Source: Pelagibacterales bacterium SAG-MED49
GTDB lineage: Bacteria > Pseudomonadota > Alphaproteobacteria > Pelagibacterales > Pelagibacteraceae
DNA length: 58,170 bases
Direction: 5' to 3'
Assembly: GCA_014653365.1 (NCBI GenBank)
Contig: JACWEQ010000005.1
Span: forward strand, 1-58,170
Below, one piece after another: positions 1-58,170 of this stretch; the stretch's first letter is position 1, and each line of letters opens with the position of its first letter. Below the pieces are notes generated by a model that did not search any database, was not told the DNA's origin, and saw nothing but the letters and a program-made list of their open reading frames with translations. A program made the translations under genes and the position numbers.

Positions 1-822
1 TTTATTGGGTCTAATATACTAAAACAGATTAGATTAGATAATAATGTATTTATTATCCAAAAAGTGGCATCTAAAAAAAAAATAAAAAAAACGAAAAATA
101 TTAAGATAATAACATTTAGAGATTATAATACACTTTCAAAGAAACTTAAAAAAATAAAAGTTGATACAATAATTCACTGTGCCACTCATTATAAAAGAAA
201 ACATTATCAAAAAGATATTTATAAATTTATTCAATCTAATATTTTATTAGGAAATATAATCCTTGAAAATATTAATGAACTTAATGCTAAAAAATTTATT
301 AATTTTTCAACCACATGGGAAGATACTGATAATATAGAAAATAACCCAAAAAATTTATATGCAGCGTATAAAAAAAGCTTCAATTGTATAATTCAATATT
401 ATAAAAAATATTTTCCTAATATAAAATATGTTGATTTAATGATTGTCGATACTTTTGGTGAGAATGATAAAAGAAAAAAATTAATAAATACTATAAAGAC
501 AAATCACAATCAAAAAAAGGTAACTAGAATTATATCAAAAAAACTTTATCTTAATTTGATAAATGTTGAAGATATTGTGAATGCAGTACAAATTATTTTG
601 AAAAATAATATCGAAACTGGTAAATATATTTTAAAAAATCCAATTTATTATAATATTTTTAAATTAATCAAATATATAAATAAAAACAATGATAATAAAA
701 TAAAAATAGAATGGCTTTCTAATACTTTAATTAAAGATAAAATATTTAAATATAAAAAATTAAAAAGTTGGAATCCTAAAAAAAGTAATATAGTGGATAT
801 TAAAGATTTAATTTTAAATTAA
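1..822 (+). CDS. NAD-dependent sugar epimerase/dehydratase, 5'-partial at window edge
   Basis: The reading frame is open from base 1 (F-I-G-S-N-I-L-K...). This is the end of the Rossmann motif GxxGxxG of the extended short-chain dehydrogenase family, so the gene starts outside the window. The GTG at 64 is internal and should not be taken as the start. Later landmarks fit the family: a beta strand ending in IIHCATH (the usual HxAA region), an S/T-rich strand FINFSTTW, and the YxxxK pair in LYAAYKKS. Members interconvert or dehydrate nucleotide-activated sugars in the cytoplasm. The gene lies 18 bp upstream of two more nucleotide-sugar genes on the same strand, which points to surface-polysaccharide precursor synthesis. 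The product is very lysine- and asparagine-rich, as expected at this base composition. The exact substrate cannot be read from the sequence. Confidence 0.8.
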   Translation, partial: FIGSNILKQIRLDNNVFIIQKVASKKKIKKTKNIKIITFRDYNTLSKKLKKIKVDTIIHCATHYKRKHYQKDIYKFIQSNILLGNIILENINELNAKKFINFSTTWEDTDNIENNPKNLYAAYKKSFNCIIQYYKKYFPNIKYVDLMIVDTFGENDKRKKLINTIKTNHNQKKVTRIISKKLYLNLINVEDIVNAVQIILKNNIETGKYILKNPIYYNIFKLIKYINKNNDNKIKIEWLSNTLIKDKIFKYKKLKSWNPKKSNIVDIKDLILN

Positions 823-840
823 TTTAACTTACAAAAATTT

Positions 841-2043
841 ATGAAAAAAGTTTATTACGGTAAAGCAGTATATGATAACAGAGAAATCAATGCGGTCATT
901 AAAGTCCTTAAAAATGACAGCTTATCTCTTGTTGATGGAAATAATGTTAAACTATTAGAAAAAAAGGTTTCTTCTATATTTGGAAAAAAATATGGCTTAA
1001 TGGTTAACTCTGGTTCATCAGCAAATTTACTTGCTATTGCATCACTTAATTTAAAAAAAAATTCTGAAATTATTACCCCTAATTTAACTTTTTCAACTAC
1101 GGTAGCCCCAATCTACCAACTAGGTCTCATCCCACATTTTATTGGTGTGGAAAAAAATAAATTTTTAGCTGACCCATCTCATATAGAAAAGTGTATTAAT
1201 AAAAAAACTGTAGCAATAATAATACCAAATTTACTTGGTAATATAGCTGACTGGAAAAAAATAAACTCTATTGCTAAAAAATACAAACTTAAGGTGATTG
1301 AAGACTCTGCGGATACCATTGGCTATACAATTAATAAAAAAAATGCTGGAAAATATTCAGATATAGTTACAAATAGTTTTTATGCTTCACATATTATAAA
1401 TGGTGCTGGAACAGGAGGAATAGTTTGCTTTAATGATTATGAATTATATCAAAGAGCAAAACTTCTAAGAGGTTGGGGCAGATCTTCTGCTCATTTTAAT
1501 GAGTCCGAAAGTATAAAGGACAGATTTAATGTAAAAATATCTGGAATTGATTATGATGCTAAATATATATTTTCTGACCTTGGATATAATTTTCTACCTT
1601 CGGAAATATCTGCTACATTTGCAATAGAACAAATCAAAAAACTCAAAGATAATATTAAAATAAGAAATAAAAATTTTGATTATTTAAAAAAGTTTTTTAA
1701 TAATTATGATGATTTATTTAATCTTCCAGAGCAGTATAAAAATGTAAAAACTCCATGGCTTGCTTTTCCATTGGTTATTAAAGAAAATAAATATTTTAAT
1801 AGAAAAAAAATGCAAATTTATTTTGAAAGAAATAATATCCAGACAAGAACAATTTTTACTGGCAATATATTAAAACAGCCTGTTATGAAAAATAGAAAAT
1901 ATAAAAAGCATCCACAATGTGATGCTATTGCTGATAATGTCATGAAAAATGGAATATTACTTGGGTGTCACCAGGGCATGAAGAAGAAAGAATTGGATTA
2001 TATCTGTCAAACTTTTATAAAATTTTTTAAACATTGCAAATAA
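841..2043 (+). CDS. DegT/DnrJ/EryC1-family PLP enzyme with His in place of the catalytic Lys (sugar 3-dehydrase-like)
   Basis: The fold is that of sugar aminotransferases of the DegT/DnrJ/EryC1/StrS family. An N-terminal stretch has NSGSSANLLA (about 56-65), where PLP phosphate binds, and EDSAD (154-158), with the Asp that contacts the PLP ring nitrogen. At the position that normally holds the Schiff-base lysine (SFxxxK) this protein reads SFYASH, with His184. A histidine there is the hallmark of the C-3 dehydrases ColD and RfbH/E1, which use PLP or PMP without a covalent lysine. The cysteine cluster that binds the [2Fe-2S] centre in E1/RfbH is absent from the following segment (RGWGRSSAHF), which makes it more ColD-like. 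The likely role is 3-deoxysugar formation for surface glycans. Its stop overlaps the start of the next gene by 10 bp, so the two are probably translationally coupled. Confidence 0.8.
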   Translation: MKKVYYGKAVYDNREINAVIKVLKNDSLSLVDGNNVKLLEKKVSSIFGKKYGLMVNSGSSANLLAIASLNLKKNSEIITPNLTFSTTVAPIYQLGLIPHFIGVEKNKFLADPSHIEKCINKKTVAIIIPNLLGNIADWKKINSIAKKYKLKVIEDSADTIGYTINKKNAGKYSDIVTNSFYASHIINGAGTGGIVCFNDYELYQRAKLLRGWGRSSAHFNESESIKDRFNVKISGIDYDAKYIFSDLGYNFLPSEISATFAIEQIKKLKDNIKIRNKNFDYLKKFFNNYDDLFNLPEQYKNVKTPWLAFPLVIKENKYFNRKKMQIYFERNNIQTRTIFTGNILKQPVMKNRKYKKHPQCDAIADNVMKNGILLGCHQGMKKKELDYICQTFIKFFKHCK

Positions 2044-2579
2044 TCAAAACTAAATTCACAGATCTAATATTTTATAAAAGAGACACATTTAGAGATAAAC
2101 GTGGTTACTTTAGAGAGCTATTTCTAGAAAAGGATTTGAAAAAAAAATTTGTTTTTGATTACTACTCTTTATCCAAAAAAAATGTACTTAGAGGTATTCA
2201 TTTGCAGCTTAAAAAGCCTCAAGGTAAATTAATAACTGTTTTGTCTGGTAAAATTTTTGACGTAGCTTTAGATTGCAGACCTAAATCTAAAACTTTTGGA
2301 AATTTTTTTTCATCAGTGTTATCTGAAAAAGAAAATACCTCTTTATATATCCCAGAAGGTTTCGCTCATGGATTTTGCAGTTTAACTAACAATACAAATT
2401 TACATTATAGGTGCACCAATTATAGAGATAAAAACTCAGAAACTGGTATTTATTGGAAAGATAAAAGTTTAAATATAAATTGGCCAAATCAGAAATTTTC
2501 TATTTCTTCAAAAGATAAAAAATTTTTACTATTTAAAGATTTTATTGAAACTAAAAATTTTAAAAAAATTAAATGGTAG
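2034..2579 (+). CDS. rfbC: RmlC/RfbC-type dTDP-4-dehydrorhamnose 3,5-epimerase family protein
   Basis: At 181 residues it matches the length of RmlC epimerases. It has the family signatures: an N-terminal FRDKRGYFRELF, the catalytic-His motif RGIHLQ, KPQGKLITVLSGKIFDVALD, and YIPEGFAHGF. The enzyme epimerises C3 and C5 of 4-keto-6-deoxy nucleotide sugars; dTDP-rhamnose is the classic case, but relatives act on other sugars. The start is a TTG at 2034, overlapping the end of the upstream DegT-type gene by 10 bp; no ATG lies nearer and the N-terminus aligns well with the family. Its 3' end (TGG TAG) coincides with the acceptor/CCA end of a convergent tRNA gene, so coding sequence and tRNA share six bases. 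Confidence 0.85.
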   Translation: MQIIKTKFTDLIFYKRDTFRDKRGYFRELFLEKDLKKKFVFDYYSLSKKNVLRGIHLQLKKPQGKLITVLSGKIFDVALDCRPKSKTFGNFFSSVLSEKENTSLYIPEGFAHGFCSLTNNTNLHYRCTNYRDKNSETGIYWKDKSLNINWPNQKFSISSKDKKFLLFKDFIETKNFKKIKW

Positions 2580-2650
2580 CGGGAAGTGGGATCGAACCAC
2601 TGACCTCAGGCTTATGAGTCCTGCGCTCTAACCAACTGAGCTACCCCGCC
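2574..2650 (-). tRNA. tRNA-Met (anticodon CAU), elongator type
   Basis: The reverse complement folds as a 77-nt cloverleaf with encoded CCA. Acceptor GGCGGGG pairs with TCCCGCT (G-U at both ends); the D-arm is GCTC/GAGC; the anticodon loop is CTCATAA (CAT); the T-arm is AGTGG-TTCGATC-CCACT; then A-CCA. The 5' end GGCGGGGTAGCTCAGTTGG is that of elongator Met tRNAs, not initiator (no 1-72 mismatch signature of fMet) and not Ile2. One oddity is that position 31-39 of the anticodon stem is an A-G mismatch. The CCA and first acceptor bases overlap the last codon and stop of the convergent rfbC-like gene. Confidence 0.93.
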
Positions 2651-2739
2651 GCATTATATTTATGCTTTATACTACTTTTAAGTTTTGTTTCAATATAGTA
2701 ATAACTAATAGATAAGTAAAAAATTTATAATTTCATATT

Positions 2740-3450
2740 TTGAGTAAATATTTTAATAAATATTATTGGATTAGAAAACTTTTTGTTAATAGTTTTGTTT
2801 CTAAGTTTGTAAATCAAAGATTGTTAAATAAGATTGTTTTTAACTCAATTTATAAGTCTAATCATTGGAATAAAAGTCAAAAATTTGATTTAAATCAATC
2901 ATATTCTGGACCAGGCTCAGCTGCGAATTCGATTCAAACTAATAATTTAATTTCAGAATTAGAAAAATTTTTTAAAGACAATAATATTAAAAATATTTTA
3001 GACGCCCCTTGTGGTGATTGTGCTTGGATTAGTAAAATTTTTGACACTAACATTAAATACACAGGAATTGATATTGTTGAAGATTTAATGAATAAAAATA
3101 AATTAACATTTAAATCAAATTTAAACGTAAACTTTTATTGTAAAGATTTAACTGAATATAATGATTTTGATAATTTTGATTTTTTATTGATGAGAGATTT
3201 TTTTATTCACTTACCAATACCACTAATAAAAAAGATTTTAATTAATTTAAAAAACTCTAATTGTCGATATTTTGCATTTAACAACTATGAAAATGTAAAT
3301 ATAAATAAAGAAATTTCGACAGGTCAGCATAGAAAAATTAATTTGCTAAAAGAGCCTTTTAACCTAGGTATTCCTTTTTACAAAATACAGGAAATTAATA
3401 ATGAACAAAATCCTGATCAAGATAATTTTATATACATTTATAAAAACTAA
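2740..3450 (+). CDS. Class I SAM-dependent methyltransferase
   Basis: The 236-residue product contains the class I methyltransferase motif I, ILDAPCGDCAWI (about residues 86-97), followed by an acidic strand end YTGIDIVEDLM (SAM ribose contact) and a motif-IV-like segment DFLLMRDFFIHLP. The substrate is not evident. The start is TTG at 2740 because no upstream ATG or GTG is in frame before stops. The gene stands alone between the tRNA-bounded polysaccharide cluster and a convergent small gene. A role in sugar or glycan methylation is possible only by proximity. Confidence 0.75.
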   Translation: MSKYFNKYYWIRKLFVNSFVSKFVNQRLLNKIVFNSIYKSNHWNKSQKFDLNQSYSGPGSAANSIQTNNLISELEKFFKDNNIKNILDAPCGDCAWISKIFDTNIKYTGIDIVEDLMNKNKLTFKSNLNVNFYCKDLTEYNDFDNFDFLLMRDFFIHLPIPLIKKILINLKNSNCRYFAFNNYENVNINKEISTGQHRKINLLKEPFNLGIPFYKIQEINNEQNPDQDNFIYIYKN

Positions 3451-3510
3451 ATCTTTATCATCATGGATAATGAAAAAACGATTTACAATAAGTCTTTATT
3501 ATTTAAATAT

Positions 3511-3723
3511 TTAATTTGAGATTGTTATAATAGAAATAACTGAAATTACTGTAATCATTAAAAATGAAAAAAGTATTTTTTTTTTTGAATCATTTTTTTC
3601 TTGAGCTCTCACTCTATTTAACAATATATTAACATTTGTGGTCTTAATTTTATCTAAAGACACATTTGTTTTTAAACTTGGATCGGTACTAAATAATTTT
3701 ATATCCTCATTACTTTTTTTCAC
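3511..3723 (-). CDS. Small single-pass membrane protein, function unknown
   Basis: The 70-residue product has a polar, charged N-terminal half and one C-terminal hydrophobic helix (about 50-68), so it is probably a tail-anchored inner-membrane protein. It resembles the 63-residue product at 23015-23206: both have DPS near the N-terminus, then an NV-x-x-L...R...Q-x-K-x-D segment directly before the membrane helix. I do not recognise a named family. It lies about 50 bp downstream of the sarcosine-dehydrogenase-type gene on the same strand and may share its transcript. Confidence 0.6.
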   Translation of the reverse strand: MKKSNEDIKLFSTDPSLKTNVSLDKIKTTNVNILLNRVRAQEKNDSKKKILFSFLMITVISVISIITISN

Positions 3724-3774
3724 ATCACATTTAATCAGCTATTAGATTAAAAAACAAATTATTTAATTTAATAA

Positions 3775-6219
3775 TTATATATTTTTAAAATTACTTTGTT
3801 TTAGGGGTTTTAGTAATATCTCAGCAAGATATTTTTTCTTTTCTACTTCAATATATAAGTTCCTTTTAAATAATTCTTCGTTTCTAAGATTAGATTTAAT
3901 ATATCCAAAAGATAAATTTTTATTAAAGTTAAATGAATAATTTCCTGAAGTTGTTTCGCCTATTATTTCATCATCTAAATAAATTGGTTCATCATGTAAA
4001 AGTAAAGGCTCGCCTAGTTTACTATATTTAAGTGTCAACATGATCAACCTTTTATTTGGTTTTTTATCTTTCGTTTCTAATAAAGCATCTTTTCCTAAAA
4101 AATTAACATTTTTTTTAAAGCTAATTAGAAAATTTAAACCTGCCTCATATTGATTTTCTTTAGGTGATATATCGTGACCCCAATGCAAGTAACCACTTTC
4201 CATTCTCATAATATCCAATGCATGCATACCACAATTACAAAGGTTAAAATTTTTACCTTTATTTATAATTAATTCATAAATTTTTTTTGCATCTTTAAAT
4301 TCTAAATAAAGCTCATAACCTAATTCACCAACATAAGATAACCTTTGTATCCAAATTTTAATATTTTCAATTGTAATATATTTACCTGTTCCAAACTTAA
4401 AATTATCATTTTCAAAATTTTCATCGCTAATAGTTTTTAATAGATCTCTACTCTTTGGGCCAAATAGTCCAAAAACACAATAATCGTCAGTGACATCTCT
4501 TAATTCAATTTCTTTAGAAAGGTGCTTCTTTATATGAAACTTATCTCTTTCTCTTGTTGTAGCAGAGCTCACTATTCTAAAATAATTTTTATCAAGACAA
4601 ATAACTGTCAAATCAGTTTCTATACCTCCATCACTATTTAGCATTTGTGTATATGAACATTTTCCAACTTCGTTTTTAATATTTGCTGTGCAAATTTTCT
4701 GTAATTCTTGATGTGCTTTTTCTGAAATTATTTCAAATTTAGAAAAAGGTGTAAGATCAAATAATCCAACATTTTTAATCGTATTGTTAGTTTCATATTC
4801 AGCAGATGGATACCAATTTTGATAATTATAACTGTATTCATATTCAGACTTTTCTCCGTCTAAAGCAAACCACATTGGTCTCTCATATCCTCCAGATACA
4901 CCAAAACATGCACCAAAACTTTTTAAACTTTCATGATGAGGTAATTTTTTAATATTTCTAGATGTCTTATGTTGTTTAAAAGGCCAATGCACACCATATA
5001 AATCACCTAAACTTTCAGTTATTCTTTCTTTTATAAAACCTAGCTCAGAGTGAAATTTTTGAAATCTTTTAATGTCATAACTAAAAATATCTTCATTAAT
5101 ATGACCTGTCATTAACCACTCTGCAGTAACTTTACCTACGCCCCCACCACTTCCAATGCCAATGCTATTTAATCCACAACATACAAAAAAATTTTTAATT
5201 TCTGGAACTTCACCAAGCAATGTATTTGTATCTGGTGTAAAAGATTCTGGACCTGAGAAAAATTTTCTAATTCCTGCAGTTTCTAAAATTGGAAATCTTT
5301 TTACAGCAGCATTTAAATAAGGTTCAAAATGTTCAAAGTTCTCTGGGAATTCACCAAATGAAAAATCTTCAGGAACCTTGTTTGTTTTATCAAAAGCAGG
5401 AATTGAATTACCCTCAAAAATACCAACTAATAATTTACCAGCATCCTCTTTGAAATAGGTGCGGTTGTCAAAATCTCTTATAACAGGTAAAGTTTTTGAA
5501 AGATTTTCTATAGGTTCGGTAATGATATAAAAGTGTTCAGCCGGATAAAGTGGGATATTAACACCAGCTTTTTCTCCAATTTGTCTAGACCACATTCCAG
5601 ATGCAAGAACTATATATTCGCACTCAATTACTTTACCATTAACTCTAACTCCTGATATTTTTCCATTTTTTGTTAAAATTTCATCAACTGGTGATTTTTC
5701 AAATATTTGAGCCCCCTCTTTTTTGGCTGCTTTGGCTAACATATAAGTAACACCTGATGGATCAGCTGCTCCATCGCCGGGCATAAAAATACCACCTAAT
5801 ATTTCATCAGTATTAATAATTGGGTAGTCTTTTTTAATTTGATCTTTATTTAAAATTCTAACATCAACATCATACAGTTGAGCTGTAGTTGCTTGTCTTA
5901 AAAGTTCTTGCCACCTTTCTTTATTCTGTGCAATCGAAAGTGCACCATTTAATCTTAATCCAGCTGAATGATCTATTTTTTTTTCAAGTTCTTTATACAA
6001 ATCTAATGAGTATTTTCTAATTTTAGTTATTGCTGCAGAAGGTCCTAATTGACTAACAAGGCCTGCTGCATGCCATGTTGTTCCAGAAGTTAACTGGTCT
6101 CTTTCTAAAAGAATTGTATCTTTCCAGCCAAACTTTGCTAAATGGTAAGCAACTGAACAACCAACTACCCCTCCTCCAATAACAACAACTTTTGTTTTAT
6201 TTGGTATCTTTGTATTCAT
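3775..6219 (-). CDS. Dimethylglycine/sarcosine dehydrogenase family flavoprotein (DAO + GcvT domains)
   Basis: The 814 residues show the standard two-part layout: an N-terminal FAD-dependent amine oxidase domain (Rossmann GGGVVG at 15-20; TSGTTWHAAG at 44-53, whose His50 matches the covalent flavin site of dimethylglycine and sarcosine dehydrogenases), a central FAO-type segment, and a C-terminal GcvT-like tetrahydrofolate domain. Family members demethylate dimethylglycine or sarcosine and pass the one-carbon unit to folate. In SAR11-type cells this supports breakdown of glycine betaine for carbon and energy. Dimethylglycine and sarcosine specificity cannot be separated by eye. The gene is monocistronic or followed by the small membrane gene downstream. 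Confidence 0.88.
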   Translation of the reverse strand: MNTKIPNKTKVVVIGGGVVGCSVAYHLAKFGWKDTILLERDQLTSGTTWHAAGLVSQLGPSAAITKIRKYSLDLYKELEKKIDHSAGLRLNGALSIAQNKERWQELLRQATTAQLYDVDVRILNKDQIKKDYPIINTDEILGGIFMPGDGAADPSGVTYMLAKAAKKEGAQIFEKSPVDEILTKNGKISGVRVNGKVIECEYIVLASGMWSRQIGEKAGVNIPLYPAEHFYIITEPIENLSKTLPVIRDFDNRTYFKEDAGKLLVGIFEGNSIPAFDKTNKVPEDFSFGEFPENFEHFEPYLNAAVKRFPILETAGIRKFFSGPESFTPDTNTLLGEVPEIKNFFVCCGLNSIGIGSGGGVGKVTAEWLMTGHINEDIFSYDIKRFQKFHSELGFIKERITESLGDLYGVHWPFKQHKTSRNIKKLPHHESLKSFGACFGVSGGYERPMWFALDGEKSEYEYSYNYQNWYPSAEYETNNTIKNVGLFDLTPFSKFEIISEKAHQELQKICTANIKNEVGKCSYTQMLNSDGGIETDLTVICLDKNYFRIVSSATTRERDKFHIKKHLSKEIELRDVTDDYCVFGLFGPKSRDLLKTISDENFENDNFKFGTGKYITIENIKIWIQRLSYVGELGYELYLEFKDAKKIYELIINKGKNFNLCNCGMHALDIMRMESGYLHWGHDISPKENQYEAGLNFLISFKKNVNFLGKDALLETKDKKPNKRLIMLTLKYSKLGEPLLLHDEPIYLDDEIIGETTSGNYSFNFNKNLSFGYIKSNLRNEELFKRNLYIEVEKKKYLAEILLKPLKQSNFKNI

Positions 6220-6289
6220 TAAAATAATATATTTAAGTGTATCGATAATTAAAATAAAAAAATTTTATTTTAATCTATATAAAATTAAA

Positions 6290-7711
6290 TTATATTTTTT
6301 TTGAGAAAATTGCTTTTACCTGTTCATTTAAATCTAATTCAGGTTTATTTTGCTTATTTTGTGGATCTATAACATTTATTTTTGGTTCAATTTTATTTTC
6401 AAATACATTTGTTAAGATATTCGAGTCTTTAATTACATCATTTACAGAATTAATTTGTGTTATTAAATCACTTCTTTGATTTTCATACCTACCTATTTCA
6501 TCATTTAAAATTTCAGATTTTTTCTTAGTTTCCGATAATTCAGTTCCAATTCTGATATTTTCTTCTTGATAAAATTTAATTTTATCCTCTAATTCGTTTA
6601 TAACATTTAGATTTTGAAGATTTTTATCTTCATCTACTTTAATTTTACCTAGCATATTTTCCAAATCAGTATTTTTTTGTTTATATTCTAAATATTTATA
6701 TTTATATTTTTTAAGCTCGTCTAATTCATCTAATTTTAAATTTAGTTCATTATTACTTTTTTTATAAACATTATTTAAATTAATATTTTTTTCTAATTCA
6801 ATTTTTAAATCACTATTAATTTTTTCAAAATATTCTAATTTATCGTTAGATTTGTCTATTTTTACTTTTAATTGATTATTATCTTGTTCTAAATTTTTAT
6901 TATCGCTCTCTAATTTAATATTTTGATTTTTGTATCCTTTTAATTTTAAGTTAAGGTCATTTATATCTTTTTCTAGCTTGTTTAACTTATTTCTATCATT
7001 GGTTAATTTTGTTTTTAATTCATTAATATTATCTATAAGCTCATTATTTATGTTGTCTAATTTACTATTTTTATTTTGAGATGATTTTAGATCAAAATTA
7101 ATTTGTTCGTTATTATCTTTTAATTTTATAATTTGATCATTACTTCCTATTAATTTTATATTAATCAGATCTAAATCGAAGTTTTTTTTCTTTACATCAT
7201 ATTGCAACCTGTTTTGAGTGTTTAACAAATCTTTAATATCCTGCCTAAGCAACTTATTATTGATAGTAATTTTTCGCTCTTTTTCTTTTAGGGAGATTAT
7301 TTTTTCATCTAAAGATATAATATTATTCCTTAAATCTATAATTAATTTTAAGGTATTTTTTTTAATCTTTTTATTAAAAAGTTTATACAACTCATCTACA
7401 ATTTTTTGATGGTCTAAGTTATTTATTATCTTAGATTTTTCACTCAAAGTTTTAAATTGTTTTTCCTCTGCTTGTGTAATTATTTTTTCAACACTTGGGG
7501 GAATATCCTCTGATTTATTTATTTCTTTTTTTAAAACTAAAGGTTTGCTTGATAACATTTTTTCATCAATTATATTTTCATAATCAGAATTTGGTATTAT
7601 TTTTTTTTTACCATCACTAGTATTTTTAGTATTTGCTTTTTCTAGGTTTTGCGAGTTAAGAATATCAGTTGAGGCCTGAATAATTTCTTTGATAGAAAAA
7701 ATTTTAATCAT
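6290..7711 (-). CDS. Long coiled-coil protein of unknown function next to wzc
   Basis: The 473 residues are dominated by one very long, highly charged coiled coil (roughly 90-430) rich in Leu, Asn, Lys and Glu heptads. It has no signal peptide and no membrane segment. Short non-coiled ends stand out: an N-terminus IKIFSIKEIIQAS and a C-terminus LNEQVKAIFSKK, which could be docking motifs. It lies about 120 bp downstream of the Wzc-type kinase on the same strand, so a structural or scaffolding role in polysaccharide export or cell envelope is possible, but this is inference from position only. No enzyme motif is seen. Confidence 0.65.
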   Translation of the reverse strand: MIKIFSIKEIIQASTDILNSQNLEKANTKNTSDGKKKIIPNSDYENIIDEKMLSSKPLVLKKEINKSEDIPPSVEKIITQAEEKQFKTLSEKSKIINNLDHQKIVDELYKLFNKKIKKNTLKLIIDLRNNIISLDEKIISLKEKERKITINNKLLRQDIKDLLNTQNRLQYDVKKKNFDLDLINIKLIGSNDQIIKLKDNNEQINFDLKSSQNKNSKLDNINNELIDNINELKTKLTNDRNKLNKLEKDINDLNLKLKGYKNQNIKLESDNKNLEQDNNQLKVKIDKSNDKLEYFEKINSDLKIELEKNINLNNVYKKSNNELNLKLDELDELKKYKYKYLEYKQKNTDLENMLGKIKVDEDKNLQNLNVINELEDKIKFYQEENIRIGTELSETKKKSEILNDEIGRYENQRSDLITQINSVNDVIKDSNILTNVFENKIEPKINVIDPQNKQNKPELDLNEQVKAIFSKKI

Positions 7712-7833
7712 AATACAACCTACAGTTTTATTAAAATATAATTATTTTGTCTATGTTAAATAATTCAATAATAGAATCAGTTTTGAATCAATTTAATAAT
7801 AATTATGAAATTTTTAAATGATTTTTCAAATCA

Positions 7834-9960
7834 CTATGTTTTTTGGTAAGCTCCATAATAATTCTGATAGTAATTGTAGTAACCATAGCTGCCCTTAGAT
7901 GTATCTACATCATTAAGAACAATTCCATCTATTTTTGCACCAACGCTTTTAATTTTTTTAATTGATGACATTAGTGATCCAGTTGTTGTTTCGTCTGCTC
8001 TTATTATAAAAAAATTATTATCTACTGACTGAGCGAGAATTAATGTATCTGAAACCGGTTGAACTGGTGGAGAATCTATAATCACATATTCATATTCAAT
8101 TTTTAATGTATCAAAGAATTTTTTTAATTGATCTTTGCTAACAACATCAGACATATCAATTTTAACATCACCAGAGGTAATAATATTTAAATTTGTTCCT
8201 GGTATTTCATGTATAACTTCGTTTAATTCTGACTTTCCAGATATAATTTCACCTAATCCAAATTTTTTACTTTGAATACCTACAAATCTATTTAATACAG
8301 TTGGTCGTCTTAGGTCTCCCTCAATAAATAAAACTTTATTTGATTTTTCAAGTGATAGCGCCAAATTAAAAGCAAATGTCGTTTTACCCTCAGATGGATT
8401 TGAAGAAGTAATAAGAAAACTACTATTTTTATTAAATTTAGACTCGATAATTGCTCTCGATGATCGAATTGATTCTGCAAAATGAGATTCATTATCAGAA
8501 CTAAACAATTGTATAATATCAAAATTTTCTTTTATTTTTTCTACACGAGGTAAAACCCCTAATTGTAAAATATTTAATGACTCGATAGCATCTGTATTTC
8601 TAAGAGCAGATGAGTTCATTTCTTTAAAAAATAATAGGGCAAAAATTCCAAAAAAAGAAATAATAAAAGCTATAAAAGAATTTTTCTTTGGACTTGGATA
8701 AAAATGACTACCAGGTAAGTTTGGGCTTTCAAGAATCTTTAATTTTGATATTTGTAAATTTTGAGCTTCATTTGTCTCTTTAACTCTTTGTAAAAAAGAT
8801 TGGTATAAATTTTTACTACTTTCAAGTTCTCTGGTAAATTTTAACATACCTGACTCTTTTTCTTCAATATCTCTAAGTTCACTTGTAACTTTATCCATTT
8901 CTCTTTCAGAGAGTTTTATAAAACTATTAAGGTTGCTAAGCTCAAATGCTTTTTGTTCTATGTTAGTATCTAATATTTTTTTTAACTGTTTTTTTAAATT
9001 CTTTTTTTGATCTTTTGCCTGGATAATTTTTGGATGTTGGTCTGTGTAAATTAATGACAAAGATTGAATATTACTTTCATTGGAACTCAATAAATCTTTG
9101 ATATCTGTAATATCTTTTCTGGTGTTTAAATCATTAATAGCAAGTAGGGCATCGAGATCTCCATCAGCTACTTTAATAGACAATAAATCATTTTGTTGAT
9201 TTTGATATTTTTGTTTAGCTTCAATAATTCTTTTAGAAATTGTCTGAATTTCATTTATCTTTAGCTGTTTTACATTCCCAGTATCAACTAATCCATTTTC
9301 TTTTTTATATTTTGATAGTTTTTTTTGAGCAATATCCATCTCTTTAACTAAGATTTGCAAACGTTCTGTTATTTTTTCGTTTGCATAGTTTGTTATTTGA
9401 ATTTTACTGTCAATTTCATATCTTTGATAAGAATTTATTATTCTATCTAAAGCTAACTTGGCAACCCTTGGATTTGTGGATATAAACGATAAATCTAAAA
9501 TATCACTGTTCCTTATATTGGAAATTTGAATACTACTTGAAAGAATGCTCTTTAAAGACTTAGTATTAAAAGTTTTTTTTTTATTAAATAATTTTTGTAC
9601 TAAATTTTGATTATTTTCAGCAAAAAACATTTCAAATTTTTTAGAATTTTCTTTGTCTTGAATTATGTATTCTAAAACTTGATCACTTTTAAAAATGGCT
9701 ATTTGATTATTAATTCTATTGGTATTATTGAAATTAGAATATTCTTGGATATTTACAATATTTTTTTCATCAGGCTCGATTACAATTTTTGCAGAACTTC
9801 TATACTTTTTATCTAAATTTAGTGATCCAAGATAAACAAGCGTTGAGATTAATGTCACAAATATTGTTATGTGTAGAAAATACTTTTTTAATATTGAAAA
9901 TAAAAATTTGGGGTCCAAATCAATAAAATCTAATGTTTTATCAATTTTTTCGTTTATCAT
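7834..9960 (-). CDS. wzc: Polysaccharide co-polymerase / bacterial tyrosine kinase (Wzc type)
   Basis: The 708-residue product has the complete Wzc architecture: Wzz-like N-terminus with TM1 (about 27-48), a long periplasmic coiled-coil region (about 180-410), TM2 (about 428-446), then a cytoplasmic BY-kinase domain. The kinase motifs are visible: Walker A SNPSEGKTT (520-528), Walker A' VLFIEGDLRRP (543-553) and Walker B VIIDSPP (626-632). The C-terminus is a tyrosine cluster (eight Tyr between 692 and 705), the autophosphorylation tail that cycles to control chain length. It is divergent from wza, with which it forms the trans-envelope export complex. Confidence 0.93.
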   Translation of the reverse strand: MINEKIDKTLDFIDLDPKFLFSILKKYFLHITIFVTLISTLVYLGSLNLDKKYRSSAKIVIEPDEKNIVNIQEYSNFNNTNRINNQIAIFKSDQVLEYIIQDKENSKKFEMFFAENNQNLVQKLFNKKKTFNTKSLKSILSSSIQISNIRNSDILDLSFISTNPRVAKLALDRIINSYQRYEIDSKIQITNYANEKITERLQILVKEMDIAQKKLSKYKKENGLVDTGNVKQLKINEIQTISKRIIEAKQKYQNQQNDLLSIKVADGDLDALLAINDLNTRKDITDIKDLLSSNESNIQSLSLIYTDQHPKIIQAKDQKKNLKKQLKKILDTNIEQKAFELSNLNSFIKLSEREMDKVTSELRDIEEKESGMLKFTRELESSKNLYQSFLQRVKETNEAQNLQISKLKILESPNLPGSHFYPSPKKNSFIAFIISFFGIFALLFFKEMNSSALRNTDAIESLNILQLGVLPRVEKIKENFDIIQLFSSDNESHFAESIRSSRAIIESKFNKNSSFLITSSNPSEGKTTFAFNLALSLEKSNKVLFIEGDLRRPTVLNRFVGIQSKKFGLGEIISGKSELNEVIHEIPGTNLNIITSGDVKIDMSDVVSKDQLKKFFDTLKIEYEYVIIDSPPVQPVSDTLILAQSVDNNFFIIRADETTTGSLMSSIKKIKSVGAKIDGIVLNDVDTSKGSYGYYNYYQNYYGAYQKT

Positions 9961-10052
9961 TATTGTAATATTTATTTCTTTTTGCAGAGAATATCAATAA
10001 ATAGAGATATGATAGTCTGCAATATCAAAACATTTATCTTATTTCAAATTTT

Positions 10053-10080
10053 TTGTATTAAATAAAACTATAATTATAAT
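10053..10080 (+). promoter_or_regulatory. Candidate sigma70-type promoter for wza
   Basis: TTGTAT (10053-10058), a 16-bp spacer and TATAAT (10075-10080) lie just before the wza start at 10096, which predicts a very short leader. This is seen by eye only; AT-rich sequence gives such matches by chance. Confidence 0.4.
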
Positions 10081-10095
10081 ATAATTAGAATCTCA

Positions 10096-11226
10096 ATGTT
10101 TGTTTATAAAAAATTAACCATTTTATTAGTCTCAATTTTATTTTTATTCAATAATTGTACAGTTCTTCCAGGTATCAATAAAAGTCCAAATAAGAAAAAT
10201 CCCAGTAAAGAATTAGAAACAAGTGAATACTCTATTAACGATGTAAAAATTAATATTATAAAAATAAATAAATTATCTAATGAAGAAATAAACACATATA
10301 GTGAAAATCAATTTAATGATCTAGAAAATAAAATTAAAGATTATTCTGAAATTTATGAATATAGATATGAATACATATTAGGAATATCTGACTCCATTAG
10401 TATTGATTTAACAGACACTGATGATTTGGATGGTGTTTATAAAATAGACCAAGAAGGTATGGTTGATTTACCATTTATTGGAAAAATTAAATTAGATGAA
10501 CTAACCTTAAAGCAAGCTCAAAATTTACTACTTCAAATTATTAAAAGCTTTTATAGAAACCCAGATCTTCAAATTGGTATTGAAAAATTTAACAGCAATA
10601 AAGTATACATTGTAGGGGCTGTACAAAATCAGACAACAATATCTTTAAATGAACAGCCATTATCATTAATTGAAGCAGCTATTAAGGCTGGCTTTAAACC
10701 TGGTTCTGAAAATAAAGATTTGGGAACTAGTGGTCTTTTAAGAAGAGAAGGTAAAGTTTATAAGATTAATTTAACCAATACATTTAAAAATAAAGATGAA
10801 AAAGAAAATTTTTATCTAAAAAGAGATGATGTAATTTTTATAGATAAAAACTTAAATTCAATTCATGTATTTGGAGAGGTATCAAAGCCTGGTATTTATT
10901 TTCCAGACATGAATTATTCATTAACAGAACTAATTTCTTCAGCTGGGATGAATCAAATCACAGCTAATGCAAAAAAAGTTTATGTAATAAGAGAAAAATT
11001 TGATACCTTTCTAGAAGTTGATGTTTTCCAATTAGATGTGAGAAACCCTGTAAATTTAATCGCAGGTCAAAAATTTAAAATTAAAAAAGATGATATAATA
11101 TTTATCCCACCAGCAGAAATTACTAAATGGAACAGAACTATAAGTTTACTGCTTCCTCAAACAAATTTATTTAAATCATATAACCCAATAATAAATAATG
11201 GTTTAAGAACTTACCGAGAGCCGTAG
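10096..11226 (+). CDS. wza: Polysaccharide export outer-membrane lipoprotein (Wza type)
   Basis: The 376-residue product has a lipoprotein-like signal (hydrophobic stretch then FNNC, Cys21; the lipobox is atypical before the Cys), a Poly_export domain with the typical LGISDSISIDLTD start and VDLPFIGKIKLDELTL, two SLBB-type repeats (KVYIVGAV... and SIHVFGEVSKPGIYF), and an amphipathic C-terminal helix near KWNRTISLLLP that would form the outer-membrane pore. It exports capsule, O-antigen or exopolysaccharide together with Wzc. It is divergent from wzc and convergent with the O-antigen ligase gene with only 8 bp between the stops. Confidence 0.92.
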   Translation: MFVYKKLTILLVSILFLFNNCTVLPGINKSPNKKNPSKELETSEYSINDVKINIIKINKLSNEEINTYSENQFNDLENKIKDYSEIYEYRYEYILGISDSISIDLTDTDDLDGVYKIDQEGMVDLPFIGKIKLDELTLKQAQNLLLQIIKSFYRNPDLQIGIEKFNSNKVYIVGAVQNQTTISLNEQPLSLIEAAIKAGFKPGSENKDLGTSGLLRREGKVYKINLTNTFKNKDEKENFYLKRDDVIFIDKNLNSIHVFGEVSKPGIYFPDMNYSLTELISSAGMNQITANAKKVYVIREKFDTFLEVDVFQLDVRNPVNLIAGQKFKIKKDDIIFIPPAEITKWNRTISLLLPQTNLFKSYNPIINNGLRTYREP

Positions 11227-11234
11227 TCTTAAAG

Positions 11235-12548
11235 TCATTTGATAAATTTTTGATTTAAAGTAAAAAAAATTACAAATAAAAATTGAATGAATGGGATATG
11301 CAATGAAAAATCAAAGAGCAAAATAATAATTAAATAAAATAAAAGTAAATTATTTTTTAAATCATAAGATGTTTTTATAAAAAAACTAAAAATAGATAAA
11401 ATAAATAAAGCAAAACCAAATAAGCCAAATTCACCAATAAATTGAATTAAATCAGAATGAGCATGATTAGCATATTTATTTGTTAAATCTGGAAAATTAA
11501 TTTGAAATATTATTTCAAAACTACCAGGCCCATAACCAAAAAATAAATAATCATACATTTGATAAAAAGCAAATTTAATTACCTGAAATCTTGAAAAATT
11601 AACTTCAGTATTAGCAATTTCAGCAAATTCATTATCTAACAAATTAAATCTATCGATAATACGTGATGATCCAAAATAAATTCCTAAGATAAAAATATCA
11701 ATTAAAATAATAATTAAAATAATGTTTCTAAAAATATTATTTTTATCTTTTTTAAAGAAAATCTCATTAAGCATGTAAAATAACATGGTACTTAATAGTA
11801 AAAAATTTCCAACTCTAGAAAAAGTAGTAACTAAACCAATGGCAATAAAAACAACGAACAGTCTTACATAAACACTGGTTAAAAAATTATCTTTAATATT
11901 TTTAGATTTTCCAAGATACTCAAGACTTGAGATTAAACAAAAAAGTAAAAAAATAGAAAAAACTCCTCTATTAACAAAAAAGCCAGTTGAAGCACTTGTA
12001 TTATTATAATTTTTAAAACTTAGAATATCTATGTTTCCACTTAAATACAAAAAAGTTGCAATTAAAGCTGATAAAAAACCAATAAAAGATAAAAATAAAT
12101 ACAATCTATTTTGATGTTGTTCTCTATAAAAAATCATTTTTAAAATGAATATTAAGATTAACAACGAACAAAAATTTAATAATTGAAAAAATGAATTAGA
12201 GGGAGCAAGACTAATAGATGAATATTTTAAATTTGAACTTAAAGTAGTTAAATAAATATATTTTTCAGGTGAAAAAAATTTTAAGCTATCAATTGGTAAA
12301 GGCAATAATTGAAATAATAAATAAAATAAAAATAAAATATAAAAAAAAATTGATTTTTTGTTTTCTTTAACAAAATATTTAAAATGTAGATTATAATTTT
12401 TATCTCTTAAGCAAAAAAAATAAAAAAAACTAATTAGTAAAAAATTAACTTGAATTAACAAATTTGAGTTGCCACCATTAAATATTGCATAAATTGAGAT
12501 TAATAAAAAAAATGTGTATTGATATTTTTTATTTTTTGATAATTGCAT
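11235..12548 (-). CDS. O-antigen ligase/polymerase family membrane protein (Wzy_C domain)
   Basis: The 437-residue product is almost entirely hydrophobic, with about 11-12 predicted membrane helices. The conserved region of the Wzy_C family is visible: VTTFSRVG..., a long periplasmic loop, then FGYGPGSFEI and NHAHSDLIQFIGEFGLFGF, where the HAHSD motif is typical of WaaL/Wzy enzymes. It would ligate or polymerise undecaprenyl-linked polysaccharide on the periplasmic side. It starts 2 bp after the stop of the FecR-domain gene, so the two are almost certainly cotranscribed. Confidence 0.85.
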   Translation of the reverse strand: MQLSKNKKYQYTFFLLISIYAIFNGGNSNLLIQVNFLLISFFYFFCLRDKNYNLHFKYFVKENKKSIFFYILFLFYLLFQLLPLPIDSLKFFSPEKYIYLTTLSSNLKYSSISLAPSNSFFQLLNFCSLLILIFILKMIFYREQHQNRLYLFLSFIGFLSALIATFLYLSGNIDILSFKNYNNTSASTGFFVNRGVFSIFLLFCLISSLEYLGKSKNIKDNFLTSVYVRLFVVFIAIGLVTTFSRVGNFLLLSTMLFYMLNEIFFKKDKNNIFRNIILIIILIDIFILGIYFGSSRIIDRFNLLDNEFAEIANTEVNFSRFQVIKFAFYQMYDYLFFGYGPGSFEIIFQINFPDLTNKYANHAHSDLIQFIGEFGLFGFALFILSIFSFFIKTSYDLKNNLLLFYLIIILLFDFSLHIPFIQFLFVIFFTLNQKFIK

Positions 12549-12550
12549 GC

Positions 12551-15118
12551 CTAATTTGGTGAAATATTTTTGTTAAAAACATCTTCAAAATCATCTCCAG
12601 TTATAGCTTCCCCTTTATCAATTTTATTTTTAATATTCTTTATTAAAGTTTTAGTTTTTTTATTTTTTTCCAGTATTTCAGTTGCTTTTTTTGGATCTTT
12701 TTCGATGATTGTAGTAATAATTTTCACAACCTTATTCACACTTTCTTTATCATTTTTTCCAGTTTCAATTATTATATCAGCGACTATACCTTTGCTTTCA
12801 TTAACTAACTTTACTACCCTATCTAATTTATCGTCTGTCGATAAATCGGTTAAACTTTTACTTATAAAACGTTCTACTGATTCTTTATTAAAATTAGATC
12901 TAACAGAAATAATTTCTAATTTTTCTTCATAAAAATCTTTGTTACTCAAATTTTCTAGTATAGATAAATTTAAATCAGACTTTTCCTCTGTTATGGTGTT
13001 ATTAAGTTTTTCAAAAATTTCTACTGATGTTTCGATATCTGCATCTATTATTATGTCTGCAACTACATCACTTAAATCATTGCTGTTACTTTCTTTATCC
13101 TCATTTTGATTTCTTGCTGATTCTATAGTTTGGGTAATTAAAGTCTCTTTATTTTCGTCATTTAAATTTTTAATTTTATCAGGTGTTTTCTCAACTATAG
13201 ATTTCATAACTTTTGCTGACAAAGCTTGATTTTCATCTATAGAATTTTTAGTTACTTCGTTAATTACTTTATTTGTTATTTCATCACTAGCTGTAGCAAC
13301 AACTTTTGCAATTAAATCTGCACTCTCTTCAGAGGCATCAGCATTTTTAATCGCTGTTTCTGTTAATTTTTCAATCTGTTCTTTGTTGTTTTCAAATAAC
13401 GTATTAAGTTTTGTTGTATCTTTTTCAGATATACCAGAGATCACTTGTAAGGATAAATCGTTTTCTATGCTAGTTGAAGAATTGTTTAATTCTTCGATCA
13501 TTTTAGAGCCTGTTTCAGTATCTGTATTCACAATAATGTCAGATACGATACTAGTCATATCATCAATTACCTGAACTCCCGTTCCCTCTTGTTGATTTTG
13601 TGCAGACTCAATTGTTTGTTTAATCATTGTGTCTTTTACATCGTCATTAATAATATCAATTTTTCCTGAGTCGCTATCAACGATAGCTTTTAAAACTTGC
13701 GCTGATAAAGTCTGTTTTTCATCCGTTGAGCTTTTACTCACCTCTTCGACTACTTTATTTACCAATTCATCACTTGCAACTGCAACGACTTTTGCAATTA
13801 AATCTGCATCTTCTTGCGAAGACTCAGCCTCTTCAACTGCTGAGATTGTTAATTTCTCAATTTGATCTACATTATTTTGAGCTAACGTTTCTAATTTTTC
13901 AGGATTTTTTTCTGAGAAATCTGCCATCACTTTTAATGACAGTTTAGAATCTTCATTTGTATTTTTTTCAGTAATATTGTTAATAACTGATGCAACAGTA
14001 GCTTCATCAGCTTTAGCCATTACTTTACTTAAAATAGCTGCAGATTTATCAGTTTCTTTAGCAACTATAGTTTCAAAAATTTTTTCTTTTATAAGTCCTG
14101 CTGCCTCTGATGTAGAAGAGGTTAAAAATTTATTATCTTTGTCGGATAGATTTTCAACCATCCCTTCGACAAGATTATCTTTATTTTCAATAATCTTTTC
14201 AATTACCTCACCGGTGTTTTTTTCATCAGATTGATTAATTACATCTGATAAAAATTCAGTGTTTTCATCTTTAGAATTTTCAACAATAAAATCTATGTTT
14301 TGTTTTTTTTCATTCGTAATCTGTTCTTTTGCAACCTCAACATCGCTTTCATCAACAACGCCATCATTATTGGCATCTTGAAGGTTTCCATCTTCTAACT
14401 TTTGTTGAAGTTGTTTGGTAATTTCTTCCTCGTCTATTTTTGAAGATTTAATTAAAGTATCACCAACAGATTTTGCTTCCTCTTTTTCATCATCTGTTTT
14501 ATCTCTTGATGTTGTTTCGTTATTTTCTGAAATTTCTAAAACTTGTTCTGTAGATGTAATATTTGAAGTTTGACCATCTGATGTTACTTCTATTGCTCCA
14601 ACATTACCAAAACTATCTGTTGCTAATGAAATATTTGATTTACCACTTGGTTTTAAATCAATATCTACTCTAGTTCCTCTTAGTCCAAGTGAAGAAGTGG
14701 TTACTCCAACTATCATTTCACCATTATCATTTTTTGCAATAGAGCCAGATTCGATAACTATTTTCCCTTTAACTAACTGAGCTTTTAATTTTGGGTTTTT
14801 TTTTGAATTTTCAAATTCACTTACATTTATTGATGTAAGTTCTTTCATAATAACAGTTGTACTATCATTAAACTGAATAGTTGCGGAGGAACCTTCGGTT
14901 ACAAATATTTCTTCATTAAGAAAAAAAGGATCATGTATTGACAAATCCCTTTCTTCTAACTCATCATTGATAGCAACAATTGTTCCATTCAATTCAGTAA
15001 CAGAACCAATCTTGTTTTCATTAGCTAGTGATAAGGATGTTATTGATAAAAATAGTATTGTTTTGATTAAGAGAGAAAAATAACCTAAAGTTAAAGAGTT
15101 TTGACTTATTTTTTTCAT
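12551..15118 (-). CDS. Secreted FecR-domain protein with large internal repeats
   Basis: The 855 residues have a signal peptide (about 1-32), then a FecR domain (about 37-180: LNGTIVAIND..., LVKGKIVIESGS, SSLGLRGTRVDID), an EF-hand or dockerin-like calcium loop with Asp/Asn at 248, 250, 252, 256 and 259, and a long acidic, Ser/Asp/Glu/Lys-rich helical region. That region contains two tandem copies of a 162-residue repeat (421-582 and 583-744) with a degenerate third start. It is probably a periplasmic or surface protein. Cotranscription with the O-antigen ligase suggests an envelope or surface-layer role. No enzymatic motif is seen. Confidence 0.8.
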   Translation of the reverse strand: MKKISQNSLTLGYFSLLIKTILFLSITSLSLANENKIGSVTELNGTIVAINDELEERDLSIHDPFFLNEEIFVTEGSSATIQFNDSTTVIMKELTSINVSEFENSKKNPKLKAQLVKGKIVIESGSIAKNDNGEMIVGVTTSSLGLRGTRVDIDLKPSGKSNISLATDSFGNVGAIEVTSDGQTSNITSTEQVLEISENNETTSRDKTDDEKEEAKSVGDTLIKSSKIDEEEITKQLQQKLEDGNLQDANNDGVVDESDVEVAKEQITNEKKQNIDFIVENSKDENTEFLSDVINQSDEKNTGEVIEKIIENKDNLVEGMVENLSDKDNKFLTSSTSEAAGLIKEKIFETIVAKETDKSAAILSKVMAKADEATVASVINNITEKNTNEDSKLSLKVMADFSEKNPEKLETLAQNNVDQIEKLTISAVEEAESSQEDADLIAKVVAVASDELVNKVVEEVSKSSTDEKQTLSAQVLKAIVDSDSGKIDIINDDVKDTMIKQTIESAQNQQEGTGVQVIDDMTSIVSDIIVNTDTETGSKMIEELNNSSTSIENDLSLQVISGISEKDTTKLNTLFENNKEQIEKLTETAIKNADASEESADLIAKVVATASDEITNKVINEVTKNSIDENQALSAKVMKSIVEKTPDKIKNLNDENKETLITQTIESARNQNEDKESNSNDLSDVVADIIIDADIETSVEIFEKLNNTITEEKSDLNLSILENLSNKDFYEEKLEIISVRSNFNKESVERFISKSLTDLSTDDKLDRVVKLVNESKGIVADIIIETGKNDKESVNKVVKIITTIIEKDPKKATEILEKNKKTKTLIKNIKNKIDKGEAITGDDFEDVFNKNISPN
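12887..13858 (-). repeat. Two tandem 486-bp (162-residue) repeats inside the FecR-domain gene
   Basis: Copy 1 (13373-13858) and copy 2 (12887-13372) share landmarks in the same order: QIEKLT, ADLIAKVVA-ASDE, NKV-EV-K-S-DE, LSA-V-K-IV, QTIESA-NQ, DIIV-DTET. The copies have diverged at DNA level, so this is an old duplication. Confidence 0.85.
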
Positions 15119-15559
15119 TTTAAAAATTTTTTAAAATATTCTCTTTTATTTCTTATTATTTATAATTTAATATCATTAACTATACTATTTATACCCTTCA
15201 AATCACTAAAGTTAAAATTTTGGAGTCTTGCACCTTACAATTATTCAAATATTATGGGCTTTCCTAATAATTATAGTAAAAAATCTTTATTAAATGAATT
15301 TAACAGAAATGAAATTAATTCATTTTTAAGCAAAAATATAAATAAAAATCTACTTAATATTAATTATTGGAATCAGAAATTAATAATTACTAATTATGAT
15401 AAAAATAAAAATCAAAATTTTGAGGAGGCATTCATAAATTTGTTTTTTTTAACTAAAAATAATAAAGAAAAAAATTTAGATTTAAAAAAATACTTTATTG
15501 TGAATTATGACTATTTTAGTGAAAAAAATAAAAAGATTATAATTGATAATTATAATTAA
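15101..15559 (+). CDS. Hypothetical single-pass membrane protein
   Basis: This is a 152-residue open frame with one hydrophobic N-terminal segment (about 10-33) and a polar, Asn/Lys/Tyr-rich remainder. A 450-bp open frame without stops is unlikely by chance at this AT content, so it is probably real. The start is doubtful: TTG at 15101 lies inside the first codons of the divergent FecR gene, with an 18-bp overlap, and no later good start precedes the membrane segment. Its stop overlaps the ald stop by 4 bp. I do not recognise a family; the position suggests an envelope role. Confidence 0.5.
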   Translation: MTYFFHFKNFLKYSLLFLIIYNLISLTILFIPFKSLKLKFWSLAPYNYSNIMGFPNNYSKKSLLNEFNRNEINSFLSKNINKNLLNINYWNQKLIITNYDKNKNQNFEEAFINLFFLTKNNKEKNLDLKKYFIVNYDYFSEKNKKIIIDNYN

Positions 15560-16674
15560 TTTTTAATAGCATCTTCTGGTGCGACATAATTATGACCAAA
15601 AACATCAGCAACAGCTTTATAAGTAACATCACCTTTATGAACATTTAACCCTGCTAAAAAGTTTTTATCTTCACCTAAAGCTTTTTGATAACCTTTGTTG
15701 GCAAGATTAACTAAGAAAGGTAAGGTTGCATTATTTAAAGCAATTGTAGAAGTTCTTGGAACTCCTCCAGGCATGTTTGCTACACAGTAATGAACAACAT
15801 CATCAACTATATAAGTTGGGTCACCGTGTGTTGTAGGTTTACTAGTTTCAATACATCCACCTTGATCAATTGCAACATCAACAATAACTGATCCTCTTTT
15901 CATTAACTTGATCATGTCATGTGTCACTAGTTTTGGAGCTTCAGCTCCTGGAATTAAAACACCTCCAACCAAAAGATCAGCCTCTGATACTAATTTATTT
16001 AAATCAATTTTATCACTTTGCTCAGGAATTATTTTATCACCAAACATTTCAACTAATTGTTTTAGTCTTGCTTCAGATTTATCAACAATATGAACTTTAG
16101 CTTGCATGCCAGTTGCAATTACTGCTGCATTCTCTCCAACAACACCACCCCCTAAAATAACGACAGTTCCACCATCAACTCCTGGTGCTCCTCCCAATAA
16201 AAGACCTCTTCCATTTTGATTTTTTTCCAAGCAATGTGCTCCAGCTTGAACTGACATTCTCCCTGCAACAGCACTCATTGGTGCAAGTAATGGTAATCTT
16301 CCATTATCATCGGTTACAGTTTCATAAGCAATGTTAATACTTTTAGATTTAATCAAACCTTCGGTTAATTCTTTTGCAGCAGCTAAATGTAAATAAGTGT
16401 AGACGATTTGATTTTCTCTAATCATATCTACTTCAACTTTTTGAGGCTCTTTAACTTTAACTATAATTTCAGCATCATTAAAAATATCAGAAGCACTATC
16501 AGCAATTTTAGCACCTACACTTGTATATTGTTCATTTTCAAAACCAGCTTCAAAACCACCATTATTTTCAATAATCACCTCATGTCCTTCAGACACTAAA
16601 GTTTTTACACTTTCTGGAGTAAGACCTATTCTGTTTTCTTGTGGTTTGATTTCTTTAGGTACGCCTATCTTCAT
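15556..16674 (-). CDS. ald: Alanine dehydrogenase
   Basis: The 372-residue product aligns along its length with NAD-dependent L-alanine dehydrogenases: N-terminal MKIGVPKEIKPQENRIGLTPESV, substrate-binding region with the catalytic Lys and His (YLHLAAAKELT), Rossmann motif VILGGGVVGENAA, and C-terminal PGGVPRTSTIALNNATLPF. It interconverts alanine and pyruvate plus ammonium. It lies 35 bp downstream of an omega-aminotransferase on the same strand. That pairing is typical of pathways in which the aminotransferase moves an amino group to pyruvate and Ald regenerates pyruvate while releasing ammonium, as in taurine or beta-alanine breakdown. Confidence 0.95.
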   Translation of the reverse strand: MKIGVPKEIKPQENRIGLTPESVKTLVSEGHEVIIENNGGFEAGFENEQYTSVGAKIADSASDIFNDAEIIVKVKEPQKVEVDMIRENQIVYTYLHLAAAKELTEGLIKSKSINIAYETVTDDNGRLPLLAPMSAVAGRMSVQAGAHCLEKNQNGRGLLLGGAPGVDGGTVVILGGGVVGENAAVIATGMQAKVHIVDKSEARLKQLVEMFGDKIIPEQSDKIDLNKLVSEADLLVGGVLIPGAEAPKLVTHDMIKLMKRGSVIVDVAIDQGGCIETSKPTTHGDPTYIVDDVVHYCVANMPGGVPRTSTIALNNATLPFLVNLANKGYQKALGEDKNFLAGLNVHKGDVTYKAVADVFGHNYVAPEDAIKN

Positions 16675-16709
16675 ATGGCCTCTTCTATTTTTTAGTTTTT
16701 TAAAACTAT

Positions 16710-18056
16710 CTAGTTTTTTTGGTTTTTTTGGTAATTAGTGATACCTGTTCTAAGTTTATCAATAATCTCATCAATATGTTTTTCTTCACAAATAAACTGT
16801 GGAGCAATAATTAAACAGTCACCAGTTGCTTTAAAGTTTACGCCTGCTTCGTAACATGCTTTAAATGTTTCATAGCCTGCTTTACCAGGTTTTGTATTTA
16901 ACTTCATATCAATTCCCCCCATCATTCCATAGCCTCTAATATTATCTACGGCTTCTAAATCTTGGAGTGAGAACAATCCTTTTTGAAAATATGGTGCTAA
17001 GTTCTTAGCTCTATTAAAAATATCATCTTTTTCAAATATATCTTGAACGGCTAATGCAGCAGCTACTGCAACTGGAATTCCAGAATAAGTATAGCCATGA
17101 AATAATTCAACAGCACCTTTTGGTGAAGCATCCATTACCGCATCATATATAAAATCATTACAGGCAACTACACCCATAGGTACAACTCCATTAGTTGTAG
17201 CTTTTGCCATTGTCATAATATCTGGGGTAACACCAAACTCATCTGCACCAAATTTTGATCCTGTTCTTCCCCAACCAGTGATTACTTCGTCAAAAATTAA
17301 AAGTATTCCGTGCTTATCACAAATTTCTCTAAGTTTTTGTAAATATCCTTTTGGTGGAACTAAAGTTCCTGTTGATCCTGCAATAGGCTCAACAATACAT
17401 GCAGCTATATTTTCACCACCAAAGTTTTGACAAATAGTTTCTAAATCATTTGCTAGGTAATCACCTGTTTCAGGCTGACCACTTACAAATTTATGTTCTG
17501 GTAAATGTGTGTGACTTATGTGCTGAACACCTGGCATTAAAACACTTGCAAATGTTTTAACATTGTTAACCATTCCACCAACAGAAATACATCCAATATT
17601 CATTCCATGATAACCACGCTCACGTCCTACAAATCTAAATCTTTCTGCATGACCTTTTGATCTATGATATGCAATTGCAATTTTAAGTGCTGTCTCAACA
17701 GCTGTTGATCCACAAATTGTATAAAAAATTTTATTTAAATCACCTGGTGTATGTTTTGCAATCTTAGTTGCTAATTCAAATGATCCACCAAAGCCTTGTT
17801 GAAAAGGTTGAGCATAATCTAAAGTCTCAAGCTGTTTTGTAACAGCTTCTGTAATTTCTCTTCTTCCATGACCTAATGGATTACAAAATAATCCTGAGCT
17901 TGCATCAATTTGAGTTTTTCCATGGTGAGTTTTTAAATAAACTCCTCTAGCTTCAGTTATTAATCTTGGATTTTCTTTAAAATCTTTATTAGATGTAAAT
18001 GGCATCCAATGTTCATTTAATGAATTTGGTACTGAAGTTCTATTTTCTGAGCTCAT
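16710..18056 (-). CDS. Class III omega-amino acid:pyruvate aminotransferase
   Basis: The 448-residue PLP enzyme has class III signatures: HWMPFTSNKDF near the N-terminus, GSTAVETALKIA, RGYHGMNIG, the Asp motif ILLIFDEVITGWGRTG, and the Schiff-base lysine in MAKATTNGVVPMG. By recall it is closest to beta-alanine/omega-amino acid:pyruvate aminotransferases. Given the divergent taurine-type ABC transporter and the downstream ald, the substrate may be taurine, beta-alanine or a related omega-amine; sequence alone does not decide. It probably forms a two-gene operon with ald. Confidence 0.88.
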   Translation of the reverse strand: MSSENRTSVPNSLNEHWMPFTSNKDFKENPRLITEARGVYLKTHHGKTQIDASSGLFCNPLGHGRREITEAVTKQLETLDYAQPFQQGFGGSFELATKIAKHTPGDLNKIFYTICGSTAVETALKIAIAYHRSKGHAERFRFVGRERGYHGMNIGCISVGGMVNNVKTFASVLMPGVQHISHTHLPEHKFVSGQPETGDYLANDLETICQNFGGENIAACIVEPIAGSTGTLVPPKGYLQKLREICDKHGILLIFDEVITGWGRTGSKFGADEFGVTPDIMTMAKATTNGVVPMGVVACNDFIYDAVMDASPKGAVELFHGYTYSGIPVAVAAALAVQDIFEKDDIFNRAKNLAPYFQKGLFSLQDLEAVDNIRGYGMMGGIDMKLNTKPGKAGYETFKACYEAGVNFKATGDCLIIAPQFICEEKHIDEIIDKLRTGITNYQKNQKN

Positions 18057-18269
18057 AAGTTTTTATAAGTTAATTAAATTTTGATTAATAGACTAAATTG
18101 TTTTGTTTACTAGGATTATTTTAAACCCAATTTGATCAACATATATATTACAACTTGAAATTGTAAACTATAATTTTAGCAATGCAGGTATGTGAAAAAT
18201 TTTGTTTTACTTCTAATGTAAATTGAATTTTAATATATGGAATTTAATTAAATTAAACAAAGGGGAATA

Positions 18270-19211
18270 ATGAAAAAAATATTAAGTTTTATTCTTAGTT
18301 CAATCGTTGCTCTTAACCTTTCTATATCAGTTGCAAATTCAGCTGCGAATGAAGTTAGAGTTGCTTTCTTTTTAGAATGGCCAACGCCGAACCAAGAAGA
18401 TAAAGTTAAAGGAATATATGAAAAAGCTTTAGGTGTCCCAGTAAAATGGACTAACTTTTCAAACGGTGGTGCTATGACTGACGCTATGCTAGCTGGTGAC
18501 ATTGATATTTCTTACTCACAAGGTTTAGTACCTTTTATAAATGCAGTTAAATCTAAAGCGCCTTTAAAGCTTGTAGATATTGCTATGGAATACGGAATGG
18601 GTGGAACAACTTGTGTTACATCTAACGCTTCTGGAATTACTAAAGCGAATGCTTCAGAATTAGAAGGTAAAAAAGTTGCTGTTCCTCTAGGAACAATGGC
18701 TGAATACGTTTTTGATGAAAGTATGAAAGTTGTAGGAGCTGACAGAGGTAAAATGGATGTTATTCAAATGGACCCAGAAGAAGGTGCTGCTGCATTAGTT
18801 AGTGGTGACGTTGTAATGGCTTGTCTATTTGGAGGTAACTCTATTAAAGCAGCTACAGCAGTTGGAACAAGACTTTTAACTGTTTCAGAAGCTAGAGACG
18901 CTGGTATCTTAGGAATAGATATTACATCAGTTACAGATAAATTTATGAAAGAAAATCCAGGAATGTTAAGAACTTTCATCGAAGTAACTCACGAAGCTAA
19001 CGCTAGATACGCATCTGGTAAATCAGATATGGGTGTTATAGCAAAAGACGCTGAAATGAAACTTGCTGATATGAAGGAAACTATTGGTGGATTTAAATTT
19101 CTTACACCTGCAGAAACTGAAAAATCTATGACTTCAGGGAACCTAGATGGTTTCTTAAAAGGAATGGGTACTCCTGACGGAGCTGTAGACACTAGTTTCT
19201 TACCTCTATAA
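18270..19211 (+). CDS. tauA: Taurine-type ABC transporter periplasmic binding protein
   Basis: The 313-residue product has a cleavable signal peptide (about 1-25, ending SANSAA-like) followed by a TauA/SsuA/NMT1-like binding domain: VRVAFFLEWPTPNQ, GGAMTDAMLAGDIDISYSQGL, LEGKKVAVPLGTMAEY. A strong ribosome-binding site, AAAGGGGAATA, precedes the ATG. A strong hairpin terminator separates it from tauB, consistent with the usual excess of binding protein. The 213-bp divergent region upstream (18057-18269) must hold promoters for both this operon and the aminotransferase-ald operon; I see no riboswitch in it. Ligand specificity (taurine versus another sulfonate or amine) is inferred. Confidence 0.88.
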   Translation: MKKILSFILSSIVALNLSISVANSAANEVRVAFFLEWPTPNQEDKVKGIYEKALGVPVKWTNFSNGGAMTDAMLAGDIDISYSQGLVPFINAVKSKAPLKLVDIAMEYGMGGTTCVTSNASGITKANASELEGKKVAVPLGTMAEYVFDESMKVVGADRGKMDVIQMDPEEGAAALVSGDVVMACLFGGNSIKAATAVGTRLLTVSEARDAGILGIDITSVTDKFMKENPGMLRTFIEVTHEANARYASGKSDMGVIAKDAEMKLADMKETIGGFKFLTPAETEKSMTSGNLDGFLKGMGTPDGAVDTSFLPL

Positions 19212-19232
19212 TTAATAGAGAAAGAAAAATTT

Positions 19233-19269
19233 AATAGGCGCCAATTTAAAAATTGGCGCCTATTTTTTT
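19233..19269 (+). terminator. Strong intrinsic terminator between tauA and tauB
   Basis: A perfect 15-bp stem (19233-19247 with 19250-19264) centred on GGCGCC is followed by a T run (19263-19269). Its position inside the operon suggests partial termination or 3'-end protection of tauA mRNA. Confidence 0.92.
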
Positions 19270-19298
19270 AATAAAAATTTTTAATTTAAAGTTATTCT

Positions 19299-20096
19299 AT
19301 GAGTGATCTGATTTCTCAAAATCTAAATATGATTTTTAAAACTCCAAAAGGAGAAACTGTTCACGCTTTGAAAGATCTTAATTTTACTCTTAAAAAAGGA
19401 GAACTTCTAACAGTTTTAGGACCATCTGGTTGTGGGAAAACAACTTTGTTAAATATTACAGCTGGTTTTTTAAGACCAACCTCAGGCCAAATAACTCTAG
19501 GAGGAAATGAAATTAGCGGACCGGGTGTTGAAAGAGGAATGGTTTTTCAACAAGGAGCTTTGTTTGAATGGTTAACTGTTGCTGAAAATGTAAATTTTGG
19601 TTTAAGAATGAAAAAAGAAGATCCAGCAACTACTTCAAAAAAAGTTGAAGAGTGGTTAGATATTGTAGGACTACAAGGATTTGGAAATACTCCAACCTAT
19701 CAATTGTCAGGGGGTATGCAGCAAAGAGTTGCTCTTGCGAGATGCTTGATTAATGACCCTGATTTAATTTTAATGGATGAACCTCTTGGTGCATTAGATG
19801 CCTTAACAAGAGAAAAGATGCAGTCTTTAGTTTTAAAAATTTGGAAAGAAACTGGTAAAACAATTATTCTTATTACGCACTCAGTTGAAGAAGCTTTGTT
19901 ACTTGGTGAAAGGCTTTATGTAATGGCTCCAAGACCTGGTCGTATACATAAAGAGTACAACCTTCCTTTTGCTTCAATGGGATTAAAAGAAGATTTAAGA
20001 GAAATTAAAAATCTTAAAGATTTCACATCTAAAAGAGAAGAAATTTTAACCATGATTTGGAATATGGAAGAAGAAATAATGGGTAAGGATAATTAA
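19299..20096 (+). CDS. tauB: Taurine-type ABC transporter ATP-binding protein
   Basis: At 265 residues it is a standard ABC ATPase: Walker A LGPSGCGKTT, Q-loop VFQQGALFEW, signature LSGGMQQRVALAR, Walker B LILMDEPLGALD and switch His in LITHSVEEA. Length and sequence place it in the nitrate/sulfonate/taurine (TauB/SsuB) branch. It couples ATP hydrolysis to the adjacent permease; the two genes are 1 bp apart. Confidence 0.92.
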   Translation: MSDLISQNLNMIFKTPKGETVHALKDLNFTLKKGELLTVLGPSGCGKTTLLNITAGFLRPTSGQITLGGNEISGPGVERGMVFQQGALFEWLTVAENVNFGLRMKKEDPATTSKKVEEWLDIVGLQGFGNTPTYQLSGGMQQRVALARCLINDPDLILMDEPLGALDALTREKMQSLVLKIWKETGKTIILITHSVEEALLLGERLYVMAPRPGRIHKEYNLPFASMGLKEDLREIKNLKDFTSKREEILTMIWNMEEEIMGKDN

Positions 20097-20097
20097 T

Positions 20098-22008
20098 ATG
20101 TTTACTCAGATTGTTACATTCTTAATCATTGTCGCAATTATTGGCTGTATCATGTATGGCCGAAAACTTATTAGAACTGAAAAAGTTGATGCTGTTTTTG
20201 GAAACCCAGAAAGAGCAAAAGGTGGAACTCATTGGATTATAGTTGGTAGTAGTGTCATTTTATTAACATGGCTTTATTACTCATGGGATATTGCAAAATC
20301 TTTTTACCCTCAATCAGCAAATGAATTATGTCAGGTCGGTAAAGTAAATGACTCTTTACTTTCATTAAAGTATCTTTTTCCTATTGAAGAGAGGGAATTT
20401 AAAAGTACCTCAAGAATTAAAAGTGAAAATAAAAATATAGCTAAACTTGTAAGTGAAATTCAAAATTCTAGGGAAATCAACGATCAAGATAGATCTGTAT
20501 TATTAGGATTAATTCAAAAAACTAAAAAAACAATTCCATTACTGACAAATGAAAACTTGTTAGAAAATGAAACCAAGATAAAAATATCAGAACTTTCAGA
20601 CAAAATTAATTTACTATCTATTGAGTTTCAAAAAAAAAACTACCCTTATGAAACTTTAGAACAAAAAAATAAAAGATTAATCGAAGCGAAAGCAGAAGGT
20701 GGATGGGGCGCATCTGGAACTGCAGTAGAAAATACAGTTGAGGTTCCTATTATTCCTAAAACAGCTAAAGGTTTAAAATTTGATGCAGCTGCACAAGAAT
20801 TAAAAGTAATAAGTGACCAATTCTTCAAGTTAAGAAATCATAACTTTCAATACAAATCTGCAATGAAAGAAATTAAAGATGAGGTTAAAAAATTTAGAAA
20901 AGAAGCAGATGATAGTCGAGAAATAGCATCTACTTTAGCTAAAGATGTTCTAAAGATTGCAAGAAGAATCGAATATGCAAGTATTTTTCCACCAAACACT
21001 TTAAACAACATACAACAATCGATAATTGCTTTTGATAAAGTTCAAAAAAAGGAACAGGGATCTTTAAGATTAGTAGATATCTTTTTATTTCCAGCTGGAA
21101 CTATTGTTTCAAGTGGACCGAATTGTTCTGAACAAGGGTCTGGAAGATGGCTACCTAAACCTTCTGACACTTTAAGTAAATTTATTCTTTTATCAAAGCC
21201 AAGTGTTGGATTTAAAAATATTCCATTACTTTGGTATGAGATGATGGATGTTAGTCAAGTAATTGGTTTTATTTTACCTGATTGGATTGCAGATCTTATT
21301 CCTGGAAAATATCCAGTTCACAATCAAAGTGGTTTTGTTGAGCCAAACTTTAAAAGTAAAGTTTTAAGTGTAGTCACTGGTGAATTTAAATTATTCAAAA
21401 TTCCAGTTCCTATGGGTCATATATGGGACTCGTTTTTAAGAGTATTTTTAGGATTAATACTTGGAATAATATTTGGAGTACCACTTGGATTATTCATGGG
21501 ACTAAATAGATTTGCTAAAGGATTTTTTGATCCATTAATCGAATTATATAGGCCTGTACCACCATTAGCCTGGGCTCCATTAATTATCTCAGTTCTTGGA
21601 ATCGATAATGTTGGAAAAGTATTCCTTTTATTTATGGTGTCTTTTTCAATCATGATTATTTCAGCTAGAGCTGGAGCTTCTGGAACTCAATTATCAAAAA
21701 TTCATGCATCACACTCATTAGGAGCTTCTAGATGGCAAATACTTAGATATGTAATTTTTCCAAACTCATTACCTGAGATTTTGACAGGAGTTAGAGTTGC
21801 AATTGGTATGTGTTGGGGAACATTAGTTGCTGCTGAGTTTTTAGCAGGAACAACTGGTATTGGTTTTGTTGAAAACGTTGCTAAAAAATACTTCCAATAC
21901 GAAGTTATTTGGATCACTATTTTTGTTATGGGAATGCTGGGTTTATTATTTGATGTAACTTTAAGAAAACTTATAGACAAATATATTCCATGGCGTGGTA
22001 AAGGATAA
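20098..22008 (+). CDS. tauC: Taurine-type ABC transporter permease with a long periplasmic N-terminal insert
   Basis: The C-terminal part (about 440-636) is a normal BPD_transp_1 permease of the TauC/SsuC type, with the EAA loop SLGASRWQILRYVIFPNSLPE (about 540-560) that docks on the ATPase. The protein is 636 residues, whereas TauC proteins are usually about 250-300. The extra N-terminus has two membrane segments (about 3-20 and 44-65) and then roughly 370 residues, probably periplasmic, with coiled-coil stretches (about 105-200 and 230-290) and two cysteines (78 and 343). The insert might dock the binding protein or contact another envelope component. Only 2 bp separate it from the following dehydrogenase gene. 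Confidence 0.85.
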   Translation: MFTQIVTFLIIVAIIGCIMYGRKLIRTEKVDAVFGNPERAKGGTHWIIVGSSVILLTWLYYSWDIAKSFYPQSANELCQVGKVNDSLLSLKYLFPIEEREFKSTSRIKSENKNIAKLVSEIQNSREINDQDRSVLLGLIQKTKKTIPLLTNENLLENETKIKISELSDKINLLSIEFQKKNYPYETLEQKNKRLIEAKAEGGWGASGTAVENTVEVPIIPKTAKGLKFDAAAQELKVISDQFFKLRNHNFQYKSAMKEIKDEVKKFRKEADDSREIASTLAKDVLKIARRIEYASIFPPNTLNNIQQSIIAFDKVQKKEQGSLRLVDIFLFPAGTIVSSGPNCSEQGSGRWLPKPSDTLSKFILLSKPSVGFKNIPLLWYEMMDVSQVIGFILPDWIADLIPGKYPVHNQSGFVEPNFKSKVLSVVTGEFKLFKIPVPMGHIWDSFLRVFLGLILGIIFGVPLGLFMGLNRFAKGFFDPLIELYRPVPPLAWAPLIISVLGIDNVGKVFLLFMVSFSIMIISARAGASGTQLSKIHASHSLGASRWQILRYVIFPNSLPEILTGVRVAIGMCWGTLVAAEFLAGTTGIGFVENVAKKYFQYEVIWITIFVMGMLGLLFDVTLRKLIDKYIPWRGKG

Positions 22009-22010
22009 TC

Positions 22011-23018
22011 GTGAAAACCACACTTCTTAAAAAAGAAATTATAAACATCTTTCAAAAATATGGTCTAAGCAAAGATCATGCTCAAATTTCTGCTAATGCT
22101 TTAATTAATGCAGAATTAGTTGGTGCATATGGTCATGGTTTATCACGACTTAAAATGTATTGTGATCGTATTTCAAAAAAAGTAATCAACCCAAAACCTA
22201 AAATTAAAATTAAGAAAATTTCTCAATCTATTACTCATATAGATGTAAATAACAGTATTGGATTTGTTGCAGCAGATCTTGCTATTAAAACTGCAATAAA
22301 AAATACACAAAAAACAGGAATTGGAATGGTTGCTGTTAAAAATAGTGGTCACTATGGCTTGTCAGGTTATTATGCAGAACAAGCCGTTAAGAAAAATTTA
22401 ATAGTAATGATTTATACAAATGCTCCACCAGCAGTTGCTCCTCATGGTGCTTTAAAAAGTTTATTTGGAACTAATCCTATTTGCTTTGGAACACCTACTG
22501 GTTCAAAAGTTCCATTTATATTAGATACATCTATTTCTGTAATCAACAGAGGTAAAATTAGAGTTGCTGCAAGAAATAATCAAAAAATTCCAGAAGGAGT
22601 AGCACTAGATAAATCTGGTAACCCTACTACTGATGCAAAAAAAGCACTGGCAGGTGTTCAACTTCCAATTGCTGGATTTAGAGGTTCAGGTCTAGCTTGG
22701 ATGGTAGATATTTTAAGTGGAGTACTAACAGGCGGTAATCATGCAGGAAGAGTTAAAGATCCTTTTGATGATTTTTCTGGACCTCAAAATATTGGTCATT
22801 TATTTTTAACTTTTAAAGCAAATTTATTTCAAAAAAATTATAATCAGAGAATTAAAGATAACATTAAAACAATTAAGAAACTTCCTAAAATTAAAGGAAT
22901 TAAAGAAATAATGTATCCAGGTCAAAATAAGTTTAACCGTTACAATCAAAACATTAAAAAAGAGATATCAGTACCTGAAATTATCAAAAAAGATTTAGAG
23001 ATTTTAAAAAATTATTAA
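22011..23018 (+). CDS. Ldh2-family NAD(P)-dependent oxidoreductase (malate/lactate/sulfolactate dehydrogenase type)
   Basis: The 335-residue product belongs to the Ldh2/MDH2 family: GAYGHGLSRLKMY near the N-terminus, the catalytic-His region VAVKNSGHYGLSGYYAEQA, FGTNPICFGTP, and RGSGLAWMVDILSGVLTGG. Known members include malate/L-lactate dehydrogenase, (2R)-3-sulfolactate dehydrogenase (ComC), ureidoglycolate dehydrogenase and cyclic-imine reductases. As the last gene of a sulfonate-type transport operon, a sulfolactate or related hydroxy-acid role is plausible but not proven. The start is GTG at 22011, 2 bp after the tauC stop. The central part of the protein looks slightly short (after RGKIRVAARNNQ). 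Confidence 0.82.
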   Translation: MKTTLLKKEIINIFQKYGLSKDHAQISANALINAELVGAYGHGLSRLKMYCDRISKKVINPKPKIKIKKISQSITHIDVNNSIGFVAADLAIKTAIKNTQKTGIGMVAVKNSGHYGLSGYYAEQAVKKNLIVMIYTNAPPAVAPHGALKSLFGTNPICFGTPTGSKVPFILDTSISVINRGKIRVAARNNQKIPEGVALDKSGNPTTDAKKALAGVQLPIAGFRGSGLAWMVDILSGVLTGGNHAGRVKDPFDDFSGPQNIGHLFLTFKANLFQKNYNQRIKDNIKTIKKLPKIKGIKEIMYPGQNKFNRYNQNIKKEISVPEIIKKDLEILKNY

Positions 23019-23206
23019 CCTATAATAAAACTTAGCAACCCTGCAGACACAAAAACACTAGAAACAATTGCAATACTTCTAAATTTGTCTTTTTTTTTTT
23101 GATCGATCAATCTTCTCTTTAGAACATCAACGTTAAGTCTAGTGTTAATTACTTGAGAAGGGTCTTTATTAACATTAGATGTTCTATCTAAGCTTTCAAT
23201 ACTCAT
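23015..23206 (-). CDS. Small single-pass membrane protein, function unknown
   Basis: The 63-residue product has a charged N-terminal two-thirds and a C-terminal membrane helix (about 44-62). It shares layout and the motif DPS...NV-x-x-L...R...Q-x-K-x-D with the 70-residue product at 3511-3723. It is convergent with the Ldh2-family gene, overlapping by 4 bp. No named family is recognised. Confidence 0.6.
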   Translation of the reverse strand: MSIESLDRTSNVNKDPSQVINTRLNVDVLKRRLIDQKKKDKFRSIAIVSSVFVSAGLLSFIIG

Positions 23207-23245
23207 TTCCGCAATTAATCATCTAACAACTAATTAATAAATAGG

Positions 23246-23297
23246 GCGATTGTCCAAAATGGGTTGACTTTAACCATGCGATTGTTCAAGTTGGGTT
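23246..23297 (+). promoter_or_regulatory. Pair of 20-bp direct repeats upstream of a regulator gene (candidate operator)
   Basis: GCGATTGTCCAAAATGGGTT at 23246-23265 and GCGATTGTTCAAGTTGGGTT at 23278-23297 match at 17 of 20 positions. Their starts are 32 bp apart, about three helical turns. The second copy ends 10 bp before the regulator start codon. The G/C-richness of the repeats stands out from the surrounding AT-rich spacer. Autoregulation by the downstream gene product is an inference. Confidence 0.6.
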
Positions 23298-23307
23298 TTT
23301 TATAAAT

Positions 23308-24312
23308 ATGGATTCTATACCAAGTATATCAGCTCAAATTGATGAGATTAAAATTAATAAAATTATTAATAAAAATTTTAGTAAAATTGCACCTGTATAC
23401 TACAAGATGCTTAGTAATTGGTTCATAAGAGCTTATAGCGTTTATGGTGATATCGATAAGTATATAATTCTTATCTATCTTGTTAACAAAGATTTTATTT
23501 TTTTTAGAAAAAATGGGCTCATTGTAGCTTTTGAGACATTTTTTAAAGATAAATCACTAGAAATTGAAAAGATCAACATAAGTGATATTTCAAAAGATCT
23601 TCAAATCCCAAAAGAAAGTGTGAGAAGAAAAGTTGAAGAACTAGAAAAAAAAGGTGTGATTAAAAAAAATAAAAAAAGGATTTATATAAATATGAATGCT
23701 TTTTCACCTAAAAGAGTAAATCAAGGAATAAAAGAAGTTAGTATATTTCTTTATGAATTTAATAAATTGCTTAAAAAAGAAAATGAAATTAATCAAACTT
23801 TTGATGTTGAACAAATAATAAGATCAATAAAGGAAAATTATTCTTTTTGTTGGTATCAATTTTATAAATTTTTATTTATTTATACTAATAGATGGAGAAA
23901 TTCAGTTGGTGATTTAGAAACTTATTGCATAGGAATGGTTGTGATGCTTAATGCAGTTGAAAGAGAAAGTTTTAGAGTTAAAGACCTTAATATGAAACAA
24001 TTTCAAAATTCACTTCCATATATAAAAGAGAGAGGTGTAAACGCAATGTCTATATCAGAGATAACTGGCATCCCAAGACCAACAGTAGTTAGAAAATTGA
24101 AATACTTAGTGGACAATGGTTATCTTTCTATTGATGAAAAAAAACTTTTAGAAGTAAATATAAGAGGAGAGGCACTTAAAATAAGCAAAATTTTACAAGA
24201 TAAAAATATTTTAAGTTTAAGTAATTTTACTTACAGGGTTTTTAATCAAATAAAAATTATTAATTCTAATAAAGATAAAGATTACGATTTTATACCAAGC
24301 TATCTTAGATAA
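23308..24312 (+). CDS. Transcriptional regulator with two winged-helix domains
   Basis: The 334-residue product contains two copies of one layout: a helical region followed by a winged helix-turn-helix. The first wHTH is about 87-130 (ISDISKDLQIPKESVRRKVEELEKKGVI) and the second about 245-285 (SISEITGIPRPTVVRKLKYLVDNGYL). The 157-residue regulator at 38520-38993 looks like a single unit of the same design, with PKETVRRKIEALKKK. It is probably a DNA-binding protein that sees its two half-sites as one polypeptide. The paired direct repeats just upstream could be its own operator. No ligand-binding domain is recognised. Confidence 0.75.
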   Translation: MDSIPSISAQIDEIKINKIINKNFSKIAPVYYKMLSNWFIRAYSVYGDIDKYIILIYLVNKDFIFFRKNGLIVAFETFFKDKSLEIEKINISDISKDLQIPKESVRRKVEELEKKGVIKKNKKRIYINMNAFSPKRVNQGIKEVSIFLYEFNKLLKKENEINQTFDVEQIIRSIKENYSFCWYQFYKFLFIYTNRWRNSVGDLETYCIGMVVMLNAVERESFRVKDLNMKQFQNSLPYIKERGVNAMSISEITGIPRPTVVRKLKYLVDNGYLSIDEKKLLEVNIRGEALKISKILQDKNILSLSNFTYRVFNQIKIINSNKDKDYDFIPSYLR

Positions 24313-24320
24313 ATTAATTT

Positions 24321-24361
24321 GATTTTCTTAAAATAAAAAAAAATAAAAACCAGTTATATAC
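24321..24361 (+). repeat. Left copy of a 41/42-bp repeat flanking the TRAP cassette
   Basis: GATTTTCTTAAAAT...ACCAGTTATATAC is nearly identical to 27467-27508, the 3' end of the BASS gene (one gap and a few mismatches). Here it is non-coding because the frame is broken. It appears to be a remnant copy of the end of that gene. Confidence 0.75.
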
Positions 24362-24406
24362 TTAAGAAACTCTTAAGCACTTGTTTAGTAAAAATATTTA
24401 AAATAA

Positions 24407-24916
24407 CTAGACCTTTTTCACAAAAGAAATAATAGCACCAATTGTTGTTAAAAAACCAGCTAACGGTAAGATTGCAACTGCATATTTCTTTGGCATATAA
24501 TTTTCTTTGAACTCAATACCTTGGAAGCTAATTTCAAAATACCACATTTCCCAATACTTCCCACGCATACCCTCTACAAGTTCAACTCCATAAATTATCA
24601 GAACTACACCAATTACCATAATCATAAGTTTCCAGAACTGGCGTATATATAGCGACAGTCTATTTGGTAATTTTTCATAAATTAAATTTAATGCTATGTG
24701 TTCATTATCTCTGGCTGTCAGAGAAAGCGCTATAAACATCAACCAAATATTACTTAACACTGTTAACAAATCACCCCAAACAGGAGGGTTATTGAAAACA
24801 TATCGCATTATAACGTTATAAAGAGTGAAACCAACCATCGAAGCCAAAAAGATTGAGCACATAGCTTCTAACATACGATGGATAAAACGATCAATGTTGT
24901 TAAAAAATTTTAACAT
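24407..24916 (-). CDS. dctQ: TRAP transporter small permease (DctQ type)
   Basis: The 169-residue product has four hydrophobic segments and the DctQ-type central motif (MRYVFNNPPVWGDLLTVLSNIWLMFIAL, then a polar loop with REN/RDNEHI). It partners with the large permease in a Na+-driven TRAP transporter. Its start is 4 bp from the stop of the large-permease gene upstream. The region is visibly richer in G+C than its neighbours. Confidence 0.88.
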   Translation of the reverse strand: MLKFFNNIDRFIHRMLEAMCSIFLASMVGFTLYNVIMRYVFNNPPVWGDLLTVLSNIWLMFIALSLTARDNEHIALNLIYEKLPNRLSLYIRQFWKLMIMVIGVVLIIYGVELVEGMRGKYWEMWYFEISFQGIEFKENYMPKKYAVAILPLAGFLTTIGAIISFVKKV

Positions 24917-24920
24917 ATCG

Positions 24921-26204
24921 CTAATTGCTCAACAGGTTTGGAAGAAACATGGTTAACTCTGGAATAACGAGAATAAAAAATAAAAGTAAAAACAGCCCAA
25001 CTAGATATGGAATTAACGCAATAGCCACTTTTTCTAGACGTACTTGTGCTATTGTTGCAGCGGTAAAGTATGCGACACCAACAGGAGGTGTTACTGATCC
25101 TATTAAAAAGCCAACTATTACAACGATAGCTGCTTGAACCTCTGGAAAGCCAGCTTGAGCCATAACATTAACTAGTACTGGGCCAACTATAATAATGTTT
25201 ACTGCAGAGTCCATTACCGTACCAAGAAGAAAAATGAATAAAATCAAAGCTAAAATAAAAATAATCGGGGACTCCGTAAGGCTTAAAAGCCATTTTTCAA
25301 GATCACCGATTGCACCTAGAGAGGTAAGTAACCAACTGAAGGGCCCCGATGCAGCTATGATAATAAAAACCATTGCCGAATTACGGAATGCCCGCCGAAA
25401 AGCACCGGTGCAATCTTTCCATTTAATAGTACGATATACGAATACACCTGTAAATAAAGCAACCATTGCAGTGATAGCGCCAGCCTCTACAACCGATGCC
25501 ACACCACCCATTACTGAACCCACTAAAACTAAAGGTATTAGAAGGGCGAACGAGGATCGATATAATTCTCTACCAGCTCGACGTATTGAAAATGGTTCAT
25601 CACTGCGCTCGAAGTTATATTTAATTGCAAAGTAATGATTAATTATCATGATCACAATGCCAATCAACACACCTGGAATAATCCCAGCTGCAAATAATGC
25701 TGCAATCGAAATCTCAGTCGAGTTAGCAAGTACAATCATCATGATACTAGGTGGAATTATCCCTCCTATAGTGGAGCTTACACCTGTAACTGCAGCAGAA
25801 AACGCAGCAGGATAACCAGCTTTTTTCATAGCTGGTAATACTAATGCTCCAACTGTTGCTGTATCTGCTACTACGGAACCATTCATTCCTGCAAAAAACA
25901 TACTCACAAGGACATTCACTTGAGCCAACCCTCCTCGTATACGTCCAATTAATGCCCTACTCAAAGCCACTAACCGATCAGTAATCGTTGCACTTGTCAT
26001 TAACTCTCCTGTCAACATAAAGAAAGCAATTGCAGTTAATGGAACCGAGTCAATAGCATTAAACATTTGACTAGGAATTAAAACAAGCGGTACAGCGTCG
26101 GTAAATAAAATATAAACAAATGGTATCAGTATTAATATGAAGCCAATTGGAGCACCTAATAAAATTAGAAAAAGGAGTACTACGAGTAAAATAATACTTT
26201 CCAT
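24921..26204 (-). CDS. dctM: TRAP transporter large permease (DctM type)
   Basis: The 427-residue, very hydrophobic product has about 12 helices and the DctM landmarks: LGAPIGFILILIPF near the N-terminus, MNGSVVADTATVGALVLPAM, GIIPPSIMMIVLANSTEIS, and GSVTPPVGVAYFTAATIA near the C-terminus. It forms the ion-coupled translocation unit. The DNA here (for example around 25320-25580) uses clearly more G and C than surrounding genes, suggesting later arrival by transfer. Confidence 0.93.
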   Translation of the reverse strand: MESIILLVVLLFLILLGAPIGFILILIPFVYILFTDAVPLVLIPSQMFNAIDSVPLTAIAFFMLTGELMTSATITDRLVALSRALIGRIRGGLAQVNVLVSMFFAGMNGSVVADTATVGALVLPAMKKAGYPAAFSAAVTGVSSTIGGIIPPSIMMIVLANSTEISIAALFAAGIIPGVLIGIVIMIINHYFAIKYNFERSDEPFSIRRAGRELYRSSFALLIPLVLVGSVMGGVASVVEAGAITAMVALFTGVFVYRTIKWKDCTGAFRRAFRNSAMVFIIIAASGPFSWLLTSLGAIGDLEKWLLSLTESPIIFILALILFIFLLGTVMDSAVNIIIVGPVLVNVMAQAGFPEVQAAIVVIVGFLIGSVTPPVGVAYFTAATIAQVRLEKVAIALIPYLVGLFLLLFFILVIPELTMFLPNLLSN

Positions 26205-26296
26205 AAATACTTATATGTTATGATTTGTTTAAGGTAAAGATCATCTAGTTCTAAAATTGAGCTAAATGATCTTTACACAGTTTTTCTTTGAACGAT

Positions 26297-27346
26297 TTAC
26301 AAAGCTCCAGCTTTTTCTAACTGAGCTACAAATCCATCCATTCCTTGTTCTAGAAGCACTCTTTTGGCTATCTCTGGTTCAAAAGTACCCTTAGCATCTA
26401 ACCAGGCACCGATTGCACCTGCTCTCCACTTAGACATTTCCGCTTCAGTTGGTACATACCACTCTTTTGCAGATGCTTTAATTGCATCTTCACCATTCTT
26501 AATCCAAGCGTTGTCTAACTGGTTTACTTTTTCTCCATAAGCATCAGCTGCCTCGTGTAACCATTTTTTTTCTTGAGACGACAGGGCATTGTACTGCTTT
26601 GCATCCATTGCTAGAATGTTTCCAGACCACATGCCACCAATCTCAGTGAAGTATTTTGCAACTTCATGAAGTTTGGCTACATGCTGCCAAGGACTAGCAA
26701 CATACTGACCTTCAACTACACCCGACTGTAGGCCTGAGTACAACTGGCTCCAGTCATAAGGTGTTGGAGTTGCACCCCAATTTTTAACTAGCATAAACTC
26801 AACTGGACTCTTGGTAGTACGCCATTTCAGTCCCTTCATATCACCAGGAACATGAATTGGTTTAGTTGCATTCCCAAGCTGTCTAAATCCACCGCTTGAA
26901 TATACAGAAAGGCAAATATGACCGGCATTTTCAAGAGCAAGTTTACACTGTCTTTCAGCTAGCCATTCATCTGATATTCTTTTTGCATCTTCTAGTGATT
27001 TGAAAATGAAAGGCAAATCAAAAATTGCCAACTCTGATCCAAAATTACCATAGTTTGCTGTAGAACTAGTCCAAAGAGCTATAAGCCCTTGATTGGCTTG
27101 TTCACCACATTTCTGTTCAGCACATAAGCTTTTTTGATAATGTGGTTCAACTTTCATCTTACCACCAGAAGCTTTTGCCAACGCTGGTATCAATGCTTGA
27201 TCTATGGCATCACCAATAGGCATACCCAATCTACCAGTAGTACCAAGCTTAAGAGTTACCTCTGCATAGGCCACTTGAGTAAATAAAGCAATTGCAAACA
27301 CTTTGAGTAGTGTTCTGCAAATTTGTTTAGTTTTAATTATTTTCAT
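26297..27346 (-). CDS. dctP: TRAP transporter substrate-binding protein (DctP type)
   Basis: The 349-residue periplasmic binding protein has a signal peptide (about 1-28) and DctP landmarks: LKLGTTGRLGMPIG, then FGSELAIFDLPFIFKSLEDAKR and MKGLKWRTTKSPVEF, with the conserved Arg that binds carboxylates in many DctP proteins. This suggests an organic-acid ligand, otherwise unknown. Its first six codons and whole leader are nearly identical to those of the proX-like gene at 35144-36106, so the 5' end has been replaced by a copied promoter-leader. It leads the dctPMQ operon. Confidence 0.9.
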   Translation of the reverse strand: MKIIKTKQICRTLLKVFAIALFTQVAYAEVTLKLGTTGRLGMPIGDAIDQALIPALAKASGGKMKVEPHYQKSLCAEQKCGEQANQGLIALWTSSTANYGNFGSELAIFDLPFIFKSLEDAKRISDEWLAERQCKLALENAGHICLSVYSSGGFRQLGNATKPIHVPGDMKGLKWRTTKSPVEFMLVKNWGATPTPYDWSQLYSGLQSGVVEGQYVASPWQHVAKLHEVAKYFTEIGGMWSGNILAMDAKQYNALSSQEKKWLHEAADAYGEKVNQLDNAWIKNGEDAIKASAKEWYVPTEAEMSKWRAGAIGAWLDAKGTFEPEIAKRVLLEQGMDGFVAQLEKAGAL

Positions 27347-27456
27347 TATTATCCTCTTAGTTATTTTAAAATTAATTAAACTAAATTAGTTATGATGAGT
27401 CAAAGAAAATGAACGTCCATTTTAGGTTATCAGGTATTCAATTAAGTTATATTAAC
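27325..27456 (-). repeat. Copied promoter-leader block, dctP copy
   Basis: This block aligns without gaps to 36085-36216 upstream of proX. In the 90 bp 27331-27420 versus 36091-36180 I count 7 mismatches. Similarity fades beyond about 27440. It includes the start codon and the first 19 bases of the coding sequence. Confidence 0.88.
27375..27423 (-). promoter_or_regulatory. Promoter and 18-bp palindrome upstream of dctP
   Basis: On the minus strand: near-perfect palindrome AAAATGGACGTTCATTTT (27406-27423), 2 bp, -35 TTGACT (27398-27403), 17-bp spacer, -10 TTTAAT (27375-27380). The same arrangement stands before proX. A palindrome abutting the -35 fits an activator site; the protein is unknown. 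Confidence 0.65.
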
Positions 27457-27459
27457 TAA

Positions 27460-28305
27460 CTAACTAGATTTTCTTAAAATATAAATAAAGATAAAACCAG
27501 TTATATACATGATAAGCGCATAAGCGGCTGTCGGTACAATATAAGCAACATCATCAAACATTAATGTTGCAACAAACACTGCCAGTGTACCATTTTGCAA
27601 ACCACACTCTAAAGCAACACATTTTTGTTGTGCAATTCCTGATACAAATTTTTTAGCTATAAAATAAGCTAATGTCATCATTACAACATTTAAAATTAAT
27701 ACCACTAAACCAGCATCAGCAAGATAAGTTAAAATATTATCCTTTTCTTCTATCCATATTGCTACAAAGACAATCACAAATAGCCAACCTGTTAATTTAT
27801 TAATGATGTTAATTTTCGATAAAATAAAGTTTTCTGCAAAACCTCTAATAACCATTCCAATAACAACTGGCACAGTGACAACTAATGCCATTTTTAATGC
27901 AATTCCAACTATTGAAATATTTTTAGATATTGTAACTCCTAAAATATCTGCAGAACCAATTACTACAAAAGGTACAGAGATAATACTTATTAGGCTAACA
28001 ACTGCCGTTAAAGAAATAGATAAAGCAACATCTCCATTAGCAAACTTGGTTAATACATTTGATGTTACACCTCCTGGAGCTGCAGCTATAATCATTAAAC
28101 CAACAGCTATTGGAGCAGGTAAATCTAGTATTAAAACTATAGCTAAAGCAACAATAGGTAAAATTATTAATTGAGAAAAAAACCCAACAAAAAAATCTTT
28201 TGGTGTTCTTAAAATTCTTGTGAAATCTTTAACTGAAAGTCCAAGACCTAATCCTAGCATAATTAAAGCTACACAAATTGGTGCAATCTTTGTTACAATT
28301 TCCAT
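27460..28305 (-). CDS. BASS-family sodium-dependent transporter
   Basis: The 281-residue product has about 9-10 membrane helices. The bile acid:sodium symporter (BASS/SBF) landmarks are LMIIAAAPGGVTSNVLTKFANGDVALSISLT and CVALECGLQNGTLAVFVATL. Bacterial members import diverse organic anions with Na+. The substrate is unknown. Its 3' terminal 42 bp are repeated at 24321-24361, on the other side of the TRAP operon. The next gene upstream, an epoxide hydrolase, is 20 bp away on the same strand, so the two are probably cotranscribed. Confidence 0.88.
   Translation of the reverse strand: MEIVTKIAPICVALIMLGLGLGLSVKDFTRILRTPKDFFVGFFSQLIILPIVALAIVLILDLPAPIAVGLMIIAAAPGGVTSNVLTKFANGDVALSISLTAVVSLISIISVPFVVIGSADILGVTISKNISIVGIALKMALVVTVPVVIGMVIRGFAENFILSKINIINKLTGWLFVIVFVAIWIEEKDNILTYLADAGLVVLILNVVMMTLAYFIAKKFVSGIAQQKCVALECGLQNGTLAVFVATLMFDDVAYIVPTAAYALIMYITGFIFIYILRKSS
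27467..27508 (+). repeat. Right copy of the 41/42-bp repeat flanking the TRAP cassette (3' end of BASS gene)
   Basis: This encodes the last residues of the BASS protein and matches 24321-24361. Together the copies bracket the dctPMQ operon and its promoter. Confidence 0.75.
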
Positions 28306-28325
28306 AATTTGTTATCTCTGGCTTA

Positions 28326-29468
28326 TTAAGAAATCTTTTTAAAGAACTTTCTAATATCTTCAATTAAAAGTCTAGGTTTTTCTAAGGCAGCAAAATGACC
28401 GCCACCGCTCATTTTACTTATATGCTGAATATTAAATATTCTTTCAATATAAGATTTTGGCGGCCATTCTGACATTTCTTTTGGAAACATTGCAATACCA
28501 GTTGGAATATTAATTTTCTTAAAATCTTTAGGAAAATATCTTCCTCCTTCTTCACGTCTTCCAAAGTATATCCAAGATGCCGTATTAAAAGTATTTGTTA
28601 AAATATAAACCATAATATTTGCTAGCAACACATCCTTTGAATAAACACTCTCAATATTATTATCTTTTAAATCAGACCATCCATGCATCTTTTCAATAAT
28701 CCAAGCAGCAATACCAACTGGACTATCAATCATTGCATAAGCAAGTGTTTGAGGTTTGGTTGCTTGCTGGGTTCTGTAACCATCTTGTATAATTTGATCT
28801 TGGTCAAACTTATTTTGCCAATCAATCTCTTCTTTAGTTTTAGGTCCGTCTGGATGTCTCATAGTTAAACAATTAATATGTATAGCTTTACAATTATTTG
28901 AGTGATCATAGCCTAACCAATTACATATAGTTGCTCCCCAATCACCTCCTTGGGCTACATATTTTTTATAATTTAAATTTTCGATCATCATCTTATTTAA
29001 AATTCCTGAAATTTTTCTTGGACCAATTGGTTCTTTTGGAGCTCCAGAAAAACCAAAACCAGGCAATGATGGAGCTATAACTGTAAATGCATCATCGATA
29101 TTTCCACCAAATTTTTCTGGATGAGCTAATGGCTTTATAATTTCTAAAAATTCTACTAGTGAACCCGGCCAACCATGAAGTAGTAATAGAGTTTTTGGGT
29201 TTTCTCCACTACCTTCTTCTTTGATAAAATGAATATCTATTCCATCAACATTAGTTTTATAGTTTTTAAAACTATTAATTAATTGTTCATGTTTTTTCCA
29301 ATTAAATTCTTTTAACCAATAATCACAAAGTTCTTTTAAATATTTTTTATTTGTGCCATATGTCCATGCTTTCATATTTTCGATAGATGACCATGGATAG
29401 TGCTCAACTTTTGATTTAATATTTGTTAATTGATCTTCATTTATATTAATAGTAAATTCTTTGATCAT
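28326..29468 (-). CDS. Epoxide hydrolase-like alpha/beta hydrolase
   Basis: The 380-residue product has the N-terminal EHN segment of microsomal-type epoxide hydrolases (PWSSIENMKAWTYGTNKKYLKELCDYW), then an alpha/beta-hydrolase core: oxyanion motif LLHGWPGSLVEF, nucleophile elbow VAQGGDWGATI with Asp as nucleophile, and a C-terminal SGGGHFAALEKP with the catalytic His. It would hydrolyse epoxides or related substrates in the cytoplasm. The physiological substrate is unknown. It is the first gene of a probable operon with the BASS transporter, which may import its substrate or a precursor. Confidence 0.85.
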   Translation of the reverse strand: MIKEFTININEDQLTNIKSKVEHYPWSSIENMKAWTYGTNKKYLKELCDYWLKEFNWKKHEQLINSFKNYKTNVDGIDIHFIKEEGSGENPKTLLLLHGWPGSLVEFLEIIKPLAHPEKFGGNIDDAFTVIAPSLPGFGFSGAPKEPIGPRKISGILNKMMIENLNYKKYVAQGGDWGATICNWLGYDHSNNCKAIHINCLTMRHPDGPKTKEEIDWQNKFDQDQIIQDGYRTQQATKPQTLAYAMIDSPVGIAAWIIEKMHGWSDLKDNNIESVYSKDVLLANIMVYILTNTFNTASWIYFGRREEGGRYFPKDFKKINIPTGIAMFPKEMSEWPPKSYIERIFNIQHISKMSGGGHFAALEKPRLLIEDIRKFFKKIS

Positions 29469-29541
29469 TTTACTCTATTTTGTTATCAATAATTACAAAA
29501 ACAACTATATACATTTTAAATATAATTTATAATCATTGTTC

Positions 29542-30453
29542 ATGCTTTCAAATAAAGAAATTATATGTCCCAATAACCTTTTAGACGTTGCATATAAAAA
29601 AAAAGGTGTGAAAGTTGCTGTTGTTAATGCAGGTAAACCATTACCAATGCTATCAATTCAAGATGCAGTTAATGAAGGTCTGATTGAACCTATTTTTATT
29701 GGAGATAAAAAAGAAATTTTAAAATGTGCTGAAGATCTGCAATGGGATATTTTAAAGTATGAAATCATTGATGAACCTGTTGAAAATAATACTGCAAAAA
29801 TAGCAGTCAAACTTGCAAGTGAAGATAAAGTTAAAATAATTGTTAAAGGTCACATTCATACTGATATTTTGATGAAAGAAGTCCTGAAAAGAAAGTATGA
29901 TTTATTGGGAAAAACCCGATTAAGTCATATTTGGCATATGACCGTTGCAAAAGAAGATAAGCCATTAATTATTACTGATGGGGCTTTAAATGTGCTTCCT
30001 AATATGAAAACTAAAATGCATATTCTAAAAAATGTAATCAATTTTTCACATAGAATAGGAACATTACGACCAAAAGTTGCTGTGTTGTCTGCTACTGAAG
30101 AAGTGCTAGAAAGTGTTCCAAGTTCACTAGATGCAGCTGAATTAACTAAGTTAGCAAAAGAAGAAAATTTAGAGGCTGATGTTTTTGGACCTTTGGCTTT
30201 TGATAATAGTATTTCAAAAAAATCATCGGCTATAAAAGGAATTAAAAATATAGTTGCTGGTGAAGCAGATGTATTACTAGTTCCAAGTGTAGAAACAGGA
30301 AATGGGTTAGTTAAAATGATGATCTATTTTATGGGAGCTTGTGCAGCAGGAGTTGTAGTTGGTGGCAAGGTACCAGTAGTTATTACAAGTAGATCCGATG
30401 AAGCTCAAGCAAGACTAGCATCTATTGCTGCAGCAGTTGTAGCTTTAGATTAG
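29542..30453 (+). CDS. Phosphate acetyl/butyryltransferase family protein
   Basis: About 303 residues of the PTA/PTB family: VKVAVVNAGKPLPML, GLIEPIFIGDKKEI, VKIIVKGHIHTDILMKEVL, KKSSAIKGIKNIVAGEADVLLVPSVETGNGLVK and VPVVITSRSDEAQARLASIA. The family converts acyl-CoA and phosphate to acyl-phosphate and CoA, reversibly. ATG at 29542 is preferred over TTG at 29536. No acetate/butyrate kinase gene is adjacent. A link to acetyl-phosphate from sulfoacetaldehyde breakdown is possible in this sulfonate-rich neighbourhood but no sulfoacetaldehyde acetyltransferase gene is in the window. Confidence 0.85.
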   Translation: MLSNKEIICPNNLLDVAYKKKGVKVAVVNAGKPLPMLSIQDAVNEGLIEPIFIGDKKEILKCAEDLQWDILKYEIIDEPVENNTAKIAVKLASEDKVKIIVKGHIHTDILMKEVLKRKYDLLGKTRLSHIWHMTVAKEDKPLIITDGALNVLPNMKTKMHILKNVINFSHRIGTLRPKVAVLSATEEVLESVPSSLDAAELTKLAKEENLEADVFGPLAFDNSISKKSSAIKGIKNIVAGEADVLLVPSVETGNGLVKMMIYFMGACAAGVVVGGKVPVVITSRSDEAQARLASIAAAVVALD

Positions 30454-30618
30454 TTCTAAATTAAAATTCAGAAAATCAATTGATTATTTAAGTTTATATT
30501 TCTTGTTTATTATAATTTGTGTGGTGAGTGTTAATATTGGCTATAGATTATATTTTTAATTCATTGAAATAAAAGTTGTTATACTTTAAATAGATCTTCA
30601 TAAAAAAAGGAACAATCA

Positions 30619-31905
30619 ATGGCAATACAATATTTAAAAAAATCACCCAAAACATCATCAACTGACGATTCAAAAACTACAGAAATAGTCAAAGGATTAT
30701 TAAAAGATATTGAAGAAGGAAAAGAACAAGCGTGTATCGACCTTACAAAGAAGTTTGATAAATATGATGGGGATATAATTGTTTCTAAAGAAAAAATTGA
30801 AGAGATTAAAAAAAATTTAGATCAAAAAATAAAAGATGATATTCAATTTTCTTACGATCGAGTTAGAAAATTTGCAGAAGCACAATTAAAAAATTATGGT
30901 CAAGACTTTGAAATAGAGCTTTCACCAGGACTTTTTGCTGGCCAAAGATTAATTCCTGTTAATACAGCGGGTTGTTATATACCAGGCGGTAGATATGCTC
31001 ATATAGCCTCTGCTGTTATGAGTGTAACTACAGCTAGAGTTGCTGGTGTAAAAAATGTTATTGCATGTAGTCCTCCTAAAGAAGGTGTGGGTGCACATCC
31101 AACAATTGTTTATACAGCTGATCTATGTGGTGCTGATGTAATATTAAATTTAGGTGGTGTTCCTGGTGTAGCTTCAATGACTAATGGTTTATTTAATAAT
31201 CCTCCAGCAGATATTATAGTTGGTCCTGGAAACCAGTTTGTTGCAGAAGCTAAAAGAATTTTATTTGGTAAAGTTGGAATAGATTTATTTGCTGGTCCTA
31301 CAGAAATAGCAGTTATAGCAGATGATAAAGCTGATACAGAAATGGTTGCTGTAGATTTAGTTGGTCAAGCCGAACACGGTTACAATTCACCTGCATGGTT
31401 ATATACAACTAGCAAAAGAGTTGCTGATGAAGTGATGAAAAGAGTTGCTGAGTTAATTGCCGATTTACCAGAAGTTCCCAGAACTAGTGCAGAAGCTGCT
31501 TGGAGAGACTACGGTGAAGTTATACTTTGTGATACCGATGAAGAAATGGCAACAGTTAGCGATGAATACGCCCCAGAACACCTAGAAGTTCAAACAGAAA
31601 ATTTAGATTGGTTTCACAAAAGACTAAAAAATTATGGCTCTTTATTTATTGGTGAAGAAACTACTGTTGCTTATGGTGATAAATGTTCTGGTACTAACCA
31701 TATACTTCCAACAAAAGGTGCTGGTAGATATACTGGGGGTTTATTCGTTGGTAAATTTATTAAAACTTTAAGTTTTCAAAGAATGACTAAAGAATCTACA
31801 AAAACTGTGGGTGCTGCATGTGCTAGAATTTCAAGATACGAAGGTATGGAAGCTCATGCCAGAACTGGGGATGTAAGACTTAGAAAATATGGTTTTTCTA
31901 ATTAA
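30619..31905 (+). CDS. hpsN: HpsN-like sulfopropanediol dehydrogenase (histidinol dehydrogenase superfamily)
   Basis: The 428-residue product has the HisD fold and catalytic set: Zn-ligand motif GQAEHG (Gln250, His253), general bases in APEHLEV (Glu320, His321), DKCSGTNHILPT and the terminal GMEAHART. Several stretches match by recall HpsN, the 2,3-dihydroxypropane-1-sulfonate 3-dehydrogenase, rather than biosynthetic HisD: GYNSPAWLYTTS after the Zn motif, AWRDYGEVILC and YGSLFIGEETTVAYGDK. No histidine biosynthesis genes surround it apart from a distant hisN-like phosphatase. It would oxidise dihydroxypropanesulfonate to sulfolactate with NAD. The ribosome-binding site AAAAAGGAAC precedes the ATG. 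Overlaps the convergent LysE-type gene by 8 bp. Confidence 0.75.
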   Translation: MAIQYLKKSPKTSSTDDSKTTEIVKGLLKDIEEGKEQACIDLTKKFDKYDGDIIVSKEKIEEIKKNLDQKIKDDIQFSYDRVRKFAEAQLKNYGQDFEIELSPGLFAGQRLIPVNTAGCYIPGGRYAHIASAVMSVTTARVAGVKNVIACSPPKEGVGAHPTIVYTADLCGADVILNLGGVPGVASMTNGLFNNPPADIIVGPGNQFVAEAKRILFGKVGIDLFAGPTEIAVIADDKADTEMVAVDLVGQAEHGYNSPAWLYTTSKRVADEVMKRVAELIADLPEVPRTSAEAAWRDYGEVILCDTDEEMATVSDEYAPEHLEVQTENLDWFHKRLKNYGSLFIGEETTVAYGDKCSGTNHILPTKGAGRYTGGLFVGKFIKTLSFQRMTKESTKTVGAACARISRYEGMEAHARTGDVRLRKYGFSN

Positions 31906-32506
31906 AAATATCCAACAATATAAATAAAGTTAACATAGACATAAAAGTAATTATAAAAACATTAATTACTCTCCAAATTTTTTGACTTTGAGCGTACTTT
32001 GATAAATATTTAGAAAGATATCCAATTAAATAAAAAAATATAAAAGAGGCGATAGAAGCTCCCATACCAAAAATTATTTTTTGATTCAGTAAAAAATTTT
32101 TAGAAAAATTTCCTAAAAAGAAAACAGTATCTGAATAAACGTGTGGATTAAGATATGTAAAAGCAAGAGTTTTAAAGGAAATATTAAGTGCTGAAATATT
32201 TGTAAAATCTTTATTGAAATTAATTGTTTTATTGTGGGATCTTATTTTTGTGTAAATAAAATGAATTAAAAAAATAATTAAAGCTATATTAAAGATTAGT
32301 TCAATTGTTGAATTAAAATATTGACTAAAAAAATGGAATAAAAAAACTCCAGCAAAAATCAATATTAAATCAGAAACTGAACATATTAAACAAACTAGAA
32401 ATATATGTTGTTTTTTTAAACCCTGTTCAATTACAAAAATATTTTGTGCACCTATAGCTAAAATAAGACTTAATCCAGTAAAAAAACCTAATAATAGATA
32501 TTCCAT
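31898..32506 (-). CDS. LysE-family amino acid/metabolite exporter
   Basis: The 202-residue product has about six membrane helices and the LysE/RhtB landmark near the N-terminus, LGFFTGLSLILAIGAQNIFVIEQGLK, close to ArgO/LysE types. It exports basic amino acids or other small metabolites. It is probably the last gene of the proX-proV-proW transcript, as it starts 10 bp after the permease stop. Confidence 0.85.
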   Translation of the reverse strand: MEYLLLGFFTGLSLILAIGAQNIFVIEQGLKKQHIFLVCLICSVSDLILIFAGVFLFHFFSQYFNSTIELIFNIALIIFLIHFIYTKIRSHNKTINFNKDFTNISALNISFKTLAFTYLNPHVYSDTVFFLGNFSKNFLLNQKIIFGMGASIASFIFFYLIGYLSKYLSKYAQSQKIWRVINVFIITFMSMLTLFILLDIFN

Positions 32507-32515
32507 TAATTTCTA

Positions 32516-34033
32516 TTAAACTCTTTTCTTACCTTGAACAACCCTATCTAAAATTAATGCCACAAATAAAATGGCTACACCTGCAAGAATACCTTGACCT
32601 ACATTTGCATATTGTAATGCCTCTAGAACATCTTGACCTAAACCTTTGGCCCCAATTAAAGATGCAACTACAACCATAGCTAAACTTAACATTACTGTTT
32701 GGTTAACACCCGCTAATATTGAAGGTGTTGCTAAAGGTAAATCTACTTTTCTAAGTAGATACCATTTAGTTGCACCGTAAGCTATTGCAGCTTCTCTTAT
32801 TGTCTCTGGAACTCCTCTTAATCCAAGAACAGTTAATCTGACAACAGGTGTTCCACCAAATATCATTGTAATTATTACTGCTGCAACTTTTCCTGTTCCA
32901 AAAAATGCAATAACAGGGATCATAAATACAAACGCTGGCATTGTTTGCATAAAATCCATTATTGGTCTTATCATTGAATAAAATCTTTGTCGTCTTGCAC
33001 AAAAAATCCCAAGTGGTATTCCAATTGCAATACTTAAAATTGCAGCAGTACCAAGCAAGGCAAGTGTAGTCATAGCTTTAACCCAAAACCCTAAAAAGCC
33101 CATGTAACATAAAAAACCAGCAGAATATATGGCAGCTCTTGGTCCTGCTGATAACCCAGTTAAAGTTACAATCGCAGTTATAATTACTATCCATGGGGTT
33201 TTAACAAACAATAGTTCTAAAAAATCTAAAACAGATCTAATACCAATTGTAATTGCTGTAAACAAAGCATCACCTTTTAGGACAGCATAGTTAAATATAG
33301 TTTCTACCCAGGCAATAGATGTTAATCTGATATCTGGATGTGTTGGAAATTCATTCATGATTATAATTAAACCTGGAAAACTATAGTGAAATACTGAAAA
33401 AAACATAATTACTGATGTGAAAGTTGTGCTTAAAATATAATTTTTCGTTTGCATACCAGGACTTATTGATTTGTCTGACAACCATTCAGAATATCTTTTT
33501 TCTAAGGTTGAGTTAGCAAGAATGCCTTGAACTATTTTAATAGAAATTAATAAAATAATGCCAAAAATAGTAATCCAAATAGCAGAAGCTTCAATCCTAC
33601 TAACTTCATCAATATAGCCTTGCATAGCATCTTCTAGTGATTTGATATTTCTCTTATAAACATCAACTTTATCTGGATTATTAGTTATCGCTGCCTCTAG
33701 TTGTTTATTTCTAAAAGCAATAGTAGACTGTACTTGTTCAATTTTTTGAACAGCATCTTTTGTAATATTTCCAAATAAACCTCTTATAATTTGAACTACT
33801 GAAAAAGTTTCAATAATTAAAAAAGTTAACGCCCAATTCCAGATATTTCTCATTCCAAACCAAATAGGTCCAAGAATTGCAGCATACAAGTTAAATGAAA
33901 AAGAAAATGTAGGTTTGCTTCCTATTTTCTGAAATTGATCAATATAATAATTTGGGTTCGTTTTTACAAAATCAGTTATTAATTCTGATCTAGATGGGTT
34001 GTTAACATCTTTACTCACTATCCCCTCCTTCAA
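32516..34033 (-). CDS. proW: Glycine betaine/proline-type ABC transporter permease with N-terminal extension
   Basis: The C-terminal half (about 320-500) is a ProW/OpuAB-type permease with the EAA loop EAAIAYGATKWYLLRKVDLP (about 414-433) and GAKGLGQDVLEALQY. The protein is 505 residues, longer than usual. The N-terminal 300 residues add several membrane helices and a coiled-coil loop (about 91-150) after a segment FSFNLYAAILGPIWFGMRN reminiscent of DUF2628. Its start overlaps the ATPase gene by 23 bp. Like the TauC-type permease in this window, it carries extra N-terminal domains. Confidence 0.85.
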   Translation of the reverse strand: MKEGIVSKDVNNPSRSELITDFVKTNPNYYIDQFQKIGSKPTFSFSFNLYAAILGPIWFGMRNIWNWALTFLIIETFSVVQIIRGLFGNITKDAVQKIEQVQSTIAFRNKQLEAAITNNPDKVDVYKRNIKSLEDAMQGYIDEVSRIEASAIWITIFGIILLISIKIVQGILANSTLEKRYSEWLSDKSISPGMQTKNYILSTTFTSVIMFFSVFHYSFPGLIIIMNEFPTHPDIRLTSIAWVETIFNYAVLKGDALFTAITIGIRSVLDFLELLFVKTPWIVIITAIVTLTGLSAGPRAAIYSAGFLCYMGFLGFWVKAMTTLALLGTAAILSIAIGIPLGIFCARRQRFYSMIRPIMDFMQTMPAFVFMIPVIAFFGTGKVAAVIITMIFGGTPVVRLTVLGLRGVPETIREAAIAYGATKWYLLRKVDLPLATPSILAGVNQTVMLSLAMVVVASLIGAKGLGQDVLEALQYANVGQGILAGVAILFVALILDRVVQGKKRV

Positions 34034-35072
34034 TAACTGCTTTTAAAAGGTCTGCTTGTGAAATAACACCAACTTTTTGATTTTGAGAATTATAAACAAT
34101 TACTGGCTTGTCTTTTGAGGCCGAAGTTTCAATTAATTTACTTAATAAATCATCTTCTCTAACTACTTCTAAATCCTCAGATAGTTTTCCATTATTTTTT
34201 TCAAAAACTTCAAATGACTGCATAATTGATTTTGCTTGAACGACTTTTAATCTAGAAATTCCCTTAACAAAATCTGCCACATAATCATCAGCAGGACTAA
34301 CGACAATCTCCTCAGGTGTTCCAACTTGAATTACCTTTCCATCTCTCATAATTGCAATTCGATGACCTACTCTTACCGCTTCATCTAAATCATGAGTAAT
34401 AAAAACGGTTGTTTTTTTCATTTGTTTTGAAAGTTTAATAAATTCTGATTGAAGCTGCCTTCTAATCAGTGGATCTAGTGCACTAAAAGGTTCGTCCATT
34501 AATAAAAATTCAGGATCAGCAGCTAATGCTCTTGCCAGTCCTACTCTTTGTTGCATTCCACCTGATAACTCATGGGCAAATTTATTTCCCCATCCCTGTA
34601 ATTCAACAATATCTAAGATTTTATTTGCTGCATCCAATCTATCATTTTTGCTTATCCCTCTAATTTCAAGAGGCATTGCAATATTATCAACTACCGATCT
34701 ATGGGGCATTAGAGCAAAGTTTTGAAAAACCATACCTATTTTTTTATTTCTTAATTCTTGTAAATCTTCTCTACCAAGAGTCATTACATCTTGACCATTA
34801 ATTAAAATTTTTCCAGACGTGGGCTCTAAAAGTCTATTAATATGTCTAACTAATGTAGATTTACCGCTACCTGAAAGACCCATCACACAAAAAATCTCTC
34901 CTTGTCTAACATCGAAAGATACATCTGACACGCCAATGACTGAATTATATTTTTCTAAAGCTTCTGTTTTTGAAATTTTATGATTTTGGATTGCATCTAA
35001 TGCTTCATTTGAATTGTTACCAAACACTTTCCAAACATTTTCAATCTTTATAGCTGAACTTGATGGATCCAT
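34011..35072 (-). CDS. proV: Glycine betaine/proline-type ABC transporter ATP-binding protein
   Basis: The 353-residue ATPase has Walker A GLSGSGKST, Q-loop VFQNFALMPH, signature LSGGMQQRVGLARA, Walker B FLLMDEPFSALDP and His switch FITHDLDEA. The C-terminal part (about 275-350) is CBS-like (VIVYNSQNQKVGVISQADLL), as in ProV/OpuAA, where it senses ionic strength. It lies between proX and proW in one operon. Confidence 0.93.
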   Translation of the reverse strand: MDPSSSAIKIENVWKVFGNNSNEALDAIQNHKISKTEALEKYNSVIGVSDVSFDVRQGEIFCVMGLSGSGKSTLVRHINRLLEPTSGKILINGQDVMTLGREDLQELRNKKIGMVFQNFALMPHRSVVDNIAMPLEIRGISKNDRLDAANKILDIVELQGWGNKFAHELSGGMQQRVGLARALAADPEFLLMDEPFSALDPLIRRQLQSEFIKLSKQMKKTTVFITHDLDEAVRVGHRIAIMRDGKVIQVGTPEEIVVSPADDYVADFVKGISRLKVVQAKSIMQSFEVFEKNNGKLSEDLEVVREDDLLSKLIETSASKDKPVIVYNSQNQKVGVISQADLLKAVIEGGDSE

Positions 35073-35143
35073 TTTATCTTTTATTATAGGAAAATATACT
35101 CGACAATATCTAATTGCCGAGTATATAAATGATTTATTTTAGA

Positions 35144-36106
35144 CTAAAGTCCTAACCAACCATCAACAGTTGATTTATTTGCATCCATCCATGCTCTTGC
35201 TACATCAGCGGGTTGTTTTTTCTCAACTGAAATTGCATAAGCCATAGCTGATACATCGTCTGCTGTTAATTGAAAATTCTTAAAAAATTCAACAATAGCT
35301 GGTGATTTACTTTCTAAAGAAGTACCCCAACCAATTTGAATTTTTTTAAGTGCATCTTTTGATGCAACATAAGATTTTTTGTACCAATCAGCATCTTCTT
35401 TAGGTTGTACCATTTTGTATTTTGCTGGATCAAACTTAGGTTCTTCCAACATAACTACATCAGCCATTCCCCAAATTGCATGCGGCTTGTAACAATAAAA
35501 TGCATATCCTTCACCCTTTTTAATTGAGTCTAGAACTCTTGCATTTTTAACTGCTTCTGCTGCTCTGATTGGTTCAATGCCCGCATCATATAAACCATAG
35601 TCTCTTAATTTAACTTGGTTAACATTAGCTGAAGCCCAACCATCTGCACCAATCCAGAACTCACCTTTACCATTGCCATCACTATCCATAGCTTTAACAA
35701 CTTCAGGTCTTCCTAAATCTTCGATTGCAGTAATATTCATTTTTTTTGCAAACTGTTGAGAAACACAATAACCTTGGTTTCCTTCATAGGGTTTGCTACT
35801 TAATTTTAAAGTTCCTTTAGGAACTAAATCATTTGTATAAGCTTGTTGATTTGGTAACCAGATATCAGGATGAACTTCGATTTCACCTTTACTTCTATCA
35901 ATTGCGCCGTAGATTGCAGTGTTGTTACCTGGAACAAGTTCTGCCTCTCCACCCATTTTGTCTGTAACAACTGCAGCTAATAAATTAGCAATAGCTGTTG
36001 CACCTGTCCAACCTGGATCTCCAATTTTAACTTTTTCAGCGAATGACGAAAAAGTTGCAAAAATAGAAATTAAACCAGCTACAAGTGTAGTTTTAATTAT
36101 TTTCAT
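35144..36106 (-). CDS. proX: Glycine betaine/choline-type ABC transporter binding protein
   Basis: About 320 residues of the OpuAC/ProX family: signal peptide (MKIIKTTLVAGLISIFATFSSFA), then GDPGWTGATAIANLLAAVV, IEVHPDIWLPNQ and GKGEFWIGADGWAS. It binds quaternary amine osmolytes or related compounds outside the membrane. The start is ATG at 36106, chosen because a good ribosome-binding site (AAGGGGATAAT) precedes it and the signal peptide begins there; a longer frame reaching 36163 has no such support and would run into the -35 box. Its leader is duplicated upstream of dctP. Confidence 0.9.
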   Translation of the reverse strand: MKIIKTTLVAGLISIFATFSSFAEKVKIGDPGWTGATAIANLLAAVVTDKMGGEAELVPGNNTAIYGAIDRSKGEIEVHPDIWLPNQQAYTNDLVPKGTLKLSSKPYEGNQGYCVSQQFAKKMNITAIEDLGRPEVVKAMDSDGNGKGEFWIGADGWASANVNQVKLRDYGLYDAGIEPIRAAEAVKNARVLDSIKKGEGYAFYCYKPHAIWGMADVVMLEEPKFDPAKYKMVQPKEDADWYKKSYVASKDALKKIQIGWGTSLESKSPAIVEFFKNFQLTADDVSAMAYAISVEKKQPADVARAWMDANKSTVDGWLGL

Positions 36107-36216
36107 TATTATCCCCTTGGTTATTTTAAAGTTAATTAAACTAAATAAGCAAAGATGAGTCAAAGAAAATGAACGTCCATTTTGGGTATACTGATATGCA
36201 ATTATGTTATATTAGC
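36085..36216 (-). repeat. Copied promoter-leader block, proX copy
   Basis: Partner of 27325-27456; ungapped alignment through the start codon, leader, promoter and palindrome. This is probably the donor copy, because the binding-protein gene it serves has the base composition of the surrounding genome. Confidence 0.85.
36135..36183 (-). promoter_or_regulatory. Promoter and 18-bp palindrome upstream of proX
   Basis: On the minus strand: palindrome AAAATGGACGTTCATTTT (36166-36183), 2 bp, -35 TTGACT (36158-36163), 17 bp, -10 TTTAAT (36135-36140). All three elements are identical in the dctP copy while the spacer bases differ, which supports function. Confidence 0.68.
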
Positions 36217-36237
36217 ATTATCTAAAATAATAATTTT

Positions 36238-36906
36238 TTATTTAAATCTTAAAGTACTTCCTTCTTTTTTATCAGAAGGTTGTTTTTTTCTTATTAATTT
36301 ATCATTTAATATTCTTGCAAAACTATGATTAACATCCCTATGTCCAGCCTCATCATCTCTTACAACTCTTACAATATCTTTTAATGTAGAGTGTAGTGGT
36401 AAATTCCAGTAATCAATTGCAATTTTAGGAGCAGGCTGATCTTCAATACTACCAGATTCTAACTCTTTTAAATATTCTGTATAACTAAAAACTGCTTCTT
36501 CTTCAAAATATCCTACTATTCTATGTGCTGTTCTTTGAGATACCAAATATATTATAGAATACAAAATTATAAATAAAAATTGTGCTACTATAATTATGAA
36601 TCTCTCTAAAGATGTTGGTTTAGCAACTTGAATAAATGTCATCAAATGCATTCTTTCATTTTCAGCTTCTTCTAATAGAAGTTTTATCCATCCTTTATCA
36701 TCTTCCATTTTTCGTAAAGATTTTAAATGCGTAAGCATACCTGCAACCATTCCGGGGACTGCAGCAACTGTTTCTAATACTACAGCTCTATGGCCATATT
36801 TTTTTTTAAAAAAAGTATCAGCAATAAATCTTAAAAATTTCGTAAAAGCTAAAGCTATATGATCACTTTTATTTTGAGGTTTATAATGTTTGTCCAAATT
36901 TTCCAC
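36238..36906 (-). CDS. aox: Alternative oxidase (cyanide-insensitive di-iron ubiquinol oxidase)
   Basis: The 222-residue product has the complete AOX di-iron set: Glu45 in LETVAAVPGMVAG, Glu84 and His87 in EEAENERMHLM, a Glu in the FEEEAV motif (135-137), and Glu186 and His189 in RDDEAGHRDVNH. Two hydrophobic stretches (about 49-60 and 103-123) fit monotopic membrane binding. The enzyme passes electrons from ubiquinol straight to oxygen without proton pumping. It is uncommon in bacteria. It stands alone, with an A+T-rich spacer on both sides. Confidence 0.92.
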   Translation of the reverse strand: MENLDKHYKPQNKSDHIALAFTKFLRFIADTFFKKKYGHRAVVLETVAAVPGMVAGMLTHLKSLRKMEDDKGWIKLLLEEAENERMHLMTFIQVAKPTSLERFIIIVAQFLFIILYSIIYLVSQRTAHRIVGYFEEEAVFSYTEYLKELESGSIEDQPAPKIAIDYWNLPLHSTLKDIVRVVRDDEAGHRDVNHSFARILNDKLIRKKQPSDKKEGSTLRFK

Positions 36907-36980
36907 GTTATATAATTAAATACTAATTACAAATATTCTATGTGATATTATGACCTTAAAAACGTAAGGTTTTATATTGT

Positions 36981-38462
36981 TTATGAGTGGCTAATCCAAA
37001 TAGTTTTTGTCTGAAGAAACGAGTTAAGAGCTTCTGTGCCTTGGTCTCTTGAAAGTGATCCTGATTGTTTATACCCACCAAATGGAGTTTTAATATCTCC
37101 TTCTGAAAAAGTATTCACCGACACTGTTCCACAAGGTAAACTTTTAGCTAGATGAAATGCTCTATTTATATCTTGTGTAAAGACACTCGCGTGTAATCCG
37201 TATTTAGAATTACTTGCAACTTTCAAAGCATCTTCATCATTTTTTACTGTTAAAACTCCTAAAACTGGTCCAAAAATTTCCTCTTGAGCAATTGTCATAT
37301 TTTCTTTTAAACCATCAAATAAAGTGGGTTTTGCATAAAAACCTTTTTGGTTATTGTTAGACACTCCTCCTGATAAAAGTTTTGCACCCTCATCTATGCC
37401 TTTTTGAATGTATCCATCAACCATTTTTAAATGTCCTTTTGAAATCATAGATCCCATATTAGATTTTAAATCTAATGGATCCCCTACTTTTAATTTTTTA
37501 ACTTTTCTAATTACTTTATCTAAAAATTCATCTTTGACTTTTTTATGAACTATCTGTCTCATATTTGCTGAACAGTTCTGCCCACCATTCCAAAAAGCAG
37601 AATTTATTGCATTATCAATTAAATCATCATTTATTTTAGCATCCTCTAAAACTATAAATGGACTTTTTCCTCCCATCTCAAGTGCAACTGGTTTTAAATT
37701 ACTTTCACTTGCATACTTTAAAAAATAACCTCCAACTTCAGTTGAACCTGTAAAAGAAACTGCATCAACATCTTTATGGCGTCCAAGTGCTTCTCCAACA
37801 TCACCATAACCTGGAAGTACATTTAAAACTCCATCTGGAATTCCTGCTTCTTTTCCTATTCGAGCAACTCTAATTGCTGTAAGAGGTGTATCTTCTGCAG
37901 GTTTGATAATAACCGAACAACCAGCCGCAAGAGCCGGCGCCATTTTCCAAACTGCCATCATTAAAGGAAAGTTCCAAGGAACAATTCCTGCAATAACACC
38001 AATTGGCTCTTTTACAATTAAACTTGTAATCGATGGTTCAGTTGGACCAACTTTACCAAAAACTTTATCGATTAATTCTCCATACCACTGAAAATGCATA
38101 GGTGCATCATTTGCAACTTCATTAATACAATCTGCAATTAATTTTCCAGTATCTACACACTCTAAAACTGAGTTTTCGTCTCCATGTTTTCGAAGTAAAT
38201 CCGCAAACTTTAATAAAACTTCTTTTCTATGCTCTGGAGAGCTTTTAGACCAAACACCACTATTAAAAGCTTTTCTTGAAACTTTAACAGCAAAATCAAC
38301 ATCTTTATGATTGCATTTTGCAACTGTACAAAGCTTTTCACCTGTTGCAGGATTTATAGTTTCAAACTTTTTACCATCAATAGCATTTACATATTTTCCA
38401 TTAATAAATGCTCTACCTTCAAACTTTAGTTTATTTGCAATTTTTTTATAGTTTACTTGCAT
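36981..38462 (-). CDS. NAD(P)-dependent aldehyde dehydrogenase
   Basis: About 493 residues of the ALDH superfamily: VPWNFPLMMAVWKMAPALAAG, glycine motif FTGSTEVGGYF, Glu in ALEMGGKSPF, nucleophile Cys in NGGQNCSANMR, and EEIFGPVLGVL. It is closest in feel to betaine- or gamma-aminobutyraldehyde-type dehydrogenases, but the aldehyde cannot be fixed. ATG at 38462 is preferred over an in-frame TTG three codons upstream. It lies 57 bp downstream of a winged-helix regulator gene on the same strand, which may control it. Confidence 0.92.
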   Translation of the reverse strand: MQVNYKKIANKLKFEGRAFINGKYVNAIDGKKFETINPATGEKLCTVAKCNHKDVDFAVKVSRKAFNSGVWSKSSPEHRKEVLLKFADLLRKHGDENSVLECVDTGKLIADCINEVANDAPMHFQWYGELIDKVFGKVGPTEPSITSLIVKEPIGVIAGIVPWNFPLMMAVWKMAPALAAGCSVIIKPAEDTPLTAIRVARIGKEAGIPDGVLNVLPGYGDVGEALGRHKDVDAVSFTGSTEVGGYFLKYASESNLKPVALEMGGKSPFIVLEDAKINDDLIDNAINSAFWNGGQNCSANMRQIVHKKVKDEFLDKVIRKVKKLKVGDPLDLKSNMGSMISKGHLKMVDGYIQKGIDEGAKLLSGGVSNNNQKGFYAKPTLFDGLKENMTIAQEEIFGPVLGVLTVKNDEDALKVASNSKYGLHASVFTQDINRAFHLAKSLPCGTVSVNTFSEGDIKTPFGGYKQSGSLSRDQGTEALNSFLQTKTIWISHS

Positions 38463-38519
38463 AATTATCAAAACTTATTGTTTTTAAAACAAAGAAGCAA
38501 GTTTTAATTAATTCAGTCT

Positions 38520-38993
38520 TTATTTTAAATTTAGAAGTTGATCTAAGCTTTTATGTTTTTTTAATTGTTGAAGAAATTTTCCAAGAGTAATTATCTCTTT
38601 TTCTGCAAATGGCTTCATAACTGATTCAATTTTATCAGTTGGTAAAAGACCTTGTTTTGTTGAATGGGTTATAAATTTCTTTTTTTTTAAAGCTTCTATT
38701 TTTCTTCTAACCGTCTCTTTTGGTAAATCCATGATATTCGAAACTGCAAAGATGGTTAACTTTTTTGAGTTATAAATTTGTTCATCTTTTTTTGATCTTG
38801 TTAGCTCCCAAACAGAATCCCAATTCAATCCTTCAGTAGTATTATTTCTTAGATAATAAGCTCCTATACAAGAGATGATCATGAACGAGTCGTAATCAAT
38901 TCCAATCATTTTTTTTGAGTCTCTATACTGTCTGCAACGAAATTTTATTAAATGAAATAAAGTCTCACTATAAGCTTCTATTTTTTTTTTCAT
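38520..38993 (-). CDS. Small winged-helix transcriptional regulator
   Basis: The 157-residue product has a helical N-terminus and a winged helix-turn-helix at about 78-115 (TIFAVSNIMDLPKETVRRKIEALKKKKFI). It resembles one half of the 334-residue regulator at 23308-24312, sharing the recognition-helix motif PKE-S/T-VRRK-V/I-E. It is encoded just upstream of the aldehyde dehydrogenase and is a candidate local regulator. Confidence 0.72.
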   Translation of the reverse strand: MKKKIEAYSETLFHLIKFRCRQYRDSKKMIGIDYDSFMIISCIGAYYLRNNTTEGLNWDSVWELTRSKKDEQIYNSKKLTIFAVSNIMDLPKETVRRKIEALKKKKFITHSTKQGLLPTDKIESVMKPFAEKEIITLGKFLQQLKKHKSLDQLLNLK

Positions 38994-39051
38994 TAAATAA
39001 TAAATTAGACTATTTAGCCCAATAAATATATTTTATATCTTATGTTTGTGG

Positions 39052-39462
39052 TTATTCTGGGTTATCTGTAAGTGTTTTAATTTCCAGTATATTTTCGTTA
39101 GGATCTTTAACAAAAAAAGTTTCCTGTTCATATTTAGTGCCTTTAAACCTTAAATAAGGTTCATCGTAATACTTTGCCCCATTTTCTTTAAGTCTATTTT
39201 TTAGAGCATCAAAATCTTTTCTTGATAAATGAACACCAAAGTGAGGAACAGAAACGTTACCCATATCTACATCATGTCTTTCACTATCTAATTTATGATC
39301 GCTTGCATGAAGAGTTAATTCATTTCCCCAAAAATCAACATCTGCCCATTCTTGAGCTGAATTATCTAATCTGCATCCTAAAGTTTCGCTGTAAAATTTT
39401 TTTGCTACCTCTAAATCACCACACGGTATTGCTAAATGAAAACAGTTAGTGTTTTTGTACAT
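39052..39462 (-). CDS. VOC-family (glyoxalase/dioxygenase-like) protein
   Basis: The 136-residue product has two beta-alpha-beta-beta-beta modules. Candidate metal ligands are in FHLAIPCGD near the N-terminus, HFGVHLSRKDF in the middle and NILEIKTL at the end. The family includes glyoxalase I, extradiol dioxygenases and resistance proteins, so the reaction is not fixed. It is divergent from cysE across about 70 bp. Confidence 0.82.
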   Translation of the reverse strand: MYKNTNCFHLAIPCGDLEVAKKFYSETLGCRLDNSAQEWADVDFWGNELTLHASDHKLDSERHDVDMGNVSVPHFGVHLSRKDFDALKNRLKENGAKYYDEPYLRFKGTKYEQETFFVKDPNENILEIKTLTDNPE

Positions 39463-39532
39463 AATTTCTCCTTTAATTACTAAATATAGTCACTATATAA
39501 CTCATAACTTTTATTCAAGCTACTAAAAATAT

Positions 39533-40111
39533 ATGGACAATTTCTTACAATCTATAATTGATCGAGATCCTGCTGCTAAATCTAAACTAAGTTTAGTCTT
39601 AACTTACCCAGGAGTTAAAGCAGTTTTTTTTCATAGAATTGCTAATTTTTTTAGTACTGCAAAATTTGATTTGATTGCTAGAATTATTTCTCAATTTTCA
39701 AGATTCTTAACTGGAATAGAAATACACCCAAAAGCAAAAATTGGTAAAAATTTATTTATTGATCATGGTATGGGGGTTGTGATTGGAGAAACTTCTGAGA
39801 TTGGAGATAACGTTACAATTTATCATATGGCGACATTAGGAGGAATAGCACCAAGTATTAATTCTAATGATCAACGTAATATAAAGAGGCACCCAACTAT
39901 TGGTGATGAAGCTGTAATTGGTTCTGGTGCTCAAGTATTAGGTCCTGTTACAGTTGGAAGATGTGCAAAAATTGGAGCTAATGCAGTAGTTACAAAAGAT
40001 GTTCCAGAAAAAGCTGTTATGGTTGGTATTCCTGCTAAAAATGTTGGTATTGCTGATAGTGAGTTCAAACCTTATGGTATTACACCAGATAGTGATACAA
40101 AATCAAATTAA
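39533..40111 (+). CDS. cysE: Serine O-acetyltransferase
   Basis: The 192-residue product has an N-terminal helical part ([27 protein letters not shown]) and a left-handed beta helix of hexapeptide repeats with [35 protein letters not shown], the active-site His region, and [13 protein letters not shown]. It makes O-acetylserine, the acceptor for sulfide. The stop overlaps the start of cysK (TAATG), so the two steps of cysteine synthesis are coupled. Confidence 0.94.
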
Positions 40112-41112
40112 TGAGTAATATTAGAAATGATTTTATTTCAGGAATTGGAAACACTCCTTTAATAAAATTAAGAGCGGCATCAGAAATTACTGGATGTAAT
40201 ATTTATGGAAAAGCTGAATTTTTAAATCCAGGCGGCTCTGTTAAAGACAGAGCGGCACTTGCTCTAATTAAAGATGCTCAAGAAAAAAAATTAATCTCTA
40301 AGGGTGGAACAGTTGTTGAAGGAACAGCTGGTAATACTGGAATTGGTTTGGGACTTTTGGGAAATTCGTTAGGGTATAAAACTATTATCGTAATGAATGA
40401 TAATCAAACTCAAGAAAAAAAAGATTTACTAAGAAATTTAGGTGCAGAATTAAGATTGGTTCCTGCAAAACCATATCAAGATGACAATAACTACATCAAA
40501 GTTGCATCAAGACTTGCTGAAGAATTAAAACCCTCAAATAATAATGGGGTTATTTGGGCTAACCAATTTGATAACACTGCAAATGCTAGAGGGCATTATG
40601 AAGGAACAGGACAAGAAATTTGGGAACAAACAGATGGAAAGGTTGATGGGTTTGTTTGTTCGTCTGGAACTGGTGGAACAATTTCAGGAGTAAGTAATGC
40701 TCTTAAAGAAAAGAATAAAGATATAAAGATTTATTTATCTGATCCTAAAGGATCAGCACTTTGTAATTATATAAAGAATGGAGAATTAAAGTCTGAGGGT
40801 GGTTCAATTACAGAGGGGATTGGATCAAGTAGGATCACAAAAAATTTTGGAGAGGCTAAAATTGATAATGCTTATTCAATTGATGACCATGAATCTCTTC
40901 CAATATTATATGATTTAATTCAAAATGAAGGTTTAAGTTTAGGCACTAGCTGTGGGGTTAATATTGCAGGCGCTATAAGACTAGGTAAGGAATTGGGACC
41001 TGGAAAAACTATAGTGACCATACTTTGTGACAGAAGTGATAAATATTCAACAAAAATGTTTAATAAAAAATTCCTTGAAGAAAAAGGTTTGCCCTTCCCT
41101 AAATGGCTTTAG
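40111..41112 (+). CDS. cysK: Cysteine synthase (O-acetylserine sulfhydrylase)
   Basis: The 333-residue PLP enzyme of fold type II has GNTPLIKLR near the N-terminus, the PLP lysine in NPGGSVKDRAAL, GTAGNTGIGLGL, the phosphate loop SSGTGGTISGVS, and EGLSLGTSCGVN. It converts O-acetylserine and sulfide to cysteine. It sits directly after cysE. Its last 4 bp overlap the end of a convergent membrane-protein gene. Confidence 0.93.
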   Translation: MSNIRNDFISGIGNTPLIKLRAASEITGCNIYGKAEFLNPGGSVKDRAALALIKDAQEKKLISKGGTVVEGTAGNTGIGLGLLGNSLGYKTIIVMNDNQTQEKKDLLRNLGAELRLVPAKPYQDDNNYIKVASRLAEELKPSNNNGVIWANQFDNTANARGHYEGTGQEIWEQTDGKVDGFVCSSGTGGTISGVSNALKEKNKDIKIYLSDPKGSALCNYIKNGELKSEGGSITEGIGSSRITKNFGEAKIDNAYSIDDHESLPILYDLIQNEGLSLGTSCGVNIAGAIRLGKELGPGKTIVTILCDRSDKYSTKMFNKKFLEEKGLPFPKWL

Positions 41113-41522
41113 ATATAAATTTTATCTGACAATCCGTAAATAAGAATTGCACTTAATATTGTAAACACCAATGGTGCAATAATTGCCTCATTTGAATCGT
41201 TCATAACACCTGTTTTATCAATTTTAACTGAGTAAGTGTTAACTAGAAAAACACAAATGTTTTGAATAAAAATCAAATTAAAGAATGCCCAAGTTCCCTC
41301 AACACCATTTGGTCTTACAAACATTATATAAAGAGCCATTAAAAATGATCCTAGAAATATTGCTCCAGCCATTCTCATAATCGTAGCAGCAGAGACATCT
41401 ATTTGAAACTTTTCTCTAAATTTTTTGTTTCCAATTATCATTTGATAAGCGTAAGCAACTACACCAATAAAATGTATTAAAAAAATAATTAAATAAAAAA
41501 TTCCATTAAATTTATCGATCAT
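41109..41522 (-). CDS. Hypothetical four-helix membrane protein
   Basis: The 137-residue product has four hydrophobic segments (about 7-28, 46-65, 77-94, 115-133) and little else. It has the small-integral-membrane-protein look of many uncharacterised alphaproteobacterial families. It converges on cysK, overlapping by 4 bp. No family name is recognised. Confidence 0.68.
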   Translation of the reverse strand: MIDKFNGIFYLIIFLIHFIGVVAYAYQMIIGNKKFREKFQIDVSAATIMRMAGAIFLGSFLMALYIMFVRPNGVEGTWAFFNLIFIQNICVFLVNTYSVKIDKTGVMNDSNEAIIAPLVFTILSAILIYGLSDKIYI

Positions 41523-41679
41523 TATTAAATTATAACATAAATAAAATTTAATAGAAATTTAAACTCAAGAGAACCCATTATAGGTTTTAAAAACCCCATT
41601 TCAGATAAATTTCAATTTTTAATTGAATGAATTTTTTGCATACTTGATATTCTAATATGACGCACGACCTTTTAACAAA

Positions 41680-41702
41680 TGTGTAACACTATAGTTAACA
41701 CA
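41680..41702 (+). promoter_or_regulatory. Inverted repeat upstream of the small-protein operon (candidate operator)
   Basis: TGTGTAAC (41680-41687), 6 bp, GTTAACACA (41694-41702): the arms are complementary except for one extra base. It lies about 30 bp before the first gene of the operon and contains a TATAGT box at 41690-41695, so a bound protein would cover a potential -10 element. The gene-free stretch 41523-41728 holds nothing else I can support. Confidence 0.42.
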
Positions 41703-41728
41703 TAACATCTATAACTAAAAAGGGGTCA

Positions 41729-42040
41729 ATGAAAGTAATTTACACAAGAACAATGAGAGTAAAAGATGATGGCTTAGGAAAAGCTATGGAAATTGGAAAA
41801 GGTTTAGCGTCTGTTAGAAAAAAACATTACCCTAACCATGAAGTTTATTTTTCATTTCAAATGGGTGGAGATCCTAGAACAATAAGAGAAACTTTAATTG
41901 GAACTATGTTTGAAGGTGATAATGAAGCTGATGCAAATATGTCAGCTGATCCTGAATATCAAAAACTTCAAGAACAATTAAAAGATGTTGCAATAGAAGG
42001 AACTATTGAAGATGAGATAAGACCTATCTTTAGTGAATAG
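41729..42040 (+). CDS. Small dimeric alpha/beta-barrel-like protein, first gene of the small-protein operon
   Basis: The 103-residue product follows a beta-alpha-beta-beta-alpha-beta pattern (strand KVIYTRTMRV; helix with GKAMEIGKGLASVRKKHYP; strands EVYFSFQMG and ETLIGTMF; helix PEYQKLQEQLKDVA; strand GTIEDEIRPIF). This fits the ferredoxin-like dimeric alpha/beta-barrel group that includes ABM, NIPSNAP and EthD types. No catalytic residues are evident. A ribosome-binding site AAAAAGGGGT precedes the ATG. The fold is inferred from pattern only. Confidence 0.72.
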   Translation: MKVIYTRTMRVKDDGLGKAMEIGKGLASVRKKHYPNHEVYFSFQMGGDPRTIRETLIGTMFEGDNEADANMSADPEYQKLQEQLKDVAIEGTIEDEIRPIFSE

Positions 42041-42059
42041 ATAAATTTAAGGAGATAAC

Positions 42060-42329
42060 GTGGTAAAAATAGTTGGAAGCTTTGAAGTAAATGATTGGGT
42101 ACATTGGAAAAAAACATTCGATGCTCATTCAGAGGCTAGAGAAAAAGCTAATATCAAGTCAATTTACGTTGGCAATGAATTAGAAAACAATAATAAAGTT
42201 CACATTGTAATGGAAACGCCTGAAGTGGATACAATGCAAAAATTTATGCAGGAACCACTAAATCAGGAATTAATCAAACAATCAGGTCACAAACAAGAGA
42301 CAACCATAATGGTTGCTTGCTCAGACTAA
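42060..42329 (+). CDS. Small dimeric alpha/beta-barrel-like protein
   Basis: 89 residues starting at GTG (42060) after the strong ribosome-binding site AAGGAGATAAC. The pattern is beta (VKIVGSFEV), alpha (WVHWKKTFDAHSEAREKAN), beta, beta (KVHIVMETP), alpha (MQKFMQEPLNQELIKQS), beta (TTIMVACSD). It resembles DUF3764-like or ABM-like small proteins. Cytoplasmic; function unknown. Second of at least five proteins of this general fold in the operon. Confidence 0.72.
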   Translation: MVKIVGSFEVNDWVHWKKTFDAHSEAREKANIKSIYVGNELENNNKVHIVMETPEVDTMQKFMQEPLNQELIKQSGHKQETTIMVACSD

Positions 42330-42352
42330 TAAAAGAAAAGAAAGGAATAAAA

Positions 42353-42841
42353 ATGAAAACAATAATATCTACAATAATTTTAAGTTTAATATCAACTCTA
42401 TCTTTTGCTGATGGACATACATCAGGAAAATTTAATGCAAGCGGTATGGGTGCATGGGAAGTGAATGCAATGAATGCTGGTAAAGGTGATATGGCAATTA
42501 CTTATGATGGTATAGCTGGTTTATCAGATGATACTCCTGATAGTATATTTCATAAATCAACTATGCACTGTATTGGCGGGTTAACATTACAAGCTGGTAA
42601 ATTTACTGATGAAACTGGTATGTGTAGATTTGATCTAATTGATGGTGAAAGTGTTTATATGAAGTATGAAGGAGAAGGAACTGGTGGATCAGGTGGATCA
42701 GGTACATTTACAATTATAAAAGGAACTGGAAAATATGAAAATATAACTGGAACTGGTTTTTCAAGTAGACAAAATTTAATGACTAAAGCACCAGGATTTT
42801 CAACTACAATGAACCAAATGTCTGGTGAATATAAATATTAA
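42353..42841 (+). CDS. Secreted beta-rich small protein
   Basis: 162 residues from ATG 42353, preceded by AAAGGAAT; an upstream ATG in frame (42317) lies inside the previous gene and lacks the signal. It has a clear signal peptide (MKTIISTIILSLISTLSFA-DG). The mature part is Gly/Ser/Thr-rich and beta-rich, with GTFTIIKGTGKYENITGTGF, a pattern like dirigent/allene-oxide-cyclase-type barrels, and one Cys pair (about residues 64 and 81). It is one of two exported products in an operon otherwise cytoplasmic. The function is not recognised. Confidence 0.72.
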   Translation: MKTIISTIILSLISTLSFADGHTSGKFNASGMGAWEVNAMNAGKGDMAITYDGIAGLSDDTPDSIFHKSTMHCIGGLTLQAGKFTDETGMCRFDLIDGESVYMKYEGEGTGGSGGSGTFTIIKGTGKYENITGTGFSSRQNLMTKAPGFSTTMNQMSGEYKY

Positions 42842-42859
42842 ATAATAGGAGAATAAATT

Positions 42860-43168
42860 ATGAGTGTGATGGTAATATTTTCTCCAAAGTCAATGACTGC
42901 AGAACAATATGATGCAATTCTTAAAAAAGAAAGAGAACTTGGTGTTCATCCTGTAAAGGGATTAAAGTTTGAAGTTTGTTTTGGAGAAGGAAATCAAATG
43001 AAAGTTTCTGTAGTGTACGACTCAATGGAAGCTTTCGAAGAACATGGCAAAAAACTTGCTCCGATAGTTGAAGAAATGGGCTTTGATGTGGGACAACCCG
43101 AAGTTTTTAAAGTTCATAATACAATTCACAATACAACTAACGAAACATACAGATACCATTATGAATAA
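42860..43168 (+). CDS. Small dimeric alpha/beta-barrel-like protein
   Basis: The 102-residue product has strand SVMVIFSPKSM, helix AEQYDAILKKERELG, strand GLKFEVCFGEGN, strand MKVSVVYDS, helix MEAFEEHGKKLAPIVEEMG and the ending QPEVFKVHNTI. This matches a widespread uncharacterised family of small alpha/beta-barrel proteins that end in a PVHN-like motif. Its last codons overlap the start of the following secreted protein by 8 bp, so the two are translationally coupled. Confidence 0.74.
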   Translation: MSVMVIFSPKSMTAEQYDAILKKERELGVHPVKGLKFEVCFGEGNQMKVSVVYDSMEAFEEHGKKLAPIVEEMGFDVGQPEVFKVHNTIHNTTNETYRYHYE

Positions 43169-43535
43169 AATAATATTGATAATTATTAGTGTGTTTTTTC
43201 CATATACTGCTTACGCAGACATGAGTGATGCTAATAAAACTAAAGCTTGGGATTGTAGTGGTATCTACATGGCTAATTACTTTTTGCCATCTGGTGAAAC
43301 GTTTGAATATAGTATGAAAGAAAAATCTATGGCCTCAGTAAAAGTTTTAAAAGCTTATGCTCTTGAAACTGGAGTTCCTGAAAAAAATTGGGATGAAGGA
43401 GTAAATAAAGCAGTAGATAAATATTATGGATCAAAATATGACAAAGTGAAAACAGAGGAATGTCATGCTTTTTTAGAAGAATTGATCCCTAATGGAAAAG
43501 AAAGAGTAAATAAAGTTGTTCAAACATTGTATTAA
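43161..43535 (+). CDS. Small secreted protein, function unknown
   Basis: 124 residues from ATG 43161. A longer frame from 43068 is rejected because the signal peptide (MNKIILIIISVFFPYTAYA-D) starts here. The mature part is helical, with two cysteines (CSGIYM and EECHAF) and the pattern of small periplasmic helical proteins. It is coupled to the preceding gene by an 8-bp overlap. No family is recognised. Confidence 0.7.
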   Translation: MNKIILIIISVFFPYTAYADMSDANKTKAWDCSGIYMANYFLPSGETFEYSMKEKSMASVKVLKAYALETGVPEKNWDEGVNKAVDKYYGSKYDKVKTEECHAFLEELIPNGKERVNKVVQTLY

Positions 43536-43547
43536 AAAGGAGGAATG

Positions 43548-43898
43548 ATGGCGTCAGTTGAAGTAAAAAGTTTTAATAATCCAGATGAAGCTAATTCAAA
43601 CTTTAATAATGCACAAATAGACATTGTTAAAGTTGGAGATCAAAGAGTAATGAGATTAAAATTACAACCTGGCTGGAAATGGTCAAAAGATATCAAACCT
43701 ACAGTTGGTACAGATAGCTGCAAAGCAAAACATATAGGTGTGATAGTTTCAGGTGCAGTTTGTGCAAAACATGATGATGGAACAGAATTAACTTATAAAG
43801 CAGGTGATGCATATTCAATAGAACCTGGTCATGATGGTTGGGTAGTCGGAGATGAGCCAGTAGAAGTTTATGAGTTTCATGGGAAATGGGGTGAATAA
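43548..43898 (+). CDS. Small cupin-domain protein
   Basis: About 116 residues. The cupin core reads LQPGWKWSKDIKP, then CKAKHIGVIVSGAV, GTELTYKAGDAYSIEPGHDGWVVGDEPVEVYEF. His residues in KHIG and PGHDGW could bind metal, though the classic HxH is incomplete. The second of two adjacent ATGs (43545, 43548) has better spacing to AGGAGG. Many stand-alone cupins of this kind are annotated as hypothetical. Confidence 0.82.
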   Translation: MASVEVKSFNNPDEANSNFNNAQIDIVKVGDQRVMRLKLQPGWKWSKDIKPTVGTDSCKAKHIGVIVSGAVCAKHDDGTELTYKAGDAYSIEPGHDGWVVGDEPVEVYEFHGKWGE

Positions 43899-43931
43899 AA
43901 AAATAATAACAATAAAATCAAAGGAGAAAAA

Positions 43932-44222
43932 ATGGAAAAAGAAATGTTGGCTATCTTAAGTCTTAAAGAAGGAAAGTTTGATACATTCATGGGTTGGATG
44001 GCATCTGAGGAAGGAATGGGTGTTAGAAAAAGTGTAGCCTATCCAGAAAAAACTATACCAGGAATTAAACCTGACAAAAGTGGTGTAATGTTCAAAGTTT
44101 CAGTTCACAATGAAGAAGGTATGAAAGAATTTGTTGCTGGAAAAAATCCAGTTGCAAAAGCAATTTATGAAGAATGTGTAGCAAGTGTACATCTTTATGA
44201 ATTATCAAAAGTAAATGTTTAA
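43932..44222 (+). CDS. Small dimeric alpha/beta-barrel-like protein
   Basis: The 96-residue product has strand MLAILSLKEG, helix FDTFMGWMASEEGMG, strands around SVAYPEKT and GVMFKVSV, helix GMKEFVAGKNPVAKAIYEECV, and strand VHLYELSKV. It is similar in layout to the 89-residue protein at 42060. Ribosome-binding site AAAGGAG precedes the ATG. Function unknown. Confidence 0.7.
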   Translation: MEKEMLAILSLKEGKFDTFMGWMASEEGMGVRKSVAYPEKTIPGIKPDKSGVMFKVSVHNEEGMKEFVAGKNPVAKAIYEECVASVHLYELSKVNV

Positions 44223-44237
44223 TAAAGGAGAAAAAGT

Positions 44238-44528
44238 ATGAAAAACTACATGGTAACGCACACTTTTAAATCTAAAGAAGCTAAAGCTAAAATGATAGAA
44301 GTTACTGGTTCAATGTCGATGGAAGATATGACCAAAGCAATGACAAGTGAAAGTGCAAAATGTCAAATGAGCTGGAATACACCAGGTGATAACTTAACAA
44401 TGTTTTGTTGGTGGAAAGGAACTGATCCAGATGCAATTAATAAACAATTAGAATCTATGAATGATTTTTTTGAGCCTCATAAATTTGTTGAGTGTACAGA
44501 TGATATTATAGATTTTAACGCTAACTAA
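44238..44528 (+). CDS. Small dimeric alpha/beta-barrel-like protein
   Basis: The 96-residue product has strand KNYMVTHTF, helix KEAKAKMIEVTG, SMEDMTKAM, strands AKCQMSWNTP and NLTMFCWWKG, helix PDAINKQLESMNDF and terminal strand. It resembles DUF4242-like small barrel proteins. Two cysteines and a Trp pair (FCWWKG) stand out. Ribosome-binding site AAAGGAG. Confidence 0.7.
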   Translation: MKNYMVTHTFKSKEAKAKMIEVTGSMSMEDMTKAMTSESAKCQMSWNTPGDNLTMFCWWKGTDPDAINKQLESMNDFFEPHKFVECTDDIIDFNAN

Positions 44529-44543
44529 AAAAAGGAAATAATA

Positions 44544-44927
44544 ATGGAAGCGAAAGAAATAGTAAAAAAAGCCTACGAGGCTTTTAGTAAAGGTGACATG
44601 GAAACAATGTTTAATGACTTGGTTCATGATGATTGTACTTGGATTTTTCCAGGTGAAGTAGGTAAACACCCTTTATCAGGTATTCACAAAGGAAAACAAG
44701 CAATGATGGAAACTTTTCAAAAAATTCCAGGGGCTTGGGATAATTTTCAAGTCATTCCAGGAGAGATGATCTCAGAGAACAATAAAGTATTTGTTAAGTG
44801 TGAAGGAAAAGCAAGCGGTATGAGTACAATGTTTGGACATTTTTTTGAAGTTGCTGATAATAATAAAATTTCAACAATGATAACATACGACGATACACTT
44901 AGTATGTTCAATGCAATGAAGAAATAA
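44544..44927 (+). CDS. NTF2-like (SnoaL-type) protein
   Basis: The 127-residue product has the SnoaL pattern: N-terminal helices EIVKKAYEAFSKGDMETMFNDL, DDCTWIFPGEVG, GIHKGKQAMMETF, then curved beta strands with VFVKCEGKASG and FFEVADNNKIS. Such proteins are small pocketed enzymes or ligand binders (isomerases, cyclases, hydrolases). Substrate unknown. First of three NTF2-like genes in the operon. Confidence 0.8.
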   Translation: MEAKEIVKKAYEAFSKGDMETMFNDLVHDDCTWIFPGEVGKHPLSGIHKGKQAMMETFQKIPGAWDNFQVIPGEMISENNKVFVKCEGKASGMSTMFGHFFEVADNNKISTMITYDDTLSMFNAMKK

Positions 44928-44935
44928 GAAACAAT

Positions 44936-45268
44936 ATGTCAATTTTAAAAAAACTAAATAAAGTAATCATGGAGAAGGATGGTGCAGCAGCAGCTGAGAT
45001 AATCCATGATGATTACAAGAGGTATTCTCATCTTCAAGGAAACTATACTGAAAGTGGAAAAACAGGTATGATTGAAGCAATTAATAAAGGTTTCATGAAA
45101 GTTGATAAATATAGGATTTTATATGAAAATGATGAAATAGGTTTTGATCATTCTATTGTTACTTACGCCGAGGATGGAAACAAAGAAGCTTTAATGTGCT
45201 ATTGGAAATTTAAAGATGGCAAAATTATAGAATTAGAAACTGGAGCTACAAAATTACCACAGCAGTAA
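44936..45268 (+). CDS. NTF2-like protein, paralogue A
   Basis: The 110-residue product has MSILKKLNKVIMEKDGAAAAEIIHDDY, then IRVLYENDEIG-like (YRILYENDEIGFDHS) and KIIELETGATK at the end. It is clearly paralogous to the protein at 45672-45992. The ribosome-binding site is weak (AAGAAAC), and the start is 8 bp after the previous stop. Confidence 0.78.
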   Translation: MSILKKLNKVIMEKDGAAAAEIIHDDYKRYSHLQGNYTESGKTGMIEAINKGFMKVDKYRILYENDEIGFDHSIVTYAEDGNKEALMCYWKFKDGKIIELETGATKLPQQ

Positions 45269-45290
45269 TTAATTAAAGGAGGAGATAAAG

Positions 45291-45650
45291 ATGAAACTAT
45301 TAGTTCATTCAATACAAGGACCAGAAAATGCTGTGAATGGAGTATTTCCCATAGGAATAGCTTCAATGGCAGCTGAAGCAGGTCATGAAGTAAATATATT
45401 TTTAGCAGGTAACGCTGTTTCTTTAATGAAAACTGAAATAGTAGAAAATATGTCAGCTATTGGAGTTGGGAAGCTAAGTGATTATATGAAAGTCATAAAA
45501 GATAAAGGAATTAAAATTCATTTATCTACAGGAAACTGTAAAGCAAGAGGTATTACAGAAGATGATATTAAAGATAAAAATGGAGTAATGTCAGGACCTC
45601 CAGGATTATTGAAACTTGTAGAAGAAGCTGAGAAAGTCCTGTCATATTAA
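45291..45650 (+). CDS. DsrE/DsrF-like protein
   Basis: The 119-residue product has LLVHSIQGPENAVNGVFPIGIASMAAEAGHEVNIFLAGNAV and a late Cys in IHLSTGNCKARGI, the conserved position for the reactive Cys of DsrE/YchN-type proteins, which carry sulfane sulfur or bind small ligands. A strong ribosome-binding site AAAGGAGGAG precedes it. It is the only obvious redox or sulfur-linked member of the operon. Confidence 0.82.
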   Translation: MKLLVHSIQGPENAVNGVFPIGIASMAAEAGHEVNIFLAGNAVSLMKTEIVENMSAIGVGKLSDYMKVIKDKGIKIHLSTGNCKARGITEDDIKDKNGVMSGPPGLLKLVEEAEKVLSY

Positions 45651-45671
45651 ACAAAAAAAAGGAAGATAACT

Positions 45672-45992
45672 ATGTCAATATTAGCAAAGTATAATGCGGC
45701 TATGGAAGCTAAAGATGAAGCTGCAATGAATGAAATTTTACATGATGATTATAAGTTTACTATGCATGCATCAGGTAATGTTTTAGGCAAAGCAGATGTA
45801 ATCAAGTGGGCGATGAGTGGTGACATTAAAAGAGATAAAATAAGAGTTCTTTTTGAAAATGATGAAATTGGCGTTGAACACGCATTTGTTACATTTGATG
45901 ACGGAAATACTGAGGCTGTAATGGCTGTCTTTAAATATCAAGATGGAAAAATGATTTCTCTTGAAACAGGAGCGACCAAGATACCTAAATAA
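45672..45992 (+). CDS. NTF2-like protein, paralogue B
   Basis: The 106-residue product shares with the protein at 44936 the starts MSIL-K-N and E-KD-AA, the motif HDDYK, FENDEIG, and the ending LETGATKIPK. The duplication flanks the DsrE-like gene. Ribosome-binding site AAAAGGAAG. Confidence 0.78.
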   Translation: MSILAKYNAAMEAKDEAAMNEILHDDYKFTMHASGNVLGKADVIKWAMSGDIKRDKIRVLFENDEIGVEHAFVTFDDGNTEAVMAVFKYQDGKMISLETGATKIPK

Positions 45993-46030
45993 TTATATAT
46001 ATTTAGCGAGATTTAATTTAATATTATTAA

Positions 46031-46366
46031 ATGAGTCTCGCTACTTCATATGCTATTTTAATCCTAGCAGTTATTCTAGGAGTAACTTCAAATAGTTTTG
46101 CAAAAAGTGCTGAGGGTTTTACCCTTGTCTTTCCAAGTATCATCACTGGAATAACAATCGTTGCATGTATGTATGCGCTATCAATGGTGATGAAAAACAT
46201 TCCTATGGGTATAACTTACGCATCATTTGCAGGTTTAACAATTATTGCAACTGTAATAGTTGGGATAATTAGATTTAATCAAATGCCTAATTTATATTCA
46301 TTGATAGGTTTGGCATTAATAATTGTTGGTGTCGTAATGGTTAATCTTTTAGGAAGAGTAGATTAG
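46031..46366 (+). CDS. SMR-family-like four-helix membrane protein lacking the TM1 glutamate
   Basis: The 111-residue product has four membrane helices and the SMR signatures KSAEGFT after TM1, AYALS-like ACMYALSMVMKNIPMGITYA, and LIGLALIIVGVVMVNLLGR. The residue that aligns with the essential Glu14 of EmrE is Gly in VILGVTS; there is no acidic residue in TM1. This argues against ordinary proton-coupled drug export. It starts 38 bp after the last NTF2-like gene and is probably the last gene of the operon. Confidence 0.8.
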   Translation: MSLATSYAILILAVILGVTSNSFAKSAEGFTLVFPSIITGITIVACMYALSMVMKNIPMGITYASFAGLTIIATVIVGIIRFNQMPNLYSLIGLALIIVGVVMVNLLGRVD

Positions 46367-46367
46367 C

Positions 46368-46712
46368 TTAATAACTATCAGGTAATTTATGGTTACCATC
46401 ATCTTGTAAAATAATTTCAAATTTCTCAACAACATTAGATAAATCAAGTGAAGAAAATAAATGAGGAAACATATTACCATCTGAGGCTTGCTCCCATACT
46501 AAATTATCAAGATTTATAGTTTTTACTTTTAGTAAAATAAGATCATTTTGATTTTTATAAAATTTTTTTAGAGTTCCCCTAACTTGCTCTTCCTCAGAAA
46601 AATAGATGTAACCGTCCTCTAAGTCCTTTTTTGTACCCTTAAATTCACTTTTATCTTTAATAACAACCCATTCAATTTTAGCTAATATCTTATAAATAAA
46701 CTTGAAATTCAT
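46368..46712 (-). CDS. DUF952-family protein
   Basis: The 114-residue product has the family features IYKILAKIEWVV, DGYIYFSEEEQVRGTLKKFYKNQNDLILL, LVWEQASDGNMFPHLFSSLDLSNV. DUF952 proteins are small cytoplasmic proteins, proposed to relate to ADP-ribose chemistry in some reports, with no agreed function. Converges on the SMR-like gene with 1 bp between the stops. Confidence 0.82.
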   Translation of the reverse strand: MNFKFIYKILAKIEWVVIKDKSEFKGTKKDLEDGYIYFSEEEQVRGTLKKFYKNQNDLILLKVKTINLDNLVWEQASDGNMFPHLFSSLDLSNVVEKFEIILQDDGNHKLPDSY

Positions 46713-46750
46713 AAATGATTTATAATCAAGCTTAAGGAATAATAAAGTAA

Positions 46751-46774
46751 AACTTCCCCTTTTCAGGGGAAGTT
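46751..46774 (-). terminator. Hairpin, likely terminator of the hisN-DUF924 transcript
   Basis: Stem AACTTCCCC (46751-46759) with GGGGAAGTT (46766-46774), 6-nt loop. On the minus strand it is followed by TTTACTTTATT. It lies about 120 bp beyond the DUF924 stop. The rest of 46713-46896 shows only a short GA run (46790-46801) and AT-rich spacer. Confidence 0.5.
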
Positions 46775-46896
46775 AGAACTAACTTTTATAGAGAGAGAGA
46801 AATATAAGTTAATTTTTATACAATTACTCTTTAACTATCTTTTTAAGAATTAAAAATTGATATTACATCAATGCGGGTATGCAATTTATGAATAAA

Positions 46897-47460
46897 TTAC
46901 CAAGTAGAGTTGGGTTCATTTAAAAAAGCTAATTCCTCGTCTGTAGATTGTCTTTCTAAAATTTTGTTTCTATGGGGATATCTATGAAAAAGTCTTATAG
47001 CTTTTGTATTATCTTTCCAAAACTTTTTAATCTGAACATAGTCTTCGTGTTCTCTTAAATACTTATTAAGTAAATAATATGCCATGTCATGATCGGTAAT
47101 TTCTTCACTATGAATAAGAGGTAAGATCATAAAAAATCTTTGACTTTCATTCATTGCTTCAAGATAGCCCGCATATACTGCATCGTTTACAATTAGTCTT
47201 GTTTTGTGATCTTGTGCAAAAGTTTTTTTATCATTTCTAAACATATTTCTTGAAAATTGATCAAAGAGAATAACTAAAGCTAAAGCGCTCATTGGTTGAT
47301 CTTGCCAATCATCATATTCATTTTGACTTGCAAGCTCATAGTCGTTTAAAAATCTATCTTTAATCATTTTATCTAACGCAGGATCTTTTTTAAATCTTTT
47401 GTCAGCAGGAGTTTCTTTAAACCAAAAATCTAAAATTTCTTGAGCTTTATCTGGTATCAT
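46897..47460 (-). CDS. DUF924-family protein
   Basis: The 187-residue helical protein has the family signature EILDFWFKETPADKRF, then ALVILFDQFSRNMFRN, and HSEEITDHD. DUF924 proteins are cytoplasmic tetratricopeptide-like helical proteins without a known role. The start overlaps the stop of the upstream hisN-like gene by 4 bp. Confidence 0.9.
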   Translation of the reverse strand: MIPDKAQEILDFWFKETPADKRFKKDPALDKMIKDRFLNDYELASQNEYDDWQDQPMSALALVILFDQFSRNMFRNDKKTFAQDHKTRLIVNDAVYAGYLEAMNESQRFFMILPLIHSEEITDHDMAYYLLNKYLREHEDYVQIKKFWKDNTKAIRLFHRYPHRNKILERQSTDEELAFLNEPNSTW

Positions 47461-48269
47461 TTTGAAACTGGTTTTAACAATTTTAGAAATTTATTATGAA
47501 TAGTTTTATTAGATGACACCAAAATATTTCCAGCATTTATTGCGTCTCTATTATCCCATGTAGAAATATATCCACCAGCTGCTTTAATAATTGGTATCAA
47601 TGGGTGTATATCCCAAATCTTATTTGAACATTGAATTACCACATCAACTCTTCCTTCTGCTAAATGAGAATAACTTAGAGCATCACTACAAGGAAATTGC
47701 ATTAAACTTAATATTTGAGGAATTTTTTTTTGTTTGTCAAGAGATAGCCAACCATGAAATGCTGCTGAAACTTTAACGTCTTTAAATATAGCTTTCTTGT
47801 TTACAGAAATTTTTTTTCTTTTTCCATTATGAACCACGTAAGCAATTTTATCTGAAAAATTAATATAATATTTTTTAAGGATTGGAAAATTTGCTAATCC
47901 TAAAATTGGTCTCCCTTTGTAGTTTAATGATATTAAATTGCTCCATGTTGGGTTTCCAATTACAAATGATCTTGTTCCATCAATAGGATCAATTACCCAT
48001 GTAAAATGACTCTTTGATTTTTTATGACCGAATTCTTCACCTATAACTTGATGGGCTGGAAACTTTTTTTTTATTTTTAATCTAATAAATTTCTCAAAAG
48101 CCTTATCGGATGTTGTTACTGGGTCATATCCTTTTCCTTTGAGTTTATTGGAGATTTTGAAGGTTTTATTTAATTTAGAATAATAAAACCTTGTCAATTC
48201 TTTTGCTAACTTATTTAAAAAATTAGCATAAATAGGGTAATTTTTTAAATTAAACTGGTCCACATTCAA
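47457..48269 (-). CDS. hisN: Inositol monophosphatase-family phosphatase (histidinol-phosphatase type)
   Basis: The 270-residue product has the metal-dependent phosphatase motifs: VTTSDKAFEKFIR, GEEFG, WVIDPIDGTRSFVIGNPTW and a late WDIHPLIPIIKAAGG. The GTRSF variant is typical of HisN-type enzymes that dephosphorylate histidinol phosphate, although inositol or PAP phosphatases cannot be fully excluded. It forms an operon with the DUF924 gene and is divergent from the dioxygenase gene. Confidence 0.85.
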   Translation of the reverse strand: MNVDQFNLKNYPIYANFLNKLAKELTRFYYSKLNKTFKISNKLKGKGYDPVTTSDKAFEKFIRLKIKKKFPAHQVIGEEFGHKKSKSHFTWVIDPIDGTRSFVIGNPTWSNLISLNYKGRPILGLANFPILKKYYINFSDKIAYVVHNGKRKKISVNKKAIFKDVKVSAAFHGWLSLDKQKKIPQILSLMQFPCSDALSYSHLAEGRVDVVIQCSNKIWDIHPLIPIIKAAGGYISTWDNRDAINAGNILVSSNKTIHNKFLKLLKPVSK

Positions 48270-48331
48270 CTCTTACTATTTTATTTATGTTGAATAAAGT
48301 TAAATTTTAAATAATTCTTGAATAAAAAAGT

Positions 48332-49435
48332 ATGAAAATTGAACTCAACGACAACAAAGTTTATTTTAATAATGGTTCTTTAAAAAAAGAGATACATCCC
48401 TTTTGGTTAAGAGAAAGAGTAGATGGAGAAGAATTTTTAGACAAAGGCACACAACAAAGACTTTTTGATCCAACTTCATTAGATAATGAAATATGTATTA
48501 ATAAAGTAAATATAAAAGAGGAGTATTTAGAAATAGATTTTAATGATGGTGTTAAATCAAAAATAGATATTAATAAGCTTGCAGTAGAATATTATAATGA
48601 AGATATTGTTATAAAATCTATTCCTAAAATAAAATGGGACTCAACTCTTAAAGAAGTTAAAAACTTTAAATACAAGGACAACTTTTTTGAAAGTGAAGAA
48701 ATGCATGACCTACTTGTTTCTTTTTACAAATATGGATTTGTGATAATAAAAAATATTCCCACAGATAATAATTTTATAGTGAAATTTGCCAATTCAATAG
48801 GAAGTGTTAGACGAACTAATTTTGGTGAATTTTTTAATGTTAAGTCTAAATCAGATCCAAATGATCTAGCCTATACATCTCTAGGTTTAGCTCCTCATAC
48901 CGATAATCCTTATCGAAATCCTGTCCCATGTATTCAGTTACTACACTGTATTGAAAGTGAAGTATCTGGTGGATTGTCAACATTAGTAGATGGCTATACT
49001 GTTACTGAAGATTTAAAAAGTGAAAATCCAAATTTTTATAAAATTTTATCAGAAGTAAAAGTAAGATTTAAATTTATTGATAAAGATGTTGTTCTAGAAG
49101 ATTGGTCTGAGTTAATAAAACTTAATGATGACAAAACGTTTAAACAAGTAAGGTTTAGTCCAAGATTAGATTATGTGCCAATGCTAGATAAAGAAAAATT
49201 AGATCTATATTACAAAGCCCGAAAAAAATTATCTAAAATGTATAACTCAGATAAATATAGAATTGAATTCAAACTTGTTCCAAAAGATTTAATGATGATG
49301 GATAATTATAGGTTGCTTCATGGCAGAACTGCTTACGAAGCAAAAGAAGGTAATAGATTTTTACAAGGATGTTATATTGACTATGATAGTACTGAGGGGA
49401 AACTAAGACATCTAAAAAGAAAATTTAACTTATAA
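48332..49435 (+). CDS. Gamma-butyrobetaine dioxygenase-like Fe(II)/2-oxoglutarate oxygenase
   Basis: The 367-residue product has the two-domain layout of gamma-butyrobetaine and trimethyllysine hydroxylases: an N-terminal DUF971-like domain (HPFWLRERVDG) and a TauD-like catalytic domain with His189 and Asp191 (APHTDNP), distal His330 in MMDNYRLLHGRTAYE, and Arg342 for 2-oxoglutarate. The Zn-binding cysteines of the classic N-domain are not seen. It would hydroxylate a quaternary-ammonium or related substrate, plausible in a cell that uses such compounds, but no carnitine genes are adjacent. Confidence 0.85.
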   Translation: MKIELNDNKVYFNNGSLKKEIHPFWLRERVDGEEFLDKGTQQRLFDPTSLDNEICINKVNIKEEYLEIDFNDGVKSKIDINKLAVEYYNEDIVIKSIPKIKWDSTLKEVKNFKYKDNFFESEEMHDLLVSFYKYGFVIIKNIPTDNNFIVKFANSIGSVRRTNFGEFFNVKSKSDPNDLAYTSLGLAPHTDNPYRNPVPCIQLLHCIESEVSGGLSTLVDGYTVTEDLKSENPNFYKILSEVKVRFKFIDKDVVLEDWSELIKLNDDKTFKQVRFSPRLDYVPMLDKEKLDLYYKARKKLSKMYNSDKYRIEFKLVPKDLMMMDNYRLLHGRTAYEAKEGNRFLQGCYIDYDSTEGKLRHLKRKFNL

Positions 49436-49437
49436 GT

Positions 49438-50307
49438 TTATTTATTTTTATTAATATTTTCTATTTCTTTATATAGGGCACTATGATCATCATTGGAGTT
49501 TCCTTGATCAGCTAATGATTTAAACATTTCTTTAATCAAATTTGAAATTGGCAGTTTAGTCTTAAAATCTTCTGCACATTCTAAAATGTTATTCATGTCT
49601 TTTAGGTGAGTTGAGACTTTTCCTTTTGGTGAAAAATCTTTATTAATCATTCTTTTTCCATGATTTTGAAGAATTTTTCCGTCTGCAAACCCTCCTGATA
49701 AAGCTTTGATAAATTTATTTGCATCCACACCTGCTTTTTCACATAAAGTAATAGCTTCTGCTACAGCACCAATTGTTACCCCAACAATGATTTGGTTTGC
49801 AAGTTTGGAAACCTGGCCACTACCAATAGGACCAACTAAAGTTGGATTGCCCATAATCTTTAAGGTATCAAAAGCTCCATCAAACACATTTTGGTCACCA
49901 CCAACCATTATAGCTAAGCTTCCCTCTTCTGCTCCTATTGTTCCACCTGAAACTGGTGCATCTAAAAAATGAATATTTCTATCTTTTAATAACTTACCGT
50001 ATTGAATTGCAATCTTTGGTTTAATAGAAGACATATCAATTACAGTAGATGAGTTTTTTAAATTATTTAAAAATTCCTGATTACCTAAAACTTTTTCAAC
50101 TGCTTCATCATCTGTTAGCATTGTTATAACAATATCAGCCTCTTTGACTGCTTCACCTAAAGAGTTGGCTATGATTGCTCCAAGTTTTTCAAGAGGGTTT
50201 GCTTTTTCTAGAGTTCTACTAAAAACTTTTAAATTTAATTTTTCATTAATTAGGTTTTTAGCCATTGGGTAACCCATAAGACCCGTACCTATAAAAGCTA
50301 TTTTCAT
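49438..50307 (-). CDS. 3-hydroxyisobutyrate/2-hydroxy-3-oxopropionate dehydrogenase family protein
   Basis: The 289-residue beta-hydroxyacid dehydrogenase has N-terminal NAD(P) motif IAFIGTGLMGYPMAKNL, VITMLTDDEAV, DAPVSGGTIGAEEGSLAIMVGG and the catalytic Lys in GSGQVSKLANQI. It oxidises or reduces 3-hydroxyacids or tartronate semialdehyde. The stop lies 2 bp from the convergent dioxygenase stop. The substrate is not determined. Confidence 0.9.
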   Translation of the reverse strand: MKIAFIGTGLMGYPMAKNLINEKLNLKVFSRTLEKANPLEKLGAIIANSLGEAVKEADIVITMLTDDEAVEKVLGNQEFLNNLKNSSTVIDMSSIKPKIAIQYGKLLKDRNIHFLDAPVSGGTIGAEEGSLAIMVGGDQNVFDGAFDTLKIMGNPTLVGPIGSGQVSKLANQIIVGVTIGAVAEAITLCEKAGVDANKFIKALSGGFADGKILQNHGKRMINKDFSPKGKVSTHLKDMNNILECAEDFKTKLPISNLIKEMFKSLADQGNSNDDHSALYKEIENINKNK

Positions 50308-50319
50308 TTTAATATGATT

Positions 50320-50499
50320 TTATTTCTTCAAGCAATTATTTACTAATATCGCCATCAAGATCCAGATCATAAAAACTTCACCGTTAGTGAATGTGTAATC
50401 TGCCCCAGCAAACCCTGCTGCAATATTTAATCCATAAATAATAATAGTAGATACTACTAGACTAATCGCTAAATCTTTAATTGCACACAAGTACTTCAT
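50320..50499 (-). CDS. Small (59-residue) putative membrane protein
   Basis: An ATG-started frame (50499 down to a TAA at 50320-50322) encodes 59 residues with two hydrophobic stretches (about 10-31 and 43-55) separated by a Gly/Ala/Asp loop containing GFAGADYTFTNGEVF. The composition looks protein-like rather than random for this AT content, and it sits just before the hydroxyisobutyrate dehydrogenase-type gene on the same strand. The ribosome-binding site is weak. I do not recognise it. Confidence 0.5.
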   Translation of the reverse strand: MKYLCAIKDLAISLVVSTIIIYGLNIAAGFAGADYTFTNGEVFMIWILMAILVNNCLKK

Positions 50500-50717
50500 C
50501 GGAAAACTTTATACATATTTATGAAATATGTAAACTTGAATAATAAGAAAAAATTTTAAAAAAAATATATTTGATTAAAATTAATTAAGATTAAATTTGA
50601 TATCGAGAATCTACTAAAGCACTAGGTTGTATTCAAGAAATTTATTTGCATAAAATAAAAATAAATTAATTGAAATTCATTAGTAAGATAATTAACTTAA
50701 TAATTAAGGAGGTTATT

Positions 50718-50839
50718 ATGTTAAAACTTACACCACCTGACACATAACTGAAAATAAACATATTTCTAAAACATACAAAAATAAAAATCCAATTGGATTT
50801 AAAAGCCAAAGAGGCAATATAAGGGAGCTCTTTAGGTAA
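50718..50839 (+). pseudogene. Possible 40-residue small gene with a one-base frameshift, or a 9-residue leader peptide
   Basis: ATG at 50718 sits 5 bp after AAGGAGG, the strongest ribosome-binding site in the spacer, and reads MLKLTPPDT then TAA. In the next frame the sequence continues open as ITENKHISKTYKNKNP, then GFKSQRGNIRELFR and a stop at 50837. A single inserted base would join the two into about 40 residues. Either this is a decayed small gene, a sequence error, or a true short peptide. Confidence 0.35.
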
Positions 50840-50861
50840 TTAGCTTGAAGAGCGACCCCTT
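50821..50861. other. Interrupted hairpin downstream of thiV
   Basis: Inner stem GCTCTT/AAGAGC (50827-50832 with 50848-50853) and outer stem AAGGG/CCCTT (50821-50825 with 50857-50861) with a small internal loop. There is no clear T run on either strand, so it is either an mRNA 3'-end structure of thiV or part of a small RNA on the plus strand. Confidence 0.4.
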
Positions 50862-50889
50862 CTAAAAAGAAATTTAACTAAACTTAATA

Positions 50890-52332
50890 TTAAAACTTTC
50901 TAATTTTTAAGATTAGCATTGGTAAGAACGTTGCTATTACAAAAGACAAAAATAGTAATTGCTGAGCAATAAAAGGTGCAAAAATTTCTTTAGGAAACAA
51001 TATTCCGACTAATAAACTTTTTGAAAAATCTGGAAATGGAAATAGTAAAAAACCTCCAATTAATCCGACTATAATAGATGTATATGCCTTTTTTTCATCA
51101 ATACTGTTATTATAGAAGCTTAAAAAAACTGTTAACACAAATGCACAACAAAATAAGTCTGCCAATAAAAACAGATATAAAACGTCATATCCTTTTGAGG
51201 CAACAATAAAAGCGATTATAGATAAGAAAATAATAAAATATTTAGATAATTTCAAATAATCAGTTTTTTTATTAAGATTAAATGTTGCTTTGCCATCTAC
51301 AACAAACAAACTTGAAATCGCATTTACCAAAGTATCAACAGTTGAAATAGTTAATGCCAACCCTAAAGTAACAATTATCAATGCTAACATTTCTGTTTGT
51401 TTTTTTAATAATAATGTAAAAAATCCAAGATCTGGTCTATTACTAGGATCTATTGAAAACGAAACCATTCCAGCAAAACCCATAAAAAAAACAATTGGCA
51501 CAATAATAAAAAAAGAAATAATTAAGCCTTTTTTTAAAGTTTGCTGGTCTTTTGCAGCATATACTCTTTGCCAATTTCCTTGATGAAATAAATTAGTAGC
51601 TGCAACCGCAATGAAGAAAGTTAATCCTGCAGTATAATTTGGAATATAAGAGCCACTTAATAATTGAGGATTTTTTTCTTTTACATAACTAAAAGAAAAT
51701 TCACTTCCAACAAATGAAATAATATAAGATGTGGATATTACTAGAAGAACTCCGATTACAATCATTTGAATATTATCAGTAAAAATCGAGGCTCTTAAAC
51801 CTCCATATAAAGTGTATGTTAATGTTGCAATAATAACTATCAATGCCGTAATCCACAGTTCGGTCCCTGAAATATAGTTTATTAAAATAGCAACAGCAGT
51901 AACTTCTGCACAGAGAAATATAAACATATAAAAAATAGTCATTAATAAAATTAATTTGAATAAACTTTTTCCAAATTTTCTTCTCATAAATTCGATTAAA
52001 GATGATCCTTTTGGAAAATCTTTTCTAATTTTTTTTCCTAAATAAATCAAAAAAATCATTGGAAAAGCTGTTCCAAGCGCATAACCTATAACTGCACCTA
52101 TTCCACCCCAAGTTGCTGATGATGCAGGACCAAACAATATCCATGCCCCTAAAGCAGATGCGACCAAACTTGTGGTTAAAGAAAATAAGCCAATATTTCT
52201 ATTTGCAGTTAAATAATTATTTATGCCTTTAAATTTTTTAGAATAATAAAGGCCTAAGATAGCAAATATTAAACTAATAATAATTACTAACGTTAGTGAT
52301 GTTGATTGACTTATAAAGTATGTTTTATCCAT
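50890..52332 (-). CDS. thiV: Sodium/solute symporter, probable thiamin-precursor (HMP) transporter
   Basis: The 480-residue SSS-family protein has about 13 membrane helices and family motifs such as LVASALGAWILFGPASSATWGGIGAVIGYALG, LTYTLYGGLRASIFTDNIQM, NLFHQGNWQRVYAAKD and GLALTISTVDTLVNAISS. Its mRNA leader carries a TPP riboswitch directly before the start codon. In SAR11 this arrangement is known as thiV, proposed to import the thiamin pyrimidine precursor HMP for which these cells are auxotrophic. The substrate is assigned from that published association, not from residues I can read. No thiamin biosynthesis gene is adjacent. Confidence 0.87.
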   Translation of the reverse strand: MDKTYFISQSTSLTLVIIISLIFAILGLYYSKKFKGINNYLTANRNIGLFSLTTSLVASALGAWILFGPASSATWGGIGAVIGYALGTAFPMIFLIYLGKKIRKDFPKGSSLIEFMRRKFGKSLFKLILLMTIFYMFIFLCAEVTAVAILINYISGTELWITALIVIIATLTYTLYGGLRASIFTDNIQMIVIGVLLVISTSYIISFVGSEFSFSYVKEKNPQLLSGSYIPNYTAGLTFFIAVAATNLFHQGNWQRVYAAKDQQTLKKGLIISFFIIVPIVFFMGFAGMVSFSIDPSNRPDLGFFTLLLKKQTEMLALIIVTLGLALTISTVDTLVNAISSLFVVDGKATFNLNKKTDYLKLSKYFIIFLSIIAFIVASKGYDVLYLFLLADLFCCAFVLTVFLSFYNNSIDEKKAYTSIIVGLIGGFLLFPFPDFSKSLLVGILFPKEIFAPFIAQQLLFLSFVIATFLPMLILKIRKF

Positions 52333-52334
52333 TG

Positions 52335-52405
52335 TTCTCCCTTTCTGAATTACCGGACAGGTTCTTAGGGTTTAATCTCAGTCTATTACGACACCCCTTT
52401 TTGAA
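52335..52405 (-). promoter_or_regulatory. TPP riboswitch (THI element) controlling thiV
   Basis: Read on the minus strand: AAAGGGGTGTC, GACTGAGAT, AAACCCTAAGAACCTG, CCGGTAATTC, AAAGGGAGAAC, then the ATG. The blocks GGGGTG, CTGAGA, CCCT-GAACCTG and the closing GGGA are the conserved core of the thiamin pyrophosphate aptamer. The 3' side overlaps the ribosome-binding site (GGGAG), so control of translation initiation is likely. A TATAAT box (52412-52417, minus strand) is just upstream. Confidence 0.93.
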
Positions 52406-52530
52406 GTTGATATTATATTTTTATAAAGAAATAAAGCTTTTTTAAAAAAATGTTTTATGTCAGATATTACAATGTAAAAATAATTAACAAGTCACAAATA
52501 ATTAAAAAACCTTTTCCAGATTGCTCACAA

Positions 52531-52821
52531 CTACTGTCCTTTGTGATTCATTATTTCAATCATACACTGAGTTGCATATTCACGCCATTCGGTAGAACTT
52601 TTAATTTTTAAGCTATTTAAATGATCACGATTACTTTTTATATCGTCTTTATGTTTAAGTTTATCAGCTCCATTTAAATTTTTTTCCATATTTGATAAAT
52701 TAGTTTCCATCGCATTAATCCAGCTATTTCCTAGTTCTATACATTTTTGATCATCTTTTTCATCACAAATTTGCTTAAAAAAATTAAAAATAACATCGTC
52801 TGTCTTAATTGAGGTGTTCAT
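52531..52821 (-). CDS. Hypothetical small helical protein
   Basis: The 96-residue product is charged and helical, with three cysteines (ICDEK, QKCIELG, TQCMIEI) and no signal or membrane segment. It starts 3 bp after the stop of the pentapeptide-repeat gene, so it is probably its operon partner. The spacer 52406-52530 holds the thiV promoter region and otherwise nothing seen. I do not recognise the family. Confidence 0.65.
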   Translation of the reverse strand: MNTSIKTDDVIFNFFKQICDEKDDQKCIELGNSWINAMETNLSNMEKNLNGADKLKHKDDIKSNRDHLNSLKIKSSTEWREYATQCMIEIMNHKGQ

Positions 52822-52824
52822 TTT

Positions 52825-53334
52825 TTATTTATTACAAACACCGATAGAATCAGGTCCACATGTCTCACCATTGGTCCAAGTTGCACCAATTAAATTTGCA
52901 CCTTCAAAATTAGCATTAGTGATGTTTGAAGATGTAAAATTAGCCTCCATAAGATTTGAATTTTGAAAATTAGCTTCAATTAAGGTGGCGCCCATAAAGT
53001 CCACTCTTGTTAAATTTGAACCTGCAAAATTAGATTTTTCAAAATTCGCTCCAATAGATATTGTTTCATATAGATTGGCTCTTACAAATGTAGATTCTGG
53101 AAAAGTACCAAATGATAAATTTGAGTTCATCATAATGCTTTTGTCAAAATTCACTTGAATGAAACTTGCAAATGATAAGTTTGAATTAGGTAAATAGCTT
53201 CCTTGTAAATCTTGTGCATCAGAAAATCTACAGTTAGAATAATCAACACCTTCTGTTAACGGATCATCACAAGCAGCATTACTATTTGTGACAAAAAATA
53301 AACTTAATGCAATCAAAAGGATTATTCTTTTCAT
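52825..53334 (-). CDS. Secreted pentapeptide-repeat protein
   Basis: About 169 residues from ATG 53334; an in-frame TTG at 53349 is less likely because the signal peptide (MKRIILLIALSLFFVTNSNA-AC) begins at 53334. The mature part is a run of pentapeptide repeats A/S-N-L/F-x-x (for example SNLSF, ANFEK, SNFAG, SNLTR, ATLIE, ANFQN, SNLME, ANFTS) that would form a right-handed quadrilateral beta helix, capped by N-terminal CDDPL...SNC and C-terminal WTNGETCGPDSIGVC, which may be disulfide-linked. Periplasmic; partner unknown. Confidence 0.85.
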   Translation of the reverse strand: MKRIILLIALSLFFVTNSNAACDDPLTEGVDYSNCRFSDAQDLQGSYLPNSNLSFASFIQVNFDKSIMMNSNLSFGTFPESTFVRANLYETISIGANFEKSNFAGSNLTRVDFMGATLIEANFQNSNLMEANFTSSNITNANFEGANLIGATWTNGETCGPDSIGVCNK

Positions 53335-53411
53335 ACTTAATGCTAACAAAGAAATTATAAAATCACAACAAGGAGAATGTTGAATTTTTTGTGAAAATTT
53401 GGTTATTTCTT

Positions 53412-53999
53412 CTAATCTTTAAATAAGTTGTTAATTTGAGTTTCTGCATCTTGAATGGACTTTTTATAATCTAAGGCCATTTGATCTGCACTAATTACTT
53501 CAACTTTTTCGATACCAAAAAAGTTTAATATAAATTTTAACCATGGTGTTAAAAAATCTTCAGAGCTATTGAGTTTAGTCCCACCTGAAGTAATCACTAA
53601 ATAAGCTTGCTTGTTTTTAAGCAACCCTTCTCTTCTTCCGTTAGGTTTAAATCTAAATGTTTCACCAATTCTAGCAGCTAAATCACACCAGGCTTTAAGA
53701 GTTGCTGGTGGCCCATAATTATAAATTGGAGCTGAAATTATAATAACATCACTCTCCTTTAATTCTTTCACAAGTTTGTCAGACAACTCAAACATTTTTT
53801 TATGATCTTCTGTTTGATCTTTCTCATCAATTTTCATTCCAGATTCTGTTAAACCACTTACAAAAAGCATGTCATCATCTAAATCTCTGTAAATAACTTC
53901 ATCACCTGGTTTTTTAATTTTATCTAATAATTTTTTTGCTAATGCTCTAGAGGTTGATCCTTCTTTTCTAGCACTTGAATCAATTTGATAAATTTTCAT
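53412..53999 (-). CDS. azoR: FMN-dependent NADH-azoreductase/flavodoxin-like quinone reductase
   Basis: The 195-residue product has a flavodoxin-like fold: YQIDSSARKEGSTSRALAKKLL (FMN phosphate loop), a SDVIIISAPIYNYGPPATLKAWCD core and AYLVITSGGTKL. AzoR-type enzymes reduce quinones or azo compounds with NADH and may protect against thiol or quinone stress. It lies 11 bp after ccdA on the same strand. Confidence 0.87.
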   Translation of the reverse strand: MKIYQIDSSARKEGSTSRALAKKLLDKIKKPGDEVIYRDLDDDMLFVSGLTESGMKIDEKDQTEDHKKMFELSDKLVKELKESDVIIISAPIYNYGPPATLKAWCDLAARIGETFRFKPNGRREGLLKNKQAYLVITSGGTKLNSSEDFLTPWLKFILNFFGIEKVEVISADQMALDYKKSIQDAETQINNLFKD

Positions 54000-54010
54000 T
54001 AAAATACTTT

Positions 54011-54718
54011 TTAACCGAAATTTTGCATAAAGGGAAAAAATCTTAATATGTAAAACCCTATTGTTTGTAATTGATTAGTTAAGATTAAAATACCTGTGAT
54101 TAAAAGAGTAAATCCACCTATTTTTGATATCAAATTTATGTTTCTTTTAAAATTTTTAGAAAATATTAAAAATTTTTGTATCAAATAGCCAGATAAAACA
54201 AAAGGTATAGCAAGACCTAAGGAGTAAAAACTAAGTAACAATAAAGCCCTTGATAAAGTTTCTTCTATAGAGGCTAAAGCTAAAATAGATCCTAAAATTG
54301 GACCAATACATGGAGTCCATCCAAAACCAAAGGCTAATCCTATCATGTAAGGAAACATGATATTTTGTGATTTTTTTGCCTCAAATCTTTTTTCAAAATT
54401 TAGATAACTAATATTAATTAACCCAATTAACTGTAATGAAAAAATGATTATTAAAATTCCAGCAAAAATTCTTAATATTTCAGAATTTTGTAATAGCGTC
54501 TGCCCCAAGTAAGATGCCGATGCACCCAAGGTAATAAATACCGTTGAAAAACCAAAACAGAATAAAATTAAAGGTAAAAAATTTACTTGTTTAGAGTCTA
54601 AAATTTCTTTTAATGATTGACCAGAAATATAAGAAATATATCCAGGTATTAAAGGAAGTACACATGGTGATAGAAAGCTTATTAATCCTGCTCCAAATGC
54701 AATCAATAATTCTATCAT
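54011..54718 (-). CDS. ccdA: CcdA-type cytochrome c biogenesis/thiol-disulfide transmembrane protein
   Basis: The 235-residue product has six membrane helices and the two CcdA/DsbD cysteine motifs: FLSPCVLPLIPGYISY near the N-terminus and FGWTPCIGPILGSIL in the middle. It moves reducing power from cytoplasmic thioredoxin to the periplasm, for cytochrome c maturation or other thiols. Its start codon follows the ppc stop directly, which indicates one transcript. Confidence 0.92.
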   Translation of the reverse strand: MIELLIAFGAGLISFLSPCVLPLIPGYISYISGQSLKEILDSKQVNFLPLILFCFGFSTVFITLGASASYLGQTLLQNSEILRIFAGILIIIFSLQLIGLINISYLNFEKRFEAKKSQNIMFPYMIGLAFGFGWTPCIGPILGSILALASIEETLSRALLLLSFYSLGLAIPFVLSGYLIQKFLIFSKNFKRNINLISKIGGFTLLITGILILTNQLQTIGFYILRFFPFMQNFG

Positions 54719-57406
54719 TTATCCAGTATTCTTCATTGCAGCTGAAATACCAGCAATAGATGTTAGTAATGCATCATTTAGGTATTTTTTATCTAGATTA
54801 TTTTTATTAGTCTTAATTTTTTTAATTACGATAGGTTGAATAATATTAAGTATCTCTGAGTAAATACTTCTGACTACAACAGATGTCCTAAATTGTTTTC
54901 TGGCCTTAATAATTTCTTTAGGTGTTATTTCTTTATTAAGTTTTTTAATAACTTCAAATTGAAACCTTAATTTTTTACCGACTCTTTTTAACCTATCATC
55001 AGCAAGAAATTCTTCATAAATTTTTGATATATCAGTATCAACTTTAGAAATTACCATATCTAAAATATCAAGCATTGAATTAAAAAAAGGCCAATTTCTC
55101 TCCATATCATATAAAGTTTTTTTAAATTCTTTAATATTTGCATATCTTAAAGCCTCTGCGCTGCCTAGCCATGCGGGTAACATTAATCTGATTTGTGTCC
55201 AAGCAAAAATCCAAGGTATAGCTCTAAGACTTTGTATATTATCTACATTTTTTCTTTTTGAAGGTCTGGAGCCTATTGATAGTTTGCCCAATGAAACATG
55301 TGGTGTTACAGTTTTAAAATATTTTATAAAATCAGAATTCTGATTGATATTTTTTCTGTAAGAGCTTTTTGAAATATCTGCCATTTTTTCAATTAATGAT
55401 CGCCAATTACTTTTAGGTTCTGGTGGTGGTAATAGTGTTGCTTGTGATACAGCCCCAATGTAACTACATAAATTATATTTTGCTAAAGGTTCAAATCCGT
55501 ATTTTTGCTGAATAACCTCACCTTGGTCAGTAATTCTTATTTTTCCATTTACAGAATTAGGAGGGAGAGATCTTAAGGTTGCTTGTATTGGTCCGCCTCC
55601 TCTACCAGCCGACCCACCTCTACCATGAAAAAATATTACATCAATTTTATATTTTTTGGCAAGTTTAACTATTTCTTCTTGGGCTTTATATTGATGCCAA
55701 CTAGCACAAATTTTTCCTGCATCTTTACTGGAATCTGAATAACCGATCATTACTTCTTGTTTATGTTTAATTAAATTTCGATACCATTGATGAGAAAATA
55801 AATTGTCCATTATATCTTTTGCATTAATCAAATCATCTAGTGTTTCAAACAGAGGAACAACTCTGAGTTTATCTTTAATTTTTGCTTCTTTTTGCAAAAA
55901 AGATACAGATAATATATCTGATGCTGAAGATGTCATAGAAATTACATAAGCACCAAGACATTCCGATGATTCCTTTGATAGCAAATTAAAAGTTGCCCAA
56001 ACTTCTTTATTTTCTTTATTTTTAAATTGAAATTTATTTATAAAATTATTACTTGAATTTATTTTAGATTTCAAAAAATTAATTTTTTCTTTTTCGTTTA
56101 ACTTAAGATACTCAATGTTATATTTTTTATTCACAAACTCACTTATTAAACGAGTATGTCTAGATGACTCTTGTCTTATATCTAATTTTGCTAAGTTAAT
56201 TCCAAAGCATTTTGCCCTTCTCATTAAATCTAATAACTCACCACTCGCTAAATTTTCATTATTATTTTCTTCCAAGGACTGTCTTACTATTCTTAAAGGT
56301 TTTAAAATTTCTTCTTTATAGCTAAGTAGCTGTTTCTGGTCTAATGGTTTATTATTTACCAAATGTCCTTCTATCATTCTATGTGTTTTTCTCATTTTAT
56401 CCCTCAAGGGTCTTAAGAAAGCTCTATAAGGCTCATAAGATTTTCCAGTATGTTTTAATATTTTTTTTGAACATTTTTGCATTGAATAAGATCGAATTAT
56501 TTTAGTCAAAGATTTTTCATATAGCTTTGCTGCCTCCCATCTTGATAATAAAATTACTTCTTTTGTAACTTTTGCAGTAACATTTGGATTACCATCTCTA
56601 TCTCCACCCATCCACGACCCAAACTCAATTGGATTAAAATTTTTTGGTAAGCCCTTGTCCATATTCTTAACAAATATAGAATTTAATCTTCTATAGACTT
56701 TTGGAATTGTATCCCACAAACTATCTTCAATAATAGCCAGTCCCCATCTAGCTTCATCAAAGGGTGTGGGTTTAGCTCTTTTTAAATCATCTGTATTCCA
56801 AATAATTGTGAACTCATCATAAAGCTTTTTATCCAAAACTTTGAGTTTAGAGGGATAATCTTTTAAAAGATCTCTTTCCTCTAAAATTTCAGTAATTTTA
56901 TGATATTTTTGAATTAGAGTTCTTCTTTTAACTTCAGTTGGATGTGCTGTTAAAACAATACCTATACTTAAATTTTTGGCATGATCATATATTTTGTTAT
57001 CCGAAATATTTTTATTATTAAAAAAATCTTCAAAAATTTCTTCAATAAATAAATTGGTCTTATTAATCTTTTTCTTATTGTTTTCATACTCATTTAAACT
57101 TCTAGATGCATCAATAGACTCAGCTAAATTTATAAGATTCATAAAATGTGTAAAAGCCCTCGTAATTTTAAGTGTATTTTTTGGACTTAAATCTTTTATG
57201 GTTTGAATAATTTTTCTATAAGAGAGTTTGTTATTTAGATTAGTTTTGTTTGCCTTTGAAAGTTTTCTTACTTTTTCTACTAGTTCAAAAAATTTTTCAC
57301 CCTCTTGATCTTTTAAAACTTTTCCAAGTATATTTCCTAAATATCTAACATTTTCCCTCAAAAGTTTCGTAGGTATTCTGTCGTAGTATAGATCTCTTTT
57401 TTGCAT
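54719..57406 (-). CDS. ppc: Phosphoenolpyruvate carboxylase
   Basis: The 895-residue product has the full-length signature set: catalytic His motif VLTAHPTEVKRRTL, GSWMGGDRDGNPNV, FHGRGGSAGRGGGP, ITDQGEVIQQKYG and WTQIRLMLPAWLG, and a C-terminus ending NTG as in active PEPCs. It fixes bicarbonate onto PEP to give oxaloacetate, replenishing the TCA cycle. It is first in a ppc-ccdA-azoR run. Its upstream region is part of the inverted repeat at the window end. Confidence 0.96.
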   Translation of the reverse strand: MQKRDLYYDRIPTKLLRENVRYLGNILGKVLKDQEGEKFFELVEKVRKLSKANKTNLNNKLSYRKIIQTIKDLSPKNTLKITRAFTHFMNLINLAESIDASRSLNEYENNKKKINKTNLFIEEIFEDFFNNKNISDNKIYDHAKNLSIGIVLTAHPTEVKRRTLIQKYHKITEILEERDLLKDYPSKLKVLDKKLYDEFTIIWNTDDLKRAKPTPFDEARWGLAIIEDSLWDTIPKVYRRLNSIFVKNMDKGLPKNFNPIEFGSWMGGDRDGNPNVTAKVTKEVILLSRWEAAKLYEKSLTKIIRSYSMQKCSKKILKHTGKSYEPYRAFLRPLRDKMRKTHRMIEGHLVNNKPLDQKQLLSYKEEILKPLRIVRQSLEENNNENLASGELLDLMRRAKCFGINLAKLDIRQESSRHTRLISEFVNKKYNIEYLKLNEKEKINFLKSKINSSNNFINKFQFKNKENKEVWATFNLLSKESSECLGAYVISMTSSASDILSVSFLQKEAKIKDKLRVVPLFETLDDLINAKDIMDNLFSHQWYRNLIKHKQEVMIGYSDSSKDAGKICASWHQYKAQEEIVKLAKKYKIDVIFFHGRGGSAGRGGGPIQATLRSLPPNSVNGKIRITDQGEVIQQKYGFEPLAKYNLCSYIGAVSQATLLPPPEPKSNWRSLIEKMADISKSSYRKNINQNSDFIKYFKTVTPHVSLGKLSIGSRPSKRKNVDNIQSLRAIPWIFAWTQIRLMLPAWLGSAEALRYANIKEFKKTLYDMERNWPFFNSMLDILDMVISKVDTDISKIYEEFLADDRLKRVGKKLRFQFEVIKKLNKEITPKEIIKARKQFRTSVVVRSIYSEILNIIQPIVIKKIKTNKNNLDKKYLNDALLTSIAGISAAMKNTG

Positions 57407-57419
57407 TCAATAATGTTAC

Positions 57420-57476
57420 TTTATTTTGAAGTAACTTTATTATTTTTTTTACTAAATTATTTTTTTTAAAAACCTT
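57420..57476 (+). repeat. Left arm of a 57/58-bp inverted repeat
   Basis: This is the reverse complement of 58113-58170, differing only by one base in the length of an A/T run (8 versus 9). It includes the spacer upstream of ppc. Confidence 0.95.
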
Positions 57477-58114
57477 CTAAGTTTATAGGAATAGGATTAA
57501 ACTTCAAAGATCATGCTGAAGAACAAAATTTACCAATTCCAAAAGAGCCTATTATTTTTTCTAAATTTACTAGCTGTGTAACTGGTCCAAATGATCCAAT
57601 CATTGTTCCTAAAGGATCAAACCATACTGATTGGGAGGTTGAAATAGGTTTTGTAATTGGAAAAAAAGCTATCAATGTAAGCGTTGATGAAGCTATGGAT
57701 TATGTTCTAGGTTTTTTTTTAGTTAATGATGTTAGCGAAAGAAACTTTCAAAAAAACAAAGGTTTAACTTGGGATAAAGGAAAAGGATTTGATACATTTG
57801 GTCCAATTGGTCCATACATCATAACAAAAGATGAGTTGCCTGATTATCAAAATTTAAATATGTTTTTAGATGTTGATGGCAAAAGAATGCAAACTGGAAA
57901 TACAAAGCAAATGATTTTTGACATCAAAACTTTAGTATCATACATGAGTTCATGCATGAGTTTACACCCTGGAGACATATGTTGCACGGGAACACCACCA
58001 GGTGTAGGAGAAAACATGAAGCCACCTCATTTCTTAAAAGGAGGAGAATATGTTACTCTTGGAATTGATAAATTGGGTGAACAAAAACATACTGTAATAC
58101 CCTATAAAGATTAA
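57470..58114 (+). pseudogene. Fumarylacetoacetate hydrolase-family gene, 5'-truncated at an inverted repeat
   Basis: The frame is open from 57470 (after TAA 57467-57469) and reads KPSKFIGIGLNFKDHAEE, PIIFSKFTSCVTGPNDPI, then the metal-binding region (DWEVEIGFVIG), GFFLVNDVSER, KGFDTFGPIGPYI and CCTGTPPGVGENMKPP, all standard for FAH/FAHD-type hydrolases or isomerases. About 60-70 N-terminal residues expected in the family are absent and no start codon exists at the new 5' end; the ATG at 57695 is internal. The break coincides with the end of the inverted repeat, and the stop codon lies in the other arm. The gene is therefore cut by a rearrangement or a chimeric join. Confidence 0.85.
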
Positions 58115-58170
58115 GGTTTTTAAAAAAAAATAATTTAGTAAAAAAAATAATAAAGTTACTTCAAAATAAA
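58113..58170 (+). repeat. Right arm of a 57/58-bp inverted repeat, reaching the window end
   Basis: This is the reverse complement of 57420-57476 and includes the last bases of the FAH-family stop codon. Because it runs to the last base of the window, its true length may be greater. Confidence 0.95.

Follow-up and report, generated by a model that had tools for sequence, protein, structure and literature searches.

A variable island of small-protein genes behind cysK in SAR11 bacteria looks like an exchangeable chemical toolkit

The closest described counterparts of the locus reported here are the hypervariable regions HVR1-4 of 'Ca. Pelagibacter' and other marine flexible islands, which, according to the excerpts of those papers used here, occupy fixed locations between conserved flanks, vary in content between close relatives and are exchanged by recombination (PMC2217521, PMC7318151, PMC11898729). 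The same excerpts list LPS/O-chain, transport/secretion, phosphate and purine genes besides unknowns, whereas the variable part of the island behind cysK is a single-strand array encoding proteins of about 100 amino acids from one pool. Island fGI1 of 'Ca. Actinomarinales', as portrayed in part of its source (PMC7771536), likewise changes by partial replacement with small gene cassettes instead of whole-island swap, but has tRNAs as insertion targets and envelope polysaccharide content; the site studied here holds small-protein content and no tRNA, the sole one of our window (the whole stretch of 58,170 nucleotides analysed) lying at 2574-2650. Fixed site, variable content and, for part of the families, exchange, as in flexible genomic islands, were all found here, but the boundary tRNA or integrase common, though not universal, in such islands was not; a Pfam scan of the genes at 39533-49435, P excepted, recognised no integrase.

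The host of the window is a member of the Pelagibacteraceae (SAR11), and we found no description of this small-protein set in the literature searched. Our preferred reading, to which we assign a probability of roughly 0.55, is a mosaic flexible SAR11 island at one site 3' of satA-cysK that carries interchangeable small-molecule-handling proteins.

The window operon and its leader

Thirteen small ORFs (89-162 aa) lie on the plus strand at 41729-46366, flanked as follows.

39533..40111, plus: satA, serine acetyltransferase-like (hexapeptide; Pfam Hexapep); conserved left flank, 49/49 islands
40111..41112, plus: cysK-like PALP enzyme (Pfam PALP); conserved left anchor of the island
41109..41522, minus: tm gene, 137-aa putative membrane protein; plus-strand island member in other strains
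41523..41728, plus: leader upstream of the operon; contains TTTTGCATA and, at 41682-41697, TGTAACACTATAGTTA
41729..42040, plus: A, 103 aa, predicted NIPSNAP/ABM-type alpha/beta barrel (AlphaFold, Foldseek)
42060..42329, plus: B, 89 aa, DUF3764 (Pfam 39.3 bits, cut-off 24)
42353..42841, plus: C, 162 aa, probably secreted; start ATG 42353; no Pfam match above cut-off
42860..43168, plus: D, 102 aa, no family; 2/49 islands
43161..43535, plus: E, 124 aa, probably secreted, predicted all-helical (alignment, AlphaFold); start ATG 43161
43545..43898, plus: F, 117 aa, cupin-like (Cupin_2 E 3.6e-4, below cut-off)
43932..44222, plus: G, 96 aa, weak profile similarity to DUF1330 (hhalign); 34/49 islands
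44238..44528, plus: H, 96 aa, weak SCO4226-like similarity (E 0.024, below cut-off); 26/49 islands
44544..44927, plus: I, 127 aa, SnoaL-like NTF2 fold (SnoaL_2 E 9.5e-11)
44936..45268, plus: J, 110 aa, paralogue of L (54% identity); 10/49 islands
45291..45650, plus: K, 119 aa, DsrE-like (Pfam DsrE)
45672..45992, plus: L, 106 aa, DUF4440/SnoaL_2 (Pfam); 44/49 islands
46031..46366, plus: M, 111 aa, SMR-like membrane protein (Pfam), right end of the island; 47/49 islands
46368..49435, both strands: right flank, DUF952 (minus), DUF924 (minus), IMPase-like P (minus) and TauD-like Q (plus); Pfam except P (sequence only), synteny

A preliminary description had seen 12-13 small same-strand genes, nearly all of 89-127 residues and most with good ribosome-binding sites; the count and the strand held, C exceeds the size range, and an AGG/GGA-type site precedes 10 of the 13 ORFs (all but E, J and M; for E by inspection of the sequence). 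Coding scores, start bonuses included, were positive for all 13 (12.4 to 53.8) and homologues were present in the fetched relatives for every gene except K, indicating real genes instead of chance ORFs.

We then compared the products with known families and folds. As a predicted monomer, A is a NIPSNAP/ABM-type barrel (AlphaFold pLDDT 89; best Foldseek match 5k9f, E 3.7e-6, TM 0.77), with a modelled fold resembling LsrG and SnoaB; the likeness to NIPSNAP, antibiotic biosynthesis monooxygenase and LsrG barrels is one of fold, the natural proteins listed sharing about 8-18% identity with A. A PDB profile match of A to FICD (E 0.012) was judged to be chance. Of the folds proposed earlier, that of A is backed by structure prediction; B matches DUF3764, with weak hhalign support for a link between B and DUF1330 (probability 60%). 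D, G and H stayed unproven and had no significant Pfam family match. The hhalign probability for G against DUF1330 was 29% over 30 columns, homology of G to H or of H to GYD proteins was unsupported by hhalign, and PDB profile searches with G, H, J/L and C returned nothing convincing.

The SnoaL/NTF2 assignments stood, for I and L by Pfam and for J through its identity to L. I scored 42.6 bits against SnoaL_2 (cut-off 27) and matched the polyketide cyclase TerC (E 2.4e-5) and, weakly, IdmH (E 0.0037) in PDB profile searches; unlike the setting of such cyclases, the 13 window genes include no polyketide synthase. L exceeded the cut-offs of DUF4440 (32.4 versus 25.2 bits) and SnoaL_2 (27.4 versus 27). 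The suggested cupin, F, matches Cupin_2 but below the cut-off (20.6 versus 27.2 bits); it is present in 46/150 genomes, its own included. In 14 other same-genus stretches, F adjoins a GFA-domain gene. K is DsrE-like as proposed (38.7 bits, cut-off 22.7), was seen only in the window's own genome (1/150 searched) and falls outside the TusB (13.6 versus 49.2 bits) and DsrE2 (13.1 versus 210) equivalogs; Pfam found no second DsrE protein among the 13 genes.

The N-termini of C and E, read by eye, resemble signal peptides, and both proteins are probably secreted. Alignments revealed two invariant cysteines and a GTG[KR]Y motif in C and an invariant cysteine pair in E. The E model (pLDDT 85.8) had no confident solved fold: the best Foldseek match reached E 1.2, and the best VIA-align Z, 6.1, falls inside the noise stated for helical models. 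M is SMR-like in sequence (PF00893, 59.5 bits, cut-off 23.7; EmrE match E 2.8e-12), as described earlier. E14 of EmrE is a membrane-embedded glutamate with a role in proton-coupled drug export; since the corresponding position is V or I in 61/61 covering copies of M (gaps in 11/72), an EmrE-type proton-coupled drug exporter is unlikely.

In other strains, a palindromic leader (at most 3 mismatches) directly follows cysK in 26/49 islands and occurs nowhere else in those stretches. It appears at most once per genome, and 50/81 genomes, the window's included, had no match. With a hairpin of a 6-7-bp stem and a T run, it could be the cysK terminator and not a promoter. The leader of the window is possibly a divergent relative of this conserved element; it gave 3 matches at no more than 1 mismatch versus 2.2 by chance, which makes the match weak on its own, with the window copy as the sole exact match. 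Scanning 39400-46900 yielded 27 consensus promoter sites, fewer than in shuffles (38.2), and 6 terminator-like sites versus 2.1 expected, the only plus-strand one lying inside cysK. A riboswitch search with Rfam gave nothing above gathering score in 37000-50000.

A limited pool recombined between strains

In same-genus relatives, the island lies between cysK and the DUF952/DUF924/IMPase/TauD genes, of which DUF952/DUF924 are missing or replaced in some strains. It was found at 49 of the 51 same-genus cysK loci fetched, the other two being a contig end (L108) and a moved copy (L078/L227), and was absent from the 17 cysK loci of other genera; these loci were fetched via cysK, which selected for that gene. 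Each island draws its genes, arranged as in an operon, from a restricted pool of some 22 small-protein families. These account for 463 of the 502 genes, a figure that is partly circular as the families were defined on the same 49 islands. A GYD copy was present in 11/12 genomes, nearly all elsewhere, and GYD was rejected as island-specific.

Almost no two of the strains examined have the same mix of about ten small proteins, with 43 content sets in 49 islands. Gene calls in the relatives came from a custom-written caller, so that errors in some starts and short genes are to be expected; a recount with profiles on stop-to-stop frames, independent of this caller, gave 42 sets. The mean Jaccard value was 0.72 (recount 0.75) even at cysK identities of at least 97%, and on the satA+cysK tree the gains or losses of 19 families add up to 128 or more. 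Strand, in turn, was nearly constant (431/433 non-tm pool genes on one strand; recount 441 versus 3), apart from the tm gene, present in 30/49 islands with 17 copies forward and 13 reverse. The intergenic gap had a median of 15 nt (5th-95th percentile -1 to 129). The preliminary description had named genes scattered without conserved order as a refutation, and this applies in part: order is largely but not always retained, with 93/126 family pairs invariant and 33 occurring in both orders (mean majority 0.937).

Very short versions of the island exist in L080 and L081. In L080, a near-complete genome that we take to be HTCC1062, the site is reduced to two SMR genes and one 69-aa ORF, and this near-empty state would explain why HTCC1062-based comparisons missed the site.

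Several genes were exchanged singly between distant strains. Identity of A, B, tm, E, J/L, G and I followed satA/cysK identity with r of only 0.15-0.35, compared with 0.66-0.74 for the flanks P and Q and 0.57-0.98 for M, GYD, H, C, cupin2, the 68-aa gene, DSBA and cupredoxin; clusters B, C, E, G, J/L, GYD and DUF2798, however, include members below 50% identity, which lowers r without exchange. We also counted pairs, which are not independent, whose third-codon identity exceeded that of cysK by at least 15 points. Such excess was found for A (28/147 pairs), I (15/120), H (19/314), J/L (51/922) and G (21/540), against 1/1150 for satA, 2/848 for P, 3/653 for Q and 60/9371 for 100-codon windows of satA/P/Q. 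These five therefore share third-codon positions with distant strains in a manner indicating transfer gene by gene. Exchange is uneven, M (1/1058), tm (4/426), E (6/488) and DUF1330 (2/235) hardly being exchanged; cupredoxin (0/56), DSBA (2/159), GYD (3/224) and F (3/148) were also near flank level. The flanks are not clean, given excess in O (9/145) and cluster 54 (2/19).

In one genome, G166, the block and its leader are found 320 kb away from the usual site, next to a cysK tail that resembles the cysK of another strain more than the genome's own. This set, G-H-A-E-tm-L-DSBA-DUF2798, occupies 662-665 kb, and the genome's own cysK is at 342 kb; the foreign cysK 3' fragment in front of the set shares 89% identity with the cysK of G012 and 75% with the genome's own. 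Family f2 of the same order has a different locus at which relatives of GYD, I, F, B and an ABM-like protein are grouped, with I beside or near F in 12/15 loci. In other orders, at least two pool families fell within about 2 kb of each other in 4/15 stretches, the remaining 11 showing an anchor gene without a pool neighbour that close. The earlier observation that the genes are kept together is borne out, and members of the set group together again at a second locus and in some other lineages.

Possible roles and competing explanations

Under the preferred reading, transcription of the array would start at the leader beside cysK, and shuffling would be the work of homologous recombination within the flanks and in adjacent genes, needing neither an integrase nor attC-sized spacing. 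Judging by fold class, the island seems closer to an exchangeable chemical toolkit than to a fixed pathway: the SnoaL/NTF2, NIPSNAP/ABM, DUF1330, DUF3764, GYD, cupin, DSBA-like and DsrE proteins, with secreted and membrane parts, might each work independently, as small catalysts or as binders, by isomerising, oxidising or sequestering small reactive organics of carbonyl, quinone or polyketide-like type, and the subset kept by each strain may suit its chemical surroundings. More tentatively, the locus could be an integrase-free combinatorial operon, in which a dedicated leader, present once behind cysK, drives one-domain 'pocket' proteins that are interchangeable and shared as a pool across the population, and cells sample combinations by recombination. 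If true, a streamlined lineage with few regulators would gain a repertoire at the level of strains that acts against (or for) reactive small molecules of seawater.

Few cell types on Earth are as abundant as SAR11 bacteria, whose genome is regarded as minimal and conserved. The cysK island suggests that chemistry-related functions, beyond surface structures, are kept variable in these genomes, and natural strain differences provide a handle on the roles of DUF3764, DUF1330, GYD, SnoaL-like and other uncharacterised small families.

Among the alternatives, a neutral hot spot of recombination is unlikely but fares best; here the site would accumulate small genes that move easily and are each mildly useful but share no further function. 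Recombination is widespread in SAR11 according to the part of PMC7542561 used here, some families are exchanged at gene level at this site, and small genes are readily carried whole. Against it, most genes come from 22 families (the partly circular count above), overlapping family sets cluster at the different f2 locus and in 4/15 stretches from other orders, and invariant polar residues are retained in F, I, J/L and G.

The preliminary description favoured a multi-step conversion or relay, with intermediates passed between the proteins. Tight spacing on one strand, repeated small pocket folds and the recurrence of parts of the set in clusters elsewhere fit this idea, but as a fixed pathway it is not supported by the comparison of strains and we consider it improbable: content differs between almost all of them, the near-empty and very short versions persist, K was seen in a single genome of 150, and G of the window shares only 45% identity with that of its closest relative. 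Pfam recognised no large or cofactor-binding enzyme among the 13 genes, as had been stated earlier.

A role in cysteine or reduced-sulfur metabolism appears more doubtful still. It is suggested by the position behind satA-cysK in 49/49 islands (in loci selected for cysK), by the DsrE-like K and by a DSBA-like member in 19/49 islands. Yet K is unique to the window among 150 genomes and scores far below the TusB and DsrE2 cut-offs, the set stands away from an intact cysK in family f2 and G166, and cysK and cysE of HTCC1062 were not upregulated under sulfur limitation in the data excerpted from PMC5069961.

Slightly less probable again is an anti-phage or surface-variation locus with diversity kept by predation. 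Viral predation is one force proposed to drive HVR2, a surface island of SAR11, in the relevant excerpt of PMC2217521, but no PADLOC or PHROG match was obtained for the 10/13 proteins scanned (A-I and L), and no glycosyltransferase or surface gene was recognised among the 13. A phage origin was rejected as well: pattern matches in viral contigs (24 for K, 4 for the F alignment) included none confirmed as a relative, and none of the 50,697 phage records searched by distant blastn matched 40000-47500.

An integron-type cassette array, for which small same-strand genes, variable content and a fixed end with a conserved palindrome would speak, is scarcely credible, as the median gap, judged by spacing only, leaves no room for attC between most genes, attC sites being longer than most gaps in the island, and no genome has more than one copy of the leader. 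The excerpt of PMC2217521 likewise reports no attC with the SAR11 HVRs. Among the 20 of 30 repeat families listed, the internal DNA repeats of 41000-47000 consisted of short matches and the J/L paralogy.

Gene content and predicted products

ORF calling yielded 13 small genes (A to M), all on the + strand at 41729-46366 of the window, itself one contig of a 1.17 Mb genome in 38 contigs. The preliminary description had reported closely spaced small genes on one strand, and this was borne out: gaps are short, D and E overlap, and ribosome-binding sites are recognisable in 10 of the 13. Genes with assignable products are as follows.

Gene B, + strand: DUF3764, Pfam match above cut-off
Gene E, 43161-43535, + strand: all-helical, probably secreted, with an invariant Cys pair (structure prediction, alignment)
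Gene F, + strand: cupin, sub-threshold Pfam match
Gene I, + strand: SnoaL_2, Pfam match above cut-off
Gene J, + strand: paralogue of L
Gene K, + strand: DsrE, Pfam match above cut-off
Gene L, + strand: DUF4440 and SnoaL_2, Pfam matches above cut-off
Gene M, 46031-46366, + strand: SMR, Pfam match above cut-off

Several products had been taken for alpha/beta barrels, a reading that structure prediction and comparison upheld for A, whose model (pLDDT 89) matches NIPSNAP, LsrG and SnoaB-type barrels, while D, G and H remained unproven after profile searches. The helical prediction for E is itself confident, although its model found no confident match among solved structures. C, which has no Pfam match, carries two invariant Cys in the alignment and, like E, is probably secreted. 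The SMR-like membrane protein described as last in the operon, M, does align with EmrE but lacks an equivalent of E14: the position holds V or I in all 61 copies covering it, out of 72 M copies in the islands discussed below. Judged by this alignment, M-type proteins are possibly a non-EmrE type of SMR. At island ends, they are often paired with a DUF2798 gene.

A variable island at a fixed site

At this locus, a limited gene pool supplies variable content to a fixed site; some families are exchanged gene by gene, and one block has been transferred. We found cysK in 123 of 197 genomes of the family (E 1e-100) and fetched stretches around 43 of the 45 other same-genus cysK matches, 17 from other genera and 36 centred on the cupin F; 68 stretches, window included, bear cysK. 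A small-gene array follows satA-cysK (satA, serine acetyltransferase-like) in 49 of 51 same-genus cysK loci, the exceptions being a contig end (L108) and a locus whose block lies elsewhere in the genome (L078). The arrays mostly end at the SMR gene, followed by flank genes in reverse orientation. The same array is absent at the 17 cysK loci of other genera, some of which retain G, L, DUF2798 or tm (a 137-aa putative membrane protein) nearby.

The 49 islands hold 502 genes (median length 107 aa), 463 of them in 22 families: A to M, tm, GYD (below cut-off), DUF1330, DSBA-like, cupredoxin, DUF2798, a second cupin (cupin2), a second ABM-like family (ABM2, without Pfam match) and a 68-aa protein; domains of the additional families are from Pfam, and the names cupin2 and ABM2 were coined here. 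With tm excluded, 431 of 433 pool genes lie on one strand. Content is nearly strain-specific, with 43 content sets, and its mean Jaccard index is 0.72 among strains whose cysK identity is 97% or higher but drops to 0.33 when that identity is 78-84%. A recount independent of our purpose-written gene caller gave 42 sets, 441 + against 3 - strand hits, and 0.75 falling to 0.35 over the same identity classes. At least 128 changes, summed over families, are needed to explain the presence of 19 families on the satA+cysK tree. E occurs in 32 islands, and the L080 island contains nothing but two genes for SMR proteins plus one 69-aa ORF. The conserved order that the preliminary description had proposed seeking in relatives exists in part: 93 of 126 family pairs have one invariant order and the remaining pairs vary. 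Gene order is a tendency with exceptions.

A leader, CGCATAyCAGnnnTGTAAyAAAAnnrTTACATTT, separates cysK from the first island gene; allowing up to three mismatches, 26 of 49 islands have it immediately behind cysK, and their stretches contain it at no other position. Its TGTAA anchors 29 of the 36 islands that lack a reversed tm, poorly in a few cases; in the clade of the window, where tm is reversed, the leader exists only in divergent form. The 1.39 Mb fetched contain 22 copies of the strict palindrome, each between cysK and E or I, against 3.6 expected from mononucleotide shuffles (related strains counted separately), and the two arms co-vary from TGTAAC/GTTACA to TGTAAT/ATTACA. Scanning 81 genomes returned exactly one site in 31 (for example G012:C1:356767-356800) and none in 50, with zero sites for the reversed control pattern; all eight sites with known cysK position lie directly behind cysK. 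The element may act as an operator or promoter; alternatively, its 6-7-bp hairpin may serve as a terminator for cysK. That it is a leader of the island is favoured by a conserved block lying upstream of this hairpin and by its retention in the relocated block of genome G166.

Exchange of single genes and of one block

Pairwise identities were correlated with those of satA/cysK. Correlations are low for A, B, tm, E, J/L, G, I and F, some of them because paralogues were merged within one cluster, and nearer the flanks for M, GYD, H, C, DSBA and cupredoxin. A firmer test uses third codon positions, on which protein selection has little influence; per pair, we scored identity at least 15 points above that of cysK.

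Correlation with satA/cysK, and pairs with third-position excess
Family; r; pairs
A; 0.15; 28/147
I; 0.35; 15/120
H; 0.63; 19/314
C; 0.65; 9/161
J/L; 0.34; 51/922
B; 0.23; 5/107
G; 0.35; 21/540
M; 0.57; 1/1058
cupredoxin; 0.98; 0/56
DUF1330; -; 2/235
tm; 0.27; 4/426
E; 0.33; 6/488
DSBA; 0.83; 2/159
GYD; 0.61; 3/224
F; 0.43; 3/148
satA (control); -; 1/1150
P (flank control, IMPase-like); 0.66; 2/848
Q (flank control, TauD-like); 0.74; 3/653
O (flank); -; 9/145

Relative to satA, P and Q, excess is raised in A, I, H, C, J/L, B and G; from M to F in the table it is near flank level, and flank gene O is itself high. Single-gene exchange is thus shown for some pool families, not all. Between the window and its nearest relative, L073, A (97%), B (100%), H (96%) and L (99%) are nearly identical, whereas their G genes share 45% identity. 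Homologous recombination would be the engine of this shuffling, consistent with the high recombination reported for SAR11 in the sections consulted of PMC7542561.

In G166 (L227), a block G-H-A-E-tm-L-DSBA-DUF2798 lies at 662-665 kb of the 1,320,649-base genome, whose own cysK is at 342 kb. It is preceded by a 55-codon ORF whose end corresponds to the C-terminus of cysK, and by one copy of the palindromic leader. With the cysK of genome G012 (L085), the closest among nine compared, this cysK tail shares 89% identity over 150 nt; with the cysK of G166 itself it shares 75% over 195 nt. For this one genome, the simplest reading is that the block was acquired from a different lineage, the breakpoint falling within cysK. 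The block adjoins genes that appear to be of sugar-nucleotide type.

Function, novelty and relatives elsewhere

The array is probably co-transcribed. The preliminary description had seen in the clustered small proteins a possible multi-step conversion; one ordered pathway is, however, unlikely, because nearly every strain has a different gene combination. SnoaL cyclase-like, NIPSNAP/ABM, DUF1330, GYD, cupin and DSBA folds are typical of cofactor-poor isomerases, monooxygenases and binders. These folds, together with GFA and glyoxalase-like genes among F's other neighbours, suggest more tentatively that the products might be independent small catalysts or binders acting on small organic molecules that are probably reactive.

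Hypervariable regions and flexible islands are already documented in SAR11; in the portions covered of PMC2217521, PMC7318151, PMC7771536 and PMC11898729, their genes relate to the surface, transport, phosphate or purines, or are unknown. The main text of PMC2217521 has no word starting 'cysteine'. A description of this locus or its families in SAR11 was not found in open-licence full-text literature, mostly judged from listings. Flexible islands are thus known as a kind, and this small-protein locus appears new within the literature covered.

F has at least 554 confirmed related loci; among the best 80 named, 76 are titled Pelagibacteraceae, Pelagibacterales or Pelagibacter (SAR11), the group to which the window's genus belongs. 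In 14 same-genus stretches (L033-L039, L059-L065), F stands without other pool genes between putative UmuDC-like and GFA-domain genes (GFA from Pfam on one member); in L033 a glyoxalase-like gene intervenes. In another family of the same order, I lies beside or near F in 12 of 15 stretches fetched via F, at a different locus; GYD, ABM-like and B genes frequently accompany them, and an apparently SDR-like gene is often adjacent. Among 15 stretches (13 genomes) from other orders, 11 have no two pool families within about 2 kb and four have at least two: L221 (I twice and B, with ABM and ydhR-type neighbours), L222 (I, GYD), L241 (B, J/L) and L245 (B, DUF1330, J/L, GYD). The small-genome Alphaproteobacteria behind L221 (G591) and L245 (G494) have their own clusters of SnoaL, DUF3764, DUF1330, GYD and ABM proteins. 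In L057 (G099:C34:7889-8182), three internal stops in the F cupin frame mark an apparent pseudogene.
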